Assembly (NCBI RefSeq): GCF_007860175.1
Contig: NZ_SJPX01000002.1
Coordinates: 682,001 to 746,000 of the forward strand
Source: Rubripirellula reticaptiva
GTDB lineage: Bacteria > Planctomycetota > Planctomycetia > Pirellulales > Pirellulaceae
Direction: 5' to 3'
DNA: 64,000 nucleotides
Shown here: one piece after another, positions 1 through 64,000 of the stretch
Layout: the number at the start of each line of letters is the position of its first letter
Numbering within the stretch: the first letter of the stretch is position 1
Made by a program: the position numbers and the translations under genes
The notes under the pieces: model-generated
What the model was told of the DNA's origin: nothing
Seen by the model: the letters and a program-made list of their open reading frames with translations, nothing else
Databases searched by the model: none

Positions 1-223
1 CGACGTTCACGCGAGCCTGAACCAAATCGCCGGCCAGGTAGGCCGAATCGTCATACGCCAACATCAACTCGGTGAACGAATACACCGCCATCGTCGCGAC
101 CGCGACCACGATCAAAACCAGCACCAGAAAGAAACCTTGGCGAGGTTTCCGTCTACGCGCCACGACGTTTGGCTGCGATCCTCGTTCATCCAATTTGCGA
201 ACATCGAAAGGGTGGTAATTCAC
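1..223 (-). CDS. gspK: Type II secretion minor pseudopilin GspK, N-terminal part
   Basis: Only about 74 N-terminal codons lie in the window; the gene continues past the left edge. The start is a GTG at 221-223 that overlaps the stop of gspJ in a GTGA junction and has a G-rich stretch (GGGGGT) a few bases upstream. After a basic, hydrophilic leader (about 29 residues, rich in R and K) comes a hydrophobic helix, FFLVLVLIVVAVATMAVYSF, and then the E of TELML. GspK caps the type II secretion pseudopilus tip together with GspI and GspJ. The identification rests on this helix and on its place as the last gene of a G-H-I-J-K operon, because the rest of the protein is not visible. Confidence 0.72.
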   Translation of the reverse strand, partial: MNYHPFDVRKLDERGSQPNVVARRRKPRQGFFLVLVLIVVAVATMAVYSFTELMLAYDDSAYLAGDLVQARVNV

Positions 224-1263
224 AGTGCTACCCCCGCAACGTCTTCTTCAGTCGTGTCGATCGGACGAGCCAGCGGCAGACGCACGATGTGCGAAAATGT
301 GCGAATCGCATCAGGATCCAAGCCCGAGCCATCGGCTAGCAGCGCGGTTGGATCCGACATCGCCAGCTCGACTTTGACCGCCAGCGGAAGTTCACCGTAT
401 TCATCGCTGCTCCACATCAGTTGCCAAGTGATCCCGTCCCAATACTCGAACTGAATCGACAAGACCTCGGGGGCCAGCAATTCGCCCGTTTGATTCAGCA
501 ACGTCAACGCGCCCGTTGAAGCGGCGTGCAAGGTTGCTGCGCGGTCAAGCGACCGGCGGACCAATCCACCGCTTTCATTTTCGGAGCTGCCATCATCAAC
601 CGCTTCGGCCAATGACTGATCTTCGTTGATCGTCGCCAGCGCATCTTGGACGCCACCAGTAATTCCGGCAGGCTGAACGAAATAAGCGACGGTTTTCAAG
701 TCGCTTGGTACGTCTTCGATGTCCGAAGTCGTCCCATCCAGCATTGCGACGTACTCTTCCAGACGCGGCAAACGGCTGAGATCAATTTGTATTTGTGATT
801 GGTTTCCGATCAAACCAGGCGTCTGCAGCACTGCTGAACCCGCAGACAGATCCATCGACGACGCGTCAACGGCCTCCGTTCCAACAGCGGCTGAGTCATC
901 GACAGCTGAATCGATCCCCGCAGCCGACAAGTCTTCACCATCGCCGGCTGCTGCCGACTCGCCACCGCCCGAAGCCGCCAACAACGACTCCAATCCCGCC
1001 ATATCGGCAGGCACGGTGTGCAACGTTGCCCGCAGATCGTCTTCGATCATTTGCATGACGGCAGCCGCCAATTGAGTTTGGCGGATATCCATGTCACGCA
1101 CATTCATGTCGCGAGCGTAAAACTGAATCGCACCGCCGACCAAAATCATCAACACCACCGACATCGCCAACGTCAGCAGAATCTCCAGCAGGGTAAAGCC
1201 AGAACGAAGAGTTGACTTCGTTCTCCGGCGTAACAACATGAAACTACCAATCAGGACGATCAC
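220..1263 (-). CDS. gspJ: Type II secretion minor pseudopilin GspJ-like
   Basis: Encodes 347 residues with a prepilin leader ending in G followed by FTLLEILLTLAMS, the GspO/PilD cleavage site and N-terminal helix of type II pseudopilins. The GTG start at 1263 is preferred because an AGGAGG Shine-Dalgarno lies about 7 bases upstream and it forms a GTGA overlap with gspI; an in-frame ATG at 1239 would give a shorter, more typical leader. The protein is longer than usual GspJ (about 200 residues) through an acidic, A/S/D-rich middle (about residues 105-150). The C-terminal region contains the LSIQFEYWDG stretch typical of GspJ. It should sit at the pseudopilus tip with GspI and GspK. Confidence 0.82.
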   Translation of the reverse strand: MIVLIGSFMLLRRRTKSTLRSGFTLLEILLTLAMSVVLMILVGGAIQFYARDMNVRDMDIRQTQLAAAVMQMIEDDLRATLHTVPADMAGLESLLAASGGGESAAAGDGEDLSAAGIDSAVDDSAAVGTEAVDASSMDLSAGSAVLQTPGLIGNQSQIQIDLSRLPRLEEYVAMLDGTTSDIEDVPSDLKTVAYFVQPAGITGGVQDALATINEDQSLAEAVDDGSSENESGGLVRRSLDRAATLHAASTGALTLLNQTGELLAPEVLSIQFEYWDGITWQLMWSSDEYGELPLAVKVELAMSDPTALLADGSGLDPDAIRTFSHIVRLPLARPIDTTEEDVAGVAL

Positions 1264-1730
1264 AGTGCAGCCTCCTCGGACTCGAGCGCCTTGAGTGCTT
1301 CGGCTTCCGCCTCGGCCGCTTCCAATCCCAAGGTCGGATCCACGATCCATCGCGTCAGCGAGTAAGTCGCCAGCGGCGGCCCGCCGTTCGGACTCTCGGC
1401 CACCACGGTGATTCGCAAAATCAACAGTCCGTCCATTTGACCTGGTTGGACTTCAAGGCTGTAGTTGAACGACGTCATCGAACCGGAATCAAACGATGCA
1501 AGCGGTGTCGTTAGCACTGTTTGCGGCGAAATGCCGGATGCCACATCGAGCAACGTTTCCGACAATTTTGATTGGCACATTAGCCGCGCGACCGACAAAT
1601 CGCGTGCCTCTCTTGCCGCGGACGTGCCGGTTTCGGCAATTTGACTTAACATTGCCATCGCACCGCCAAGAATGGCCAGAGCAAGCAAAATTTCAAGCAG
1701 CGAAAATCCGCCGCGACGCGACTTGATCAC
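1260..1730 (-). CDS. gspI: Type II secretion minor pseudopilin GspI-like
   Basis: A 156-residue protein starting MIKSRRGG with cleavage expected before FSLLEILLALAILGGAMA, a textbook type IV pilin-like methylation motif with E at +5. Size and position between H and J fit GspI. The start is GTG at 1730, which overlaps the gspH stop as GTGA and is preceded by GAGG about 7 bases upstream. The C-terminus is extended by a low-complexity acidic tail rich in E and A. GspI is thought to nucleate the pseudopilus tip complex in the inner membrane. Assignment to I rather than another minor pseudopilin rests on gene order and size. Confidence 0.8.
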   Translation of the reverse strand: MIKSRRGGFSLLEILLALAILGGAMAMLSQIAETGTSAAREARDLSVARLMCQSKLSETLLDVASGISPQTVLTTPLASFDSGSMTSFNYSLEVQPGQMDGLLILRITVVAESPNGGPPLATYSLTRWIVDPTLGLEAAEAEAEALKALESEEAAL

Positions 1731-2344
1731 GGCAACACCTCACTGATCGTGACGTCGCCAGTGATTCCGCGAAGCTTGACTACAATGCGTCCAACGTCGC
1801 CACCCGACATTACAATCGAGGCGGTGCTGGTGGAACCATCGGGATAGAACAGGATCGGACGACTCCACCCGGACGATTGATCGGCAAGCGTCATTTGTTC
1901 GATCTCAGATGCCCGAGCTGCTGAAACAACACCAACGGAAACCACCGAAATCCCCTCGGGCAACTCAATCACTTCTTCGGCTTCGGAATCGACATCAAGC
2001 GACACAGCGTTGCCTTGATCGGCCCCCGAAAGTAGCGCCGATTGTGATCCGGTTTGGTCAATCGCCTCGGTGGCATCGCTAGTCGAAAAGTACGGCTTGA
2101 TTCGAAACGAGTTTCCCTCGACCATTCCTTGGACCATCAACACACGGCCCTGACGCATCGCATCAACGCGGCTGCGCGTCATCTCGACGCGCCACTGTTC
2201 GGCAGCACGAACAAGTCGCCGATCACCCATCAACAGGCCGACTTGAGGAATCACGACCGACGCGATTGCTGCCAACACGGATAGCGTCAGCAGCAATTCA
2301 AGCAGGGTGAAGGCGATGCGAGATCTGACGGCGACGGACCTCAC
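1727..2344 (-). CDS. gspH: Type II secretion minor pseudopilin GspH-like
   Basis: Encodes 205 residues beginning with a short basic leader and FTLLELLLTLSVLAAIA, the pseudopilin N-terminal helix. It is followed by VIPQVGLLMGDRRLVRAAEQW and the RSRVDAMRQGR stretch that resembles GspH/FimT proteins, which place this motif directly after the helix. The start is GTG at 2344, seven bases after the gspG stop; the 3' end overlaps gspI by four bases (GTGA). GspH links the tip complex to the major pseudopilin GspG. The C-terminal part (FYPDGSTSTASIVMS) matches the usual GspH beta-sheet region, which supports the call. Confidence 0.82.
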   Translation of the reverse strand: MRSVAVRSRIAFTLLELLLTLSVLAAIASVVIPQVGLLMGDRRLVRAAEQWRVEMTRSRVDAMRQGRVLMVQGMVEGNSFRIKPYFSTSDATEAIDQTGSQSALLSGADQGNAVSLDVDSEAEEVIELPEGISVVSVGVVSAARASEIEQMTLADQSSGWSRPILFYPDGSTSTASIVMSGGDVGRIVVKLRGITGDVTISEVLP

Positions 2345-2349
2345 GGAAG

Positions 2350-2817
2350 CTACGACCCTTCAACGATGATGTCGTCTTCGGTATTGGCTTGTCCGTCAAC
2401 TCCACCACTGCGGATTTCGTAGGTATTGCCGTTGACGGTGTAAACGAGACTGTTTTCCCACGCATCGGTGGGGATTTCGTTGATGATCGGAGCGACCCAT
2501 TTGGCTTTTTTGGCCGCGTCACTCGGTCCATCGCGAAGGGCCTCGAGCGTTTCGGGCAGCGTGTTCATCCGGATCTGAAACATCTGGATATTGTTTTTCA
2601 GACCGTTGAGCTGAGTTTTTGTCGCATTGACCTTCGCTTCCGTCGATGCACCGCCAATATTGACAGTCACGATGCCGCCAATCACGACCAAAATGGCCAG
2701 CACGAGCAGCAGTTCAAGAAGGGTAAAACCAGCGTTCTTGAGACTGTGGTTTCGACGGCTAGTGGCGTTGATTGAGCGGGAACTCAGACGGCGGGAGCGG
2801 GAAATTCGGCTTCGCAT
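2350..2817 (-). CDS. gspG: Type II secretion major pseudopilin GspG
   Basis: A 155-residue protein with an unusually long, R/S-rich prepilin leader (about 30 residues) ending NAG before FTLLELLLVLAILVVIGGI. The mature part has the GspG hallmarks: a helix with AKVNATKTQLNGLKNNIQMF, the P-x-T-LEAL stretch, and a C-terminal aspartate-rich loop (GVDGQANTEDDI) matching the calcium-binding site of GspG. It is the first gene of the visible minus-strand operon G-H-I-J-K, so its promoter should lie in the gene-free stretch above 2817. GspG polymerises into the pseudopilus that pushes folded exoproteins through the outer-membrane secretin. The call is firm. Confidence 0.9.
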   Translation of the reverse strand: MRSRISRSRRLSSRSINATSRRNHSLKNAGFTLLELLLVLAILVVIGGIVTVNIGGASTEAKVNATKTQLNGLKNNIQMFQIRMNTLPETLEALRDGPSDAAKKAKWVAPIINEIPTDAWENSLVYTVNGNTYEIRSGGVDGQANTEDDIIVEGS

Positions 2818-3541
2818 GGCTGATCGGTGGCTTCCGAGCTTTGTGGGAGGGGAGACTTGGCGGGCAGCGATGAACGGAAATCCAAAGACAGGATTTCGCT
2901 ACCACTTCCCGCCTATAATAACCACGAAACAAGACAAAGGTTTCGGTTCTTGACAGTTTGATCAAGCGTTCACCTCCGATCCGGGTCGAGGGTGGCTCAG
3001 GGGTGCCTCGTCAATCGCCCAACCCGGACGGATCTGGGGCTGAAGGACCTGCCTGGAAATTACTCCAGCAGCCACGAGCTCAAATTCACCCTCCCGCTTT
3101 CGAAAGGGTCGGACGCCATCGCGACCGGGGGAGGGCCGAATGCAAAACCCTCTCCGGCCACGACGGCGTCCGACTCTCCTAGAGGGAGAATGAAATCCGA
3201 AAATGATCGCCGTACGATTCCTAAACGTCCCCCAAACCGCCCCGGATTCGGGCTAACGACGGACCAAACTGGGGCCAGACCGACCGAAATCGGTCCGTAT
3301 CGGCGTCCGCCAAAGACCTTTCCAGGGGTCGGTCAACCGGCGATCTCGGCATGATCGCGCGGTTTAGGGGACCAGAATCGCCAAATGAGCTCCAATTGAG
3401 CAACTCAAACCCTAATTATGTTCTTCGGGCGGTAGAATAAACGTATCGATTAAATAGGGTGTAGTGGCGGCTCGAAAGTTTTCCGATCACCGCACCCAAC
3501 TCTTCCCCGCTTCTTTCGCTTCCAAAACGCACGAAACGACT
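2818..3541. other. Gene-free stretch between gspG and the 3542 gene
   Basis: No convincing reading frame lies in these 724 bases; the open frames here have no recognisable protein features and run through inverted-repeat DNA. The left part should hold the gspG promoter on the minus strand. The middle carries the large imperfect palindrome annotated separately. A smaller inverted repeat, GACCGA at 3278-3283 and TCGGTC at 3290-3295 with a 6-base loop, lies further right. The right end should hold the promoter of the 3542 gene. Confidence 0.6.
3082..3196. repeat. Imperfect palindrome of about 115 bp, candidate extragenic repeat
   Basis: The two ends are approximate reverse complements. The left arm reads ATTCACCCTCCCG...GGGTCGGACGCC and the right arm GGCGTCCGACTCTCC...GGGAGAATGAAAT. 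The inner arms GTCGGACGCC (3108-3117) and GGCGTCCGAC (3165-3174) match perfectly over 10 bases. The centre contains a further CCGGGGGAGGG / ACCCTCTCCGG partial match. This layout is like short non-autonomous, palindrome-ended extragenic elements scattered in planctomycete genomes. Whether it is repeated elsewhere cannot be seen here; no second copy was noticed in this window. Confidence 0.6.
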
Positions 3542-5032
3542 ATGGTGGCTCGCGACGATTCCGTTATCCGAGGCAGCTTGATTGCCTGCATGATCTTCTT
3601 GGTGCTCTCGGTGGCACTGAACTTCTTCTTTTGGCGCAGTGGTAATTTTCTGGCCCAAGAGGCCGAAACGACCAATGCCAGGATGCAGACGATCTCCTCG
3701 ACCAACCAGAACATGGAGAACCAAATCAGTCGGTTCAAAGCCATGCTCGGGCAAGAGCAGTTCACCCAGGACCAGATCGACAAGATGCGAGAGAGCGCTT
3801 CGGACGATCCCGTCATGCAAGCGATCGAAGAACAGTACATCAAAGACATGTCGTACTTCGGCAGCGAAGTCGAACCACAAGATCGCAGCTACCCTCGACT
3901 GCCCGAGTACTTGGTTAACGCTATTCGCGACCGAAACGAGCAGTACGCTAACGCTCGCGGCGAAGCGACCAAAATTCGCACCGATGCGGAAGCCGAAATC
4001 GCGATCGCGCAGAACTCGAAGCAATTGGCCGAGCAAAAGGCAGACGAAGCCAACAAAAAGGCTGCCACCCTCGAAGTCGCATTCGACGAAGACCGCGCTC
4101 GCATGAACCTGGAAAAAGAAAACACTCGAGACAAACTCAACGAAACTGTTCAAGACTTTGGCAAGTTCCGCTCACGTGCTGGGGCCGAAGCCAAGAAGCT
4201 AACGGATGACAACGAACGTCTGCTCGGAACAATCGACACGCAAAAGACTCAACTCAATCGGCTTCGCAACGACCAGTTCGAAACCACCCAGGGCGAAGTT
4301 CGATACGTCGTTCGAGGTGGGAATGTCTGCACGATCAACTTGGGTTCGGCCGACGCGCTGCGTCCCAACGTGACCTTTGGCGTCATTGACGCTGACGACA
4401 TTCGATTGAAGGACGCCAAAGTCAAAGCAACCATTCAGATTACCCAGATCCAAGGGCCTCACTTAGCGCTGGCACGCGTGATTGCGACTCCTGAAATCAA
4501 GAACCCCATCATCCCAGGCGACAAAGTCTATTCGCCATTCTGGGCACCTGGACGCCGCGTCAAGATTGCACTTGCCGGTGAAATCGATATCGACGGCGAC
4601 GGTCGCCCCGACAACGATGCGATCAAAGGACAAATCAAAGCAGCAGGCGCCGAAGTTGCCGCCGAAGTATCCCCATCGGGTTCGGTCACTGGCAAGCTTG
4701 ACGCTAGCGTTCGATTCATGGTGATCGGCAAAGACCCTGAATTATCCGAAACAGCTTCAGACGACCCTCGCAACGAAGCCGCACTTCGGGCGATCGCTCG
4801 TGTGAAGGATCAAGCCAACGAACTGGGCATCACAGTCATCCCGGCTTGGAAGCTGCAAAGCTACTTGAAGGCGATCGACGATACGCTGACGACTCCCTTG
4901 GGATCCGCAGTCCGCGGCGACGACTTCCCACCGGAACCGATGAAGGGACGCCCGCGTCTGCCAACCGACATTTCCGAAATGTACAAAGAACGCATCGACG
5001 GAGATCAAAAAGGCAACACGATTCTGCCTTAG
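3542..5032 (+). CDS. Coiled-coil membrane protein with BRCT-like C-terminus
   Basis: A 496-residue protein of unknown function. The ATG at 3542 is preferred over an upstream in-frame GTG because it places a transmembrane helix (GSLIACMIFLVLSVALNFFFW) at about residues 10-30. Residues about 35-260 are charged and alanine-rich with heptad character (repeated A, E, K and Q), so a long coiled coil is likely. Residues about 265-350 form a beta-rich section (VRYVVRGGNVCTINLGSAD). Residues about 355-460 (GEIDIDGDGRPD...VRFMVIGKD...WKLQSYLKAI) resemble a BRCT-like fold. Proteins of this layout occur in planctomycetes as conserved hypotheticals. It probably acts at the membrane as a structural or scaffold protein. 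Confidence 0.75.
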   Translation: MVARDDSVIRGSLIACMIFLVLSVALNFFFWRSGNFLAQEAETTNARMQTISSTNQNMENQISRFKAMLGQEQFTQDQIDKMRESASDDPVMQAIEEQYIKDMSYFGSEVEPQDRSYPRLPEYLVNAIRDRNEQYANARGEATKIRTDAEAEIAIAQNSKQLAEQKADEANKKAATLEVAFDEDRARMNLEKENTRDKLNETVQDFGKFRSRAGAEAKKLTDDNERLLGTIDTQKTQLNRLRNDQFETTQGEVRYVVRGGNVCTINLGSADALRPNVTFGVIDADDIRLKDAKVKATIQITQIQGPHLALARVIATPEIKNPIIPGDKVYSPFWAPGRRVKIALAGEIDIDGDGRPDNDAIKGQIKAAGAEVAAEVSPSGSVTGKLDASVRFMVIGKDPELSETASDDPRNEAALRAIARVKDQANELGITVIPAWKLQSYLKAIDDTLTTPLGSAVRGDDFPPEPMKGRPRLPTDISEMYKERIDGDQKGNTILP

Positions 5033-5045
5033 TGACCAGCGGCAA

Positions 5046-5708
5046 TTAGCGATCCTGTTGGTGCAACGAATCGACAAACCAAGTCACCTTGGTTTCCGAT
5101 TCGCTGGCAACCAAATTCTCAAACAAAGCATCGGCCGCATCGCGGCGAAGCTTTGACTGGTCAGCCAAGTCTTGGAACTGACCGCCGCCGTACTCGTCAC
5201 GGTGAGCCTCGAAATAACGCTGCAGATTATCGGGCGTCATTTTGCTTTTCAAATACTGTGCCCACGCCGACGACCAACGAATGTCGGCGATCATGGCCTC
5301 GCTCGTCGATTGCCGTGCCTTGGCCAGTTCGTCGATACTTGTTCCACGCTGCTTGGCTTCGCTGGAATAACTCTGGACTCGTCGATCGAGGCTATCTGCC
5401 AACGATTTACCGCCTAACTTCATCAGTGCGTTCATCGCCAGGTGCCGACGAACCAACAACAGCGCCGTTGCACGTTTGACGTCTTCACCCACGCGGACAA
5501 GATCACGTGCACTGATCCGCTGAGTCAAAACCAAATTGATCTCGCCCACGTAAATCGCCTCGCCTTGCACCGCAGCGTAAGGGTCACCTGGCTCGATGTC
5601 GTCTTTGGCAACGCCCCCGACAATCTGCTGGGCAGTGTCTTGAGCAACCGTTTCGCCCGCCAGTGAAACGCAAACAGCGGCGGCAAGCAGGAAACTCTGT
5701 ATTTTCAT
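5046..5708 (-). CDS. Secreted SurA-N-like protein without a PPIase domain
   Basis: A 220-residue protein with a clear signal peptide (MKIQSFLLAAAVCVSLAGETVA, cleavage near AQD). The helical body and the stretch MTPDNLQRYFEAHRDEYGGG resemble the N-terminal chaperone segment of SurA/PrsA-type peptidyl-prolyl isomerases, where a similar helix precedes the parvulin domain. No parvulin domain follows, as the protein ends about 45 residues later. The start overlaps the stop of the upstream gene (ATGA), so the two are translationally coupled and may act together outside the cytoplasmic membrane. A chaperone role is inference from this weak similarity. Confidence 0.7.
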   Translation of the reverse strand: MKIQSFLLAAAVCVSLAGETVAQDTAQQIVGGVAKDDIEPGDPYAAVQGEAIYVGEINLVLTQRISARDLVRVGEDVKRATALLLVRRHLAMNALMKLGGKSLADSLDRRVQSYSSEAKQRGTSIDELAKARQSTSEAMIADIRWSSAWAQYLKSKMTPDNLQRYFEAHRDEYGGGQFQDLADQSKLRRDAADALFENLVASESETKVTWFVDSLHQQDR

Positions 5709-7048
5709 GGCAGCAAGATGTCCTGAATCACAAACGAAACTTCGCTCGGAACCACCGCGGTAGGCGAACGATAAATCAATTTCGATTCGCCAGCGGTATC
5801 GCCAAGATCGAACAAATATCCAATCCCGACACCGGCGGCCGTCTGTCGATAGACCTCGTAACCCAAGTGGTCGGCCCGCGATCCATCTTTGCGAAGCACG
5901 TGAACCTCGTTCTCGAAAATCCAGTGACGGTGACTTTCCAGCGATCGATCAGCGTCTTTCAATTCAATGCCAACGCGCACTTCATGCAGCGGCCCGTTGG
6001 GACGCAGCGATTCAATTTCCACGGTCATCGAATCAATCAGCGTCTTTTCGCCTACATTCGAAAGCGGCATCTCGAACGTTTGCTTTTTCCCCGGTAATAA
6101 CGCCCGAATCAAGCCGGACAGCGATTCAATTTTGCCTGGTTGCCCGGCTGGCAACTGCATTGGCAAAAAGAACTCGCTGAATGCGATGTCGCTGTTCGTC
6201 GCCACATCAATGGTCTCGCCCGATTCTTGTGGCTTTAGCTTTTCGCCGTCATCAAGTTCGCCCGACAACTGAGCAATCGGCAGCGTCAATCCAATCGGTG
6301 TTACTCGCGGTTGCCAGGCAATCTCGATGCTGATGTTTAGCCCCGAAAGCGTCGGATTGTTCAAGCTGCGCCGCGACGTCACCGCCGTTGGTTCGATTCG
6401 GTAAACACCAGCGTAAGCTGCCGAATCGACTCGCGACGGTCGCTCGGGATCGCGAGACACTAATTTCAGTGTCGATTCGTCACCGGCATAGAAGTTGATG
6501 TCTAGGTTCGCCTGGTCAAGCACAAGGTCGACCGCGTGCCAGAATGAAAGCGGGGTAGCGACAGGATCGATTGCCAGCGAAACATCGGCGTCGTGATCAA
6601 ACTCGACACCGCTGTCCCGGCTGATCGCTTCCAAGGCATCACCCAGCGTCGAGACATCATCAAGCATCACGCGAATGGCATCGGATTCCGTTTCACTTTC
6701 CGTCCGCTGTTGCATCAAGGTTTTACGAACTCGCGAAAGCCGCTCGACCGCCTCAATTGAGATTCCCGGCTTCGATTTCGGAAGAAACTCCAGCGCCGCT
6801 GGCCCCGCATCGATAAGAGCCCGCTCAGCTGCTTTGCGTTTTGACAAACTATCGGCATCCAGTTCATCGACCCACTGCAGCACATCGGACTTCAAGTCAA
6901 CGGCTTGCTGACCGGCAACTTCCTGACCGTAGGCAATGACCGCCGAACTAACCACTGACGGACCAGCCAACAGCGATGCCGCAACCACAAGTCCTCGTAT
7001 CGTGCGAAGTCTCCCGTTCAGTCGCTTCGTCGTTACATTCCGCATCAT
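5705..7048 (-). CDS. Secreted HEAT-like hypothetical protein
   Basis: A 447-residue protein of unknown function. The start at 7048 is chosen because AAGGAA lies about 8 bases upstream and it gives a signal peptide (RTIRGLVVAASLLAGPSVVSSA). Residues about 55-105 (LDADSLSKRKAAERALIDAGPAAL) look like a HEAT-type repeat found in planctomycete secreted proteins. This is followed by a secretin/TonB-short-domain-like segment (DVSTLGDALEAISRDSGVEFD) and a long beta-rich region with several S/T-rich strands. It forms a coupled pair with the SurA-N-like gene downstream (ATGA overlap), suggesting an envelope role. It is divergent from the 7274 gene, sharing a 225-base promoter region. Confidence 0.72.
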   Translation of the reverse strand: MMRNVTTKRLNGRLRTIRGLVVAASLLAGPSVVSSAVIAYGQEVAGQQAVDLKSDVLQWVDELDADSLSKRKAAERALIDAGPAALEFLPKSKPGISIEAVERLSRVRKTLMQQRTESETESDAIRVMLDDVSTLGDALEAISRDSGVEFDHDADVSLAIDPVATPLSFWHAVDLVLDQANLDINFYAGDESTLKLVSRDPERPSRVDSAAYAGVYRIEPTAVTSRRSLNNPTLSGLNISIEIAWQPRVTPIGLTLPIAQLSGELDDGEKLKPQESGETIDVATNSDIAFSEFFLPMQLPAGQPGKIESLSGLIRALLPGKKQTFEMPLSNVGEKTLIDSMTVEIESLRPNGPLHEVRVGIELKDADRSLESHRHWIFENEVHVLRKDGSRADHLGYEVYRQTAAGVGIGYLFDLGDTAGESKLIYRSPTAVVPSEVSFVIQDILLP

Positions 7049-7273
7049 TCGAATATTCCTTCGCGTTCGTCCAAACGAAAAACGTGATTTGCGTGTCATC
7101 GGGCAGGGACGGTCGGGGGGCGATCGTAATTCTAACCTAGCCTTCGATGTGGCAAGTCTGTCTGGCCGCGTTTTATCGTTGCTGGACAACGTGCTGAACT
7201 CGACATTGCACAGCAATCCGCCACCGATCTCGTTCGGCCATTCTGCGTTACGACATTCTTCCTGGATTGCTTG

Positions 7274-8365
7274 ATGATTCCCGCTCGCCTATCAACCTTG
7301 ATAACGACCACTGTGCTGCTCCTGGCCACATTGACCGGGCGCAACTGTGCCACGGCCCAATCGCCCGCGATGGTTGAATTCTCAGCACTCGGGAAAACGC
7401 AAATGGGATTGCCGCTCCTGAAACTGGCTCACGAAACGGTGATCCTAGGCCGCGATGGCTGGATGCATTCGCTCAACCCCAAATCTTCGTCCTCGCAGAT
7501 TCGTCAAACCAACCAACCCTACGAACCGATCAGTGTGACCGAACTTCGCAACGAGCTGCGAGCCGAATTCCGGCATGGCTTTGAAGTGCTCGCCACCAAG
7601 AACTTCCTCGTCGTCCAGCCCGAAGGCCGCGGCAACCGTTGGCCGACCCTGTTCGAGCAATCGCACCGCGGCTTCACCGACTACATGACCAAGCGGGGTG
7701 TCAACGTGCGAGAAGGACGGTTCCCGATGGTTGCAATCGTGCTGCCGGATGAAAACGCGATGTACCGCGAGTTCAACAAGCTCGATATCGAGGTCAGACG
7801 AGTCGCCGGGCTGTACTCGGGCGAAAGCAATCGAGTGATGACTCATGAAGGCGGCAACCGAGAACAAACAGCGGCGACCGTGCGGCACGAAGCGGCACAC
7901 CAATCCGCCTACAACTCGGGCGTCCACAGCCGCCTGTCCGAAACGCCTCGCTGGATCAGCGAAGGTATCGGTCAGATGTTCGAACCAGCCGGAATGACCA
8001 ACGCACGTTCGTCAACTCGCTTGAACGATCGCATCAACCAAGAGAGTGTCGGATTCATCAAACAAACTTACAGTGGTCGCGACGACCACCGGTTCGCTCA
8101 ATCGGTGATGCAACTGATCAGTGACAACACAATGTTTGAAAACCCAAATCAAGTCAGCGAAGCCTATCACGTCGCTTGGGCAATGATGTTCTACCTTGCC
8201 GAACGAGAAAGCCCAAAGTTTGCGAATCTATTAAACACGACTGCGTCACGTCCAGCGTTCCGCGACTACCCACGCGCCGATCGCATCAAGGACTTTGAAC
8301 GAATTGTTGGATGTGAGGTGATGGAGTTCAGCAAAAAAGTCAGTTGGTGGATTCAGTCGATCTAA
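7274..8365 (+). CDS. DUF1570-type secreted protein with HEAAH motif
   Basis: A 363-residue protein with a signal peptide (LSTLITTTVLLLATLTG...). The ATG at 7274 is preferred to a TTG three bases earlier. Residues 205-209 read HEAAH, a zinc-metallopeptidase HExxH signature, followed about 25 residues later by PRWISEGIGQMFE, whose glutamate fits the third zinc ligand of gluzincin-type enzymes. DUF1570 proteins, common in planctomycetes, have this arrangement. Substrate is unknown, and activity is predicted only from these residues. The gene stands alone and ends at a GC-rich hairpin (8367-8383). Confidence 0.8.
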   Translation: MIPARLSTLITTTVLLLATLTGRNCATAQSPAMVEFSALGKTQMGLPLLKLAHETVILGRDGWMHSLNPKSSSSQIRQTNQPYEPISVTELRNELRAEFRHGFEVLATKNFLVVQPEGRGNRWPTLFEQSHRGFTDYMTKRGVNVREGRFPMVAIVLPDENAMYREFNKLDIEVRRVAGLYSGESNRVMTHEGGNREQTAATVRHEAAHQSAYNSGVHSRLSETPRWISEGIGQMFEPAGMTNARSSTRLNDRINQESVGFIKQTYSGRDDHRFAQSVMQLISDNTMFENPNQVSEAYHVAWAMMFYLAERESPKFANLLNTTASRPAFRDYPRADRIKDFERIVGCEVMEFSKKVSWWIQSI

Positions 8366-8707
8366 GGCTGGCGTGAAGCCAGCGAGGATTCGGGAACCGG
8401 CATGCACACCGCATCGCAACGTTCCTATCGAGCAACGTTTCCTATCGATGCGACGCGGCTCGTCTGAGCCTTCGCTCCTTCTTCATTGCGCAGAACAAAT
8501 TGCGTCGCCACGGGGCCTCTAAGTCCTGATATTTTTGCTGCTGCGTTCAGCGAACTTGCGAGAACGATCGCGCAAAATTCCCCCGCGTTCTTTTTCTCTG
8601 CATTCTGGCGTTTCTCTGCGGCGGATTACGATCTTGCTGGCAACCATTGAATCAGAGAGAGCCATTGGCACTCTGTTTCGATCACCATTGCACCCAGAGT
8701 TTCCCAC
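8366..8707. other. Intergenic stretch with hairpin at its left end
   Basis: A perfect 6-bp stem GCTGGC (8367-8372) / GCCAGC (8378-8383) with a GTGAA loop follows the stop of the 7274 gene by one base. It could end transcription, although no T-run follows. Further right, a CAACGTT-CCTATCGA sequence occurs twice in near-tandem (about 8418-8455). No reading frame here looks coding. The right end should hold the promoter of the CotH-like gene. Confidence 0.5.
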
Positions 8708-10654
8708 ATGTTTCAGCGGTCATTCTCCACTCGGACAAAGATCTTCGCGAGTCTTGTTCCTTTGTGTTTTGCACTGCTTTTGACTGTTGGAGCTCAGCCA
8801 CCGGAGTTTGGCCCGCCAGGATTTGGGCCGCCGGGATTTGGGCCAGGAGGCCCCGGGGGACCGCCGGGAGGGCCTGACCGTGAACTGCTGGAGCAATTCG
8901 ATGCTGACAAAAATGGCTGGCTTCAAGTCGACGAACGAAAACAAGCACTCGCGTACTTGAATGAAAACCCTGCGCCGCAGCGAGGTTTCGGCGGACCCGG
9001 CGGAGGGCCTGGTAGCGGACGGGGCGGAAAAGGTTTTGCCCCACCCGATGGTGATCGACCAGCGCGTGACGGCGAGGGACCTAACAACCCCGACCGCGGT
9101 AGATTTGGTGGGCCAGGTCGCGGAGGCCCAGGTGGCGGAGGCCCAGGTGGCGGTGGACCTCCGGGAATGGGACGTGGTCGCCCCGAAGCAACCGAAGGCA
9201 TGAAGGTCGAAAAATCGTCTGTCAAACCTTTGCAAGCCGACCTCTATGACACCAGCGTCCTACGAACCATCTTCATCGACTTCGACAATCCCGAATGGGA
9301 GAAAGAACTCGAAGCCTTTCACGGCAGCGATATCGATGTCGCTGCAACTCTGACCGTTGACGGCAATACGTACCCTAACGTCGGAATTCACTTCCGGGGT
9401 GCGTCGTCCTACGGCATGGTCCCCGCGGGATACAAACGGTCACTCAATGTCTCGATGGACATGGCGGACAAGGACCAACGTTTGCTCGGATACAAGACGC
9501 TGAACTTGCTTAACGGGTCAAGCGACGAGTCGATGATGAGCAGCGTTTTGTATTCGCACATCGCTAGCCAGTATATGCCGGTCATGAAAGCGAACTTTGT
9601 TCGTGTCGTCATCAATGGCGAGAACTGGGGCGTCTACTCAAACGTGCAACAGTTCAACAAAGAATTCTTGAAAGAGAACTACCAGTCCGACGAAGGGGCA
9701 AGATGGAAAGTCAGCGGCTCACCTCGTGGCGGTGGTGGAATGGACTATCGCGGTGAAGATCCCGACAAGTATGGGCATCCCTACGAACAAAAGTCAGGCG
9801 GAAAGAAGGCGACGGCTAAAATGATCGAATTCTGTCGCGTGCTGGATCAAACACCGCCCGACGCATTGCCTGCGGCACTCGAACCGATTGCCGATGTCGA
9901 CGAGTTGCTGTGGTTCTTGGCACTCGACAACGCACTGATAAACTCCGATGGATATTGGGTCCGCGCCAGCGACTTCAACATCTTCTTGGACGAAAACGAC
10001 AAGTTTCACTTCATCGCCCACGATATGAACGAGGCGTTTCGTGGTGCAGGTGGTGGCCCGGGCGGTCCCGGTGGACCTGGTGGCCCAGGCGGAGGTTTTC
10101 GCGGTGGTCCAGATGGACGCGGTGAACCAGGTAGTCGTGGGCTCGGCGAAAGACGGCCTGATGAACGACGACCTGGCGATCGAGGTCGTGAAGATCGAGG
10201 TCGTGAAGAACGAGGACGTGAAGAACGAGGACGTGAAGAACGAGGACGTGAAAACTTCGGCGATCGTGCTCGCAGCATCGCCGCTTCCTCGCCATTGGAA
10301 CTCGATCCACTGATCGGACTCGACGACGCCAGCAAACCGCTTCGCAGCAAATTGCTAGCTGTGCCTGCGTACCGTGAAAAGTATCTTGCAAACATTCGCA
10401 AGATTGCCGAAACATCACTCGACTGGAACAACATTGGACCGTTCATCGAATCCCAGACCGCGCTCATTGACGAAGCGATCAAGACTGAAACGCGAAAGCT
10501 CGGTACCTATGAAGCGTTTGTCGCGGCAACCCGACCTAAGACCGACGAAGCCCCTGCCGAACATACCCAGCAATTTCGTGGCGGTCACGGCAGCATGAAC
10601 TTGAAGGAATTTGCCGATGGACGTCGTAAATTTTTGCTAGAGAAAACAAAATGA
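8708..10654 (+). CDS. CotH-like protein kinase, secreted, with EF-hand
   Basis: A 648-residue protein. A signal peptide at residues 1-30 is followed by a Gly/Pro-rich stretch with GPPGFGPP repeats, then an EF-hand-like loop (DADKNGWLQVDE, about residues 62-73) and a second Gly/Arg-rich linker. Residues about 180-450 form the CotH domain (VGIHFRGASSYG, KRSLNVSMD, LLNGSSDESMM, ALDNALINSDGYW, FIAHDMNEAF). CotH proteins are atypical kinases known from Bacillus spore coats. The C-terminal third holds five 15-bp repeats coding GREER units (10181-10255) and a helical tail. It overlaps the VTC gene by four bases (ATGA), so the CotH, VTC and DUF4956 genes form one unit. Confidence 0.85.
   Translation: MFQRSFSTRTKIFASLVPLCFALLLTVGAQPPEFGPPGFGPPGFGPGGPGGPPGGPDRELLEQFDADKNGWLQVDERKQALAYLNENPAPQRGFGGPGGGPGSGRGGKGFAPPDGDRPARDGEGPNNPDRGRFGGPGRGGPGGGGPGGGGPPGMGRGRPEATEGMKVEKSSVKPLQADLYDTSVLRTIFIDFDNPEWEKELEAFHGSDIDVAATLTVDGNTYPNVGIHFRGASSYGMVPAGYKRSLNVSMDMADKDQRLLGYKTLNLLNGSSDESMMSSVLYSHIASQYMPVMKANFVRVVINGENWGVYSNVQQFNKEFLKENYQSDEGARWKVSGSPRGGGGMDYRGEDPDKYGHPYEQKSGGKKATAKMIEFCRVLDQTPPDALPAALEPIADVDELLWFLALDNALINSDGYWVRASDFNIFLDENDKFHFIAHDMNEAFRGAGGGPGGPGGPGGPGGGFRGGPDGRGEPGSRGLGERRPDERRPGDRGREDRGREERGREERGREERGRENFGDRARSIAASSPLELDPLIGLDDASKPLRSKLLAVPAYREKYLANIRKIAETSLDWNNIGPFIESQTALIDEAIKTETRKLGTYEAFVAATRPKTDEAPAEHTQQFRGGHGSMNLKEFADGRRKFLLEKTK
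10181..10255 (+). repeat. Five 15-bp tandem repeats inside the CotH-like gene
   Basis: Units of the form CGAGGWCGTGAAGAW repeat five times in frame (10181, 10196, 10211, 10226, 10241), coding RGRE(E/D) units. The three central copies differ by at most one base, so the array is recent and probably variable in length between strains. Confidence 0.9.
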
Positions 10655-11427
10655 CGGACAACCAAATCCACGACAAACGCATCGAGTTGAAATACGTGCT
10701 TGATGCCAAACTCTCGCTTGAGGTTCGCCAATGGGCACGCGAACACCTTGGCGTCGATGGACACTGTAACGACGCACTTGGTGACAGCTACGACGTCAAC
10801 ACGCTGTATCTGGACACCGCCGAGTTGGACATTTTCCATCGATCAAGCGATTTTGGCAAAGCGAAACATCGCATCCGTCGCTACGGCGACGATTCAACGC
10901 TATGGGTCGAAACCAAACGTAAGAAAGCCAACGTGGTCAAGAAAAATCGAACGGCAACTAGCGAACAAGAAGTGGAATCTCGACTAACCGATTTGTCGGA
11001 CCAAACCGCTTGGTGCGGCGATTGGTTTTCGGATCGGGTCGTCCAACGTCAACTGCAACCCACCGTTCAAGTTCACTACCGCCGTTTCGCACGCACGTCC
11101 ATACTTGGTGGCGAAAGCCTGCGATTGACGATCGACAGCCAACTGCAAGCCAGTCCAATTGACGGCTGGAATGTCGCATCGACTTCGGACGTAGCGAATC
11201 ATGCGAAACGAATGGCAATCACCAGCGACGAGATTTTAGAATTGAAATTTCACAACCAGATGCCGCACCTCTTCAAAGAGTTGCTGCGGACTTTTGCGAT
11301 TCCCGCGACCGGCTTTTCGAAATATCGAACGGCAGTTGCAAACATCCCGCGTCTTCGATTCGTCATCACGGATGTTCACGCGGGAATCCTATCCCAGGCC
11401 ATGGTCGAGGAAACGGCGGATGCCTGA
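10651..11427 (+). CDS. VTC-domain polyphosphate polymerase
   Basis: A 258-residue VTC-family protein. It starts with RIELKYVLD, the conserved entry strand with its basic and acidic residues. Then come YDVNTLYLDT, HRIRRYGD, LWVETKRKK (catalytic-tunnel basic residues), the YRRFAR strand, LRLTIDSQL and LELKFH, all matching the tunnel-fold polyphosphate polymerase domain of yeast Vtc4. The C-terminal FSKYRTA is also typical. It would make polyphosphate from ATP; being soluble, it may act at the membrane with the DUF4956 protein encoded next. It overlaps its neighbours on both sides (4 bp with CotH, 8 bp with DUF4956). Confidence 0.87.
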   Translation: MTDNQIHDKRIELKYVLDAKLSLEVRQWAREHLGVDGHCNDALGDSYDVNTLYLDTAELDIFHRSSDFGKAKHRIRRYGDDSTLWVETKRKKANVVKKNRTATSEQEVESRLTDLSDQTAWCGDWFSDRVVQRQLQPTVQVHYRRFARTSILGGESLRLTIDSQLQASPIDGWNVASTSDVANHAKRMAITSDEILELKFHNQMPHLFKELLRTFAIPATGFSKYRTAVANIPRLRFVITDVHAGILSQAMVEETADA

Positions 11428-12106
11428 ATGGCTCAATAGCTTGCCCACGGATGTTGACCCCGCGATTTCGACGCTCGTGATTCGCTTGGTCGCCGCCTGG
11501 GCTTGCGGATGGATCATCGCGATGATCGGTCGCGGAAATCGTCCTCCGGGAACTCGCGATACGCTCTCGCTGACGCTGATCCTGATGAGCATCCTGATTG
11601 CGATGGCAACTCAAATCATCGGCGACAATATCGCTCGTGCGTTTAGTCTGGTTGGTGCTCTCTCGATCGTCCGATTTCGCACGGCCGTGCCCGAAACTCG
11701 CGACGTCGCTTTCGTTCTTGCCGCGGTTGTTGTCGGCATGGCAGTTGGCGCAGGCCAATACTGGGTATCCGGCATTGGCTTGATCACGGTCTCCCTGGCA
11801 ACTCGGCTCTTCGGCGTTTTCAATCCCAGTATCGACAAGACCAATACCGAAAAATTGGCGAGCAAGAAAAACACCTGGCGGCTAAATCTCAGAGTCGGTT
11901 TGCACACCGTTGGCGGCTGGGAAGCAGAACTAGATCGGATGACTGAATCCTACGTACTGATCAGTGCCGAAACGGCCCGCCGCGGTGGATCCTTAGAACT
12001 TGTCTATCATTGCCAACCGCACGAAGACTTCGACGCCAGCAAACTGATCGCTTCGCTCAACGCAGTTCCCAACGTCGAATCAGCGTCGGCAAAAAGCCTC
12101 TCGTGA
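11420..12106 (+). CDS. DUF4956 integral membrane protein
   Basis: A 228-residue protein. The ATG at 11420 is preferred: it overlaps the VTC gene by 8 bases and begins MPEWLNSLP, while the longer upstream frame is only VTC sequence read out of frame. Four hydrophobic helices span about residues 17-130. They include the well conserved GALSIVRFRTAVPETRDVAFVLAA segment (abbreviated core ALSIVRFR), the signature of DUF4956. The C-terminal about 90 residues form a cytoplasmic domain. DUF4956 genes are commonly found next to VTC and CotH genes in bacteria, so a role in polyphosphate synthesis or transport is a reasonable guess but unproven. Confidence 0.85.
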   Translation: MPEWLNSLPTDVDPAISTLVIRLVAAWACGWIIAMIGRGNRPPGTRDTLSLTLILMSILIAMATQIIGDNIARAFSLVGALSIVRFRTAVPETRDVAFVLAAVVVGMAVGAGQYWVSGIGLITVSLATRLFGVFNPSIDKTNTEKLASKKNTWRLNLRVGLHTVGGWEAELDRMTESYVLISAETARRGGSLELVYHCQPHEDFDASKLIASLNAVPNVESASAKSLS

Positions 12107-12121
12107 TTGAAAGCCGCGACG

Positions 12122-12577
12122 CTATTGCACTGCATTAAAGGCGTTTTGAAAATCAAATGCTTCCGGCCCTGGATCATGTCGTCCCATCAACTTTGTACCG
12201 ATTTCATAGCACTTACTGGTGATACGTCGGGCTCGGACGACATGAAGCTGGACCCAGAAGGTCGGCAGAATCAATCGCAATTGTTCTTCGGGAAAAACTT
12301 GAAAGGGAACCAAGATTCCAGCGCCGATTCGCGAAAAGTCTCGCGTGTAAACCACGACCGGATCGGTCGATCGTTTACAGAACGGCAGTGTTCGTTCGAA
12401 CCACATTAGTCCGTATGTGCGAATTCGCAGTCGCCGGTTGTTGCGAGCATCTTCGGCATAGGCCGTAATCTCACCACGCTCCTCGAAAAAGTCGGTCCAC
12501 TCGACTGGCAACTCAATGTCGCAGTCCGTTGACTGGATCAACTCGCCAAATTGCGTTGGATAATCGATTTCCAACAT
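12122..12577 (-). CDS. PilZ-domain protein, probable c-di-GMP receptor
   Basis: A 151-residue protein. Residues about 45-140 look like PilZ: NNRRLRIRTYG provides the arginine-rich approach, YTRDFSRIGAGILV matches the D/N-x-S-xx-G motif, and a beta-barrel pattern follows. The first PilZ motif (RxxxR) is only approximate, so binding is probable rather than certain. The ATG at 12577 lies 40 bases inside the HD-GYP gene but is preceded at ideal distance by GGAGGT, which supports this start. An in-frame TTG at 12541 would give a TTGA junction instead. Pairing with an HD-GYP phosphodiesterase suggests both respond to the same second messenger. Confidence 0.78.
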   Translation of the reverse strand: MLEIDYPTQFGELIQSTDCDIELPVEWTDFFEERGEITAYAEDARNNRRLRIRTYGLMWFERTLPFCKRSTDPVVVYTRDFSRIGAGILVPFQVFPEEQLRLILPTFWVQLHVVRARRITSKCYEIGTKLMGRHDPGPEAFDFQNAFNAVQ

Positions 12578-13494
12578 GCAAGTACCTCCGAATCAAAGTG
12601 GGTGCCGCTATCTCGCTGCAGCAGCGCAATTGCTTTGCTACGCGTCATTGGTGTTCGGTACGGACGCTGACTGGTAAGCGCTTCAAAGACGTCGACCACA
12701 GCACATATTTTCGCCCACGGGTGAATGTCATCGGATACGCATCCGACGGGATACCCCTTGCCATCGAGTCGTTCGTGGTGCTGATAGGCCATCATCAACT
12801 GACCTTCATTCAGGTCATCACGATGTGCCAGCTTTTTAAATCCCAATGTCGGATGCAAACGAATTATCCGAAATTCATCATCATTCAATTTGCCAGGTTT
12901 GCACAAGATGTGCTCACCAATTTCCAGCTTGCCCAAATCGTGAAGAAGTCCGCCGGTTGTGATTTTCTCGACGTCCTCTTTTGAATAGCCAAGTTCATTG
13001 GCTAGCAACCCAGAATAGAACGCAACGTTTGCCGAGTGGGTGAATGTCGCGTAATCGTGGTGAAGCACTTGGAACAAGTCGCTAACGGTAAACTCATCTT
13101 GAGTGATAAGTTCTGTGGCCAGAGAACCAAGTTTTTCAGCCGCGTTAACGGTCTCGGTCACATCGTCTCTTTTAAAAGCCGATTCCAGAACATCACGCAC
13201 TACTTCGTTCAGTGCGCCAACTCGAGCAGTCAGCGGGAAGGCATCAGGCCCCGAAGTCGTCGCTACTTTGCGTAAATATGATTGGTAAACCGAACGCGAA
13301 GCTTTGTTAATGAACAACCGCGTCACGCCACGGTGCTTTAGCCTCGATAAGTCATCCAAGGTCAGCGGATAGTCGGCGGCACGGTACAACTTGCAATGCT
13401 CTGATTCCGTTTCCTGTCGGAACAGATCCAACCCCACTACCTCAGTCGGCAGCAGTGTAGAAACACTGATCGGGATTAAGTCGGTGACGAACAT
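12538..13494 (-). CDS. HD-GYP domain cyclic-di-GMP phosphodiesterase
   Basis: A 318-residue protein. The N-terminal half (about 1-130) is an uncharacterised domain seen with HD-GYP proteins (DLSRLKHRGVTRLFI). The C-terminal half is HD-GYP: HSANVAFYS, GLLHDLGKLEIG (HD metal motif), LHPTLGFK, HHERLDGKGYP (GYP motif) and DVFEALTSQRPYR. All expected metal ligands appear present, so hydrolysis of c-di-GMP is likely. The ATG at 13494 is the best start. The frame stays open a further 103 codons upstream, but that extension looks non-coding (Arg/Val-rich, no recognisable domain). Its 3' end overlaps the PilZ gene. Confidence 0.88.
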   Translation of the reverse strand: MFVTDLIPISVSTLLPTEVVGLDLFRQETESEHCKLYRAADYPLTLDDLSRLKHRGVTRLFINKASRSVYQSYLRKVATTSGPDAFPLTARVGALNEVVRDVLESAFKRDDVTETVNAAEKLGSLATELITQDEFTVSDLFQVLHHDYATFTHSANVAFYSGLLANELGYSKEDVEKITTGGLLHDLGKLEIGEHILCKPGKLNDDEFRIIRLHPTLGFKKLAHRDDLNEGQLMMAYQHHERLDGKGYPVGCVSDDIHPWAKICAVVDVFEALTSQRPYRTPMTRSKAIALLQRDSGTHFDSEVLACWKSIIQRNLAS

Positions 13495-13940
13495 TTCGCG
13501 GTACTGTCTTGCTGTCGTGTGAGGGGGCACGGTCGGGTATCCAATAGAAGCTAGGACGCAGTTGGTGACGCGTCTGGTCGCTAAATCTAGATTCCCCCCC
13601 CTCCGTAGGATTCCAGGTCTGCTAACCTGAATGGTCCGAATAACCCGAACTGCGGCCCCCACCTTTGTCGATTTGACTCGCAACAGAGTTGGTAAGGGCA
13701 CCGTCAGATCAAAGTCTGGTGGAAACAGCGTGCTCGGACGCATTTCCGGCCGGGTTACCACGGCGACGCGGATGGAAACAGCCGATTTGCCAGCGAGCAT
13801 CACCCGCAGCGAAAGAAGGGGACGAGTCTCCCACGTTCGAAAGACTCACCGGGCGATTTGACAAGCCACAGAAATTGCGGATCGCGAACGGCTTACGGGG
13901 TCACAAAGAATCTCGTAGGCAATTGCAGACGAGGCTGGAC
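13495..13940. other. Non-coding stretch between epimerase and HD-GYP genes
   Basis: The 446 bases include an inverted repeat GAGTCT (13824-13829) / AGACTC (13842-13847) with a 12-base loop, a run of eight C near 13597, and an imperfect CAGGT...ACCTG repeat near 13612-13630. I tried the region as a c-di-GMP (GEMM) riboswitch for the HD-GYP gene and could not align its conserved parts. The hairpin may end the epimerase transcript on the minus strand. Confidence 0.4.
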
Positions 13941-14999
13941 CTACGCCTTAGCAGCGAATTTAGCTTCTTCTGACGCAATCATTTGCGCCAGAATATCTTT
14001 TAGCGACACACGGATGTCCCATTCGGGATAGTCTCGTTTTAGCTTGCGTAGGTCACTGATGTAGCAGATGTGATCGCCTTTGCGGTTGTCATCACCGAGC
14101 TTAAAGTCGATTTTGTAACCGCCAATTTCTTCGATTAACGCAATACATTCCAAAACGCTGGCCGCATTGTCGCGTCCACCACCAATGTTGTAGACCTCAC
14201 CTGGTCGCGGATTTTTGGCGAATGCTTCGAACGCCTTAACGACGTCGCTACATTCGATCTGGTCGCGAACCTGCTTGCCCTTATAGCCGAAGATGGTGTA
14301 CGGCTTGCCGGCGACGGCAACGTGAACCAGATAACTAAGAAAACCGTGCAGTTCGACACCGCTATGGCTGGCACCGGTCAAGCAACCGCCGCGGAAAACG
14401 CCAGTCTTTAATCCAAAGTACTTACCATACTCTTGTGCCAGCACGTCAGCAGCAGTCTTCGACGCGCCAAACAACGAGTGCATGGTTTGGTCGATTCGGC
14501 ACGATTCATCGATGCCATGAAAGTCCTTTTTATCGGCATATTCCCACCGGGTTTCTAACTCCGACAGAGGCAACTCGTTCGGTGCATCGCCATAGACCTT
14601 GTTCGTACTCATATGGCAAAACGCCGCTTCGGGCGCAAACTGCCGAGTGGCTTCCAACAAGTTCAGGGTCCCGTTTGCGTTGACCTCGAAATCAAGAAAC
14701 GGAATATCGGCCGCTTTGTCATGCGACGGTTGGGCGGCACAGTGGATGATTAGGTCCGGCTTTTCGTTCTTGAACAGATCAAGGATCCCATCTCGGTCGC
14801 GAATGTCCAGCGACACTGTGCGGAAATTGTTCGTTTCAGCTTCCAACCGCGACTGGTTCCATCGCGTGCTGCCGTCCGGACCAAAGAATGTCGCCCGCAT
14901 GTCATTGTCGATCCCAATGACTTCGTCGCCTAATGCGTCCCAGTGACGAACCGCGGCAGACCCAATCAAACCACTCGAACCGGTCACTATCACGCGCAT
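13941..14999 (-). CDS. NAD-dependent sugar epimerase, CDP-paratose 2-epimerase-like
   Basis: A 352-residue short-chain dehydrogenase of the extended type. VTGSSGLIGSAAVRHW gives the GxxGxxG nucleotide-binding loop, IDNDMR the ribose-binding acidic residue, and IHCAAQPSHDKA the NAD site; HMSTNKVYGD gives the catalytic Ser/Thr. The usual YxxxK is FGASK at residues 177-181, with Phe in place of Tyr, a variant I recall from members of this epimerase group. GGGRDNAASVLE and the C-terminus fit CDP-paratose/tyvelose epimerases. It likely supplies a sugar nucleotide for surface polysaccharide. It stands alone. Confidence 0.8.
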   Translation of the reverse strand: MRVIVTGSSGLIGSAAVRHWDALGDEVIGIDNDMRATFFGPDGSTRWNQSRLEAETNNFRTVSLDIRDRDGILDLFKNEKPDLIIHCAAQPSHDKAADIPFLDFEVNANGTLNLLEATRQFAPEAAFCHMSTNKVYGDAPNELPLSELETRWEYADKKDFHGIDESCRIDQTMHSLFGASKTAADVLAQEYGKYFGLKTGVFRGGCLTGASHSGVELHGFLSYLVHVAVAGKPYTIFGYKGKQVRDQIECSDVVKAFEAFAKNPRPGEVYNIGGGRDNAASVLECIALIEEIGGYKIDFKLGDDNRKGDHICYISDLRKLKRDYPEWDIRVSLKDILAQMIASEEAKFAAKA

Positions 15000-15147
15000 G
15001 GATCAGACTCTTTCAACAATATAAAAAGCGGAGGACGTTTCCCCTGAGAGTGTAATTGAGGCTCGGGAATCTTAAAGACGCTTTCATGCTGAAACCTGGT
15101 AACGCATGATTTCAGACCTCCCCAGGTGATTCATGTTGCCAAATTGG

Positions 15148-18100
15148 CTATTTTGGCTGAAATTCTACCGGCAGATCAAATTGATTCTCGGCTGCTTGAC
15201 GCGTCGTCACTAAGATTTCTTGCTTTCCCGGGTTCGCTGGATCGTCGGCCACAACCCAAATCAAAGCCTGCTTCGGATCATCGGGGCCGGTTGCCGTTTT
15301 GTCCGGATTGGCCCCCACAACCAGGTCCGTCAGTACCGTCCGCAACGAAAGGTCCGTCTTCGCAAAGCCGCGGATTTGCTGGTTCTGGGTGATCCCCATT
15401 TTCTGTAGATCCCCGCCAATGATCCGAACCGGCGGCAGCGTTGACCCTTCGGGTAGAGTGCGTACAAACTCGGCAACGATCACGTCGATTGCAAATTCTA
15501 GCGATTCTTGGTCAAACGATACCGACATCTTTCGGTCCAACATTTCTGCAACCGTCAATGGCTTTGCTGATGCCATTTTGGTTGTAGCAGCGGCCGCAGA
15601 TGCGGTTGTGTTGGCTGCCAACAGAGTCGCCAGACTCACCTGCGACACCGCGCTGGCGGGCAAGTAGGTGTTGGCAACGATTACGTTGTCAGAAATACCA
15701 TAACGAAATTGACCCGAGACGAATCGCATCATCGTCGGTAACCGCGACGCCAGAAGTCGCCAAGATGGATCCGGCGACGCATCAATGACAAACTGATCAG
15801 CCCATTTCGGCCAAGCATCAATCGCGTCCTTGATGTCACGCATCAGCGAGGCTTCGCTAATTCCGCCATTGGGCGTAACACGCAGCTCGCCAAAGACCAA
15901 CCCGTCATCGGCATCGGCCGTGATCAGCATCGCAGACAGGTTTGGAATCAACACTGACCGCAGCGACGGAACCAACTCGGGAACCGATGAATTCAAAATC
16001 GATCGTCCATCGGCAAACAAGAAGTTAGGCGTCACCAGTGCAACCAAGTCGGCCTCATCGCTAGTTCCATTCCACAGCGTTCGCAGTGATCGAGCGAGTG
16101 GAATCGATTCACCTTCGATCGATGCCACTTCACTGATCCGGTCCAGCGGCCCAACGGCGTAACGGGAAATCATTCCACTTTCAATCTCGCTCGCCAGCAA
16201 AAAGAACGCATCCGCATCCATGGCATCGCTCGCATAAACGGTGTCCCCCTCACGTGTCTTCGATGCTCCGACTTGCCATCGATCGGTGAGCTCGCCGAGC
16301 GGTTGGGGCTGCACCAATTCGATCGCGAGCGACCACTCGGGATGGCCGTCTTTTCCGGGGAACAGACCGACCGAACAGCGACTGATCCAATCCACCGGAA
16401 CCTTGGATCGAAGCACCACCGCGTCAATCAATTCCGTCACTTCTGGCGAGAGAGCATCGAGGATGGGCTTGCCAGTCTGTGACGAAAGGATCGACGCCAA
16501 GCGAGCCGACACGATCGCGGCCGGACCGGGCGGTAGCAATCCCAGCGGAGCCGGTGCTTGGCCTGCTGGGAAAGGCGGTGCGTACAGCAACCCATCGTCG
16601 TCAACCACTTGATAGGCGACATCGTCAGCCCGTGAGTTGGTCGCAGCTTGACCGATTGCGGGTGATTTTGTTTTAGGACTTTGACCCGCCAAATCCGAAG
16701 CTGAAGGTTTCGTTGCCGTAGGGATCGTCTGATTGGAAACCGCTGGAATCACCGCCGGAATGGGTGGCCGTTGCTTTCGCTTTGCGACCGGCTGCGTCGG
16801 ATCGGTGACCAGCAAGGCGATGAACAATGCCAAAACCACCACGGAAAGTGCCGTCAATACAATCGGAGCTCGATTCGTTTTCTTGCGTCGTCGCCGGAGT
16901 GTCCGGGAAGTCGACGTGTCAGCGGGTGCTGGTGGGGCATCCGAAGCGTCCGCTGCCACTGCGCCGGTTGACGAAGTCCCCACTTGATCCGCGCTGCCGA
17001 CCTTAGCCTCATCAACTGACTGATTGCTTGACGACGATTCGTTGCTCGGCAAGTCCGATAGCGTCTCGGGCGAAGCAGCAGCGACCTGCGCCGATTCGGT
17101 TGCAGGCTCGTCTGCGACTGGCGATGGCGTCGTCTTTGGCGCCGCAGGTTTCTTGGGGCGAATGATCGAAGACGCCACCACCGGCGATCTCGAGTCCTTT
17201 GTCTTCGTTGCCGGCTGCTTTACCTGCGGCGACGAATTTGTTGTAGCTGCCTTTACAGGAGCTATCTTTGTGGCTGCTGACTTTTTCGAAGTCGTTTTTC
17301 GCGATTCGGGTTGGGCAGGCGTCGCAGCGTTCGACGTTTTGACTGGCATGGCTTCGGCGGGCTTCTCTTCAACCGCAGCAATCGATTCAGTTTCGATCGA
17401 TTCAGTTTCCAACGATGGCAAGATCGCTCGCAGCGCCGCCGACAACTGATCAACACTGAGGAAGCGTGACGCCGGATCTTTCGCCAATGCGTAGGCCAAG
17501 ACACGGTAAATCGGATCCCCCGTTTCACCCTTGGCGAGCGCTTCGGTCAATTCTGGCGGCGTTTCGGTCTGATGTTGCCGCAGGGTTTCAGCCACTGAAT
17601 CCGCTTGAAATGGAAATCGCCCTGACGCAATTCGAAACAACAGGCAGCCGAGACTGTAGATGTCGCTTGCTCCGGTGCAAGCAGATGCCTCGGGCGACGT
17701 CGCCGCTAACTCGGGAGCGATATACAGCGACACGTCCACAGCCGTGTCCAACCACTGAGTGGTGGTGTCGCCCAACCCAGTCACAGGCGGTCCGGCCGGA
17801 TCTCGCAACAAAATCGGATTGCCATCGATACCGATCCAAACTCGGTCTGCTCGCACACCGCCATGAATCAATTGCTGGGCATGCATCGCTGACAGAGCAT
17901 CCGATAAGACGATTCCATACTCGCACGCACGTCGCGGATTCCCCTCGCTGGCTTGCTTGGATTGGGCTTGCTTGGATTTAGCTTGCTTGGATTTAGCTTG
18001 CTTGGATTTAGCTCGTTCCGGCAACTGATCGGCCAGCAGTCCGCCGGGGTGAGCGACAACGCCGACAGAAAGTGCACTGAAGACGCCCAGATATTCTCCG

Positions 18101-18537
18101 ATCGGCTCAATCTCTATCGGCTGTAGCGATGGCTGCACGACCTTGGCGTGAAGGTCCAGCCAGGGATTTCCCGATGTGGTTCGCAATAAAAAACCGCGTT
18201 GCCCGATCACTGACGGCCCATCGGCTGACTGCCCGCCACTTGCGGCTTCAATTCGTTCGACCTCGATCCAACGAGTCATCGGTGACGGCGGTTGGTTGGA
18301 CCGTACCCTGAATGCCCCCAACCTCAAATCCCCTTGTGGGTCGGCGGCCAAACACTGGCTTTGAAAAAGGGTCAAATGGCCGCCAGCAACCATAAAATCG
18401 GCCAATTCATTGGCGACCTTGGGCGGCGTCCCCTGGTGGGCCTCAGCAAATTCCGTCGCCAATTTTTTACACCCAGCCGCATCCAAGATGCCTTCTCGCA
18501 CCAACCGGGTCCAAAATTCGCTCAGTCCGATCGACAT
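15148..18537 (-). CDS. Large transmembrane Ser/Thr pseudokinase
   Basis: A 1129-residue protein. Residues about 1-160 are an N-terminal region found in planctomycete kinases (FWTRLVREGILD...LTLFQSQCL). Residues about 200-375 form the C-lobe of a Hanks-type kinase (LSDALSAMHAQQLIHGG; YIAPELAA; SDIYSLGCLLFRIASGRFPF; ALAKDPASRFLSVDQL). The catalytic HRD is HGG (His 225) and the DFG is DPA, so catalysis is unlikely. A Pro/Ala/Lys/Thr-rich linker (about 380-545) precedes one transmembrane helix (PIVLTALSVVVLALFIALLV, about 556-576). An exocytoplasmic domain of about 550 residues follows. It carries four KSKQ-type repeats near 180. It probably works as a signalling scaffold. Confidence 0.82.
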   Translation of the reverse strand: MSIGLSEFWTRLVREGILDAAGCKKLATEFAEAHQGTPPKVANELADFMVAGGHLTLFQSQCLAADPQGDLRLGAFRVRSNQPPSPMTRWIEVERIEAASGGQSADGPSVIGQRGFLLRTTSGNPWLDLHAKVVQPSLQPIEIEPIGEYLGVFSALSVGVVAHPGGLLADQLPERAKSKQAKSKQAKSKQAQSKQASEGNPRRACEYGIVLSDALSAMHAQQLIHGGVRADRVWIGIDGNPILLRDPAGPPVTGLGDTTTQWLDTAVDVSLYIAPELAATSPEASACTGASDIYSLGCLLFRIASGRFPFQADSVAETLRQHQTETPPELTEALAKGETGDPIYRVLAYALAKDPASRFLSVDQLSAALRAILPSLETESIETESIAAVEEKPAEAMPVKTSNAATPAQPESRKTTSKKSAATKIAPVKAATTNSSPQVKQPATKTKDSRSPVVASSIIRPKKPAAPKTTPSPVADEPATESAQVAAASPETLSDLPSNESSSSNQSVDEAKVGSADQVGTSSTGAVAADASDAPPAPADTSTSRTLRRRRKKTNRAPIVLTALSVVVLALFIALLVTDPTQPVAKRKQRPPIPAVIPAVSNQTIPTATKPSASDLAGQSPKTKSPAIGQAATNSRADDVAYQVVDDDGLLYAPPFPAGQAPAPLGLLPPGPAAIVSARLASILSSQTGKPILDALSPEVTELIDAVVLRSKVPVDWISRCSVGLFPGKDGHPEWSLAIELVQPQPLGELTDRWQVGASKTREGDTVYASDAMDADAFFLLASEIESGMISRYAVGPLDRISEVASIEGESIPLARSLRTLWNGTSDEADLVALVTPNFLFADGRSILNSSVPELVPSLRSVLIPNLSAMLITADADDGLVFGELRVTPNGGISEASLMRDIKDAIDAWPKWADQFVIDASPDPSWRLLASRLPTMMRFVSGQFRYGISDNVIVANTYLPASAVSQVSLATLLAANTTASAAAATTKMASAKPLTVAEMLDRKMSVSFDQESLEFAIDVIVAEFVRTLPEGSTLPPVRIIGGDLQKMGITQNQQIRGFAKTDLSLRTVLTDLVVGANPDKTATGPDDPKQALIWVVADDPANPGKQEILVTTRQAAENQFDLPVEFQPK
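17951..18010 (-). repeat. Four 15-bp tandem repeats coding KSKQA units
   Basis: GCTTGCTTGGATTTA (plus-strand reading) repeats at 17951, 17966, 17981 and 17996; the first copy differs at its end. In the pseudokinase this codes a lysine-rich AKSKQ stretch, in frame, so copy-number changes would keep the protein intact. Confidence 0.9.
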
Positions 18538-18881
18538 GCCGCAAGAGCTAACAAAAAGGTGTGAACAAGGCCATTAATTACTTCCGCCGCATTCTAAACG
18601 ACGGAAGCCTCTTCTGCTTCTGGGGGCAATTTGACTGGGATTTGACTGGGCAAGCTCATAGAAAAACAGTCTTTCGTGGCCTAGGATTCCAATATATTCG
18701 GCTGCCGATCAGCGTTGCGGTTTAGCTTGATTGTATTGGTTAAGGTGACCGAATTGAGCACCCAGACACGCGAATACTCTGGAAGGAGTCGCACCAGCGT
18801 CTAATCTGTGCCACGGTTGAAGTAGTTTGTTGCGTCCTGTTTTGCTTTAAATTTGCACTTTCGATAGTTTCGGGTGATTTG
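18538..18881. other. Divergent promoter region, pseudokinase / glgA
   Basis: These 344 bases separate the divergent pseudokinase and glgA genes, so they must hold both promoters. A tandem 11-bp repeat TTTGACTGGGM occurs at 18630-18640 and 18641-18651. No coding frame is convincing. I could not fix a promoter with confidence. Confidence 0.5.
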
Positions 18882-20387
18882 TTGAACATCGTTTATCTGA
18901 CAACTGAAGCTGTGCCGTTTGCCAAGACGGGTGGACTTGCTGACGTGTGTGGCGCTCTGCCGATGCGGGTGGCCGAATCGGGCAACCGTACTGCTGTGAT
19001 CATGCCCGCGTTTCGCAGTATTCGACGGTCGGGAATTCCCATCCAATCGACGGATATCAGTTTCGCCGTTCCGATGAGCCCACAGAAACTGGTCGGCTGT
19101 CGCTTGTTGAAGAGCACCCTTCCCGATGGTGAGACACCAGTTTGGTTCATCGATCAACCGCAGTACTTCGATCGCGACGCGCTTTACGGAACCTCGCTTG
19201 GCGACTATGGCGATAACGACGAACGCTTCGCATTCTTTTGCCGTGCGTCGATCATGGCCATGGCCCGGATTGGTTGGCCCGTCGACATCGTTCACTGCAA
19301 CGATTGGCAAACGGGCCTGGTACCGGCAATCATGAAGGCCGATCCCAATTTACCGGAAACGCTTCGTGACGCGTCGAGCGTTTTGACGATTCACAACCTG
19401 GCTTACCAAGGGCACTTCCCTCGTGAATCGTTCGCCTGGACGGGGCTGAATTGGCGTCACTTCAATCACGACGAGTTTGAATTTTACAATCACCTGAATT
19501 ATCTAAAAACAGGAATCATCAGCTCTGACGTGATCACCACCGTTAGCAGCAAATATGCCGAAGAGATCCGCACCGACGAACATGGTTGCGGACTCGACGG
19601 AGTACTTGAATCCGTGTCCGAGCGTGTCTTTGGGATCACCAATGGCATTGATGAAACGATCTGGAACCCGTCTTCGGATCCCAATTTGACGACCAACTTT
19701 GGCGTCGAGAATTGGCAGTTCGGAAAAACGCAAAACAAGACAGCACTACAAGAACGTTTCGGTCTGGAAGTCAATCCAGATATGCCGATGATTGGACTGA
19801 TTGGACGATTAGCCAGCCAGAAAGGGTGGGACTCGATCGTACCGGTGATTCGCCGGCACTTGCAGGAGAACCGACCGACACAGTGGATTGTCTTGGGAAG
19901 CGGCGATGCACGCTACGAACGCGAGCTACGTGAACTTGCATCTGCCTATCCGGACCAATTCGCGCTGCACATCGGATTTAGCGATGAACTTGCGCACCAG
20001 ATTGAGGCGGGCAGCGACATGTTCGTGATGCCAAGCCTTTATGAACCCTGTGGTCTGAACCAACTGTATAGTCTGCGTTATGGCAGTGTTCCCGTCGTAA
20101 CGCCCACCGGTGGCTTAGCCAACACAGTCGTGGACTGCACCGAAACAAGCTTAGGTGATCGTACGGCCACTGGGTTCTATATCTATACGAACGATCCCGA
20201 CGGAGTCGATGCTGCGATTGGCCGCGCGTTGGAAATGCGATTCCATCATCCGGACGGATGGGCCCAAATTGTGACCACCGGGATGATGCAGGATTGGTCT
20301 TGGACCAAGAGCGCGAAAGAATATGTTCAGCTCTACGCGGAAACGATCGCCCTTAAAGTTCCGCCAAAGCGCAAGCTCGCCAAGTAG
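18882..20387 (+). CDS. glgA: Glycogen (ADP-glucose) synthase
   Basis: A 501-residue GT5 glycogen synthase, about the usual length. It opens NIVYLTTEAVPFAKTGGLADV with the KTGGL ADP-glucose-binding loop near residue 15. DIVHCNDWQTGLVP, LTIHNLAYQG, ITNGIDETIWNP, LIGRLASQKGWD and PSLYEPCGLNQLYSLRYG follow in the order expected. The last contains the E-x7-E-like retaining GT motif. No ATG fits: the start is TTG at 18882 (or TTG at 18879), with GGGTGA about 5 bases upstream. It elongates alpha-1,4-glucan from ADP-glucose. The GalT-like and GH57 genes follow on the same strand, pointing to a glycogen/alpha-glucan cluster. Confidence 0.93.
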   Translation: MNIVYLTTEAVPFAKTGGLADVCGALPMRVAESGNRTAVIMPAFRSIRRSGIPIQSTDISFAVPMSPQKLVGCRLLKSTLPDGETPVWFIDQPQYFDRDALYGTSLGDYGDNDERFAFFCRASIMAMARIGWPVDIVHCNDWQTGLVPAIMKADPNLPETLRDASSVLTIHNLAYQGHFPRESFAWTGLNWRHFNHDEFEFYNHLNYLKTGIISSDVITTVSSKYAEEIRTDEHGCGLDGVLESVSERVFGITNGIDETIWNPSSDPNLTTNFGVENWQFGKTQNKTALQERFGLEVNPDMPMIGLIGRLASQKGWDSIVPVIRRHLQENRPTQWIVLGSGDARYERELRELASAYPDQFALHIGFSDELAHQIEAGSDMFVMPSLYEPCGLNQLYSLRYGSVPVVTPTGGLANTVVDCTETSLGDRTATGFYIYTNDPDGVDAAIGRALEMRFHHPDGWAQIVTTGMMQDWSWTKSAKEYVQLYAETIALKVPPKRKLAK

Positions 20388-20528
20388 GCAAATAAATTGG
20401 TGTCGGCACGCATTTTCTGGGCGACAAACGCCAAGCCAATGTTGTACGATCGGGATCAGAGGGACTGCTAGCGATGACACAGCAGGGGGGTCAGAGCGTC
20501 CCAAAATTCTGACGATGGCAGGGTGGAC

Positions 20529-21686
20529 ATGTTTGAGACAGCGCATGAACAATCGACCGCTCAACCTTCGCCTACTGCCACAGACCTGTCCAATCAACAT
20601 CCTTCATCGGAGTCTCGGCTAGACCCGTACTCGGGTAATTGGACGATCTTCGCTCCTCAGCGAACCGAGCGTCCCGACGAATTTGTCGATCAAGCTCCGA
20701 CGATCAAGACAGACGTCGCGTGCCCATTTTGTCGAGGCAACGAAGCAATCACGCCCCCTGCAGTTTGGGCTAGACACATTCCTGAAACAGCGCGGCTGTT
20801 TCGCAATGTCACCTGCTGCGAGGAAGAGGAAGAACCCTGGTCGGTTCGAGTGGTGCCCAACAAATACCCGGCCGTGGGCGATCTGCAAAGCGATTCCAAA
20901 ACAGCATTTGATTCAGGCGCGGGACGGCGTGATTCTGGCTTATTCCAAAGTGGTTGCGTGTCCGGTGGGCATGAAGTAATCATCGAATCGCCACGCCACT
21001 TTCATTCGTTAACACAGTTGGACATTGCTGAAATCGACCTGGTTTTCCAGGCGTACCGAGATCGAATCAAACATTATCGTTCGATTGAAGGCATTCAATA
21101 CATCAACGTGTTCAAGAACGTCGGCTACGACGCTGGTGCTTCGCTGACCCATTCGCACAGCCAGCTTGTCGCCCTCAATCAGATTCCTCGCCCCGTCGAG
21201 AGGATCGTTGAACGCATGAGCCACCATCGCGCTTCCACCGGTTGCTGTTTGCGATGCGATGTAATTCGCGCTGAGCGAAAAGCAAAAGAACGAATGATCG
21301 CATGCGACGAGACCGTGATCGCTTATTGCCCGTTCGCCAGCCAATTGCCGATGATGGTGCGGGTCACCACCCTGGAACACCAATCGCACTTCGAAAATCT
21401 TGATGACCGAGCACTCGAGTCGGTTTCACGAATGGTGTTTCGCGTGATTTCTTGGCTTGAAAAAATTCGCCCTGGCACGGCTTACAACTATTGTCTGAAC
21501 ACATGCCCGCCCGGTGTGAATGATCCATCCGACTCATTCCATTGGTCGATCGATATCTTTCCACGGATGTCGCACGTGGCTGGATTTGAATGGAGCAGCG
21601 GTTGCATGATCAATCCGGTTCTTCCCGAAGCGGCCGCAGCAATGTTCCGCAAATGCGCCGCTGCCAACAGCCCCCGGCGCCGCTAG
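20529..21686 (+). CDS. galT: Galactose-1-phosphate uridylyltransferase-like HIT protein
   Basis: A 385-residue GalT-family nucleotidyltransferase. DPYSGNWTIFAPQRTERP opens the first half. CPFCRGNE has the CxxC zinc pair, and WSVRVVPNKYPAV is typical of the family. HSHSQ at residues 208-212 is the HxHxQ active-site motif with the nucleophilic histidine (H210). The second HIT half ends HWSIDIFPRMSHVAGFEW. The ATG at 20529 follows AGGG by 5 bases; a GTG at 20523 is possible. It transfers a nucleotidyl group to a hexose 1-phosphate. Beside glgA it may feed the sugar-nucleotide pool, and the exact sugar is uncertain, so the symbol is a family label. Confidence 0.83.
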   Translation: MFETAHEQSTAQPSPTATDLSNQHPSSESRLDPYSGNWTIFAPQRTERPDEFVDQAPTIKTDVACPFCRGNEAITPPAVWARHIPETARLFRNVTCCEEEEEPWSVRVVPNKYPAVGDLQSDSKTAFDSGAGRRDSGLFQSGCVSGGHEVIIESPRHFHSLTQLDIAEIDLVFQAYRDRIKHYRSIEGIQYINVFKNVGYDAGASLTHSHSQLVALNQIPRPVERIVERMSHHRASTGCCLRCDVIRAERKAKERMIACDETVIAYCPFASQLPMMVRVTTLEHQSHFENLDDRALESVSRMVFRVISWLEKIRPGTAYNYCLNTCPPGVNDPSDSFHWSIDIFPRMSHVAGFEWSSGCMINPVLPEAAAAMFRKCAAANSPRRR

Positions 21687-21895
21687 ATTCTGCCGCTAGA
21701 TTCTGCTGCTAGTTTGGCGTTACGATTCACGCTCGTTGCATCTTCGGCACGTACAGTCGGCCAAATGCTGACGCAACGGTTGCGGTAGTAAACGGCACCG
21801 TCGTGAAACTCAGCTAATTTCTTGGCAACTTTGTCCTGCTCGACTTTACAAATCAAGTGGACTTTGACGGTTGTAGCGACCGATAAGGATGATGG
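21683..21895 (-). pseudogene. Possible small ORF or gene remnant antisense to the gap
   Basis: Between the GalT-like and GH57 genes the minus strand has an open frame of about 70 codons, ending TAG at 21683-21685. Its sequence looks protein-like (KVEQDKVAKKLAEFHDGAVY, then RCVSIWPTVRAEDA) with mixed composition. There is no ATG; a TTG at 21856 could start a 57-residue protein. The last codons run into a 13-bp tandem repeat overlapping the GalT stop. I do not recognise it. It may be a real small gene, the 3' remnant of a deleted one, or chance. Confidence 0.3.
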
Positions 21896-21970
21896 TTAGC
21901 GCAGCAAGTGTTCGTCAGTACCGGACATCCGCTGCTTTAAAAACATCCAAACTCTCTCGATACATCGCAC

Positions 21971-24136
21971 ATGACTGCCAACGCTCACCTCTGCCTTGTC
22001 CTGCACAATCATCAACCGATCGGAAATTTCGACGGAGTGTTTGAGCAGGCCTATCAGGACAGCTATTTGCCGTTTTTGGACGTGTTCGAGTCTTACGAAC
22101 AACTGCAGATTTCGCTGCACACCTCCGGCCCGCTGATGATGTGGTTGGCCGACCGGCACCCCGATTACCTTGACCGCGTACGAATGCTGGTCGACGTAGG
22201 GAGAATTGAGATCGTCGGTGGTCCGCAATACGAACCGATCATGCCGATGTTGCCGCCTCGCGACCGTATCGGGCAAATCCAAACCTACAGTGCATGGTTG
22301 CAACGCAATTTTGGTGTCTCGCCCACCGGCATGTGGATGCCCGAACGTGTTTGGGAATCGTCACTGACAAGCGATGTCGTGGATGCAGGTATCCGCTACA
22401 CCGTGCTGGACGACTATCATTTCCGCGCTGCCGGGCTGAGCGAAGAAGAATTGACCGGCCACTTCCTGACGGAAGATGACGGCCGAGTTCTAAGCATCTT
22501 CCCAGGATCAGAACGACTTCGTTACACCATTCCGTTTCGGCCGGTCGCCGAGACGATTGACTACTGCCGAAAAGTAGCCAGTGACAGCCCCGGCGCCGTG
22601 TTGACGTTTGGCGATGACGGCGAAAAGTTTGGCACGTGGCCTGATACAAAATCACATGTCTACGAACAGGGTTGGTTGCGATCGTTCTTCGATGCCCTGA
22701 CTGAAAATGCCGACTGGTTGCACACGGTAACTTTGGGCGAAGCACTTCGCCGGACTCCACCACGCGGCAAGGTGTACCTACCCGATTGCAGCTATCGCGA
22801 AATGACTGAGTGGGCTCTGCCAGTCGAATCGCAAGAATCATTTGACGACATTTCGCATGCGATGGCAGACCACCCGCGTTGGAATGATTTGAAGGCGTTT
22901 ATTCGTGGCGGATATTGGCGCAACTTCAAGACAAAGTACGAAGAAACCAACGAGATGTACGCGCGGATGATGGACATCAGCCGCAGAGTCTGCGAAGCGG
23001 ATGCCGCGGGTGCCGACCGTGGCGAACTGGCCGAAATTCGTGACCATCTTTACCGCGGACAATGCAATTGCCCCTACTGGCACGGCGCGTTCGGTGGCGT
23101 TTATCTGCCACATTTGCGAAACGCGATCTATAGCCATTTGATCGAAGCCGACACGCGTCTCGATAGGCTGGCGGGCGTGGATGCGAACACGGTCCAGGCA
23201 TCTGCCGATGACTATGACTTTGACGGATTGCAAGAAGTCCGGCTTAGCAACAATCGCCTCGCCGCTTGGATTGCTCCGGGGCGCGGTGGCCGCATGTATG
23301 AACTGGATGTTCGTGACATCAATCACAACTTGTTGGCAACGCTGAAACGGCGTCCCGAAAGCTATCACCGCAAAGTGTTGGCCGGTGCTGGCGACGGAGC
23401 CGACGCTTGCGCAAGCATTCATGACCGAGTTGTCTTCAAGCAAGCCGATCTTGATCAACGCCTGCAGTACGACAACTACGCTCGCAAGAGTTTGATGGAC
23501 CACTTTTACGACGAAGATGCGACGCTGGAATCGGTGGCTCGCGGCGAATCGCCTGAACGTGGCGACTTCGTTGACCTGCCATTCGATACGAAACTGCGAC
23601 GTGGTGCCGATCGCGTGCAAGTCCAAATGCGCCGCGATGGCAATGCGTGGGGCGTTCCCATCACGATCACCAAAGCAGTCACGATGGTCGCCGGCAGCGA
23701 CCGACTGTCGATCGCGTATTTGTTGGAAAATTTGCCTCAAGACCGCGCACTGCATTTCGGTATCGAAATGAACTTTGCGGGTCTGCCGTCGGGTGCGGAC
23801 GACCGCTACTTTACCGATGCGGATGGCAATCGACTTGGCCAACTCGGCGAGTCGCTTGATCTGCACAAAGTAAGGGAACTGAGCCTGTCGGACCGCTGGC
23901 TTGGTATTGACATTTCGTTACAAATTGATCGCCCGAGCGGTATCTGGGCGTTCCCCATCGAAACGGTCAGCCAAAGCGAGGCCGGTTTCGAACTGGTGCA
24001 TCAAAGCGTTTGCGTCCAGCCGCACTGGATCGTCGCACCTGACGCCGAAGGTCGCTGGGCCGTCACCATCGAGATGACGGCGGCCTGCGAACAAGCCACA
24101 GACGTTGTCAGCGAAGAACAAGTCATCTCACTTTAG
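21971..24136 (+). CDS. GH57 4-alpha-glucanotransferase / alpha-amylase-like
   Basis: A 721-residue glycoside hydrolase family 57 protein. LVLHNHQPIGNFDGVFE opens the (beta/alpha)7 barrel with the HNHQP motif. WMPERVWE places the nucleophile Glu at residue 125, and TFGDDGEKFGTWP places the acid/base Asp at 215; the same residues are E123 and D214 in the Thermococcus litoralis enzyme. DUF1925- and DUF1926-like modules follow (YWRNFKTKYEETNEMYARM; later beta-sandwich with RLSNNRLAAWIAPGRGG). It would transfer or cleave alpha-1,4-glucan and follows glgA and galT on the same strand. No signal peptide is visible, so it is cytoplasmic. Confidence 0.9.
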   Translation: MTANAHLCLVLHNHQPIGNFDGVFEQAYQDSYLPFLDVFESYEQLQISLHTSGPLMMWLADRHPDYLDRVRMLVDVGRIEIVGGPQYEPIMPMLPPRDRIGQIQTYSAWLQRNFGVSPTGMWMPERVWESSLTSDVVDAGIRYTVLDDYHFRAAGLSEEELTGHFLTEDDGRVLSIFPGSERLRYTIPFRPVAETIDYCRKVASDSPGAVLTFGDDGEKFGTWPDTKSHVYEQGWLRSFFDALTENADWLHTVTLGEALRRTPPRGKVYLPDCSYREMTEWALPVESQESFDDISHAMADHPRWNDLKAFIRGGYWRNFKTKYEETNEMYARMMDISRRVCEADAAGADRGELAEIRDHLYRGQCNCPYWHGAFGGVYLPHLRNAIYSHLIEADTRLDRLAGVDANTVQASADDYDFDGLQEVRLSNNRLAAWIAPGRGGRMYELDVRDINHNLLATLKRRPESYHRKVLAGAGDGADACASIHDRVVFKQADLDQRLQYDNYARKSLMDHFYDEDATLESVARGESPERGDFVDLPFDTKLRRGADRVQVQMRRDGNAWGVPITITKAVTMVAGSDRLSIAYLLENLPQDRALHFGIEMNFAGLPSGADDRYFTDADGNRLGQLGESLDLHKVRELSLSDRWLGIDISLQIDRPSGIWAFPIETVSQSEAGFELVHQSVCVQPHWIVAPDAEGRWAVTIEMTAACEQATDVVSEEQVISL

Positions 24137-24150
24137 AGAGCGAGACGCGA

Positions 24151-24876
24151 TTACCCCAGTCGTTTTGGAACGGGGAACTGAAGCGTGAATTTGGTACCGC
24201 GTCCAACTTCGCTTTGGACGCTGATTCGGCCGCCGTGTGCTTCGATAATCTTGCGGGCCGTTGGCAGCCCAAGACCACTGCCGCCCTCTTTAGTGCTGTA
24301 AAACGGTTCGAACATGTGCATTACCGTGTTGTCATCAACACCGCTGCCTGAGTCGATCAAATCAAGCGCAACGCCACCGCGAGTGGTGTAGGTGCGTGCC
24401 CAAAGCTGGCCGCCGCGATCCATCGCTTCCAACGCATTCTTGACCAAGTTCATCAGCGCCGACTGCAGCGAATCGCTGTGCAGTTTGATCGCCGGCAAGT
24501 CAGCGTCGAGATACTTTTCAATGTCGATATCATCGGCATCAGCTTGAGCCTGATACGCTCGCAGCACATTTTCAATCTGATCGTTCAGGCTGCCCGATAC
24601 CAGATCGATGTCTGTCAATCGCGTGTAACGCAGAAAGTCCCGCAGCAATCCTTCCATCCGCTCGCATTGACCACGGACAATGTCGACGCGATCGAGACAA
24701 CGACGACTGCTCGGCGACTCGATCTCGGACAAGTCCTCGCTTAGCAGGTCGATGTTCATATGAATCACCGATAGCGGATTCTTAATCTCGTGAGCGAGCG
24801 ATCCGGCCAATTCGGCCAGTTCCTCGTATCGAGCCCGCATCGGATCGCGCTCGTCGGAATCGGATTCAGATGACAT
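24151..24876 (-). CDS. Soluble sensor histidine kinase
   Basis: A 241-residue protein with no transmembrane or sensor domain. HisKA: residues about 15-80 with LAGSLAHEIKNPLSVIHMN, phospho-accepting His 29. HATPase: N-box LVKNALEAM, G1 LIDSGSGVDD, FEPFYSTK, G2 GSGLGLPTARKI. It has every catalytic box for autophosphorylation. Input must come from another protein, and no response regulator gene is adjacent. It is divergent from the DapL gene, and the two starts are only about 185 bases apart. In domain order it resembles the kinase core of NtrB-like proteins. The first ATG is used; a second ATG 12 codons in is possible. Confidence 0.88.
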   Translation of the reverse strand: MSSESDSDERDPMRARYEELAELAGSLAHEIKNPLSVIHMNIDLLSEDLSEIESPSSRRCLDRVDIVRGQCERMEGLLRDFLRYTRLTDIDLVSGSLNDQIENVLRAYQAQADADDIDIEKYLDADLPAIKLHSDSLQSALMNLVKNALEAMDRGGQLWARTYTTRGGVALDLIDSGSGVDDNTVMHMFEPFYSTKEGGSGLGLPTARKIIEAHGGRISVQSEVGRGTKFTLQFPVPKRLG

Positions 24877-25061
24877 GGACCAGAGGGGTGTACAGTTTGA
24901 AGGCTAAAACGGAAAGCAACGATAAGTGGCGCCGGCACGATCTCGGCCCCTGGATTGTAGCCGCGCCGCGGTTAAAAAGCCTTCACCCTTGCCCCGCACG
25001 CATGATCGTCCATAATCGTGGCCCGACAATCCAACCAAAACCCCCGCTAAACGACTCTGCC

Positions 25062-26324
25062 ATGTCCGCTGTGACCAAGCCCGATTCGACTTCCGCCGAC
25101 CCCTATTTCCAGTCTCTGTTCGCAGACCGCATTGGCGGCGCCGGATACGGGAAAGGCACCGAAATCTATAAGTTTGAAAAGATCAAACGGGCCAAACGAA
25201 AGGCGCTTGCCGATCATCCGGATCGTCAATTGCTGGACTTCGGTATCGGTGAGAACGATTCGATGGCGGACGCCAAAGTTCGCCAGGTCATGGCTGCTGA
25301 AATTGATAAACCCGAAAACCGCGGGTACGCCGACAATGGTGTAATCGAATACAAGCAGGCCGCTGCTGATTTCATGAAACGTAATTTCGGCGTCGAACTT
25401 GATCCGGCCACTCAGGTCAACCACTGCATCGGCAGCAAGCCCGCCTATGCGATGTTGCCCGCCGCATTCATCAATCCGGGCGACATCACGATGATGACCG
25501 TGCCCGGCTATCCTGTCGCCGGCACCCATACGCGTTACTACGGCGGCGAAGTATTCAAGTTGCCATTGCTGGCCGAAAACAATTTCTTGCCCGACCTCGA
25601 TGCCGTTCCCGACGACATCTACCGTCGCACGAAGTTGCTCGTCTTGAACTACCCGAATTCACCGACCGGAAAAACGGCGACGCCCGAATTTTATGAAAAG
25701 GTCGTCGCACTGGCGAAAGAAAAGCAGTTTGTCGTCGTTCAAGACGCCGCTCACATTCTGTTGTCATTCGACGGCAAACCACTGTCCTTCCTGCAAACGC
25801 CCGGCGCAATGGACGTTGGTGTCGAAGTCCACTCGATGAGCAAGGGCTACGACATGATCGGTTGGCGAATGGGATTCGTTTGCGGCCATCCACGAATCGT
25901 TTCGGCGTTCTCGGACATCAAAGACAATTCGGACAGCGGCCAATTCATCGCAACTCAAAAAGCCGCAGCAGCAGCCCTGAATGATGATTCGATTCCCGAA
26001 CGAATTCGATCGAAATACCTGCGCCGGATGAACAAGTTGGTCGCCGTGCTGAAAGAATGCGGCTTCGAATGCGAAGTCCCCGGCGGTACGTACTTCTTGT
26101 ACGCAAAGTCGCCAACGGGCACCAAGTCGGGCGAGACATTTGCGGCCGGCGAAGACGCAACCCGTCATCTGATTGAACAGTTCGGCATCGTGACGGTACC
26201 CTGGGATGACGCCGGCGCATTCTTGCGATTTAGTGTCACCTATGTCGCGGCGACCGAAGCCGATGAAGACGCACTGATGGACGAAACCAAGAAACGTCTC
26301 GGCGACGCCGGGCTGGTTTGGTAG
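25062..26324 (+). CDS. dapL: LL-diaminopimelate aminotransferase
   Basis: A 420-residue PLP-dependent class I/II aminotransferase. The ATG at 25062 (MSAVTKPD) matches the family N-terminus; the frame is open further up but without homology. Motifs: IGENDSMADAKV, ENRGYADNGVIEYKQAAADF, VLNYPNSPTGKTA, QDAAHILLSFDGKP, HSMSKGYDMIGWRMGF with the PLP Lys at 261, and the C-terminal FLRFSVTYVAA with the carboxylate-binding Arg. It converts tetrahydrodipicolinate directly to LL-diaminopimelate for lysine synthesis and, where present, peptidoglycan. The DapL route is known in planctomycetes and chlamydiae, which fits the setting. Confidence 0.85.
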   Translation: MSAVTKPDSTSADPYFQSLFADRIGGAGYGKGTEIYKFEKIKRAKRKALADHPDRQLLDFGIGENDSMADAKVRQVMAAEIDKPENRGYADNGVIEYKQAAADFMKRNFGVELDPATQVNHCIGSKPAYAMLPAAFINPGDITMMTVPGYPVAGTHTRYYGGEVFKLPLLAENNFLPDLDAVPDDIYRRTKLLVLNYPNSPTGKTATPEFYEKVVALAKEKQFVVVQDAAHILLSFDGKPLSFLQTPGAMDVGVEVHSMSKGYDMIGWRMGFVCGHPRIVSAFSDIKDNSDSGQFIATQKAAAAALNDDSIPERIRSKYLRRMNKLVAVLKECGFECEVPGGTYFLYAKSPTGTKSGETFAAGEDATRHLIEQFGIVTVPWDDAGAFLRFSVTYVAATEADEDALMDETKKRLGDAGLVW

Positions 26325-26350
26325 TCGCGATCGCACGTGATACAAATGTT

Positions 26351-27655
26351 CTAGTGACGCGGTCGATCTAGCTTTAGATACTCAGCAGCAGCCACTGCAT
26401 AGTGGGTGCGTGCTTCGGGTGATTCCAAATCGTCGAAGACGGATTCGAGTTGCTCGAAGTTGCCAGTCTCGACCCAAAACCGAGCGAGCGATACGAACGT
26501 GTTCATTGCTTGATCCGACGTGCCAAGCTGGTTGACGAACTCTGCGGCGACTTTGCGATCGCCGTGCACAAACAGAGAAATTGCGACTTCGCCATTCGCG
26601 TCACCGGATCCGGGCTCGTCACCAATCCGCTTGGCCATTTCAAGGCCAGCCTCAAAATCGCCCGCCTCAATTTCATGGGCTGCGATTGCTGCTGCGGCGC
26701 TCGACCTTATCAGTGGCGATTGAACTTTATCGAGCTGGGTGATCGCAACATCGGTTCGATTTAGCTTCAACAACAACCGTATCCGCAGACTCTGCAATTC
26801 CCACTTGACTAGCGCTGCCTGATCAGGCAACGCATCGATCAAGGGGTCGACAATTTTCAAATACCGAATTGCGGCTGCGACTTCACCATCGTCGGCCAAC
26901 ATGAACGCAGCCTGCAATTGCCTGCTACGTATTTTGGCGATCGTTGCTAAATCGCCATAGGTGCCGAATTTAGATGACACATCGGGGCGAGGTTCTTGCT
27001 CGACCGCTTCCACCGCGTTTTCGATCAAATTCTCTAACGAGTCAAACGACTTGGACTGCAACAACTGCACAGCAAGCGGTTGAAAGGCCGCGAGCTTTGC
27101 GTCCCGATCCGCGGCCTCGTCAAACGCTTTCCTTAGCGACTCAAGCGTTGGTGGTGGCGTGGCGTTTGCTTGCTCGCGTGGGACCGTCTTTGTTTTGCTT
27201 TCGGCAACGTGCAGCAGCGTCTTCATGGTCGACTGAGTGAACGGATTATCGTTGCCATCAAGCGTCCGCTTTGCTTCATCGACAATCGCTGCGGTGCTTA
27301 GGTCGTTGTCCACTGCCGCCTGCACGGTTCCGCGCAAGGCATACAGTTTCAGCTGCGGCTTGCTGATTCGCTTGGCGGCTTCAAAAGCAGCGTCGACTTG
27401 TCCTAGGCGAGCATGAACTCGTGCGAGCGATGTGGCCGCATTGGAAATCGCCGATGGCGACTCGATTTGCGCCGAAGACTCTGCCGCCCTCGCTAACCAC
27501 TGCTGAGCCTGTGCCTGTTGAGCCTGTGCCTGTGCCTGTGCCTGTTGAGCCTTCGCCGAGCAAGCAGTCCCAGCAACCAATGCGACCGCGAGAACGCAAC
27601 CCACCAACCGGCGCCTTAGTGGCGACAGTTCATGGCTGCCGTTGATGATCGACAT
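26351..27655 (-). CDS. Secreted alpha-helical (TPR-like) hypothetical protein
   Basis: A 434-residue protein of unknown function. The ATG at 27655 gives a signal peptide (RRRLVGCVLAVALVAGTACSAKA), possibly a lipoprotein since GTAC fits a loose lipobox. A QAQAQ-rich low-complexity stretch (about residues 38-53) follows, coded by GCCTGT-type repeats near 27505-27550. The rest is helical, with pairs of A-rich helices (LARVHARLGQVDAAFEAAKR; IAAHEIEAGDFEAGLEMAKRI) that resemble TPR units, about six in all. It likely binds partners in the envelope. It ends 26 bases from the convergent DapL gene. Confidence 0.65.
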   Translation of the reverse strand: MSIINGSHELSPLRRRLVGCVLAVALVAGTACSAKAQQAQAQAQAQQAQAQQWLARAAESSAQIESPSAISNAATSLARVHARLGQVDAAFEAAKRISKPQLKLYALRGTVQAAVDNDLSTAAIVDEAKRTLDGNDNPFTQSTMKTLLHVAESKTKTVPREQANATPPPTLESLRKAFDEAADRDAKLAAFQPLAVQLLQSKSFDSLENLIENAVEAVEQEPRPDVSSKFGTYGDLATIAKIRSRQLQAAFMLADDGEVAAAIRYLKIVDPLIDALPDQAALVKWELQSLRIRLLLKLNRTDVAITQLDKVQSPLIRSSAAAAIAAHEIEAGDFEAGLEMAKRIGDEPGSGDANGEVAISLFVHGDRKVAAEFVNQLGTSDQAMNTFVSLARFWVETGNFEQLESVFDDLESPEARTHYAVAAAEYLKLDRPRH

Positions 27656-27791
27656 GCCGAACGCATCACACCATGGATCGCCTCGCATTCGCCTCGCCCT
27701 TCCGAAAAGTCGTGCCACGAAACCGTTCGTCATCGATCGATTTGTTTCAATGTACTCGAACGAGACGCTGCACTACTGTTCAAATCGACTG

Positions 27792-29381
27792 TCATTTCGC
27801 TTGATCGGTCGGACGCTGGTAATCGGCTGTGACCAATCCCCAAGTTTTTCCGACTCGGATCTCGTCGATTTGAACCGTCTCACTTGATCGCGACACGACT
27901 CGAATCTGATCAAAGATGCTGTCATCATAGATCGGCTGCGTTGCCAGCGTCCAAGTCAAAGGTTCGACGGCATCAACCGTGTCGTTCGAACGGTAGACTT
28001 GTACCAAGACTTGGTCAGGCCTTTGTTTTTGAGCAAGCACTTTGGCCACGAACAAATAGGTGGTATCAAAATCGAGTGCTGTCGACGCATTCGCAGTACG
28101 TCCGTTGTGAATCAACTTGGGTGTTCCCCGCTGTGACAGCGGGCCAATCGCGATTTTGTTTCCCTGGGGATTTCGTAGCGTTAGGAATCCCCAGCCGCGC
28201 GAAGTCTCGACTTCAGACGTTCTGCTTTTTCTCACCAGAAAGCTCAGGTAATACGCTGCATTCCGATCCATCCGAATTGGTTGTTTCATCATGCGACCGA
28301 GCGACACATTCCCGGACAACTGCAGACAGCCTCCGTCGGGCTGATTCATTCGTCCTGGCCACGAAATCGAATCCGCCGCGATAAGACGATCAAGCGGCAC
28401 CGAATTGTTGACGCTAGTAGGTTGCCAGTCGCTGGCCCACCCTTTGCCACCGCTGCGATGATCGCCAAGCGTTTCGTAAGCGAAGCTTTCAGACAAGATG
28501 ACATCCTGCTTCGGCACGGGCACTGGTTTAGGATTCCTAGCAAACCCAGACGCTGAAAAAGGAATCGATATGTCGCTGCCTCGCGAGGCAAACCGGCGAG
28601 CCTGACCAGCGTCCACCTGAATCGTAGACTGGTTCCCGTCCTTGAAATCACATTGCACACGACCGTCAAAGACATGAACCTCCGTCACATCGCCGGCCGA
28701 ATTCACCGAAACCGCGTACTCAGTCCCCTCGTCCAAGATCGTCGAATAGGGAGTCTCTAACGTAAAAGAGTCCAAGTCGGTCATGCCACTAAAGACAGCT
28801 TTGCCAACTCGAAGACTGGCCCGGTTAACCGATACGAGGTCGAGCTTAGCCGGACCTTCGATTGTCAAAGTCACGTCGCTATCGAAACGCACCATCGCGA
28901 TGCCTGCGTCAAGTTCAAGCGTCCCGCTGCTGAGTCGCTGGCCCTCGTATCGCGCGCCCCCATGGTCCGACCACCGACAACCGCTCGCTGAACTAAGCGT
29001 CGCGATCTCTTGCGATGCGATCCCGCTGGCAGCGACCTGACGTGAATCCGAAAAACGCGTCCCCATCGCCGCGCCCACCACAAGACTGATACAGGCCGCC
29101 GTCGCAATCCAAAGCAAAGCTCGCCATCGGTCTTGATGTGACAACATTGAAAGCGGCGTCACCTTGGTTTCCGCAGCCCTAACACCCTGCCGGCGATGCA
29201 GTCGTGTGTGCAAGTCAACCGACTCGACGTAGTACTGTACCGCAACCGGATTGTTGCTCAGCAAAGATTCAAGCTCTTGGATCTCATCCGCAGCGAGCTG
29301 ATCATCGCATAGCCGCCCTACCAGCTTTTTCAGCCGATCATTGCGTTCTGGTTCGCCGTCGATTGGTTCATTTTTATTCAA
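27792..29381 (-). CDS. FecR-like anti-sigma/LamG protein paired with ECF sigma
   Basis: A 529-residue protein. No ATG fits; the TTG at 29381 is preferred because AGGAGA lies 6 bases upstream and it overlaps the sigma factor stop as TTGA. Residues about 10-60 (LVGRLCDDQLAADEIQELESLL) are an anti-sigma-like N-terminus. A transmembrane helix follows (LLWIATAACISLVVGAAMG, about 90-108). Residues about 160-260 are a FecR domain (LSSGTLELDAGIAMVRFDS; EVHVFDGRVQC). The C-terminal part resembles a LamG/concanavalin-like fold. It should hold the sigma factor at the membrane until a signal arrives. Such sigma/FecR pairs are common in planctomycetes. Confidence 0.82.
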   Translation of the reverse strand: MNKNEPIDGEPERNDRLKKLVGRLCDDQLAADEIQELESLLSNNPVAVQYYVESVDLHTRLHRRQGVRAAETKVTPLSMLSHQDRWRALLWIATAACISLVVGAAMGTRFSDSRQVAASGIASQEIATLSSASGCRWSDHGGARYEGQRLSSGTLELDAGIAMVRFDSDVTLTIEGPAKLDLVSVNRASLRVGKAVFSGMTDLDSFTLETPYSTILDEGTEYAVSVNSAGDVTEVHVFDGRVQCDFKDGNQSTIQVDAGQARRFASRGSDISIPFSASGFARNPKPVPVPKQDVILSESFAYETLGDHRSGGKGWASDWQPTSVNNSVPLDRLIAADSISWPGRMNQPDGGCLQLSGNVSLGRMMKQPIRMDRNAAYYLSFLVRKSRTSEVETSRGWGFLTLRNPQGNKIAIGPLSQRGTPKLIHNGRTANASTALDFDTTYLFVAKVLAQKQRPDQVLVQVYRSNDTVDAVEPLTWTLATQPIYDDSIFDQIRVVSRSSETVQIDEIRVGKTWGLVTADYQRPTDQAK

Positions 29382-29953
29382 GCGATCTCTCCTGCAACCC
29401 GAATGGATTGGCGAATGCATCCCAGCAATTGATCACGGATACGGCTGAGCGACTTGTAAACCGATTCGATGCTACGATCGACTTGTCGAGCGGTTTCGTT
29501 GGTCGTCTTTTCGGAAAAGTATTTCAGCTGAATCAGCTCGCGATCTTTTTCACGCAGTTTGGCGAGACAAGATTCAAGTGCCTCGGTTCTCGCAGCGTCT
29601 TGCGAGGACAGTGTTTCGGCCGCCTCAGCGATTTGCATCAACATCGGTTCGCTGAAAACGACTTTCGACGTCTGCACTTTTCGGTGATACCGAAGCACTT
29701 GGTAGCGGGCGATCGCGATTCCCCAGGCGGCGAAATTGGTCCCCGGTTCGAACTCGTCATACTTCCGCCACATCGTCGCGCAGGTGTCTTGCAGCAGATC
29801 TTCTGCGTCAGCCATGTTGGGCACCATCGAGAGAATGAATCCCAGCAATCGACGCTCTGATTGCAAAAACAGACGCATGAACACTTCTTCATTCGCTACG
29901 TCGGTTTCAGCGTCATTCATGGTCATTTTGCGTCGGCTCGCGGTCATGGGCAC
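29378..29953 (-). CDS. ECF sigma factor, Rhodopirellula/Verrucomicrobium family
   Basis: A 191-residue sigma-70 family protein. Region 2: FMRLFLQSERRLLGFIL, ADAEDLLQDTCATMWRKY, TNFAAWGIAIARYQVLRY. Region 4: LAKLREKDRELIQLKYF and a helix-turn-helix near ETARQVDRSIESVYKSLSRIR. This matches the ECF family named for Rhodopirellula and Verrucomicrobium. Three in-frame ATGs (29953, 29926, 29920) could start it and none has a clear ribosome site; the first is listed. It overlaps the FecR-like gene by 4 bases, so the pair is co-translated. It would direct RNA polymerase to promoters for an envelope response. Confidence 0.87.
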   Translation of the reverse strand: MPMTASRRKMTMNDAETDVANEEVFMRLFLQSERRLLGFILSMVPNMADAEDLLQDTCATMWRKYDEFEPGTNFAAWGIAIARYQVLRYHRKVQTSKVVFSEPMLMQIAEAAETLSSQDAARTEALESCLAKLREKDRELIQLKYFSEKTTNETARQVDRSIESVYKSLSRIRDQLLGCIRQSIRVAGEIA

Positions 29954-30158
29954 AGAAGGAAATCGCGACAGAAGCGATTATTGGAACCAGGTTCTTCGCA
30001 AAAGGTGAAGTTTTTCAGTATCTTCGACAATCCGCAGAAAAACACCTCCAGTTTTAGGCGTGCCGAGCGATTACCTGTATCAACCGCTTTTCCACGGCCT
30101 CACCTCCGCTTCCCCTCGATCTGCCCAGACCACTGGAACCTCCCACTGGAACCTCCGC

Positions 30159-31544
30159 ATGAAACCCGCAGTCAAGCCAAGCACGTCACGCCGAAAATTC
30201 TTGGCTCAGGCCAGCGCCACCGTAGTCGCCGCCTCGGTTCCTTACACCTTCACTGCGTCACGATCCCTCGCACAATCGAAGAGCCAACGCCTGGGTTTCG
30301 CGTTGATCGGCGTCGGCGGCAATGGCACACGGACAGCGCCGGTCGGCAAACAATTTGCTGATCTGGTGGCCCTTTGCGATGTGGACTCAAACCACCTCGC
30401 CTATGGCAACCAATTGCTGTGCGATGGAAAGGCCGACTTGCATGCGGACTATCGCGATGTGCTGACGCGCGAAGACATCGACATCGTACAAATTTCAACG
30501 CCCGATCACTGGCACACAAAAATTTTGATCGAAGCGATGTACGCAGGCAAAGATGCGTACTGTGAAAAACCGCTAACACTTACGATCGACGAAGGTAAGT
30601 TGATTCGCAAGGTCCAGCAGGAAACCGGCAAAGTGGTGCAAGTCGGAACGCAACAACGCAGCAGCTTCAATTTTTTCAACAACGCTCTCGCCGTCATTGC
30701 CGATGGACGGCTTGGCAAATTGTCGAAGATCACCGTTGGCATCGACGCAGGCGGTTGGAGCCCCGAGATCCCGGTCGCGAAAGTTTCGGAAGGCTTAGAC
30801 TGGGATCGCTGGTTGGGGCCAACTCCGAAAACGGAATTTCGCTATTTGGCCGATCCGAAAAAAGACTCTGCAAGAAACTACACCAATGGGCACACGCACT
30901 TTCGTTGGTGGTACGAACACTCGGGCGGCAAATTAACGGACTGGGGTGCACATCATATCGACATCGCCATGTTGGCAATCGCCGCCGCAGGCCAAAACAA
31001 TGACCCTGTGTCCGTTGGCGGAAAGTCAAAGCACGATGTCGATTTTAAAGACGGAGTCGCGGTTCAAAAAAACCGCTACAACACGGCTCGCGAATTTGAC
31101 TTGAACGTCAACTTTGCCGGTAACGATGTGGTGATAAACATTCGCCACGATGTTGATAACGGCATCCTGTTCGAAGGTGAACTTGGTCGCATCTTTGTCA
31201 ATCGTGGCAAGTTGGTTGGCAAGCCAATCGAAGACCTGGTCGCAAAACCGCTGCCCGATGATTCGATAGCCAAGATCTATCGCAACATGCCGATGCAGGG
31301 CAATGACCGCGATGCTCACTGGGCCAACTTCATCGACTCGATCGAAAAACGGACGCTTCCGATTTCGGACGTGCACTCGCACATGAAAATGCTCAATGTG
31401 TGTCACCTCGCTGGTATCTGCTGCCGCTTGGGACGCACCATTCACTGGGACCAAGCATCCGAAACCATCACGGGCGACGAATTGGCCGCCAGCATGATGA
31501 GCCGTCCGTATCGCGAAGGATTCGAAATCGATATGGGCAACTAA
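30159..31544 (+). CDS. Tat-exported Gfo/Idh/MocA-family oxidoreductase
   Basis: A 461-residue protein. The ATG at 30159 gives a twin-arginine signal with SRRKFLAQASATVVAASVP. The mature enzyme has GLxLIGVGGNGTRT-type nucleotide binding (ALIGVGGNGTR), ISTPDHWHTKILIEAM, DAYCEKPLTL (EKP motif), VVQVGTQQRSS and LTDWGAHHIDIA. These are Gfo/Idh/MocA signatures; the family uses NAD(P) and usually acts on sugars or inositols, and Tat export implies that the folded, cofactor-loaded protein works outside the cytoplasmic membrane. It opens a plus-strand run with two sulfatases and a DUF1080 protein, which suggests carbohydrate breakdown. The substrate is unknown. Confidence 0.87.
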   Translation: MKPAVKPSTSRRKFLAQASATVVAASVPYTFTASRSLAQSKSQRLGFALIGVGGNGTRTAPVGKQFADLVALCDVDSNHLAYGNQLLCDGKADLHADYRDVLTREDIDIVQISTPDHWHTKILIEAMYAGKDAYCEKPLTLTIDEGKLIRKVQQETGKVVQVGTQQRSSFNFFNNALAVIADGRLGKLSKITVGIDAGGWSPEIPVAKVSEGLDWDRWLGPTPKTEFRYLADPKKDSARNYTNGHTHFRWWYEHSGGKLTDWGAHHIDIAMLAIAAAGQNNDPVSVGGKSKHDVDFKDGVAVQKNRYNTAREFDLNVNFAGNDVVINIRHDVDNGILFEGELGRIFVNRGKLVGKPIEDLVAKPLPDDSIAKIYRNMPMQGNDRDAHWANFIDSIEKRTLPISDVHSHMKMLNVCHLAGICCRLGRTIHWDQASETITGDELAASMMSRPYREGFEIDMGN

Positions 31545-31672
31545 GCACAAGGCGAAAAGAGCTGCCAAGGACTTTTCGCAATTTCGACGACGCCACTCGT
31601 TCGCTGCTTTATCCTGAGGCGTCGACCGACGCACTTCATTTTCTGCAATCATCCTCCCGCCCGAGTCTTCCG

Positions 31673-33130
31673 ATGCCAAGTCTTCGATTGTTCCATGTCG
31701 CCACGTTGTTCGCTGCGTCGTGGATACTCTTTTGCCAATCGAGCGTCCAAGCCGAGCGTCCTAATGTGCTGTGGATCTATGTCGACGACATGAGCGACTG
31801 GATGGGATGCTACGGCGACAAGATTGCCAACACGCCTAACATCGATAGCCTTGCTGCGGGCGGTGTCTTGTTCCAGCGAGCCTACATTCCAGCGCCGGTC
31901 TGTTCAGCAGCACGTTCAGCCTTGATCACCGGAACGATGCAAACCACCCACGGACTGCACAATCATCGAACGATGATCAAGAAGCCGCTGCCCGATGGCA
32001 TCGTCACGGTTGCGGAACTGTTTCGCAAAGCGGGTTATTTGACATTCAACGAAGCCAAGGACGATTACAACTTTGACCGCGACCGCGACCAGATGTACTC
32101 GCCCGAGTTCAATCGCCCTACACGCAAGCAGGTGAATTCGCACATGCTCGGACTCGACGCTTCGTGGCTAGAACAACTTCAAGGCAAAAAGTTTTTCGGC
32201 CAAATCCAACTCAAAGGTGGTAAGACTGGCGGCGAAACGGGATCAAAGTACCCAGCCGACAGCCGTGTCAGCGAAGATCAAGTGACGGTGCCACCGCAAT
32301 ATCCCGATCACCCGGTGTTTCGCAACGCAATCGCAAGACACTATGAACAAATCGCCGAAACCGACGCTCAAGTCGGAGCCATCATCGCAGCTCTCAAAGC
32401 TTACAAGTTGTGGGACAACACGGCCGTGTTCTTCTTCACCGATCATGGCAGCCCTCTGCCGCGAGCCAAGCAGTTTCTATTCGAGGACGGGACAAAAATC
32501 CCACTCGTCGTTCACTGGCCCAACGGAACCAACAAGTTAACCCAACACGGAACATCGCGATCCGACCTTGTCAGCGGTATCGACATCACGACGAGTTCGC
32601 TCGGATTGGCGGGAATCGAAATTCCCTCATTCATGGAAGGAACCGATCTATTCGCCAGCGACTATCAGCCACGCAAATACGTCATTTCGGCGCGTGACAG
32701 GATGGGCAACGCGATCGACCGAATTCGCACCGTGCGTTCCCAGAGATTTCGATACACACGAAACTACATGACTGACCGAGCGCTTTATCAGCCACAATAT
32801 CGCGACGGCTACGCCACGTTCACAACGCTACGAGAATTGCTGGGATCGGGAAAACTTAGCCCGCTGCAACGGTCATACTACGATGCAGTCAATCGGCAAG
32901 CAGACGAACTCTACGATTTACAGAACGACCCGCATCAGACAATCAACTTGGCGAAGAACCCCGAGTTTGCAGAGATACTGAGCGAACATCGTCAGCACCT
33001 CGATCAGTGGGAAGACGCCACCGACGACAAGGGACGATACCCGGAAAGCCAAGCGGCACTGAAATTAGTCTTCGAGTCATCAGCCGGAACCTGCGTTTCG
33101 CCTGAGTACGATTTTTTGAAAACGGAATGA
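31673..33130 (+). CDS. Sulfatase (Cys type)
   Basis: A 485-residue type I sulfatase. The ATG at 31673 gives a signal peptide (FHVATLFAASWILFCQSSVQA). RPNVLWIYVDDMSDWMGCYG holds the two Asp calcium ligands. PVCSAARSALITG contains the formylglycine site at Cys 77 (C-S-A-A-R). Later VFFFTDHGSPLPR supplies the C-terminal D/H ligands. The N-terminal alpha/beta domain is complete. It resembles iduronate/choline-type sulfatases in its YVDDMSDW start, but the substrate cannot be named. It overlaps the DUF1080 gene by four bases (ATGA), so the two are co-translated. Confidence 0.88.
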   Translation: MPSLRLFHVATLFAASWILFCQSSVQAERPNVLWIYVDDMSDWMGCYGDKIANTPNIDSLAAGGVLFQRAYIPAPVCSAARSALITGTMQTTHGLHNHRTMIKKPLPDGIVTVAELFRKAGYLTFNEAKDDYNFDRDRDQMYSPEFNRPTRKQVNSHMLGLDASWLEQLQGKKFFGQIQLKGGKTGGETGSKYPADSRVSEDQVTVPPQYPDHPVFRNAIARHYEQIAETDAQVGAIIAALKAYKLWDNTAVFFFTDHGSPLPRAKQFLFEDGTKIPLVVHWPNGTNKLTQHGTSRSDLVSGIDITTSSLGLAGIEIPSFMEGTDLFASDYQPRKYVISARDRMGNAIDRIRTVRSQRFRYTRNYMTDRALYQPQYRDGYATFTTLRELLGSGKLSPLQRSYYDAVNRQADELYDLQNDPHQTINLAKNPEFAEILSEHRQHLDQWEDATDDKGRYPESQAALKLVFESSAGTCVSPEYDFLKTE

Positions 33131-34143
33131 CCATGAGCTCACAACGCTGCGTAATCTCGTTTTTATTTTTATCCGTGCTGGCTTTGTTTTGGACATCGTC
33201 CTTGCACGCACAGTCGGTGCCCCAAGAACTTCTAGGCGATTGGTCGCTTGAACTTCAATCGGGACAACCAGCTTGGATGAGCATTGTCGAAAAAGAAGGA
33301 CGCGGCTCCGTTTACATGCGTGTCTACATCGGCCCCGATGGTCCCTACGAAGTTACCGAAGTCTTCGATGGACGCATCAAGTTTTCGCTCGAACCAAAAC
33401 GCAAAACGAAAGATGGCGAGGTCACTGCGGTCCAAACGGTGGATGTTGGCTTAACCAACGGCAAGCTGGACGGAGTGATCATTCGCACGCCCAGCAAAGG
33501 CAACGCAGAAGAACGCACCCCATTCACAGGCAAGTACATTCCCGCGATGCCTCCGGTCGCTCCCGACCTGTCGAAGGTCCATTTTGGCCACCCGATTTCG
33601 CTGTTCAATGGCAAAGACTTGTCGGGCTGGAGAACTCACGAATCCGACAAGACAAATGGCTGGAGTGCAATCGACGGTATGCTGGTCAATACGACAACCA
33701 AGACGGACTTTAGCGCGACGGGCGATTATGCCAATTTAAGAACTGAAGCTGAATTTGAAGACTTCTGGCTCCACATCGAGTTTCTCGTCGAAGAAGCTCG
33801 AAACAGCGGAATCTATCTGCGCGGCATGTACGAGGCTCAAGTGGTCGACCGCGACAGCCGGATGCAAGGGATACAAGGCGTCGGCGCGATCTTCGGCAGA
33901 ATAGCTCCGTCGACCAATGCCGGTAATCCTGGCGGACACTGGCAAACCTATGATTTGACGCTCGTCGATCGCCACGTCACCGTTGTTCTAAATGGAGCGA
34001 AGGTGATCGACAACCAACCGGTCATCGGACCAACGGCCGGTGCGATTTACACCAACCCGGCCGCCTCCGGACCGATCTATCTACAAGGAGACCACACCAC
34101 CGTTCGGTTCAAGGACATCTACTTGGCTCCTGTCGTGAAATAG
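33127..34143 (+). CDS. Secreted DUF1080 protein (3-keto-disaccharide hydrolase-like)
   Basis: A 338-residue protein. A signal peptide (ISFLFLSVLALFWTSSLHA) is followed by a small beta domain (ELLGDWSLELQSGQP to about residue 140). The DUF1080 fold follows: SLFNGKDLSGWRTHESDK, NLRTEAEFEDFWLHIEF, NSGIYLRGMYEAQVVD, GHWQTYDLTLVDRHVTVVLNG and the C-terminal IYLQGDHTTVRFKDIYL. This is a concanavalin-like lectin/glucanase fold widespread in planctomycetes and linked to keto-sugar hydrolysis. The start overlaps the preceding sulfatase (ATGA); a second ATG six bases on is possible. Context suggests it works with the neighbouring oxidoreductase and sulfatases. Confidence 0.87.
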   Translation: MTMSSQRCVISFLFLSVLALFWTSSLHAQSVPQELLGDWSLELQSGQPAWMSIVEKEGRGSVYMRVYIGPDGPYEVTEVFDGRIKFSLEPKRKTKDGEVTAVQTVDVGLTNGKLDGVIIRTPSKGNAEERTPFTGKYIPAMPPVAPDLSKVHFGHPISLFNGKDLSGWRTHESDKTNGWSAIDGMLVNTTTKTDFSATGDYANLRTEAEFEDFWLHIEFLVEEARNSGIYLRGMYEAQVVDRDSRMQGIQGVGAIFGRIAPSTNAGNPGGHWQTYDLTLVDRHVTVVLNGAKVIDNQPVIGPTAGAIYTNPAASGPIYLQGDHTTVRFKDIYLAPVVK

Positions 34144-34289
34144 TGTTTTGCGCTGTCAGAAATGCCGCATCAAGCACGCAAAGCATCACCCGCGAGCCTA
34201 AACTGGTTTCCAACGGGGGCCTTGTGGTGACCGCCATTGACGGAAACCAATCACTTCCGACGTCGATAAACCTAGTACCGAAAGTACCG

Positions 34290-35828
34290 ATGCTGATGTT
34301 TAGAATGCTGACCCTGGCCTTGTTCAGCCTTACTGTTTCGAGCTCACTTTTCGGCGCAATCGCCGAGCAACGCCCTAACGTCATCTACATTTTTGCGGAC
34401 GATCTGGGTCCAGGAATGCTGGGATGTTATGGCCAGCAGATTGTCACAACGCCCAACATTGACAAGCTCGCTCGCGAGGGGATGAAGTTCAACAATTACT
34501 ACGGCGGTGTATTCTGTGCGCCGGCGCGTTGGACTCTATTGACGGGTATGCATGATGGTCGCATTGGTGGTTGGGAGCAAACCCGCGCGGGACTGCCCAT
34601 TTACCGAGACGCTGGCAATATCACCGAGGACGAGTATCAAAAAGCGCTTGCCAAATTGAAGGCGAACGCTCATCCAATCGCCACCAACGAAGTGTTTCTT
34701 GGCCAGATCGGTCAGCAAGCAGGTTACGCAACGGCACAATTTGGCAAGCTTGACATTGGCTTTCTAACCTGGCACGAACGCGTCAAACGATTCGGCTGGG
34801 ACTTCTACGAAGGTTACTACGACCACCAACGTTGCCATGGTTTTTACCCACCCTATTTGTGGCGAAACGGCGACCGTTTTGAGTTGCCCGGAAACACGAT
34901 GGCAGACTGTGGCAAGACGAGTGAACGCGGCGATGAACCCGTTGGCTATGGCGGAGAAACCTATTCCCAGAATGTCTTTATCGAAGGAATTTTAAAGTAT
35001 TTGCGCAACCACAAAGACGAACCATTCTTTCTGTATCATCCAACCCAGTTGCCGCATGGGCCGGTCTCGATACCGGAACTGCATCCTGATTTTGCCAATC
35101 ATCCAACCTTGACACTGGCAGAAAAGAAGTACGCATCGATGGTCAAGATGCTTGACGATCATGTTGGACTGATCATGGCAGAACTAAAGGCATTGGGTAT
35201 CGACGACAATACGATCGTCCTGTTTGCATCGGACAACGGCCACGAACTCTACTACGGCCCCAAAGACAATTACAAGAAACAACGACTGACGATCAACGAG
35301 CCCGCGAACTTGGCCGACAAGAAGTGGCGAACGTCAGAGTGTGGCGACGTCTTCGACGGTGCTCATGGTCGGGCCGGGCTAAAACGCAGTGCTTACCAAG
35401 GCGGCATGCAGTGCCCATTGATCGCACGCTGGCCTGGAAAAATCAGCCCGGGTGCCGAGACAAACTTGCTGGCCGCGCACTACGATTTTTTGGCAACCCT
35501 CGCTGAACTTGTTGGCCGGCAAGCACCAGCCGGGAAAGATGGAATCTCGTACCTGCCGACGCTGCTAGGCCAGCCACAAAACCAACAGCACGACTACGTC
35601 ATCGTCAACAACCACTTCGCGCAGATGGGCAGCCGTGCCTTGATCACTCGCGAAGGTCTGAAATTGGTGGAAGCGAATCGAAATCAGGGTGTTTTCCAGC
35701 TTTACGACATCCTTCAAGACAACGAAGAACGGAATGATCTCGCCAGTCACCAACCCGAAAAGGTTGCTCAATTAAAAGCGATTCTTCAGTCTGAAACGGA
35801 CTCACCACGCCCAGACCTTGGCATGTAG
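34290..35828 (+). CDS. Sulfatase (Cys type)
   Basis: A 512-residue type I sulfatase. The ATG at 34290 is used because it gives MLMFRMLTLALFSLTVSSSLFG as a signal peptide, followed by RPNVIYIFADDLGPGMLGCYG; the open frame reaches back to 34143 without a signal. GVFCAPARWTLLTG holds the formylglycine site at Cys 76 (C-A-P-A-R). YHPTQLPHGPVSIPE and IVLFASDNGHELYYGPKDNYKK follow the family pattern, and the C-terminal half has the usual IRARWPGK-like stretch (LIARWPGKIS). It belongs to the sulfatase group with an ADDLGPGMLG start. Secreted; substrate unknown. A hairpin follows at 35876. Confidence 0.88.
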   Translation: MLMFRMLTLALFSLTVSSSLFGAIAEQRPNVIYIFADDLGPGMLGCYGQQIVTTPNIDKLAREGMKFNNYYGGVFCAPARWTLLTGMHDGRIGGWEQTRAGLPIYRDAGNITEDEYQKALAKLKANAHPIATNEVFLGQIGQQAGYATAQFGKLDIGFLTWHERVKRFGWDFYEGYYDHQRCHGFYPPYLWRNGDRFELPGNTMADCGKTSERGDEPVGYGGETYSQNVFIEGILKYLRNHKDEPFFLYHPTQLPHGPVSIPELHPDFANHPTLTLAEKKYASMVKMLDDHVGLIMAELKALGIDDNTIVLFASDNGHELYYGPKDNYKKQRLTINEPANLADKKWRTSECGDVFDGAHGRAGLKRSAYQGGMQCPLIARWPGKISPGAETNLLAAHYDFLATLAELVGRQAPAGKDGISYLPTLLGQPQNQQHDYVIVNNHFAQMGSRALITREGLKLVEANRNQGVFQLYDILQDNEERNDLASHQPEKVAQLKAILQSETDSPRPDLGM

Positions 35829-36152
35829 GGAAAGTCGTCTTTCTCTGAGACAGACTCACCGATTTCGGCTGGCAAACCGACCTGAAGGTCGGTGTCCGAT
35901 CGCTCTTCAATCTTCCGACTTTGCCGGCGATCTAATCCGATCTAGCGATGCCTCGTCTCGAAGAGTAATCAGCTCTGGCTCTGCCCCATCACCTATTATT
36001 TGGTAGGACAGTCGCCAGACACGCTTTCCGCTGGAGTCGGCGAAGTAGAGAGGACTCTCACTAAGGCACTGTTTAACAAACTGATCTGTTCAGATTTGAA
36101 CGCATTCGCCCCCCCCGGAGCACCTACCAAAGTGCTCCAAGGAGGAAGCCCA
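35829..36152. other. Intergenic stretch left of the transposase remnant
   Basis: Besides the hairpin at 35876-35893, this stretch holds a GGCACTGTTTAACAAAC sequence near 36064 of the kind seen at insertion-sequence ends, and a second hairpin GGAGCAC...GTGCTCC (about 36117-36138) just before the transposase start. A GGAGGA ribosome site lies at 36141-36146. No gene is visible. Confidence 0.45.
35876..35893 (+). terminator. Hairpin after the 34290 sulfatase gene
   Basis: ACCGACC (35876-35882), loop TGAA, GGTCGGT (35887-35893), a perfect 7-bp stem 48 bases after the stop. A GTGTCCGATCG sequence follows, not a T-run, so it may be a weak or Rho-type stop or an RNA-stability element. Confidence 0.4.
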
Positions 36153-36506
36153 ATGACACGTCACGGTCGCACAGATGACGAGTTCGATGCAATCCGTCAT
36201 CTGCTGCCCAAACAACCATCTGATCGACCGGGTCGATGTTGGATCGATCATCGTTCTGTAATAGACGGCATTCTGTGGATCGCTAAGACGGGTATGGTTG
36301 CCCGCTCGTCCCATTGCCGAAGTACTAACCGAGTGAAAACAGATTCCTTTGTAGCCGTCGATCCACCGCGCTAGCTGACCATAAACAGGCTGACCATAAA
36401 CAGGCGAACCAGAAACTGACTGGCCCGAAACATAATGCCCATCAAAAATGCTAACCGGAATTGCCACCAGTAAAAGCAGCAGAAACGCACGCCTAAAGTC
36501 CATCAT
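36090..36506 (-). pseudogene. Broken small secreted-protein gene fused to IS remnant
   Basis: The minus-strand frame starts MMDFRRAFLLLLLVAIPVSI, a good signal peptide, and continues with GQSVSGSPVYGQPVYGQ, a short repeat coded by two copies of CTGACCATAAACAGG (about 36376-36405). Below about 36297 it runs antisense to the transposase fragment, so its lower half is not native protein. I read it as the 5' end of a small secreted-protein gene interrupted by the insertion sequence. No recognised family. Confidence 0.4.
36153..36374 (+). pseudogene. Truncated IS5-family transposase, N-terminal fragment
   Basis: The ATG at 36153 follows GGAGGA by 6 bases and opens a frame that reads TDDEFDAIRHLLPKQ...RPGRCWIDHRSVIDGILWIAKTG. 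This is the conserved N-terminal domain of IS5-type transposases (DUF4096-like; usual form LxDEQWxxLxPLLP and DGILWVLRTGxPWRDLP). Similarity stops after KTG near 36297, where WRDLP is expected; the remaining codons to 36374 are unrelated. No DDE domain follows. A decayed, non-functional remnant of about 145 bases of transposase. Confidence 0.72.
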
Positions 36507-36572
36507 CACTCCTACTCCACGAAGCTGTGGAATCAACAAATGGGCTTGCTGATTCCCCCTAAGCCTTTGCGA

Positions 36573-38018
36573 CTAGTTTTTCTTTCCCTTGCGTTTTGTC
36601 TTGGCGTTCGGATCATATTTCGGATTCGGTTCGGAAGGAACGATTGCGTGGACCGATTGATGCCAATCGAGCAGGTCACCGAGCAGTTCATCTCGCTTGG
36701 CGGTGTTCAACGTGGCGAGATCGGTGCGTTCGCCGATATCATCCTTTAGGTTGTAGAGTTCAGTAGCATGGTTGGTGGCGAGCTTCTCGCGGCCACCGTC
36801 AAGTTGCCATTCTTCTAAAAACAGATGTAGTTTCCAGTCACCCTTGCGAATAACGCTGACAGGACGGCTGCGGAAACCGGTCCTGACATCAAGTTCGCGG
36901 CCGCGAATGACCGGGCGATCCAGGTAACCGGGGAAGTGCCAGAAAATGGCCTGACGCTTCAGTTCGCCTTCGCCACTGAGTAGTGGCAACAAGCTTTCCC
37001 CGTCAAGCGTCTTCTCGGTCGAGGCACCAGCGGCGGCTAGGAAGGTCGGCAGCAGATCGACGTTGATGACCGGCACATCACAAACACTGCCGGGCTTCGT
37101 AACACCGGGCCAGCGCACGATCATTGGCTCGCGAATGCCGCCTTCGTAGTAACCGCCCTTGCTGCCCCGAAGAGGTTCCTGCGAAGACTGCTGAGTGGCG
37201 CCGTTGTCACTGGTAAAAACGAGAAGCGTGTTTTGATCAAGCTTCAGTTCTTTCAGTTTGTCCAACAGCATGCCGACGCTCGCGTCGAAGTCATACGTGC
37301 ATGCGGCGTACATAAGGTCGCCTTTACTAATGTCGGGATATTTCGCTTTTAACATCGCCACAGTCTCAGGTCGGCCTTGCAGTGGACCATGAATCGCGTG
37401 ATGAGCGAGGTAACAGAAGAAGGGCCCTTCCTCATTCGCTTCGATGAATTCGATTGCCTTGCGAGTCAGCGTGAAAACGCCTTTCGGATCGTCGGGCGGT
37501 CCGGCTTTGTTTCCTTCCGAGCCCTCTTTGAGTTCGCCATCACCAAACGAATCAAAAGTCAGGTCAAAACCCTGTACCGATGGTTTCGCGCCACCCGGTC
37601 CATCGAGATGCCATTTCCCAACATGACCTGTTTTGTACCCCGCCGACTTCAGCGTTTCGGCCATCGTGATATTTTCGGCGGCGAGCCCCCCTTTGTTCGG
37701 CACCGAAATCAGACGGTGCTGCGTCTTGTTTCCACGATCCGTGCTGCCGACGGCATAGACGTGATGACGCGGGGTGTAGTTTCCGGACAGCAGGCACGCG
37801 CGGCTCGGCGCACAATTACCAGCCGAGGCGTAGGCGCTGGAGAAAACCATACCTTCCTTTGCCAGCGCATCGAGCACAGGTGTTTCGCACAGGCGACTGC
37901 CCTGATAGCTAACGTCTTTCCAGCCAAGATCATCTGCGAAGACGAGAATGATATTCGGCCGGTCTGCCGATGCGATGCCATGAATCAAGCAACACAGAAA
38001 GAGAAGTGCGGTACGCAT
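36573..38018 (-). CDS. Sulfatase (Cys type)
   Basis: A 481-residue type I sulfatase. The ATG at 38018 starts a signal peptide (RTALLFLCCLIHGIASA). RPNIILVFADDLGWKDVSYQG carries the calcium-binding Asp pair. GNCAPSRACLLSG holds the formylglycine site at Cys 69. YKTGHVGKWHLDGPGG and LLVFTSDNGATQQSS are the other conserved blocks. The C-terminus ends in a lysine-rich tail (KTKRKGKKN). It belongs to the arylsulfatase A-like group common in planctomycetes. Divergent from the IS remnant and upstream, by transcription, of nothing else on its strand, it may be a single gene. Confidence 0.88.
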   Translation of the reverse strand: MRTALLFLCCLIHGIASADRPNIILVFADDLGWKDVSYQGSRLCETPVLDALAKEGMVFSSAYASAGNCAPSRACLLSGNYTPRHHVYAVGSTDRGNKTQHRLISVPNKGGLAAENITMAETLKSAGYKTGHVGKWHLDGPGGAKPSVQGFDLTFDSFGDGELKEGSEGNKAGPPDDPKGVFTLTRKAIEFIEANEEGPFFCYLAHHAIHGPLQGRPETVAMLKAKYPDISKGDLMYAACTYDFDASVGMLLDKLKELKLDQNTLLVFTSDNGATQQSSQEPLRGSKGGYYEGGIREPMIVRWPGVTKPGSVCDVPVINVDLLPTFLAAAGASTEKTLDGESLLPLLSGEGELKRQAIFWHFPGYLDRPVIRGRELDVRTGFRSRPVSVIRKGDWKLHLFLEEWQLDGGREKLATNHATELYNLKDDIGERTDLATLNTAKRDELLGDLLDWHQSVHAIVPSEPNPKYDPNAKTKRKGKKN

Positions 38019-38060
38019 GGTGGCAAGGACTTGGATTCGTGGGGCCAATGAAATATGAAT

Positions 38061-39464
38061 TTATCGCGAACTGCTGCGATCAACTCTCATCAATGATAAC
38101 CAACCAGCCACGTCGCGGTCCTGGGTTGCGTTGGCAAATCGCAACGGCAGGCCGCCAGGCAACGCATTAGGAACTCGCAGCGCGAGCGTGTATTTTCCGG
38201 CTGGAACGTCCGATACATCCCACGTGTCCCTCCATTGACGCACCGGATCGCCAGGCAAAAGTCCAGTGATTTCGCCAGTTGCTTGAATCGTCTTGATCAC
38301 ATTTCCCTCAACAATCAATCCGTACTCGGCTTTCCATGGATAGTAAAACGGAGCGACACCACGGTTTTCCAGCTTCAAATTGATGTTAAGCCTGTCCTTG
38401 TCGACGACAACACTGACCGCTGGTACATGGAACTCATAGCCCATGTGACGAACTTCAGCCTTTGCTCGCTGCAACCGTTCTGCGGCAGACTTCTTTTCGA
38501 ACATGCCTGTGTCCATTAACCAAGAAACATGCGTCTGGTCGACACAGTATCGAAAGTCTTGAATCTGCTTGTCACCCGGATCTACATCGAACACTTTGCC
38601 CCAAGCCTCGGGGCGAATCTCGCCGCCGATCGGATGTGTTTTCCATTTCTCGATCGCACCAGAACCAGCCTGCCGAAGGGCCGGCATGTAGAACCAACTG
38701 TCTTCCTTCTTGCCGGTGTCAATCGTCGCCCACGCAAAAGAGTCGTCGTGATAGCCGAACGGCCGAGAGGCGTTCGAGGCTTTTCCCCACGTGTTTTCAC
38801 CGGCCGGATAACGCAGCAGTACCGGCGTGATTCTGAACGCAGCAGCATAGGAATCCATGACTTCGGCCTGAACGGTCTTCGAAGCAAACAGTTCATCCTT
38901 GGGATATGTGTGCCATTCGCCCCACGTTCCCAACAGCCCCGCGGTAATGAAACCTATCCGAGCATCGCCGTCATATTTCTTTCCGAACGCCGCAATGAAA
39001 TTGCTCAGCGCCCTTCGAAGGTTCTTATCCTCGTAGTCAGGCGTCTCGATATTCGCGGGCGGGAACGGTTGAGTGTTCGTATTGAGATACTTGTGAACTT
39101 CCAGACCATCATCAAGCAAAAACTTTGGAATGATGTCCGTCTTTCCCGGATACTCCAAATAGATTCGAAACACCGCCTGATGACCTCGCCCCGCGATCCT
39201 GCTCACGAGATGTTCAATCGGCTGCCAATCGAACTCGTCATAGCCTTTCACCAAGTCGGAGAATCCGACGTAACCAAATTCCATCGAATGCGGGAAATGC
39301 ACATTCGTGTCACTCGCATACGGAACCAATCCTTTCAACGGATTCGCAACGGCAGCCGGCGCGTACGCCAGTTCGATTGCATCATCACCTGATGCACTTA
39401 GCGACAACGAAAACAACATCAAAGTAGCGACAAACGCCCGATAGAATATTCGATTTCTCGTCAT
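38061..39464 (-). CDS. Secreted DUF4832-family protein
   Basis: A 467-residue protein. The ATG at 39464 gives a signal peptide (FVATLMLFSLSLSASG). The body fits the DUF4832/DUF4874 pair: NPLKGLVPYASD, MEFGYVGFSDLV, FRIYLEYPG, FIAAFGKKYDGDARIGFITAGLLGTWGEW (a glycosidase-like barrel strand), and a C-terminal immunoglobulin-like domain (LENRGVAPFYYPW; VPAGKYTLALRV). This family is thought to be barrel-fold glycoside hydrolase-like, with no established substrate. It lies 42 bases upstream of the 36573 sulfatase on the same strand, so the two may be co-transcribed. Confidence 0.82.
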   Translation of the reverse strand: MTRNRIFYRAFVATLMLFSLSLSASGDDAIELAYAPAAVANPLKGLVPYASDTNVHFPHSMEFGYVGFSDLVKGYDEFDWQPIEHLVSRIAGRGHQAVFRIYLEYPGKTDIIPKFLLDDGLEVHKYLNTNTQPFPPANIETPDYEDKNLRRALSNFIAAFGKKYDGDARIGFITAGLLGTWGEWHTYPKDELFASKTVQAEVMDSYAAAFRITPVLLRYPAGENTWGKASNASRPFGYHDDSFAWATIDTGKKEDSWFYMPALRQAGSGAIEKWKTHPIGGEIRPEAWGKVFDVDPGDKQIQDFRYCVDQTHVSWLMDTGMFEKKSAAERLQRAKAEVRHMGYEFHVPAVSVVVDKDRLNINLKLENRGVAPFYYPWKAEYGLIVEGNVIKTIQATGEITGLLPGDPVRQWRDTWDVSDVPAGKYTLALRVPNALPGGLPLRFANATQDRDVAGWLSLMRVDRSSSR

Positions 39465-39569
39465 CTCTATATGTCGTCCTCTTGGAGCTCGCACCCGATT
39501 CGCATAAGAGCCAGTATCCGGGCTCACGATTTGGTGCAGGCACCACAACCGAGTGGGATTGAACCTCGT

Positions 39570-40412
39570 TTACGCAAATGCTGTTGAATCTCTTGGGCGT
39601 TGAAACAGCCGTAGTGGTGCCAGCAAGTTATCTCTCAAACGAGTGCCAACGTTGGTGACTCGGCAAACAATGATCGTGCTTTCCTCATCTGTCGCACTGT
39701 TGTCTTGGATCAAACCGATCAAATGAGCAATCCTGGACTCTGGGTTCGTGTGCGGCGAGTCCTGCAATGACTCAATCAGTCGAGTGTGACCGACGATTCC
39801 GCCAGTTGGGAACGCTGATTGAGCAAACCCGTTTCCGTAGAGAACGATCGTATCATCCGGTTCGAGTTTGGTTTGGATGTGACGATACTCGCTTTCACTG
39901 TACAACCCATCAACTTCCTCACCGGCGTGCGTCACGAGGCGAGTTTCGCCGTGAATGGCTTCCCACTTCTGCTCGCGAGCGCGAAAAACAAGCGGCGGAG
40001 GATTTCCAATGTTGCACATCACGAAACTTCGAGTCGAAGCAAAATAGGTCGCGACGGTTGCTGTGCCACAACAACCCTGCTTGGCAAACTCACGGAACTG
40101 ATGGCCAACGTTTTCAACCACCTTATTTTGCCAAATCGAATTGATGTTGCGAATCAGCCCGTCGCGCATCTCGCAAGAAAGTCGTCGAAACGTCTCTTCC
40201 GAGCCGCAGATGTCGGCGATCATCATCCGCGTAATCCGTCCGGATGCACATGAAGAAACGAAGTGAACTTCGCCTCCGCCTTCCCTACACTGATTTGCCT
40301 GCCGACTGCATATTTGCATTGTCAAGCCAGGCATGTCGTAGCTTGCATCATAGCTCAGGCGCCCACCGACAACCTCCAAGCACCTTTTCTGTTTCGGACG
40401 ACTACTGGGCAT
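39570..40412 (-). CDS. SpoIIE/RsbU-type PP2C-like protein, degenerate
   Basis: A 280-residue protein with a SpoIIE-type PP2C fold: EVHFVSSCASGRITRMMIADICG, TATVATYFASTRSFVMCNIGNPPPLVF, DTIVLYGNGFAQ, STIIVCRV. Several metal-site residues differ from active RsbU-like phosphatases: the GGD of motif 1 is GGE, the GDVSGHG loop is ADICGSE, and the YTDG motif is YGNG. It may be catalytically weak or a pseudophosphatase. No receiver or PAS domain is attached. It stands beside the lipid-modification genes on the same strand, 84 bases below the DUF1295 gene, so it could be the last gene of that operon. Confidence 0.75.
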   Translation of the reverse strand: MPSSRPKQKRCLEVVGGRLSYDASYDMPGLTMQICSRQANQCREGGGEVHFVSSCASGRITRMMIADICGSEETFRRLSCEMRDGLIRNINSIWQNKVVENVGHQFREFAKQGCCGTATVATYFASTRSFVMCNIGNPPPLVFRAREQKWEAIHGETRLVTHAGEEVDGLYSESEYRHIQTKLEPDDTIVLYGNGFAQSAFPTGGIVGHTRLIESLQDSPHTNPESRIAHLIGLIQDNSATDEESTIIVCRVTNVGTRLRDNLLAPLRLFQRPRDSTAFA

Positions 40413-40496
40413 ACTTGACTCACAGGATTTGAATGTTTTACGTCAGTGTAGAACGGCGACAAGCGATTCACTCGGCGGCTGCTGCAGACTGCGTTA

Positions 40497-41288
40497 TCAC
40501 ACGAGCTTACTGCCATGCCTACGTGCAGGCGGCCAAGGGAAAAACGCACTGGTCCGACAGATGTAGTCACGGTACTCACCCGAACGGTTCGCAAGGCTCT
40601 TTTCCAACAACGCAACGCCTGAGACTTTCAGCAGCAGAAACGTCATCAGAATGGGGCTGATAGCTAGCCAAAGAGTCGAAGACGAAGCCGACACCCAAAA
40701 GATACCCCACCAGATCAGTGAGTTGCCAAAGTAGTTCGGGTGCCGAGTGTAACGCCAAAGGCCTCGGTCCATCACTTTGCCATTATTTTCAGCCTTGGAC
40801 TTGAATCTCGCCAACTGGAAATCACCAACCGATTCAAACAAGAACCCAATCGCCCAAACGATCAACCCTGCATAATTCGGCAGAGACATCGGAACCGTCT
40901 CGCACGATCCAACTTGAATAGGCAGCGAAATCAACCACATCACGGCTCCCTGCAAACCAAAGACTGTGACCAGACTCACCCACCAGAATGAACCACCGCG
41001 GTGGTCCCGCATAGCTGCGTAACGCGAGTCCTCACCTTTGCCATGATTTCGCCACGCCAGGTAGGCAGCTAGCCGAACGCCCCAGATCGTCGTCATCGCG
41101 ACCAGCAGAATCGAACGCAGATCTTGCGTCGCTACAGCCATGGTCATCCAAGCGATCAGGACAAAACCGAGTCCCCAGAAAATATCGACAATGCTTGCGT
41201 CCTTCAGTCGCAAACTGACCAACCACAACACAACCATCGCGATAGAAACTAGCACGGCATTGATTATCAAGATTTGAATTACGCTCAT
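40497..41288 (-). CDS. DUF1295 membrane protein (steroid reductase-like)
   Basis: A 263-residue membrane protein with about six hydrophobic helices (IQILIINAVLVSIAMVVLWLV at the N-terminus). The DUF1295 signature WRYTRHPNYFGNSLIWWGIFW lies near residue 175-195, with the RHPNYFG core shared with isoprenylcysteine methyltransferase/steroid 5-alpha-reductase relatives. These enzymes reduce or alkylate membrane lipids. The start overlaps the preceding gene's stop (ATGA, 41285-41288), so it is co-translated with the CFA-like methyltransferase. The same gene set is found with LitR/ChrR regulons elsewhere. Confidence 0.87.
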   Translation of the reverse strand: MSVIQILIINAVLVSIAMVVLWLVSLRLKDASIVDIFWGLGFVLIAWMTMAVATQDLRSILLVAMTTIWGVRLAAYLAWRNHGKGEDSRYAAMRDHRGGSFWWVSLVTVFGLQGAVMWLISLPIQVGSCETVPMSLPNYAGLIVWAIGFLFESVGDFQLARFKSKAENNGKVMDRGLWRYTRHPNYFGNSLIWWGIFWVSASSSTLWLAISPILMTFLLLKVSGVALLEKSLANRSGEYRDYICRTSAFFPWPPARRHGSKLV

Positions 41289-42337
41289 CTCGATTGGCCC
41301 GGCAACTGCTTCACATCAAACAGATAGTGTCCAACACCCCACTGGTTACCATTGTCGTACTTAAACAATTCGGCGCAAGCCATGAAGAACATCCGCCAGC
41401 GCTGAACCAAAACCTTCGGCAGCTCGTCGCTCTTCGACGCAATCAAAGCTTGCTTCACCGCAGGCTCTCGTGCATCCAAACGCGACAACCATGCTTCACA
41501 AGTTCTTGCGTACTGCCGACCGTCAATCCACCACTGCTGCTTGACGGACAAGTCCCTTTGGTAACGCAGAAACAAATCCTCAGCCGGCATGATTCCACCG
41601 GAGAAGAAGTGGCGTCCCATCCAGTTCTGCTCGCCTTCGGTTTCGAAAGTGTAGGCTAAGTTTCGATGGCAGAAAATGTGCACAAACAGTAGTCCACTCG
41701 GGACCAACCAACGTGCGATCCGGCTAAGCAAGTCTTCGTGATTGCGAACATGCTCAAACATTTCTACCGAGACAATTCGGTCGAATTGTTCCGAGGTATC
41801 AAAGCTGCCAACGTCAGCCGTGAGAACGTTGACGTTATTAAAATGACGTTGTTCGGACTTCCGATCGATGAACGCTTTCTGGCTGGTCGAGTTCGATAGC
41901 GACGTGATTTGGCAGTCTGGATACTTTTCTGCGATCCAAAGCGAGAGCGACCCCCATCCACAGCCGAGGTCCAAGACTCGCATTCCGTTTTCAATACCGG
42001 CACGTTCGCATGTCAGCCTTAACATCGCTTCCTCCGACTCGTCCAATGACGCAGTCGGTTTTTCCCACAAGCCGCAACTGTATTTCAATCGCTTGCCCAA
42101 AACCAACTCAAAGAAATCGGCTGGCACCTCATAGTGCTGTTCGTTGGCGCGGTGAGTCTCGATCGTGACCACACTTCGGCGTTGCCGATCAGCAAATTCG
42201 TCCAAAGCGTGTTCATATTGCCCGGCGGCGAGCAACCTTTCCTGCTCGAGGCGTTCACGCAGCAACTTTCGCATACCAAAACGAATCACGGGATCGGGAA
42301 GCCAGCGTTTCTCGGCTAATTGAATCATCGACATCAT
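41285..42337 (-). CDS. CFA-like SAM methyltransferase (coclaurine-NMT-like)
   Basis: A 350-residue class I methyltransferase of the cyclopropane synthase superfamily. HYEVPADFFELVLGKRLKYSCGLW is the N-terminal hallmark, with the YSC cysteine retained. VLDLGCGWGSLSLWIAEKYP is the SAM-binding motif I. VSVEMFEHVRNHEDLL and WMGRHFFSGGIMPAEDL follow. Sequence character is closer to the CFA-like/coclaurine N-methyltransferase branch than to E. coli Cfa. It probably acts on a membrane lipid, together with the second methyltransferase three genes up. The ATG at 42337 follows AGGAA. Its stop overlaps the DUF1295 start. Confidence 0.88.
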   Translation of the reverse strand: MMSMIQLAEKRWLPDPVIRFGMRKLLRERLEQERLLAAGQYEHALDEFADRQRRSVVTIETHRANEQHYEVPADFFELVLGKRLKYSCGLWEKPTASLDESEEAMLRLTCERAGIENGMRVLDLGCGWGSLSLWIAEKYPDCQITSLSNSTSQKAFIDRKSEQRHFNNVNVLTADVGSFDTSEQFDRIVSVEMFEHVRNHEDLLSRIARWLVPSGLLFVHIFCHRNLAYTFETEGEQNWMGRHFFSGGIMPAEDLFLRYQRDLSVKQQWWIDGRQYARTCEAWLSRLDAREPAVKQALIASKSDELPKVLVQRWRMFFMACAELFKYDNGNQWGVGHYLFDVKQLPGQSR

Positions 42338-42362
42338 CTATTCCTCGATACTTCCACGTAAT

Positions 42363-42701
42363 TCAAATGGCGGGCTCATGACGCAGCAAAAGTGCGTCCC
42401 AAGAAAATTTCTCGATTTTGGATAACTGCCATAGCAGATATCCAGACATTGCGAAGTTGCCAAACATCAGGATCGCGACCAACCAAGCCCCACGAGCGAG
42501 CCAGCTCGGTTCCTTGTAAGCAACCCAAACAAAGAACGTCAGGAAACCGAAGTAAGCATCTAGCAAAGTTGCGAGAAACCAAGGGTCTGGCCACAAACCG
42601 GTACCGGCATTCAGTACGCTGCGGTCGAGTGATGCCACAGTAGTGACCCAAGTCATGCACGCGATCACAACGAAACATAAGGTCATCAAGATTCCCTTCA
42701 T
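42363..42701 (-). CDS. DUF1475 small membrane protein
   Basis: A 112-residue protein with three hydrophobic helices (LMTLCFVVIACMTWVTTVA; FLATLLDAYFGFLTFFVWVAY; WLVAILMFGNFAMSGYLLW) matching DUF1475, small membrane proteins of unknown function often found in such lipid clusters. The ATG at 42701 overlaps the preceding CFA-like gene stop (ATGA). It lies between two methyltransferase genes and probably helps the membrane lipid chemistry or anchors an enzyme. Confidence 0.85.
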   Translation of the reverse strand: MKGILMTLCFVVIACMTWVTTVASLDRSVLNAGTGLWPDPWFLATLLDAYFGFLTFFVWVAYKEPSWLARGAWLVAILMFGNFAMSGYLLWQLSKIEKFSWDALLLRHEPAI

Positions 42702-44035
42702 TGAATCGCCCCTAGCGATGGATAACGCGGCTCTAATCGGTTGCCAGGCTTCTGAAGCAGAATCTGAGAAACGCCAATTTGCTTTTCACGAAACGCACCT
42801 TCACAATAGCAAAGGTAATAATCCCAAAGCCTCAGGAAGTGATCGGTCATCCCAAGATCCCGAATCGAGTCAAGATTTCCGTGAAAGTTTTCGCGCCAAC
42901 ACTGAAGGGTTCGCGCGTAGTGCAGTGCAAAGTCCTCCAGATGTGCAAATTGAAAATCAGTCGCTCGACCGACAGCACCAGTCAGTGCCCCCAGCGAAGG
43001 CAAGCAACCACCCGGAAAAATGTACTTTTGGATGAAATCGACCGAAATCCGATAACGATCATAGCGTTGATCTGGAATGGTGATCGCTTGCAGTGCGAAC
43101 AGCCCTTCAGGCTTCAGCAAACTCGAACACTTGGCGAAAAAAGTGTCGTAGTATTCATGCCCGACGGCCTCGATCATTTCAATCGACACAAGCTTGTCAT
43201 ACTCGCCCGAAAGGTCTCGATAGTCGGACATCAACAGCGATACTCTGTCGTCGATCCCCAACTTTCCAAACCGCTGCTTGGCAAAGTCATGCTGCTGTTT
43301 TGAAATCGTAGTTGTCGTTACACGGCAACCATAGTAACGGACTGCATGTTCGGCGAAGCCGCCCCAGCCGGTGCCAATCTCAAGCACTTCATCACTCGGG
43401 GCGAGCCTCAGTTTTCGACAGATCCGATCGTACTTTTCAATCGACGCATCGCGCAGTGAACTGCCTGACGCAGGAAAGACGCCGCTAGAATAAGTCATCG
43501 TTTCGTCCAAGAACAACGAATAAAAATCGTTGCTGAGATCGTAGTGCGCAGCAATGTTGCGGCGACTTCCAACACGAGTGTTACGGTTAAACCGATGAGC
43601 GACTTTACGTCCAATGTCAAGCAACGTATTTCCCCACCCGCCTAAGTCAGATGAGGCTTGCATGTTTCGTGCAAAAACACGGATCAAAGCGACGAGATCA
43701 TCACAAGTCCAGTGACCGTCGCGATACGATTCACCGACTGCGATGCTGCCGCCGAGCGCGACCTCTCGATAGAAAACGGGATCATGCACTTGGATCGTCA
43801 CATGCAGTTCTGACGCATGATCTCCAAACGTGTTTGTCGACTCGCTATCGATGACAGTGACCCTTCCACCTTTAATATCTCGCAGCTTCGCCAACACCGC
43901 CTTACGCAAGGTGCGATTGATTAATCCTGCTGACGATTTTTTAGATTGGTCAGATCCTTCGCTGGCGGCGTATTCTGCACGTGGTTCTCTTGGTCGCTTT
44001 GCGGATGGGGATAAAACTGACATTTCTTCATCCAA
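42698..44035 (-). CDS. Cyclopropane-fatty-acyl-phospholipid synthase family methyltransferase
   Basis: A 445-residue CFA-family protein, near full length. An N-terminal lipid-binding region (about 40-150) is followed by IAAHYDLSNDFYSLFLDETMTYSSGVF, LEIGTGWGGFAEHAVRYYG (SAM), TISKQQHDFAKQR, LVSIEMIEAVGHEYYDTFF, and FIQKYIFPGGCLPSL. The Cys of the YSC motif (E. coli C139) is Ser here (TYSSGVF), as in the CFA relatives often paired with DUF1365. Its reaction may be methylation other than plain cyclopropanation. Two ATGs at 44035 and 44023 could start it. It overlaps the DUF1365 gene by up to 115 bases. Confidence 0.87.
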   Translation of the reverse strand: MDEEMSVLSPSAKRPREPRAEYAASEGSDQSKKSSAGLINRTLRKAVLAKLRDIKGGRVTVIDSESTNTFGDHASELHVTIQVHDPVFYREVALGGSIAVGESYRDGHWTCDDLVALIRVFARNMQASSDLGGWGNTLLDIGRKVAHRFNRNTRVGSRRNIAAHYDLSNDFYSLFLDETMTYSSGVFPASGSSLRDASIEKYDRICRKLRLAPSDEVLEIGTGWGGFAEHAVRYYGCRVTTTTISKQQHDFAKQRFGKLGIDDRVSLLMSDYRDLSGEYDKLVSIEMIEAVGHEYYDTFFAKCSSLLKPEGLFALQAITIPDQRYDRYRISVDFIQKYIFPGGCLPSLGALTGAVGRATDFQFAHLEDFALHYARTLQCWRENFHGNLDSIRDLGMTDHFLRLWDYYLCYCEGAFREKQIGVSQILLQKPGNRLEPRYPSLGAIQ

Positions 44036-44733
44036 AGTCTTAGAGCTTGAAAATAGATGGCGCTAATGATGTGGGCAGCTGCAATGGGACGCCGAACCAT
44101 GCCGCGAATGAGCTGTCCGTCAGTCATCGCAATTCGATTCAACTGCAAATCAGCTTGGAAGATCCGGTCGCCTTGGCGATCACATCCCAACGACAAATTC
44201 AACTTTTCACCGGGCGAGCCAATTCGCCACTCGTACTGCGAATCCATCCCCATAAACGGTGACACATGAAATTCTTTGGCATGAGAATAACGTTCGGCAG
44301 AACCGGGACGCCGATTGCCCTCCCAAAGCACGTAAGCGTGACGTTCATTCCATGGCGTGTTGCTAACTTCTGCCACCTGCGCGACCAGCGACTCGTGCTG
44401 GTCGAAACAGTAGAAAACGTTGATAGGACTGAAGTAGACGCCAAAATGACGCAACTGTGTCAGTAATCTGACAGGACCGTCCAATCGCAGCCCTGTCTTT
44501 TCTCTAACGAAATCATAAACAGTATTGATCATTGGCAAGGCTGGATTGCCGAAGTGATCGGCGCGCCGATACGAAGCAGGCGCGAAACGACGGTTGCTTA
44601 GACACCAACTCGCTTGCACGACATCAGCGACCTCTGCCAAGTCTAGGTAAGCCCAGGATGTGGAGTGTTGGAATTGATGAGCTGGAGACAATCGTTGATG
44701 CCGAACGTGACCGCGATAAAGGCAACTGTGCAT
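43921..44733 (-). CDS. DUF1365 protein
   Basis: A 270-residue DUF1365 protein. The ATG at 44733 is preferred, because MHSCLYRGHVRHQRLSPAHQF is the classic family opening; the longer frame above is the neighbouring gene read out of frame. Later motifs: FGVYFSPINVFYCFD, EVSNTPWNERHAYVLW, AKEFHVSPFMGMD, and a hydrophobic C-terminus. The function is unknown, but the gene nearly always accompanies an FAD-dependent oxidoreductase and CFA-like methyltransferase, including in Rhodobacter and Pseudomonas light or singlet-oxygen regulons. It starts 8 bases after the oxidoreductase stop. Confidence 0.9.
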   Translation of the reverse strand: MHSCLYRGHVRHQRLSPAHQFQHSTSWAYLDLAEVADVVQASWCLSNRRFAPASYRRADHFGNPALPMINTVYDFVREKTGLRLDGPVRLLTQLRHFGVYFSPINVFYCFDQHESLVAQVAEVSNTPWNERHAYVLWEGNRRPGSAERYSHAKEFHVSPFMGMDSQYEWRIGSPGEKLNLSLGCDRQGDRIFQADLQLNRIAMTDGQLIRGMVRRPIAAAHIISAIYFQALRLWMKKCQFYPHPQSDQENHVQNTPPAKDLTNLKNRQQD

Positions 44734-44741
44734 CGTCAAGG

Positions 44742-46043
44742 CTAGGCCCCAACCAGCGGAGAAGCGACTTCTTTGACTTGATTCGCGGGATCTGAAAGCA
44801 CATCCAAGCCCAGCCCGAATCGACGCGTTACAGCTAGGGCACTGTTGACACCATCTTCGTGAAATCCATAACCCCAGTACGCGCCGCAAAAGCTAACACG
44901 ATTCACGCCGTTGATACTGCAAAAATTTCGCTGAGAAGCGATCGAATCGTGAGAAAAAACGGGATGCTCGAATTCGAACCGCCTCACGATTTTGCTCGGG
45001 TCAATGCTGCACTGAGGATTAAGTGTTAAACAAAGCGGACCCGGCAGCCCAAGACTTTGAAGCCGATTCAGGTCATAAGTGACGCTGGCCCGATTACTAG
45101 GTTGCAGTGGGATGTGGTAGTTCCAACTCGCCCAAGCATGACGTCGGCGCGGAAGAACGGATTCGTCGGTATGCAGAACCGCTTTGTTGGCTTGGTAAGA
45201 GAATCCAGCCAGCACTTCTCGCTCATCTTCGCTCGCGTCTTTGAGTAACTGCAACGATTGATCAGCATGCGATGCCAAAATAACGTGATCGTATTTGGTG
45301 TCTCGATCAGGCAAACTCAGTTGCACTCCGTCTTCAACTCGACGAACTTCATGTACCGATGAATTCAAAAAAACGCGGCCACGCAGAGGACGCATCAACG
45401 GTTCGACGTAGCTGCGTGAACGATTCGCGATGGTCAACCATTGAGGACGATCGGTCAATTGTAGCAAACCGTGATTCCGACAGAAACCTAAAATGAACCT
45501 AGCAGGAAAACTGGAGAGGCAGGCAGGATCGGCTGACCAGATCGCTGCCGACATAGGCACAAAGTACTGCTCACGAAACTCAACTCCGACGCCGATGCCA
45601 TTGAGAAATTCTCCGAGCGAGGTTCGATCGTCACTCGATTGGCAAAACTCAATCGCCTTTCGATTGAATCGCGTAATGTCACGAAGCATTCTGTAAAAGG
45701 ACGGACGAACCAGGTTGCGTCTCTGTGCAAACAAACCATTCAGAGAACTTCCCTGGTATTCGAGTCCTGTTCGCCAACAACGAATGCTCAAACTCATGTC
45801 ACTTTCTTGCGTCCCGACCCCCAAAAGTTCAAGCATCCGGCAGAAGTTAGGATAAGTTCGACGGTTCAAAACCATGAAGGCGACATCGGCGGATATGTCG
45901 CTATCGTAAACGGACACGTCTACCGTATGAGCGTGCCCACCAAGATGCGAGGACGACTCGTACAGATCGACTTCATGTTTTGCGGAGAGAATGCGGGCAG
46001 CGAGATTCCCACTGATGCCCGATCCGACGACTGCGATTCGCAT
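44742..46043 (-). CDS. FAD/NAD(P)-binding amine-oxidase-type oxidoreductase
   Basis: A 433-residue flavoprotein. The ATG at 46043 gives MRIAVVGSGISGNLAARIL, the GxGxxG Rossmann motif, with the acidic end of strand 2 at DLYESSSHLGGHAHT. SAAIWSADP and SLGLPGPLCLTLNPQ belong to the conserved core, and FCGAYWGYGFHEDGVNSAL is the C-terminal FAD-binding motif. Such enzymes open DUF1365/CFA operons. A desaturation or oxidation of the lipid acyl chain is a plausible step. It is the first gene of the minus-strand set, with a 212-base gap to the fasciclin gene upstream. Confidence 0.88.
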   Translation of the reverse strand: MRIAVVGSGISGNLAARILSAKHEVDLYESSSHLGGHAHTVDVSVYDSDISADVAFMVLNRRTYPNFCRMLELLGVGTQESDMSLSIRCWRTGLEYQGSSLNGLFAQRRNLVRPSFYRMLRDITRFNRKAIEFCQSSDDRTSLGEFLNGIGVGVEFREQYFVPMSAAIWSADPACLSSFPARFILGFCRNHGLLQLTDRPQWLTIANRSRSYVEPLMRPLRGRVFLNSSVHEVRRVEDGVQLSLPDRDTKYDHVILASHADQSLQLLKDASEDEREVLAGFSYQANKAVLHTDESVLPRRRHAWASWNYHIPLQPSNRASVTYDLNRLQSLGLPGPLCLTLNPQCSIDPSKIVRRFEFEHPVFSHDSIASQRNFCSINGVNRVSFCGAYWGYGFHEDGVNSALAVTRRFGLGLDVLSDPANQVKEVASPLVGA

Positions 46044-46255
46044 AAAAAAATGTCTGAAGTTTGACCTAGCGATTGTTTGCCGCAATCATTTTCCACGGCA
46101 AAACGCCTCGCAACTTTTGAATCGAACCATAACCGTATTGCGGTAGCAAGCCCCTCCGCAACAATCCAATGACCAAGCCAACTCGGCATTCCAGAAAAAC
46201 CAGTCACCCGGCTGGGAGGAACGCAGCCAAATAATCGAACTCGTTGTAACGTGAA

Positions 46256-47437
46256 CTAACGCACGTACGCCATGCTGTTAAAAGCGTGATCCAATGCATG
46301 CCGCAGTGTCCAAGCTTGGTGGTCCGCGTTGGTAGTATGCTGAGCGTTGGATAATGCTGTTTGCAAAACGTTCCTGGTGGTTGAACTCATCTGTTGCGAG
46401 TGGCCCGAAAGCAAATTGCCGACAGTCTCCATATACACAGCGGTACACTGGCTTACGTTTCCGCCATTGTACAACGGCGCACCTTGCCCAATCGCCAGCT
46501 CAATCATACGACGAGGACTAATCGAAACTGACTCCTTCACGGGCGGCAACATCACGGAATCGATCACGTGAATAACACCGTTAACGGCATCAATGTCCGT
46601 GCTGATCAATTTCGCATCGTTGACTCTCGCTACTCCGTCAACGATCGCAACTTGGACGCTGCCACCCTCCAAAGTCCTCGCTTTACCCGCCGCGACAGCC
46701 CCATCCGAATAGACCCGACCAGCGACAACGTGATACTTCAAGATCGAAGCTAGCTTGGCCTTGTTCTCCGGCTCGAGCAGCGAGCTGACCGTGCCTTGGG
46801 GAAGTTTCGCGAATGCCGCGTCCGTAGGGGCAAAGATGGTTAGCGGACTTTGCCCCGCCAACGTTTCGACAAGACCAGCCGCGCCAGCAGCGGCGAGCAA
46901 TGTCGTAAAAACTCCAGCGTTGCCGGCAGCGGTCGGGATGTCGTCAGACGAAGGCAAGATCACTTGATCAATGACGTGAATGACCCCGTTGCTGCACAAG
47001 ATGTCGCTGTCGATGATGCTCGCTGCATCGATCTTAAGCCGCGCATCCGCGAACTGAATATCCACTCGCTGACCGTTCAAGGTTGTCGCGTTACTCAGCC
47101 TAACCGCTTCCTTCGCTGGCACTGCACCAGGGATTACGTGGTAGGTCAGAATATCCACCAGCTTTTGTTTGTTCTCCGGCCTCAGCAGAGTCTCAACCGT
47201 TCCCGCCGGCAGTTTAGAGAACGCCTCGTCCGTCGGCGCAAAAACAGTGAAGGGACCGTCACCTTTAAGCACCTCGACGAGGTCGACGGCACCAAGTGCG
47301 GCCGCGAGCGTGGTGAAAGACCCGGACTCGACTGTCGTGTCAACAATGTCTTTTCTCGCAGGCTCAGCAGAGACAACAGCACTCACAGTCACAAAAGACG
47401 CAGCTATTGAGAGCGCAAAACATTTCCCGACTTTCAT
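46256..47437 (-). CDS. Secreted double-fasciclin (FAS1) protein
   Basis: A 393-residue protein. Start candidates are ATG 47437 (best signal peptide: [20 protein letters not shown]), 47464 and 47479. Two FAS1 domains lie at about residues 28-160 and 165-300, each with [19 protein letters not shown] first strands and HVIDxVxLP ends. FAS1 proteins mediate adhesion. The C-terminal about 90 residues ([21 protein letters not shown]) match a small helical domain seen after other bacterial proteins. It is encoded 171 bases below the sigma factor and may be its target. Confidence 0.87.
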
Positions 47438-47608
47438 CAACTCTAAATTCGACGCAACTTTCATAGTGAACCATTTCATTGAAGTGAAAAACTGACCCTC
47501 GCTCGTTACGACAGTAGCCGAGCGACTTGGGATTGAAGCGTCGCCTGCGTTTTTGACAAGAGAAGAAATCGGTAACCCGGACAGAAAATCTTGCAACGCA
47601 AAACTCAC

Positions 47609-48658
47609 TCAACTCGATGTTTCTGCAGAATCCGAATCAGCCATTTCGATCAGCTTATTGGTAGCACGAAGCTCAAGCTGTCGCACTCTCTCCTTCGAAA
47701 TCCCGAGGCGATTTGCGATCGCTTGCAGCGTTTTGATATTTCGGTGAGACCCCAGCGCAAACCTAGCGCGAATGATGAACTTCTCACGCCGATCAAGAGA
47801 GTTGAGCATCCCAGCGAGCCGACTTCTCAACAGATGCCATCTTTTCTCGCTGAACGCCGACATATGACGTTCATCGGTAACCTCGATTTCCATGTCCTGC
47901 AGGCCACCGATGGCTTGCTGCTGCTCTTCCTGCGTCTCCATCACTGAGCGATATGCATTACGTCGAATCACAAGCGTTGCGTAGGTGCTGAATCGGAATC
48001 CACGACCGAAGTCGAACTTGTCGACGGCACGGAACATTCCAATGATGCCGTCGCTGAGAAGATCATCGAACGAGTTTGTTTGATTTACAAACTTCTTCAC
48101 GATGCTAAAGACGAGACGCAAGTTTGCCTCAACAATTTGATCTCTGTGCCAATCAGCCATCGCGAGCAAACGATCAACAAGCTCAAGACGTACACGCGAA
48201 GGGCGCTGCGGGTTTAGCATGCTCTGATAGTACGCCGCCTGATGACGCAAGTAATTCATTCGGCAAAACAGCCTTCGCTCTTGCTCGGGTGTCAGCAACG
48301 GCGCCTCGCATAGGCGACCTAGATGAATCGGCAAATCGAAACTTGCTTTGCGAATTCGGGACACGCCCAAATCGGAGTTTCGATCTTGCAAGTCGAGCGG
48401 CTCAGCAAACAGCTCGTCGCCAAAACCGGAATCACCGAAGCGTTCGTTAGAGATGAACTCGATCGGCTCGGCAAGTCGGTGCTTTGTCGCTCTCTTCAAC
48501 ACGGACGCGGAAGAATCCCTCCGATCGAGAATGCGTTCGTTGGCGACTGCCATCGCCGCCGCAAGCTCCGACGCTCCCAACCATTTTGGCGCTCGTGCGA
48601 GCGTTCCACGGCTGTGTGACGAAACCGTGATTTCCGCTTGATCTTTGACTGCAGCCAT
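47609..48658 (-). CDS. Sigma-70 family factor (RpoD-like, short)
   Basis: A 349-residue sigma factor. The ATG at 48658 is used. Residues about 1-115 are a non-conserved leader. Region 1.2-like: LGRLCEAPLLTPEQERRLF. Region 2: ANLRLVFSIVKKFVN, DDLLSDGIIGMFRAVDKFDFGRG, RFSTYATLVIRRNAYR. Region 4: LDRREKFIIRARFAL and the helix-turn-helix LQAIANRLGISKERVRQLELRA. Region 3 is nearly absent, so it is not a housekeeping sigma. It probably reads a small regulon, likely including itself. A 9-bp tandem repeat shared with the divergent regulator lies 15 bases above the start. Confidence 0.87.
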   Translation of the reverse strand: MAAVKDQAEITVSSHSRGTLARAPKWLGASELAAAMAVANERILDRRDSSASVLKRATKHRLAEPIEFISNERFGDSGFGDELFAEPLDLQDRNSDLGVSRIRKASFDLPIHLGRLCEAPLLTPEQERRLFCRMNYLRHQAAYYQSMLNPQRPSRVRLELVDRLLAMADWHRDQIVEANLRLVFSIVKKFVNQTNSFDDLLSDGIIGMFRAVDKFDFGRGFRFSTYATLVIRRNAYRSVMETQEEQQQAIGGLQDMEIEVTDERHMSAFSEKRWHLLRSRLAGMLNSLDRREKFIIRARFALGSHRNIKTLQAIANRLGISKERVRQLELRATNKLIEMADSDSAETSS

Positions 48659-48672
48659 AATCCCATTCCACA

Positions 48673-48699
48673 AAGTGAACGTTTTGAACGATTGAAACG
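48673..48699 (-). promoter_or_regulatory. Three tandem 9-bp units before the sigma factor gene
   Basis: Read on the minus strand, the units are CGTTTCAAT, CGTTCAAAA and CGTTCACTT, immediately consecutive. The array ends 15 bases before the sigma ATG at 48658, so a bound protein would block transcription or early RNA synthesis. Confidence 0.6.
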
Positions 48700-48917
48700 T
48701 TCATAATGTTTAACGTGTTCCTCGTCCATTCGCAACCATCAAAGCGAACATTTCTTCCAAACTTCAGATCATTCAGAATTAACAGACCTAAAAAAACGGT
48801 AAAACACAACATTTATCGAACACCTCCAGCATCGACCTCACCACCCGAGGGGTTCCGCTGGTCAATCTTAAAAAGCCGAAACCCTTGCCATTCAACCACG
48901 ATAGGCTAAGTTAATAA

Positions 48918-48935
48918 CGTTCAAAACGTCCAAAA
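48918..48935 (+). promoter_or_regulatory. Two tandem 9-bp units before the MerR/B12 regulator gene
   Basis: CGTTCAAAA followed directly by CGTCCAAAA; 13 bases separate the array from the ATG at 48949. The first unit is identical to the middle unit of the array before the sigma gene. This fits negative autoregulation. Confidence 0.6.
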
Positions 48936-48948
48936 CCAAAGATATCCC

Positions 48949-49845
48949 ATGGCAGCTCAACAGCCTCATTTTTCGCCGCGTCAATTGGCGGATGCTCTTC
49001 AGGCGAGCGAATCTTCGGTGAAACGATGGTGCGATCAGGGGGCCATTCCAACGATCCGCACCGTGGGAGGACATCGCCGGATCACGCTAGACGGTCTTCA
49101 GCACTACTTGCAGACGACCAACCAAGTCCTGCTGGCCCCCGAAGCTCTCGGACTCGCGAAGGTTCCATCGATCGAAACAATTTCGATTCCTGGGGGCGAG
49201 GATCCCGACCAGCAATCGTTTCGTAACTTCCTTGCCAAGGGAGACGAAGCCGCATGCCGGCGGGTTCTACGCAGCCGACTCGCCTTAGGAGAAAGCCTCG
49301 GCCAGACAGCAGATTATTTCATCACCGACGCTATGCACGGTTTTGGCGTTGCGTGGCAATGCGACGAACTTGATGCTTATCAAGAGCGACGTGGCTGCGA
49401 CATATGCATCCGCTTGATCAACGAGCTCCGATCAGAGCTACCCCGACTTCCCGCGGCGGCTCCAGTTGCAATCGGTGGATCGCCACCACACGACCCGTAT
49501 CAGTTACCGACCGCACTGATCGAGCTTTCGCTTCGAGAAATCGGCTGGAACGCAACTAGCCTCGGCAGCAATCTGCCGATTGACAGTTTACTTCAGGCGG
49601 CCCGCGACTGCAGTCCCAAAATGGTCTGGCTTAGCGTTTCGACAATCGAAGATCAAGTGAGCTTTGTTAGCGACGAACTGCGTCTTGCGGACGGACTCGG
49701 CGAAGACGTGTCGCTGCTAATTGGCGGGCGTGCGCTGGTGGACGACATCCGATCGAAACTGCAATACACCGGCTTTTGCAATAGTCTGAAAAGCCTAGGT
49801 GAATTGGCAACCATGATTCGGCTTAACGCAACAAGGAACCGCTAG
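48949..49845 (+). CDS. MerR-type regulator with B12-binding-like domain
   Basis: A 298-residue protein. Residues about 8-60 are a MerR-family helix-turn-helix (FSPRQLADALQASESSVKRW...RTVGGHRRITLDGL). Residues about 90-165 are the helical B12-binding cap. Residues about 175-290 are the Rossmann-like B12 domain (IELSLREIGWNATSLGSNLPIDSL). In CarH the cap has W-x9-EH with an extra His after the Trp; here W136 is followed by Q137 and the pair at 146-147 is E-R. The lower axial His appears kept (H181 in PPHDPY), but the E-x-H-xx-G pattern is broken. It may sense something other than light. Divergent from the sigma gene. Confidence 0.87.
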   Translation: MAAQQPHFSPRQLADALQASESSVKRWCDQGAIPTIRTVGGHRRITLDGLQHYLQTTNQVLLAPEALGLAKVPSIETISIPGGEDPDQQSFRNFLAKGDEAACRRVLRSRLALGESLGQTADYFITDAMHGFGVAWQCDELDAYQERRGCDICIRLINELRSELPRLPAAAPVAIGGSPPHDPYQLPTALIELSLREIGWNATSLGSNLPIDSLLQAARDCSPKMVWLSVSTIEDQVSFVSDELRLADGLGEDVSLLIGGRALVDDIRSKLQYTGFCNSLKSLGELATMIRLNATRNR

Positions 49846-49949
49846 CCTCATGCGGCAAAACGATTGCTTGTACCGAACGCAATCACACGCCGATGAGTAT
49901 TGAGCATTGAGTATTGTCCAAATCAAAATTCAACACACTCTTGGAATGC
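49846..49949. other. Short convergent gap with a simple repeat
   Basis: Contains TGAGTATTGAGCATTGAGTATTG at 49894-49916, three overlapping near-copies of a 7-base unit. No gene, and no convincing terminator hairpin. Confidence 0.4.
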
Positions 49950-51182
49950 CTACTTCCAGCGGTAGACTTTTAGGGCGGTTAAGTCTCGCACGATCACCAG
50001 GCCATCAAGCACAGCAACGTGCGCCCACGAGTCATCGGCAACCTTGACCTCGTCGGTGATCTTCAACTGGCTCTCGTCCACATCGATCAGCCGCAATTCA
50101 CCAGAGCTGTCCAGAGCAAGAATATCATCTCCATTGCTGACCATGCTCCAGTACTTACCGAACGGCGAACTTGTCCATCGATTCGTGCCGTCCTCGACCG
50201 CCAGCGCGGCTACTCGCTGATTCTTCATGTGCAAGTAGATCGTGTCATCGATTAGCACTGGCGAGGACATGTATCCTTGCAGATTCTGTGACCACAACTC
50301 GTTCACGCCCCAGTCGTTCTCAGCACTTCGAGTGACTTCAAAAAGCTGAGACTTGCCGCTATGAGCGGCGGTAAAAACTCGGTTCCCAAAAACAAGTGGC
50401 GTCAAAATGTTCATACCACGAAATGCTTCAATCGGTTCCTTCCAAAAAACTTCCCCTGATTGCAGATCAACACCACATAATTCAGTCCGTGTTTGAACTA
50501 CTAGTTGACGTACGTCAGCGATTGTTGCGATCACAGGACTCGAAAAAGCCCCACTGCTCATCATGTCCGCACCGTTTTCTAGCGTTTTCCAAACCAAACT
50601 TCCGTCATCAAGATTCAGCTTGACAACGCCCCCCCCTGTCTGAACATAAACTGCGTCATCATCAATCAGTGGCGAACACACAGCACCGAACGCAGGCATA
50701 GGCGTCTTCATCGACTCTGGAAAATTTACTCGCCAGATTTCCTCACCCGTCTTAGGTTTCAGACACACCAAGACGTCTCGCATACCCATCACAACCAAGT
50801 GTGACTGCGTGCAAGCAGGCGTGCTTCGAATCCAGTCACCATTGGCGGCAGCGAAGAATGGGATCGTCATTGATCCTGGCCACTGAGCCGACCAGGCAAC
50901 CTCACCCGAGCTTAACCTGAATGCGGTGACTCGTTCGTCTTGCTTCCCGATCGTCTCGGTAGTGAACACCAAGCCATCCGAAACAACTGGTCCGCTGTAG
51001 CTGGGCGATAGTGGCTTTTCCCAAACGAGCTGCAAGTTCTCTTGCAGTTTGCCAGGCCACTTGGCACCTGGCAGCTGGCTATCGCGTGTCGGTCCCCGCC
51101 ATTGGTTCCATACTCCCGATGGCTCTACGCCGGACAACGTGACAGTGGATAGCAAAAGAACCAAGCTGAGCAGTTGTCGCAT
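49950..51182 (-). CDS. Secreted PQQ-like beta-propeller protein
   Basis: A 410-residue protein. The ATG at 51182 is preceded by AAGGAA about 6 bases upstream and gives a signal peptide (RQLLSLVLLLSTVTLSG). The mature part starts NQWRGPTRD and then has repeated propeller blades with GEIAWSAQW- or GEVFWKEP-type turns (VTAFRLSSGEVAW; VVKLNLDDGSLVW; ELCGVDLQSGEVFW), as in PQQ-binding-like/BamB proteins. No catalytic residues for alcohol dehydrogenase are evident. Planctomycetes have many such proteins, with unknown partners. Divergent from the alpha/beta hydrolase gene. Confidence 0.85.
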   Translation of the reverse strand: MRQLLSLVLLLSTVTLSGVEPSGVWNQWRGPTRDSQLPGAKWPGKLQENLQLVWEKPLSPSYSGPVVSDGLVFTTETIGKQDERVTAFRLSSGEVAWSAQWPGSMTIPFFAAANGDWIRSTPACTQSHLVVMGMRDVLVCLKPKTGEEIWRVNFPESMKTPMPAFGAVCSPLIDDDAVYVQTGGGVVKLNLDDGSLVWKTLENGADMMSSGAFSSPVIATIADVRQLVVQTRTELCGVDLQSGEVFWKEPIEAFRGMNILTPLVFGNRVFTAAHSGKSQLFEVTRSAENDWGVNELWSQNLQGYMSSPVLIDDTIYLHMKNQRVAALAVEDGTNRWTSSPFGKYWSMVSNGDDILALDSSGELRLIDVDESQLKITDEVKVADDSWAHVAVLDGLVIVRDLTALKVYRWK

Positions 51183-51410
51183 CACGTTTCCTTCGAATAA
51201 AGCATTTGTCGAATCGTAGCAATCAGGTAAGCCCCTGCCATACAAAGCGTTGCCATCCAAAACGGCGATGCGAGTGTATCATGCATCGATCCAGTGATCG
51301 TCTGGTTGGCGGCGAACTGAATCGAAAGTCAACGCCATACCGTCGATCAATCGATACTGTTTAATCGACAACCAGTCGAACTTCCATGCAAATTTCGAAT
51401 ATGATCCACC

Positions 51411-52406
51411 ATGAACATTGATCATGCCCAAGCGAAACGATTCAGCATTTTGATCATCGTGCTGTCAATGTTGATTGACATTGCAGCGGCAGCCCAGACG
51501 CTCGATTATGACCCGTCTGTTTCATTGGGGGCAGTCGTAATCGAAGACGACCAATTTACCTACGACGATCGCGACGTTCCGATTCGCATCTACTTGCCAG
51601 AATCCACCGTCGCAAGTCCAGTGCTGCTTTTCAGCCACGGGCTAGGTGGATCACGCGAAGGTGGCACCTATCTGGGTAAACACTGGGCAGGCCGTGGCTA
51701 TACCGTTGTCGCTCTGCAGCATGCTGGCAGCGACGTGGAAGTTATCAAGAACGCGCCGCGATTGAAAATGATGCAGACCTTGCAGCTGGCTGCTAGCGCC
51801 GCCAATGCACAGTTCCGGTACAGCGACGTCAAAGCCACGCTTGACTATTTGGAAAAGCAAAACAATACCAACGGCAAATATGCTGGCCGATTCGACATGA
51901 CGAAAATCGGCATGAGCGGGCACTCTTTTGGCGCGGTCACGACGCAAGCCGTCAGCGGCCAAAGCTACAAATTCCAGGGCCAGAAACACACGGACCAACG
52001 CATCGACGCTGCAATCGCATTCAGCCCCAGCGTTCCCACCTACGGTCACGATGAAAACACATTTTCCAAAGTCAGCATTCCATGGATGCTGATGACCGGA
52101 ACTAAAGACGATGCTCGGTTCGGAAGAAACTTAGATGCAAAGTCGCGTCGAAAAGTCTTCCAGGGTCTGCCGTCGTCAGGCCACTTCTACGAACTCGTGC
52201 TCCACGACGCCGAACACGCAGCATTTGCGGATCAGCGAGGTGGCCGAACGTCTGCTCGCAATCCCAATCACCACAAAGCGATCACGGCGCTGAGCACCGC
52301 GTTCTGGGACGCCTACCTTCGCGGCGACGAAAAAGCCAAAAGCTGGCTTAACAACTCAGGAGCAAGGACTGCCCTCGAACCCAACGATCAGTGGCAGCGA
52401 AAGTAA
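51411..52406 (+). CDS. Secreted alpha/beta hydrolase
   Basis: A 331-residue alpha/beta hydrolase with a signal peptide (RFSILIIVLSMLIDIAAAA). LLFSHGLGGSREGG forms the oxyanion loop. IGMSGHSFGA has the nucleophile Ser 172 in GHSFG, the pentapeptide typical of PAF-acetylhydrolase/dienelactone-type hydrolases. Asp is likely in TGTKDDARFG, and the His near DAEHAAF. Secreted esterase, lipase or acyl hydrolase activity is plausible; the substrate is unknown. A 12-bp direct repeat (CAGTGGCAGCGA) straddles its stop (about 52390-52421). Confidence 0.85.
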   Translation: MNIDHAQAKRFSILIIVLSMLIDIAAAAQTLDYDPSVSLGAVVIEDDQFTYDDRDVPIRIYLPESTVASPVLLFSHGLGGSREGGTYLGKHWAGRGYTVVALQHAGSDVEVIKNAPRLKMMQTLQLAASAANAQFRYSDVKATLDYLEKQNNTNGKYAGRFDMTKIGMSGHSFGAVTTQAVSGQSYKFQGQKHTDQRIDAAIAFSPSVPTYGHDENTFSKVSIPWMLMTGTKDDARFGRNLDAKSRRKVFQGLPSSGHFYELVLHDAEHAAFADQRGGRTSARNPNHHKAITALSTAFWDAYLRGDEKAKSWLNNSGARTALEPNDQWQRK

Positions 52407-52554
52407 ACCAGTGGCAGCGATGCAGCTGTCGTCGATCGAAAACCGGGTGCTCGGCAGCCGTTCCCCCTAGACACCGTACCGCAAGCGTTGGTTCGAAATC
52501 GCTGCTCCGACCAACGCCTGCCATTAACACAAGTTACTGCCACGTTCATTCTCG

Positions 52555-53919
52555 CTAGTAATTCAATTTCGCGCCCGCGGATGGTTTCTGGCGATCATTC
52601 TTCCACCACTCGCTGGGGCCTTCCGCTTCGATGTCGGCCCAGGTTTTGAAGAGAAGGCTTTTCATCTCTTTCAACTTCTCAGGCATCGTTGCAGCCAAGT
52701 CATTTTCTTCTTTCCAGTCCTGTTGAATTTCGAAGAGCATAAAATCTGACATCGTATCGTTGCCCACGATTTTCCAATCGCCCATCCGCAGCGCCACTCG
52801 ATTATCAGCAGGAGACACGTGCGTACGCCAGAACAACGGCACCTTACGTTCGACAGACTTGCCTGCAAATGCGGGCACCATGCTGACGCCATCGATCGTG
52901 CGATCATTAGGCAGCGGGATGCTAACGATGTCCAGTACCGTGGCAAAAACGTCGGTACCAATCACAGGGACGTCGCTGGTCGAGCCCGCTTCGATTTTAC
53001 CTGGCCAACGGGCCAGCCCCGGCACGCGAATACCGCCTTCATGGTCGCTACGTTTGTGACCTCGCAATCCGCCAGTCACACCGCCAAAACTAGGAACCGG
53101 ACCGTTGTCCGATGTAAAGAACAGCAGAGTATTATCGCTGACCCCTTGCGCATCCAACGCGTCCATGACCATCCCTAGTGCGTTGTCCATCTGAGTAATG
53201 TTCCCCATGTATTCGCTATTCTTGTGCCCTTCGTAGAGCGACTGAAAACGCGAATCCGTGGCGATCGGCGAATGCGGTTCGTGCACCCAAACCGACATTG
53301 CGAATGGCTTAGACGAATCATGAACTTCGGCTAACCAATGCGCTGCCTCCGCCGCAAGCAGCTGGGCGGAATAGCCCTGCGTCTCACCCACCGGAATGCC
53401 GTTGCGAACGAAGTTATCTGGATTCTTGTGACTCGGGCTAGCGTTGTTATGCGTATACATCCAGTAGTCAAATCCGTGCTCTCCTGGTTGAGGGTATTCC
53501 GGTTTATTGAACTGCTGTAGCGAATTGAGATGCCATTTTCCAACATGGCACGTTTCGTACCCGACTTCCTTCAACAGCTTTGGATAGGTGATTTCACTAG
53601 TCCGCAAATACGCCTCGTGGTTTCCCGACAGGTGACGCCAAACGCCGTTGCGATACGGAGTCCGTCCGGTCAGAATCGCGGAACGCGAAGGCGAACACAC
53701 GCCACAGGCTGAATAGCACTGCATAAACTTCACCCCCTGCGACGCGAGCTTATCCATGTTCGGGGTTTGGATCAGCTTGTTGCCATAGGTTGCAGAGTCG
53801 CCCCATCCCATGTCGTCGGCGACAAAGACGAGAATATTGGGTTTCGAGGAATCATCGGCCGAGAACGCCGCCGGTGGCATGTACAAGAAAAGGCTGAGCG
53901 TAATTAAGAATGTCTTCAT
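52555..53919 (-). CDS. Sulfatase (Cys type)
   Basis: A 454-residue type I sulfatase with signal peptide (KTFLITLSLFLYMPPAAFSA). KPNILVFVADDMGWGDSATYG holds the calcium Asp pair. ACGVCSPSRSAILTGRTPYRNGVW has the canonical C-S-P-S-R with formylglycine at Cys 75. ETCHVGKWHLNS and LLFFTSDNGPVPSF are conserved. It opens a minus-strand set that also includes the PVC cytochrome, SGNH and ThuA proteins and two further sulfatases. Sequence blocks resemble arylsulfatase A/N-acetylgalactosamine-type enzymes, without a firm substrate. Confidence 0.9.
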   Translation of the reverse strand: MKTFLITLSLFLYMPPAAFSADDSSKPNILVFVADDMGWGDSATYGNKLIQTPNMDKLASQGVKFMQCYSACGVCSPSRSAILTGRTPYRNGVWRHLSGNHEAYLRTSEITYPKLLKEVGYETCHVGKWHLNSLQQFNKPEYPQPGEHGFDYWMYTHNNASPSHKNPDNFVRNGIPVGETQGYSAQLLAAEAAHWLAEVHDSSKPFAMSVWVHEPHSPIATDSRFQSLYEGHKNSEYMGNITQMDNALGMVMDALDAQGVSDNTLLFFTSDNGPVPSFGGVTGGLRGHKRSDHEGGIRVPGLARWPGKIEAGSTSDVPVIGTDVFATVLDIVSIPLPNDRTIDGVSMVPAFAGKSVERKVPLFWRTHVSPADNRVALRMGDWKIVGNDTMSDFMLFEIQQDWKEENDLAATMPEKLKEMKSLLFKTWADIEAEGPSEWWKNDRQKPSAGAKLNY

Positions 53920-54021
53920 CGAATTTCAATCTAGTTATGGGAAAGAACTCTCATTCAACATCTACCATCGCAGCACTCTAGCAAGACACGTGCCTAGCGA
54001 TGGGATGGAACAAACGCTCCA

Positions 54022-57000
54022 TCAAAGTCCGCCTTCGGGCTGAAACTTAGCTTTCTCGTCAACAGCTTCCAGCTCGACACGAAGCCCGCTTTCGCGATTC
54101 GTTCGATCAATTGAAAACGTGATCGAGTGGCGTCCGCGATTCAGATGAATCGGAGCGGCTAGATCATTGACAGGTTGCTGGTCGACCCAAAGGTCAAGCC
54201 CTTCGCTTGAATTCAGAGCCAAGCGAATTGCGCCAGCCACTAGTACGTTGACGAATCCACGCGTAAACACCAAGTCCGAGTCTGGCAAGTCGATGACTGG
54301 TAACTCGCCACTAACCATGCTGTAACGAGCCAGCCAATCGGCATCATCACCTGGCGGAGCTGCACCGCCTGAAAGAGACGTTGCTTGATCTGAACTGGCT
54401 AGAGCTGCAACGACCCGCCATTTGCGAATCACCGGACTTTCGTCGTTAGCGTAGGCCCCCGGTTTTCCTAGCGCCGAAACGAACTTGACCAAATCAAGAA
54501 ATTCGCCGCGATCGTTCAACTGGTCGGGCAATCCTGCGGGCATCAATGACTTCGCCGGAATCTCTTCTTCAATTTCATCTGCCGCCATCCGCACTTCCTT
54601 GCCCAACTGTGCAGAGTCACGGACGACGACTTCATTCTCATTTCGGAAGGTCACGATGCCCGTTTGCACTCGACCGCTGTCAAGCAAAAACATTTTCGTC
54701 TCGTAGTGTTCCGCAATCGCAGCATTAGGTTGCAGAATCGATTGCACCACATACTTCGTTTTGGCGGCAGCTCCCACAGCGACCAAGTTGGGACCGATCT
54801 CTGGACCGGCTGATCCAGCCGCATGACATTGAGTGCAAGATAAAACTTTGCGGCGATAGATCAACTCGCCGCGCCCCGCATCACCAAACTTCTCTGCATC
54901 GGCTGTCAAGGCGTCCGTGTCCTCGGCCAGCAATTCGGCGGTCAACGAACCGGACCTCGTCGGTGGCTGAAACTTCGTGGCGAGATCGTCCGGCAGCAAT
55001 CCGCTTCCACGGTGGAACTTGCTGACAAGAATCTTGACTGTCGGATGGATTGCAATGCCGGCGAGCGAGTCATTGAAAACCTGCGCACCATTTTTTTGTG
55101 CCAGAAAGGTTTGCACGACGGGGACAGGGTCTGCTTTCGCGGGATCGACTTTCCCCAAGTCTTCGCTAAGCAATGTCGCAGCGACCTCTGCGCTACGGGC
55201 CAAATCGGCGTGGATCAGCCCCACGACGGCTGCATATCGAGTTTCCAAGTCACCTGCGGCGGATAGATTCGTCAACGGTTCTGAATAGACCTTGCGGTTC
55301 GTTTTTGCGAGCGCAACCGCAATCGCCCGTCGAACCGCGGGACTGCGTGAACCGTCTTGCAGTGCGACCAGTTCATCTCGGCTAGCAGCATGCCAGACGC
55401 CAAGGTTGTTGGCCGCCAATACGGCGATCGCCTCATCTTCGCTATCCAACAGAGTCTTCAAACTACGAATGCTGCGATTGATCTGCTTTGGCCACTTCGC
55501 TGCGGCCATCCGCTGCAGCGTTTCGAGCATGGCAACCGCCGTGTCCAACGACTTGATTCCATTCTTTTTTGTTAAGGCTGTCACGATCATATGAATCTCG
55601 TTGTCAGTCCCGATCTTCAGCAACTGAGTTTGGACGTTCTCGATGCTCGTGGAACTGGGGGAATCTTCCTTTAGCAAATCCGCGAGTGTCTTATCCAAAC
55701 CGAGTCCAAGCCTCTGTTCGATGTATGCCCGGTGAGACGGTTTCGCGAACACTAAAATTCCTGCCTCCATCGCTGGACGCCAATGGTCTTCCAGTGCGAC
55801 CATCGTCTGTGGCAACGCGCCATCAAGAGCCGCATCGCCGGGATGATCCAGAGAATTCAGAGCAGCGACAAGAGCTTCTGCTTGCGGAATGAATCCCGCC
55901 GACAGCACAGCTTCCATCCGCGTCCGCGGGAACGAGTCACTCGACGCTTTCGCGATCATACCTATCGGATCCGACAAATCACGGTACCAATAGCGAATCA
56001 CCCGAGCGCCGGCGGAACGTGCATGACCGTCTTTTGCATCAAGCACGCCGACCAGAATCTTCTCACTGACACGTTCCACATTTTGGCAGGCCCACATCGC
56101 CTCGACCAGATGATGATCGTAATCGGGCGCCTCGGTAGAAAGTGTTTCAACCCAAGCTTCAACGGCCGCAAGCACTTTGTCGGGATCGTGTTCGCTCAGT
56201 TCTTTACGTGCTTGGTGGCGAGTCCAGTCTTCCGGACTTTTAAGTTGATCGACGAGCAACTCGATCGTCATTCCAGCCAACTTCGGCTTTTCAACAAGCC
56301 GACGATCTTTGTGAGAGATTCGCCAGATACGTCCATGATCGTGATCTCGACGGGGGTCGCGGAAATCATGCTGAGCATGGTTGATGATCGAGTTGTACCA
56401 ATCGGCAACATAGACGGCGCCGTCGGGCCCCGTCTTCACATCGACCGGTCGAAAGTTAGGGTGCTTAGAACTGATCAACGGCTCTAGTACTTTGGCTTGA
56501 AAACCGGCACCATCTTCAATGAATTCATACCGAACGACGGTGCGACTTTTGAAGCGCCCCGTCAGCAACTGCCCACGGATGTCGTCACCGACATGACTGC
56601 CCGTGGCAAAGTCACCACCGCACTGCTTTTCAGTGCTAATCAAAGGCTTGATTTGAACCGACTCGCCGCTGTTGCCACTCGCCGGTGACAGATACATAAT
56701 GCGCGGGTTGTTTACCATAAAAGACTGTCCCCATCGATCAAAGACGTGCCCCCAGGGGTTGCCACCGGTGCCGCGACAGAACATCCGTATGTCTCGGGTG
56801 CGAGGATTGAACTGGTAGACGCCGCCGTTAAAATTCCGCAAGACTCCGTACTGCGTTTCGACTTGTGCGTGCAGAAAGATTCCCTCTTGAAAATAGATCC
56901 AGCCACCGGGGCCTCGCCGCCAGGCACTGATTGAATGGTGGCTGTCTTCGATCCCGAAACCAGTCAGCACCAATTCCTTTACATCAGCCACGTCATCACC

Positions 57001-57459
57001 ATCGGTGTCCTTCAAAAAGAACACATCGGGTGACTGCCCGACATAGCAGCCACCACTCGCCAGCTCGATACCCGTTGGCAAGTAGAGTCCGTCGGCGAAC
57101 ACGGTCGACTTGTCCGCCGCGCCGTCGTTGTCGGTGTCTTCCAAGATGATGATCTTGTCATCGGCCACTTCGCCGGGCTCTAACTGCGGATAGGCCCAGG
57201 AACAGGCAACCCAAAGACGCCCCTTCGCGTCCCAGTGCATGTGCACCGGATTGGCAAGCATCGGATCCGAAGCAAACAGATTGGCTTGATAGCCATCTAA
57301 CAGATCGAAATTCTCAAGTTCAGACGCGGGATCATGATTGTTCATCAAATCCACGTCTGCATCTTTCAGGTTCTTGATGCCGGTGGCGTCTTGGGCAGAC
57401 ACTAAACGTGTAAAAATCACAAGGACGTTGACAAGACAAAGAAATAATCGTGGCGACAT
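54022..57459 (-). CDS. PVC-type haem-binding CxxCH protein
   Basis: A 1145-residue protein. The ATG at 57459 gives a signal peptide (RLFLCLVNVLVIFTRLVSA). An N-terminal six-bladed propeller-like domain (about 50-400; DGYQANLFASDP, AKGRLWVACSWAYP, YVADWYNSIINHAQHDFRDP) is typical of PVC membrane-bound dehydrogenases. HEAT-like helices follow (about 430-800), then a cytochrome c motif CTQCH at residues 875-879 with downstream GPEIGPNL, and a C-terminal beta domain. Such proteins occur almost only in Planctomycetes-Verrucomicrobia-Chlamydiae. They probably oxidise sugars or other substrates in the periplasm and pass electrons on. Confidence 0.9.
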   Translation of the reverse strand: MSPRLFLCLVNVLVIFTRLVSAQDATGIKNLKDADVDLMNNHDPASELENFDLLDGYQANLFASDPMLANPVHMHWDAKGRLWVACSWAYPQLEPGEVADDKIIILEDTDNDGAADKSTVFADGLYLPTGIELASGGCYVGQSPDVFFLKDTDGDDVADVKELVLTGFGIEDSHHSISAWRRGPGGWIYFQEGIFLHAQVETQYGVLRNFNGGVYQFNPRTRDIRMFCRGTGGNPWGHVFDRWGQSFMVNNPRIMYLSPASGNSGESVQIKPLISTEKQCGGDFATGSHVGDDIRGQLLTGRFKSRTVVRYEFIEDGAGFQAKVLEPLISSKHPNFRPVDVKTGPDGAVYVADWYNSIINHAQHDFRDPRRDHDHGRIWRISHKDRRLVEKPKLAGMTIELLVDQLKSPEDWTRHQARKELSEHDPDKVLAAVEAWVETLSTEAPDYDHHLVEAMWACQNVERVSEKILVGVLDAKDGHARSAGARVIRYWYRDLSDPIGMIAKASSDSFPRTRMEAVLSAGFIPQAEALVAALNSLDHPGDAALDGALPQTMVALEDHWRPAMEAGILVFAKPSHRAYIEQRLGLGLDKTLADLLKEDSPSSTSIENVQTQLLKIGTDNEIHMIVTALTKKNGIKSLDTAVAMLETLQRMAAAKWPKQINRSIRSLKTLLDSEDEAIAVLAANNLGVWHAASRDELVALQDGSRSPAVRRAIAVALAKTNRKVYSEPLTNLSAAGDLETRYAAVVGLIHADLARSAEVAATLLSEDLGKVDPAKADPVPVVQTFLAQKNGAQVFNDSLAGIAIHPTVKILVSKFHRGSGLLPDDLATKFQPPTRSGSLTAELLAEDTDALTADAEKFGDAGRGELIYRRKVLSCTQCHAAGSAGPEIGPNLVAVGAAAKTKYVVQSILQPNAAIAEHYETKMFLLDSGRVQTGIVTFRNENEVVVRDSAQLGKEVRMAADEIEEEIPAKSLMPAGLPDQLNDRGEFLDLVKFVSALGKPGAYANDESPVIRKWRVVAALASSDQATSLSGGAAPPGDDADWLARYSMVSGELPVIDLPDSDLVFTRGFVNVLVAGAIRLALNSSEGLDLWVDQQPVNDLAAPIHLNRGRHSITFSIDRTNRESGLRVELEAVDEKAKFQPEGGL

Positions 57460-57526
57460 AGATGTGGACCTAGCGATCTGAGCGAGTTGGCGGATCATTG
57501 AAATGAAGCTTGTCATCGATCGGAAA

Positions 57527-58762
57527 TCAGTTCTCGATTCGAGTGAGTCGCCATTGGCGTGTTTTCAGTTCGACCCCGCTTTGAATCGCTTCGTCTCTCT
57601 GGTTGGCGAGTTCATTGAACTGGATCACTTCGCTCGGCAAGGCTCGACCACTGGGCGACGTTCTTCGTTCGCCGACAATGTGAACCTGATTGAGTGCTTT
57701 CCAACTGTACGTGAACTGCAAATTTTTATCGTTCACGGCCTCGCGAAATTTCTCGGCCTCGTGATGGGCAGGCGAAGAATCGATCGGGACACCATGCCGC
57801 CAATCGTCTGCCGTAGCGGTCGCCACTTTTTCTCCATCGACCATCAGCTTGTACGTACCTGTCGCTAGGTTTTGCACAACGAGCGTATCCCGCTGAAAAG
57901 CCAGGGGCGGCGGCAAGGGTTGATCAGTCGGTGGAGGCAATCGGGGCGCGAGCGTTTCGGTTCCCTCAAACGCAACTTCGGACGCATGGATCGTCAACTT
58001 AGAAATCTCGATACCGTATCCCTGTCCCCGCTTTGCCTGTGCATCAATCGATAAACGCCACGGTTCGCGACTGGTCGATTGATCGGATGCCAACAGTTGA
58101 TCCGCGAATCCATGGCTGATTGCCCAGTAACCAAAACCATTCAAATGGATGCCGTTAGTGGTCAAGTTCGGACCGACGGGTTCATCCATCAAATAGCGAG
58201 ACGTTTCAAACAGATTGACGAACGGCACTTTCGCGTTCGCCGCAACTTTGTTTGCGGCTTGAGTGTACGCCAGCAAATCTTCGTTGCGAGCGTCTCGATT
58301 CGGCGTCAGACCGCCCAGGTCTTCGCAGGCAATCGGGGACACGATCACAAGACGCACTTCCGATTCACCGTTGTAGGACTTGCCAGCATGCGAGGAGATG
58401 AACGCTTCTAAATCTTGTTCGAACTTGCCCAGCGATTCTTTTCCGCCAAAGGACTCGCCCATTCCAAAACACGCGATGATCACATCAGTACGGTGGGCGC
58501 CAAGTGTCGATTCCTCGGACGGAAAGTTGGTCGGGCGATCACGCGCAGCCAGCATGTCGCCACCCCAACCTAGATTTCGAATCGAGACACCGTGGGCATG
58601 CTGCAACAACGCCGACTCGAGGTAACCATGGATCCGCAGTTGATCGGCAAATGTGTTGCCGACGATTGCAATCCGGTCGCCAGATTTAATAGGTGACTCA
58701 GCAGCGGCAACGGAAACGGCCAAGCTGCAGATCAGAATTGCAACGATGGATGCGTATTTCAT
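57527..58762 (-). CDS. Secreted SGNH/GDSL-type hydrolase-like protein
   Basis: A 411-residue protein. The ATG at 58762 gives a signal peptide (YASIVAILICSLAVSVAAA). Residues about 30-250 form an SGNH fold: GDRIAIVGNTFADQL (block I, GDR instead of GDS), NLGWGGDML (block II glycine) and NGIHLNGFGYW (block V with the catalytic Asp/His region). Block III reads FGMGESF where related proteins have an Asn. Catalysis may therefore be altered. The C-terminal about 150 residues are a beta-rich extension (LPPPTDQPLPPP). It is 68 bases from the PVC cytochrome on the same strand. Confidence 0.8.
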   Translation of the reverse strand: MKYASIVAILICSLAVSVAAAESPIKSGDRIAIVGNTFADQLRIHGYLESALLQHAHGVSIRNLGWGGDMLAARDRPTNFPSEESTLGAHRTDVIIACFGMGESFGGKESLGKFEQDLEAFISSHAGKSYNGESEVRLVIVSPIACEDLGGLTPNRDARNEDLLAYTQAANKVAANAKVPFVNLFETSRYLMDEPVGPNLTTNGIHLNGFGYWAISHGFADQLLASDQSTSREPWRLSIDAQAKRGQGYGIEISKLTIHASEVAFEGTETLAPRLPPPTDQPLPPPLAFQRDTLVVQNLATGTYKLMVDGEKVATATADDWRHGVPIDSSPAHHEAEKFREAVNDKNLQFTYSWKALNQVHIVGERRTSPSGRALPSEVIQFNELANQRDEAIQSGVELKTRQWRLTRIEN

Positions 58763-58829
58763 AGTCTCTTTTCGATGAAAATCGTTCGCGTCGTTGCTTA
58801 AACCTTGGTGAATCAGATTTCGTTTGCCA

Positions 58830-59789
58830 CTACTTTGGTTTCTTATCAACACGTTGAATTTCCCACGTCGAGACGTTTTCATCTGCCGTGGGCAACGGCC
58901 GATCAATAGCCCAGCAAGCACTGTTTACCAACATTCGCACAAACGACTCTTCAGCAAAATCACCGGGATGTCCGAACGAAGTTCCGAAGACTTTGCCACC
59001 CCATTCGTTTCCCCACACCCAGGCAACAACGTCCGACTCGTGCTCTTTGACCTGGATCGTGCCAAACGCTTTCTTCAGCGTCCGCACTTTGCCGGTTCCT
59101 GACCCGGTCACCAAGGGAATGCACCCTTCCTGAAATTGCGTCAGATAGAGAGTTCCCGGTGAGATCCAATTCGTTTGAGTGACGTTTGACATGATCGGAT
59201 GACCCAGCGACTTCTCGACCACACTAATTTTCGTTTCGCTTGTCTGATGCACGATGTATGGCGTGCCTAAAACACGTCTGCCAAAATCATCGTTCCATTC
59301 AAATCGCGGATGATCCTTCGCATACTTGAACGAATGATTCGCTGTGCGAAGGCCGATGACTGGTTTACCGGATTTGACATAGTCTTCGATCGGCTGCCAC
59401 TCTTTGTCCGGCAACTGCAAAAACCGCATGAAGAAGATTGCAAGATCGGCGTCAGCGAGTGCTTCGATTCCAGGCAACACATCTTCCGTCTTCTTTTCGG
59501 GGTTCCCCTCGCCCATCACAATCGTCGTGCGAAACCCGAACCGCTCAAGCTCTTTCGCAAAGACTGGCATTGTCAGTTCTGGCGAGTAGTGCAACGTGCC
59601 AACAACGATCACGGCATGCGGCTTCGCGCCGTCATCAGCCATCGCAGCACCCGAGTGATTGAGCGAAAAGCAAATTGCGACGATCATCGCAAGCCGACGA
59701 ACGAGACGGTTTACCCGCCCGTCGTCAACATGCGTTGCTATCCGACCAGAACAATGCGGGACGATTATCGGTTGAGACGCGAGAAACAT
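58830..59789 (-). CDS. Secreted ThuA-domain protein
   Basis: A 319-residue protein with a ThuA-like domain (VIVVGTLHYSPELTMPVFAKELE; ADLAIFFMRFLQLPDKEWQPIEDYVKSGKPVIGLRTANH; VVAWVWGNEWGGKVFGTSFGHPGDF). The ThuA fold is a glutamine amidotransferase-like domain linked to sugar (trehalose) use. The start is uncertain: ATG 59789 gives a basic region before a hydrophobic core (RRLAMIVAICFSL); ATG 59687 would remove the basic part. No clear ribosome site was found. Its place between the SGNH gene and a sulfatase gene suggests polysaccharide breakdown. Confidence 0.82.
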   Translation of the reverse strand: MFLASQPIIVPHCSGRIATHVDDGRVNRLVRRLAMIVAICFSLNHSGAAMADDGAKPHAVIVVGTLHYSPELTMPVFAKELERFGFRTTIVMGEGNPEKKTEDVLPGIEALADADLAIFFMRFLQLPDKEWQPIEDYVKSGKPVIGLRTANHSFKYAKDHPRFEWNDDFGRRVLGTPYIVHQTSETKISVVEKSLGHPIMSNVTQTNWISPGTLYLTQFQEGCIPLVTGSGTGKVRTLKKAFGTIQVKEHESDVVAWVWGNEWGGKVFGTSFGHPGDFAEESFVRMLVNSACWAIDRPLPTADENVSTWEIQRVDKKPK

Positions 59790-59901
59790 GTTGAAACCGT
59801 AGGCGAGTAAATGCAAGCAGGTGGGTAGAGTCGAATTGCGGGAGAGCGAGTTCGCGTACGTGTCGGCAAAACGCTCATGCTCTATTCCCCCAATTCATTT
59901 T

Positions 59902-61749
59902 TCACTTCGCGGATCGAATCGGCCGCGCATAGTTGTAATACACGGCTCCCACCATATCACCTGCAGAGTTGTAAAACCAAGTTTGGATGAAAGCCGGACC
60001 AGCAGGAAGATTCTCGACGACGAACGGAACCCCATCCGCAGCCGCTTCGGCGTTTTTCGTTTCGTCAAAATAGACGTCATCTCCATTCCAAATCTTGATC
60101 CGAGCGCTGGCGACATCGATCGCTTTCGGAGTGCTCTTGCCGTCATACACTTTTCCAACCGGAGCGGTTGTTAGCGTTGACTGGTCTGCGACTTCTTTCG
60201 GCCAACGCCGAAGATCAAAGTGGTAGGCACCGGGCTTGGCAAACTCGACAGCGAGAAAACCGCTTCCGGTCACTCCCTCTGCTACGATCTTGTGATTCCA
60301 CAACTCTTGTTTGTGAAAATCGTGGCTATTCAATTGGGTGACGGGCTCGGCAGGATGGCCGATAACGGTCCGCGCGAATTCGTCTTCTCGCTCAGCCACC
60401 AGTTGGTAAAAGTCTTCATAGGCCTGCTTCAGTTCCGCCAAAATGTTGAAGTTCGCAGGATCGTCAACGATATTGTGCGTTTGCGCCTTGTCGACAAGCA
60501 CATCCCAGAGTTCCCAGCCAGACTTCGAACCTTTGCGAGTCAATCGCCACTTATGGACAATTGTGTCTCCGTCCCATTCATCTTTTTTGACAGAGAACTG
60601 CTTGTACTTGTCAAAGGTCTCATTCCGCATATTACAGATCGTGACTTTTCTGTCCTTAAACTTAGCCCCGGGATCATTGCTGGTGTCGGTATCCAGGAAG
60701 TGCTTAAAACTTTGACCGTGCAATTTCAATTTGGCAGGTCGATTGGGGACATCGTCTAAACCGATCATGTCCATCAACGTCGGCAACCAATCCATGTGAG
60801 CAGTTAAAACATTGACGTCTCTACCCTGTCCTTCGCCGCCGAGTCCGCCGGCAGGCCAGCGAACATAGCTGGGGACTCGAGTTCCTCCATCGTAGTAGGA
60901 AATCTTCCCGCCTCGGTAAGTAAACTCGCCGCTTCCATTGTCTGTAAAAAAGATCAGAATCGTATTGTCGGCAAGTGCTTTGTCATCCAAAAAGTTGATC
61001 AGTCGCCCGACATTCTTGTCGATATTTTCCACAGTCGCCGGCTTACTGCCGAGTCCGCTTCGGGCGTCTTTAGGTGCTTCTGGCCACGGGCTGTGAGCCG
61101 CTGCGGTTGGCAGGTACAAAAAGAACGGCTTGTTCTTTTTCTGTTTGTCTTCCATGAATTCGAAGGCGCGGTTGAACATCGAGTTCGTCAGAAAAGCTCC
61201 CTCCAGACCGTCGTCTTCGTCTGTCATTTCGACCAACTCATCGTTGACCCAGTAGTGGGCCGAGTGATGCATGTTACCCCAGTAATCAGGTTGCTGCCCG
61301 GCTCCGCCGCCTTTGGTCCAGGCCACGTATTCGAAGCCTCGATCTTTTGGTCTGAATGGATAATTGTCCCCCAAGTGCCATTTGCCAACCATTCCGGTGG
61401 CGTACCCATTGTGCTCGAAAACATCGGCGATCGAGATTTCATCATTTCGCAGCAGACTTCGGCCCGCGATCGTGTGCCAGATTCCAGCGACACTGTTGGA
61501 CCGCCCCGTCAGCGTTGCAGCGCGTGTCGGCGCACAACTCGGTGACACATGAAAATCGGTCAGCCGGACACTGGTTTCGGCAAGTTTGTCGATGTGAGGC
61601 GTTTGCGACGTTGAATCGGGATTGTAATACGTGAACACTCCATGGCTCACATCGTCAGGCATCACGATGATGACATTTGGCTTGTCCTGACTTAAGGCAT
61701 TCCCGCCGAATGCAAGCAGAACAAGAACGAAGATGGAGGCAGTTTTCAT
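59902..61749 (-). CDS. Sulfatase (Cys type) with C-terminal extension
   Basis: A 615-residue type I sulfatase, longer than its neighbours. Signal peptide KTASIFVLVLLAFGGNALS, then KPNVIIVMPDDVSHGVFTYYNP with the Asp pair. SPSCAPTRAATLTG has the formylglycine Cys 72 (C-A-P-T-R). GMVGKWHLGDNY and ILIFFTDNGSGEF are conserved. The C-terminal about 120 residues (HFDLRRWPKEVADQST) are an additional beta domain. Seventeen or so residues of its C-terminus are hydrophilic. It belongs to the sulfatase group with an added C-terminal sandwich. Substrate unknown. Confidence 0.9.
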   Translation of the reverse strand: MKTASIFVLVLLAFGGNALSQDKPNVIIVMPDDVSHGVFTYYNPDSTSQTPHIDKLAETSVRLTDFHVSPSCAPTRAATLTGRSNSVAGIWHTIAGRSLLRNDEISIADVFEHNGYATGMVGKWHLGDNYPFRPKDRGFEYVAWTKGGGAGQQPDYWGNMHHSAHYWVNDELVEMTDEDDGLEGAFLTNSMFNRAFEFMEDKQKKNKPFFLYLPTAAAHSPWPEAPKDARSGLGSKPATVENIDKNVGRLINFLDDKALADNTILIFFTDNGSGEFTYRGGKISYYDGGTRVPSYVRWPAGGLGGEGQGRDVNVLTAHMDWLPTLMDMIGLDDVPNRPAKLKLHGQSFKHFLDTDTSNDPGAKFKDRKVTICNMRNETFDKYKQFSVKKDEWDGDTIVHKWRLTRKGSKSGWELWDVLVDKAQTHNIVDDPANFNILAELKQAYEDFYQLVAEREDEFARTVIGHPAEPVTQLNSHDFHKQELWNHKIVAEGVTGSGFLAVEFAKPGAYHFDLRRWPKEVADQSTLTTAPVGKVYDGKSTPKAIDVASARIKIWNGDDVYFDETKNAEAAADGVPFVVENLPAGPAFIQTWFYNSAGDMVGAVYYNYARPIRSAK

Positions 61750-61943
61750 GGTGAACCGTTTGAATTTATTTCAGTGATGTTTGTCTGATTTTGGTTGATA
61801 CATTTGAACGCGAAAACAAGCTCGTCGGCAAACGACTCGCAGTGCTTCAGTCGCGTGCCACAGCGCCGCGACGCTCCAAGCGAGCAGAATTAGTTTCTCG
61901 CATAATCGCATTCTCGCATTCTCGACTTATGCATCAAGAGACG

Positions 61944-63335
61944 TCATCGCGTCTTCTTTTTCGAGCTTTTCTTTCTGGCTTTCGACACACTGTTTTCGCT
62001 CGGAGCAGTTGGCAGAGATTCCTTCCAGGCACCAAGTTTTTGCGAGAGTTGCCCGACGACGTCCGGAACGTCGGCTGCGACATCCTTCTTCTCTGCCCAG
62101 TCATTTTCCAAATCGTACAATTCGATCTTCTTCTGCTCTTCGTTTACCAACAGCTTCCATTTCCCGTCACGGATTCCGAGCGAAGGCCAGGTATAATCCT
62201 GAGAATCGCCGCCCTTCCATTCCCAATAGATCGGCTTGGTTCTCGTCAACGGCTCGCCCTTGAATGCCGAGAGCGCGCTTTGCCCGTCGGGTTCGAAATC
62301 ATTCGGCAACGCGACGCTGGCAACCTCTAGAAAAGTTGGCAAAAGATCGACAGCCGTTAACACGGAAGTTGTGTCGGTCTTTCCTGGCGGTACCACTCCT
62401 GGCCATCGAACGATGAATGGAACGCGTATCCCACCGGCGAAGAGTGCTCGCTTTCGCCCTTTCAATCCAGCAGTTTCCCCGACCGAATAGTAGCCGCCTA
62501 AACCTTCTTCCCCCTCAAGGTGAATTTTAGAGTCTTCCCCACGAGTAAATTCGGGACCGTTATCGGTTGAAAAGACAACGAGCGTATTCTGATCGAGCCC
62601 CAATTCCTTCAGAAGCGCAAACACTCGCCCAACGCCTTCATCCGCTTCGGCAATCACAGACGCATAGACACGTTTCTGTTCATCCAAATCCTTAAACTGC
62701 TCGAGAAACTTTTCCAACGGGTAATGCGCCAGGTGCGCTTCATGAAGCCACAAATTGACAAAGAACGGCTGGTCTTTGAATTCACGAATGAACTCGACGG
62801 CATGATCGACCGATGCCAAACCATCCTTCTTGATCTCGTTCTTTCCCGACCCATTGAATGTCGCAAACCGGTCATAGCCGTAGGCGTCTTCGGACGGCGA
62901 GTCAGCGACACTGCCAAGGTGCCACTTACCGAAGTGACCAGTCTTGTAGCCAGCCTCTTTCAACATGCGTGGCAGCATCGGGGCCTGGGGATCAAGCCAA
63001 TCCGGCATTCCCCTTTTGATGTGTGCACCAATGCTTTGGAAGTGCTGATGAACACATTGCCGCGCCGGGAACTGCCCCGTCATCAGGGCAACGCGACTTG
63101 GCGAACAAACGGGGCTGTTGACCGTAAAGTTCGTGAAATCGATCCCCTCTTTCGCCATGCGATCCAGGTTCGGCGTTTTGCAGAACGTACTGCCGTGAAT
63201 TCCGAGGTCTCCGTATCCCCAATCATCCGCGAATATAAAAACGATATTCGGTTTCGAGGTGTTCGATTCAGCCGCATTTAAAACGACGTGACCGAAACCG
63301 AACATCGCCAAAACAACGAAGATCGCATTTCGCAT
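61944..63335 (-). CDS. Sulfatase (Cys type)
   Basis: A 463-residue type I sulfatase. The ATG at 63335 gives a signal peptide (AIFVVLAMFGFGHVVLNAA). KPNIVFIFADDWGYGDLGIHG carries the Asp pair. SPVCSPSRVALMTG has the canonical C-S-P-S-R with Cys 77. KTGHFGKWHLGS and LVVFSTDNGPEF follow, with a lysine-rich C-terminus. It lies just downstream, by transcription, of the probable fucosidase gene. That pairing suggests the two act on the same sulfated, fucose-containing polysaccharide. Arylsulfatase-type; exact specificity is not inferable here. Confidence 0.9.
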   Translation of the reverse strand: MRNAIFVVLAMFGFGHVVLNAAESNTSKPNIVFIFADDWGYGDLGIHGSTFCKTPNLDRMAKEGIDFTNFTVNSPVCSPSRVALMTGQFPARQCVHQHFQSIGAHIKRGMPDWLDPQAPMLPRMLKEAGYKTGHFGKWHLGSVADSPSEDAYGYDRFATFNGSGKNEIKKDGLASVDHAVEFIREFKDQPFFVNLWLHEAHLAHYPLEKFLEQFKDLDEQKRVYASVIAEADEGVGRVFALLKELGLDQNTLVVFSTDNGPEFTRGEDSKIHLEGEEGLGGYYSVGETAGLKGRKRALFAGGIRVPFIVRWPGVVPPGKTDTTSVLTAVDLLPTFLEVASVALPNDFEPDGQSALSAFKGEPLTRTKPIYWEWKGGDSQDYTWPSLGIRDGKWKLLVNEEQKKIELYDLENDWAEKKDVAADVPDVVGQLSQKLGAWKESLPTAPSENSVSKARKKSSKKKTR

Positions 63336-63402
63336 AATAGCCAGACTCGTGATTGTGGACACAGACTAGAGACTTGAGCTAATTCACGCGCCAATTCATG
63401 CA

Positions 63403-64000
63403 TTAGTTCATCGGTTCAAAGCTGATCGTTTTCAAGCTTGCCGATGCGACATCACCATCGACGCATTTCGCTGACACGGTGTACCGACCTGGCTTGGGAA
63501 AGTTCAACCATCCGATCGGAAAGGATTGATAGTTGTGCGACGAGTTCTGTTGGTTCTGAATTTCCTGGCCGCCTTCGATCGCAACATTCCAGACCAACCG
63601 GCCAGTGCCTGCGTAGGTGAGTGAGACGTTGTAGTCACCGGGTTGGTGCACATCGACTTCCCACGACGCCTTGCCGCCGCTTTCAAAACCATGAACGTGA
63701 ACGATGCCCTTCCATTCGCCAAACTTTTCCATCCAACGTTTGGGGTCTTGTTTGGCGTTGTCGACGGTTGCGAACTCAGCGAGCACTTCGGTTTCGTGAT
63801 CGGGATCAAGCGCCCAAACAGGATCCACCTCGGGTGCCGACTCCAAATCCACTTGAATCACCGAAACAAGTTTCTCAGGGGCCTTCGCTGGAACGGTGAC
63901 CACCGTCCAATCGCCCTCTTGCGACCAAGTCAACGGTTGTTCTTTATCGCTGCCGTGCAACTGTGCCGATTTGATCTTTGTTTTAAGGTTCGGCAAATAC
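63403..64000 (-). CDS. Probable alpha-L-fucosidase, C-terminal part
   Basis: The window's right edge cuts this gene, leaving about 199 C-terminal codons; no start is inside, as the frame runs through to 64000. NLKTKIKSAQLHG and LTWSQEGDWTVVTVP followed by an acidic VIQVDLE resemble the C-terminal beta domain of GH29 alpha-L-fucosidases. The rest (WMEKFGEWKGIVHV, VDVHQPGDYNVSLTYAG, FPKPGRYTVSAKC) looks like a carbohydrate-binding beta sandwich. The catalytic domain would be outside. The call rests on C-terminal similarity only. Confidence 0.6.
   Translation of the reverse strand, partial: YLPNLKTKIKSAQLHGSDKEQPLTWSQEGDWTVVTVPAKAPEKLVSVIQVDLESAPEVDPVWALDPDHETEVLAEFATVDNAKQDPKRWMEKFGEWKGIVHVHGFESGGKASWEVDVHQPGDYNVSLTYAGTGRLVWNVAIEGGQEIQNQQNSSHNYQSFPIGWLNFPKPGRYTVSAKCVDGDVASASLKTISFEPMN

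Follow-up and report, generated by a model that had tools for sequence, protein, structure and literature searches.

We examined a window (the whole stretch of DNA analysed, 64,000 nucleotides) of Rubripirellula reticaptiva and consider, with a probability of about 0.6, that it holds a gene island against photo-oxidative stress, governed by a control circuit of its own; the signal is presumably light or singlet oxygen. The regulator would bind tandem 9-bp repeats before its own gene and before the divergent sigma gene and would thereby control both; the site was read from a footprint, and binding and its sign are presumed. With sites placed 17-18 nt 5' of the start codons, repression is the likelier sign. 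A photo-oxidative cue would alter the regulator without the cobalamin chemistry of CarH, the loss of histidines being observed and the cue and cofactor conjectural. The sigma factor would be made with the downstream fasciclin protein and would direct transcription of the lipid operon, or transcription would read through into it. By homology to UfaM, UfaD, UfaO and FufM, respectively, CFA1 would methylate a cis-unsaturated membrane acyl chain, the FAD protein would add a double bond, the DUF1365 protein would insert oxygen and close a furan ring, and CFA2 would add a second methyl group. The products so predicted, mono- and dimethyl furan fatty acids, would scavenge singlet oxygen. Against this circuit, the window contains no operator 5' of the lipid operon and no exact candidate promoter, including 5' of the FAD gene.

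Domains were assigned with Pfam and NCBIfam. The results showed all ten genes at the places given in an earlier note on this DNA (Table 1); the gene at 39570-40412 had been left unnamed there. With the start codons that we chose, on which all gaps depend, the genes FAD, DUF1365, CFA1, DUF1475, CFA2 and DUF1295 follow one another at 8, -103, -4, 25 and -4 nt, and these overlaps or gaps of 25 nt or less bear out the earlier claim that the FAD, DUF1365, two CFA-like methyltransferase, DUF1475 and DUF1295 genes form a coupled operon. The sigma-fasciclin gap is 129 nt, the fasciclin-FAD gap is 212 nt, and the SpoIIE gene lies 84 nt after DUF1295. DUF1365 is single-copy in the genome, and the fasciclin protein is probably exported.

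Table 1. Genes and predicted operators of the locus (positions within the window).
Feature	Position	Strand	Support
SpoIIE-type PP2C phosphatase; possible partner-switch phosphatase	39570..40412	-	PF07228 E 7.8e-14
DUF1295 membrane protein (steroid-reductase/PEMT-like family), final gene of coupled lipid operon	40497..41288	-	PF06966 E 7.3e-70
CFA2, second SAM methyltransferase, FufM-like (coclaurine N-methyltransferase branch)	41285..42337	-	best PDB match 6gkv E 8.1e-74
DUF1475, small membrane protein	42363..42701	-	PF07343 E 1.7e-9, profile positions 162-219 of 236
CFA1, UfaM-like fatty acyl methyltransferase	42698..44023 (open frame to 44035)	-	PF02353 E 5.5e-86
DUF1365, UfaO-like furan-ring oxygenase	43921..44733 (open frame to 44889)	-	PF07103 E 1.9e-67
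FAD oxidoreductase (amine-oxidase-like), UfaD-like desaturase	44742..46043 (open frame to 46085)	-	PF01593 E 7e-18
Two-domain fasciclin protein	46256..47479 (open frame to 47608)	-	PF02469 E 3.7e-74
Alternative sigma-70 factor, regions 2 and 4 only	47609..48658 (open frame to 48673)	-	Pfam
Predicted operator O1 ATCGTTCAAAACGTTC, tandem 9-bp direct repeat, 18 nt 5' of sigma ATG	48677..48692	-	
Predicted operator O2 AACGTTCAAAACGTCC, 17 nt 5' of regulator ATG	48916..48931	+	
Regulator: MerR/BldC-type HTH (HTH_17) + CarH-fold C-terminal domain, 298 aa	48949..49845	+	

Judged from sequence, O1 and O2 are probable operators, with the regulator as their presumed binder. Phylogenetic footprinting gave the conserved site a period of 9 bp, and an 11-bp CarH-type tandem repeat was not found; a weaker third repeat extends O1 to 48701. 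The unit AAAACGTTC, present twice, has an AT-rich start and a C at its end and fits the 9-bp direct repeat AATTXXXX(C) of the BldC operator (PMC5859096). The pattern, derived from family loci that overlap the sets on which it was counted, occurred 65 times in 59.8 kb of sequence upstream of the regulator versus once in 1.19 Mb, and its reversed form 0 times. After duplicates were dropped (L084, L086, L094, L181-L183, L191), 42 of 52 family sites lay 5' of sigma, regulator or fasciclin genes, versus 10 for the reversed control; 41 fell within -120 to +400 nt of the 5' end of an open frame, and L080 was added by hand. The L080 site lies 193 nt before the regulator's HTH codons; for the other regulator-side sites this distance is 65-375 nt, the L211 site being inside the gene and L196 having no HTH motif in this check. 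Five relatives' loci (L079, L083, L085, L187, L195) carry a site 5' of a fasciclin homologue. Of the earlier reading, the fasciclin protein and a sigma factor plus MerR/B12-fold regulator are supported, the genes of the latter two sharing the conserved operator. Searching the organism's own genome for AACGTYCAAAACRTYC with at most one mismatch yielded 7 sites, against 3 for its reversed form. Two of them are O1 and O2, four lie inside long open frames, and one (L074) sits where two convergent frames meet at their 3' ends, so we claim no further target and rejected a regulon beyond the locus.

The sigma protein (349 aa) matched Pfam regions 2 and 4 only, with no region 3 recognised, and its region 2-region 4 linker is about 30-45 aa compared with about 88 in SigA1 (9dvs). 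Its top scores were to RpoD-type models (113-114 bits, all under their cut-offs), and it passed the broad TIGR02937 sigma70-ECF superfamily model (82.5 versus a cut-off of 42.9). No anti-sigma/ChrR family member was found among the 19 proteins scanned at 33127-57516, and no photolyase or carotenoid genes were found beside the sigma/regulator pair among the proteins scanned, which cover part of the neighbours. From the FAD upstream regions of relatives we read a candidate sigma promoter, CTTGTC-N16-CTATAG. It has 3 exact matches in 1.93 Mb, all near a FAD gene (L035, L036, L055), our estimate of the expected number over three spacings being about 0.7 and the count being made on the same loci from which the pattern came. 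Allowing one mismatch gave 5 matches, with L037 before FAD and L151 at the regulator. We keep this putative promoter as a lead only.

Whether the locus is one unit bears directly on the island reading. The CFA1 loci and the first operator set came from 60 family genomes, and the operator, DUF1365 and regulator surveys covered all 241. The results showed regulator and DUF1365 together in 71 of these genomes, DUF1365 only in 44, the regulator only in 94 and neither in 32; positive co-occurrence was thus absent from the 241 (odds ratio 0.55, P = 0.038). Phylogenetic profiling was rejected as support for one unit, and the earlier view of a single unit was not supported, the two genes occurring independently. 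Scattered occurrence in relatives, named in advance as evidence against that view, was seen in part, with DUF1365 in only 8 of the 22 genomes of the window's genus and the regulator in 18. The same data speak for an unlikely alternative, in which the lipid operon and the sigma/regulator pair adjoin each other but work independently, and the pair acts on envelope or other stress genes (SRPBCC-epimerase, fasciclin). Consistent with it, an SRPBCC-epimerase gene, and not the fasciclin gene or lipid operon, follows sigma in 42 of 80 loci (the best 80 of 212 relatives); sigma is divergent from the regulator in 64. Against it, regulator and DUF1365 lie within 10 kb in at least 35 of the 71 genomes holding both, far above random placement; regulator scoring took at most 9 candidates per genome, with positions among the matches listed for 148 of 165 genomes and none so listed for 4 of the 71. 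Sigma genes of the same layout are also divergent from FAD in L051, L052, L058 and L062, and three of the four genomes behind these loci (G018, G052, G045) have no regulator match.

In the 37 family loci around a strong CFA1 match, DUF1365 occurs in 35, FAD in 34, DUF1295 in 30, CFA2 in 24, the regulator in 14, sigma in 10, DUF1475 in 4, the SpoIIE-type phosphatase in 4 (L033, L035, L036, L057) and fasciclin in 3 (matches above 60 bits, some loci cut by contig ends, from the draw of 60 family genomes). This recurrence indicates that the genes cluster more than by chance. Plasmids of Mesorhizobium, Burkholderia and Acinetobacter carry the set, and Ensifer a less complete one. In Mesorhizobium terrae (L216), CFA1, DUF1365, FAD, CFA2, DUF1295 and fasciclin genes, without DUF1475, lie beside a sigma-70/ChrR pair; Burkholderia has the enzymes without fasciclin beside sigma/anti-sigma, Ensifer a partial set beside sigma/ChrR with no CFA1 or fasciclin among the genes listed, and Salinivibrio CFA1/DUF1365/FAD beside MerR and photolyase genes. 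An extended set restricted to planctomycetes, as proposed earlier, was therefore rejected. According to the available part of PMC4067076, singlet oxygen induces CFA1, coclaurine-N-methyltransferase-type CFA2, fasciclin FAS2, DUF1365 and DUF1295 genes in Chlamydomonas in a SAK1-dependent manner; these five counterparts were matched by name, not by sequence. The accessible portion of PMC7074977 reports the R. sphaeroides fasciclin RSP_1409 as up in a photo-oxidative comparison, and that of PMC5241685 that in V. cholerae the response to blue light runs through both a MerR-like protein and ChrR, which bears out the general link only.

The lipid operon is probably best read as a furan-fatty-acid pathway, as its enzyme homologies suggest: UfaM, UfaD and UfaO homologues stand together in one operon, according to profiles and identity to proteobacterial cluster proteins. 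CFA1 and CFA2 are 39.5-49.9% and 39.5-48.7% identical to their counterparts in four proteobacterial clusters, and the FAD protein is 38-47% identical to those of five. CFA2 was placed in the coclaurine-N-methyltransferase branch by its PDB match 6gkv, and its likeness to FufM was drawn via the plant homologue AT4G33110, which we take to belong to that branch. This Arabidopsis protein is a FufM homologue with 37.87% identity (PMC10940516). Genetic work in R. sphaeroides and R. palustris resolved the pathway, UfaO contains DUF1365, and UfaD and UfaO are both required for furan in R. sphaeroides (PMC7380195, available part). The furan-type option among the lipids first suggested, a pathway kind under RpoE/ChrR or LitR elsewhere, is hence supported by homology, and of the two distinct methyltransferases claimed, the second is FufM-like. 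An unlikely alternative is a product of cyclopropane or mid-chain methyl-branched acids without furans: the best solved relatives of CFA1 are cyclopropane synthases (6bqc), and such enzymes also occur among plant relatives with the CFA1/FAD type of fusion. The coupled UfaD-like and UfaO-like genes argue against it, as does the branch that CFA2 seems to share with FufM's plant homologue.

The regulator was described earlier as a MerR/B12 protein; the MerR HTH and B12-domain fold stood, and a B12 light sensor was not supported, both cobalamin-contact histidines that help to define CarH being replaced. The B12-binding Pfam match reached 24.3 bits (cut-off 32.1), the NCBIfam CarH model 25.4 bits (cut-off 400), and the BldC-like HTH model NF033787 32.5 bits (cut-off 77). 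CarH homologues are defined by two motifs, Wx9EH and ExHxxG... (PMC8156234). Here the cobalamin-contact histidines are replaced by Arg147 and Tyr184: the first motif reads W136...E146-R147, with ER in 81 of 81 sequences, and in place of ExHxxG...GG with its axial His stands D182-x-Y184 (Tyr 77, Thr 3, Phe 1 of 81). These counts lean to near relatives because they rest on the best 80 of 212, found via one HTH pattern; names in the 80-relative set are all planctomycete except L124 ('bacterium'). The fold itself is kept, with GxxW (W in 80 of 81), GxxxP and Asp182 (each 81 of 81), and Cys28 is invariant and Cys150 and Cys277 nearly so; we do not treat the kept fold as proof of a ligand. At a little short of even odds, we place the regulator in a new CarH-fold class that keeps the domain whole with fixed Arg/Tyr for the histidines and would control an RpoD-like sigma through BldC-type 9-bp repeats; the loss of both histidines would imply photo-oxidative sensing by another ligand (e.g. 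heme, as in the AppA SCHIC domain) or thiols. That it is instead an ordinary AdoCbl photoreceptor, with Tyr184 or water below cobalt, Arg147 for the EH histidine and release from O1/O2 by light, is improbable: the kept fold, GxxW, GxxxP and Asp182, the EH of eight distant planctomycete relatives in a phylum draw of 30 more varied loci (L245 also with the axial His), and the variation of light-sensing CtMerR and photocobilins at another pocket position, TtCarH His132 (PMC11796333, part available), speak for it, but both motifs fail in 81 of 81 and M. xanthus CarA, without Wx9EH, functions without B12.

The island reading would give Pirellulaceae a predicted regulator-operator-sigma circuit with exact sites testable by gel shift, and a case in which the CarH light-sensor fold seemingly persists to serve another signal. 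In addition, a predicted pathway to mono- and dimethyl furan fatty acids is placed in Planctomycetota, for which the literature searched gave no report of one, and pathway and fasciclin are tied to a gene set induced under singlet oxygen in algae and proteobacteria.

With UfaM-UfaD-UfaO of R. sphaeroides and FufM of R. palustris, the locus shares, by homology, a CFA-type methylase, FAD desaturase, DUF1365 oxygenase and second methylase; here they form a single coupled operon with DUF1475 and DUF1295 and no ChrR adjoining, the product being predicted from genes alone. The sigma/ChrR-linked cluster of M. terrae has fasciclin, CFA1, DUF1365, FAD, DUF1295, CFA2 and a sigma gene in common, whereas its short sigma-70 protein is paired with a ChrR anti-sigma and the present sigma, without region 3, with a CarH-fold regulator. 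CarH/LitR class I (TtCarH, CtMerR) shares the HTH and cobalamin-domain fold, a direct-repeat operator (TtCarH) and photoprotection control elsewhere, but here Wx9EH and the axial His are lost and the operator period is 9, not 11 bp. LitR classes II-V and M. xanthus CarA are likewise family members without AdoCbl-dependent function or of unknown function; class II has the helical bundle only, whereas the present regulator retains the entire fold with two fixed substitutions and has a sigma gene as its putative target. BldC has a similar HTH and 9-bp direct repeats AATTXXXX(C), but is 68 residues without an effector domain, compared with 298 aa and a C-terminal domain here. Streptomyces LitR, reportedly a MerR/B12-fold regulator acting with an ECF sigma of light-induced carotenogenesis, is likewise tied to a dedicated sigma, there of the ECF type and with carotenoid output.

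The earlier note had described a coupled operon encoding an FAD oxidoreductase, DUF1365, two CFA-like methyltransferases, DUF1475 and DUF1295, close to genes for a fasciclin protein, a sigma factor and a MerR/B12 regulator. Profile matches confirmed all of these genes. Leftwards from the regulator, on the minus strand, lie the genes for the sigma factor, fasciclin, FAD protein, DUF1365, CFA1, DUF1475, CFA2, DUF1295 and a SpoIIE-type phosphatase, an additional gene not named before. With the start codons we chose, the gaps from FAD to DUF1295 were 8, -103, -4, 25 and -4 nt; therefore, this block is probably a single operon, as had been proposed. The gaps between sigma and fasciclin (129 nt) and between fasciclin and FAD (212 nt) were larger, leaving space enough for promoters. 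No matching anti-sigma factor or antagonist for the phosphatase was found among the scanned genes, and a partner switch on the sigma factor is a possible candidate reading. In several relatives' loci (e.g. L053, L044, L064, L066 and L057), the regulator is followed by a codirectional homologue of the PQQ-repeat gene; the window's copy is inverted.

Features in and around the island, with positions in the window or in relatives' loci (L numbers)
Feature	Position	Strand	Context
Regulator	48949-49845	+	divergent from sigma
SpoIIE-type phosphatase	39570-40412	-	at operon's end
Sulfatase	34143-35828		flanks island
Sulfatase	36573-38048		flanks island
Sulfatase	52555-53919		flanks island
PQQ-repeat beta-propeller (BamB-like)	49950-51260	-	adjoins regulator
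UbiA prenyltransferase	L123:1503-2633		near sigma/regulator pair; cluster in 10 loci
CofH/MqnC-type radical SAM protein	L109:5624-6979		near sigma/regulator pair; cluster in 9 loci
CTTGTC-N16-CTATAG	L035:12771; L036:7296; L055:12999		near FAD gene in three relatives

Around CFA1 in 37 relatives' loci, some ending at contig ends, we found DUF1365 (35/37), FAD (34/37), DUF1295 (30/37) and CFA2 (24/37), and also the regulator (14/37), sigma (10/37) and fasciclin (3/37). DUF1365 is single-copy in the 7.85 Mb genome. Across the family, 71 genomes carried both regulator and DUF1365, 44 DUF1365 only, 94 the regulator only and 32 neither (Fisher odds ratio 0.55, p = 0.038). The two genes lay within 10 kb in 35 of the 71, far apart on one contig in 6 and on different contigs in 26 (place listed for 67/71). 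The lack of positive co-occurrence speaks against a fixed unit. In L051, L052, L058 and L062, FAD stood divergent from a sigma gene that likewise has the r2/r4 layout, and no regulator match was found in three of these four genomes (G018, G052 and G045).

In 64 of 80 loci (the best 80 of 212 relatives), sigma and regulator lay side by side in divergent orientation. An SRPBCC-epimerase (DUF1731) fusion protein, its Pfam domains seen for five loci, lay 3' of sigma in 42 of the 80 (e.g. L102, L103, L119, L122 and L129), and its one homologue in the window's own genome lies away from the island. These results indicate that the two genes form a core control module whose cargo varies and here consists of the fasciclin gene and the lipid operon; the epimerase family is a probable further target. 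The UbiA and CofH/MqnC-type neighbours hint at quinone genes. The sigma factor has seven weaker relatives in its own genome, and CTTGTC-N16-CTATAG is a candidate for its promoter.

CFA2 was closest among solved structures to coclaurine N-methyltransferase (6gkv, E 8.1e-74); cyclopropane synthases matched far less strongly (6bqc, E 1.3e-30). The Arabidopsis protein AT4G33110 is presumably of the coclaurine type. It is named after FufM, to which it is 37.87% identical (PMC10940516); because of this and the affinity of CFA2, a dimethyl furan is a plausible product of the operon. In the pathway described by Lemke et al. (2020, PMC7380195), an 18:1 chain is first methylated by UfaM and then desaturated by the FAD/NAD-binding protein UfaD; UfaO (DUF1365) introduces oxygen derived from O2, and FufM is responsible for a second methylation. 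By protein family, probable homologues of UfaM, UfaD and UfaO are adjacent in the window.

A plasmid collection yielded 290 records for CFA2 (best identity 49%), and clusters at 5 of 50 matches listed were inspected. Mesorhizobium terrae carried, in a row, fasciclin, CFA1, DUF1365, FAD, sigma, ChrR, hydrolase, DUF1295 and CFA2; Burkholderia anthina carried sigma, anti-sigma, DUF1295, CFA2, FAD, DUF1365 and CFA1; and in Acinetobacter piscicola the five enzymes were all present, a photolyase-family gene lay close by, and the genes listed included no sigma. Ensifer showed FAD, sigma, ChrR, DUF1295, CFA2 and DUF1365, with no CFA1 in an incomplete gene table, and Salinivibrio showed MerR, photolyase, FAD, DUF1365 and CFA1. 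DUF1475 was absent from the genes listed in all five clusters. Contrary to what had been suggested, the extended set is therefore not peculiar to planctomycetes: M. terrae has it without DUF1475, and Burkholderia and Acinetobacter share the enzymes.

The start codons of sigma and regulator are 290 bases apart, with two tandem 9-bp repeats between them, each 17-18 nt upstream of a start codon and oriented towards it. The same repeat occurred upstream of either gene in many relatives; no clear copy was found in some upstream regions (e.g. L064 and L061). At up to one mismatch, AWCGTNCAAAACRTTC gave at least one site within 750 bases upstream of the regulator in 48 of the 80 loci, which had been selected by protein alone, with 65 sites in 59,793 upstream bases versus 1 in the other 1,194,758; the reversed control gave 0. 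Exact AWCGTNCAAAACRTTCW occurred 52 times in 46 of 241 family genomes (reversed control, 10), near sigma, regulator or fasciclin genes in 41 of 52 (-120 to +400 nt from the open frame's 5' end) and in L080, with 10 outside. Since the pattern was drawn from family loci overlapping both sets, these counts are not fully independent.

Chlamydomonas genes for CFA1, CFA2 (which one table lists as coclaurine N-methyltransferase), FAS2 fasciclin, DUF1365 and DUF1295, which we paired with the window's genes by name, show SAK1-dependent induction by singlet oxygen (PMC4067076); the R. sphaeroides fasciclin RSP_1409 is upregulated together with the furan genes in a single comparison (PMC7074977); and RpoE-ChrR controls a fasciclin in Azospirillum (cited in PMC10949492). 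These parallels are the best support for a photo-oxidative reading. By homology, the island's function would be the known furan-lipid photo-oxidative response, and its control is a new variant; among the matches listed in a literature search covering few subscription papers, none described a planctomycete system of this kind. BldC binds one 9-bp direct repeat, AATTXXXX(C), per monomer (PMC5859096), and AAAACGTTC in the window shares this layout. The regulator's HTH matches the BldC model, below its cut-off. CarH operator repeats are 11 bp long, compared with 9 bp in the window.
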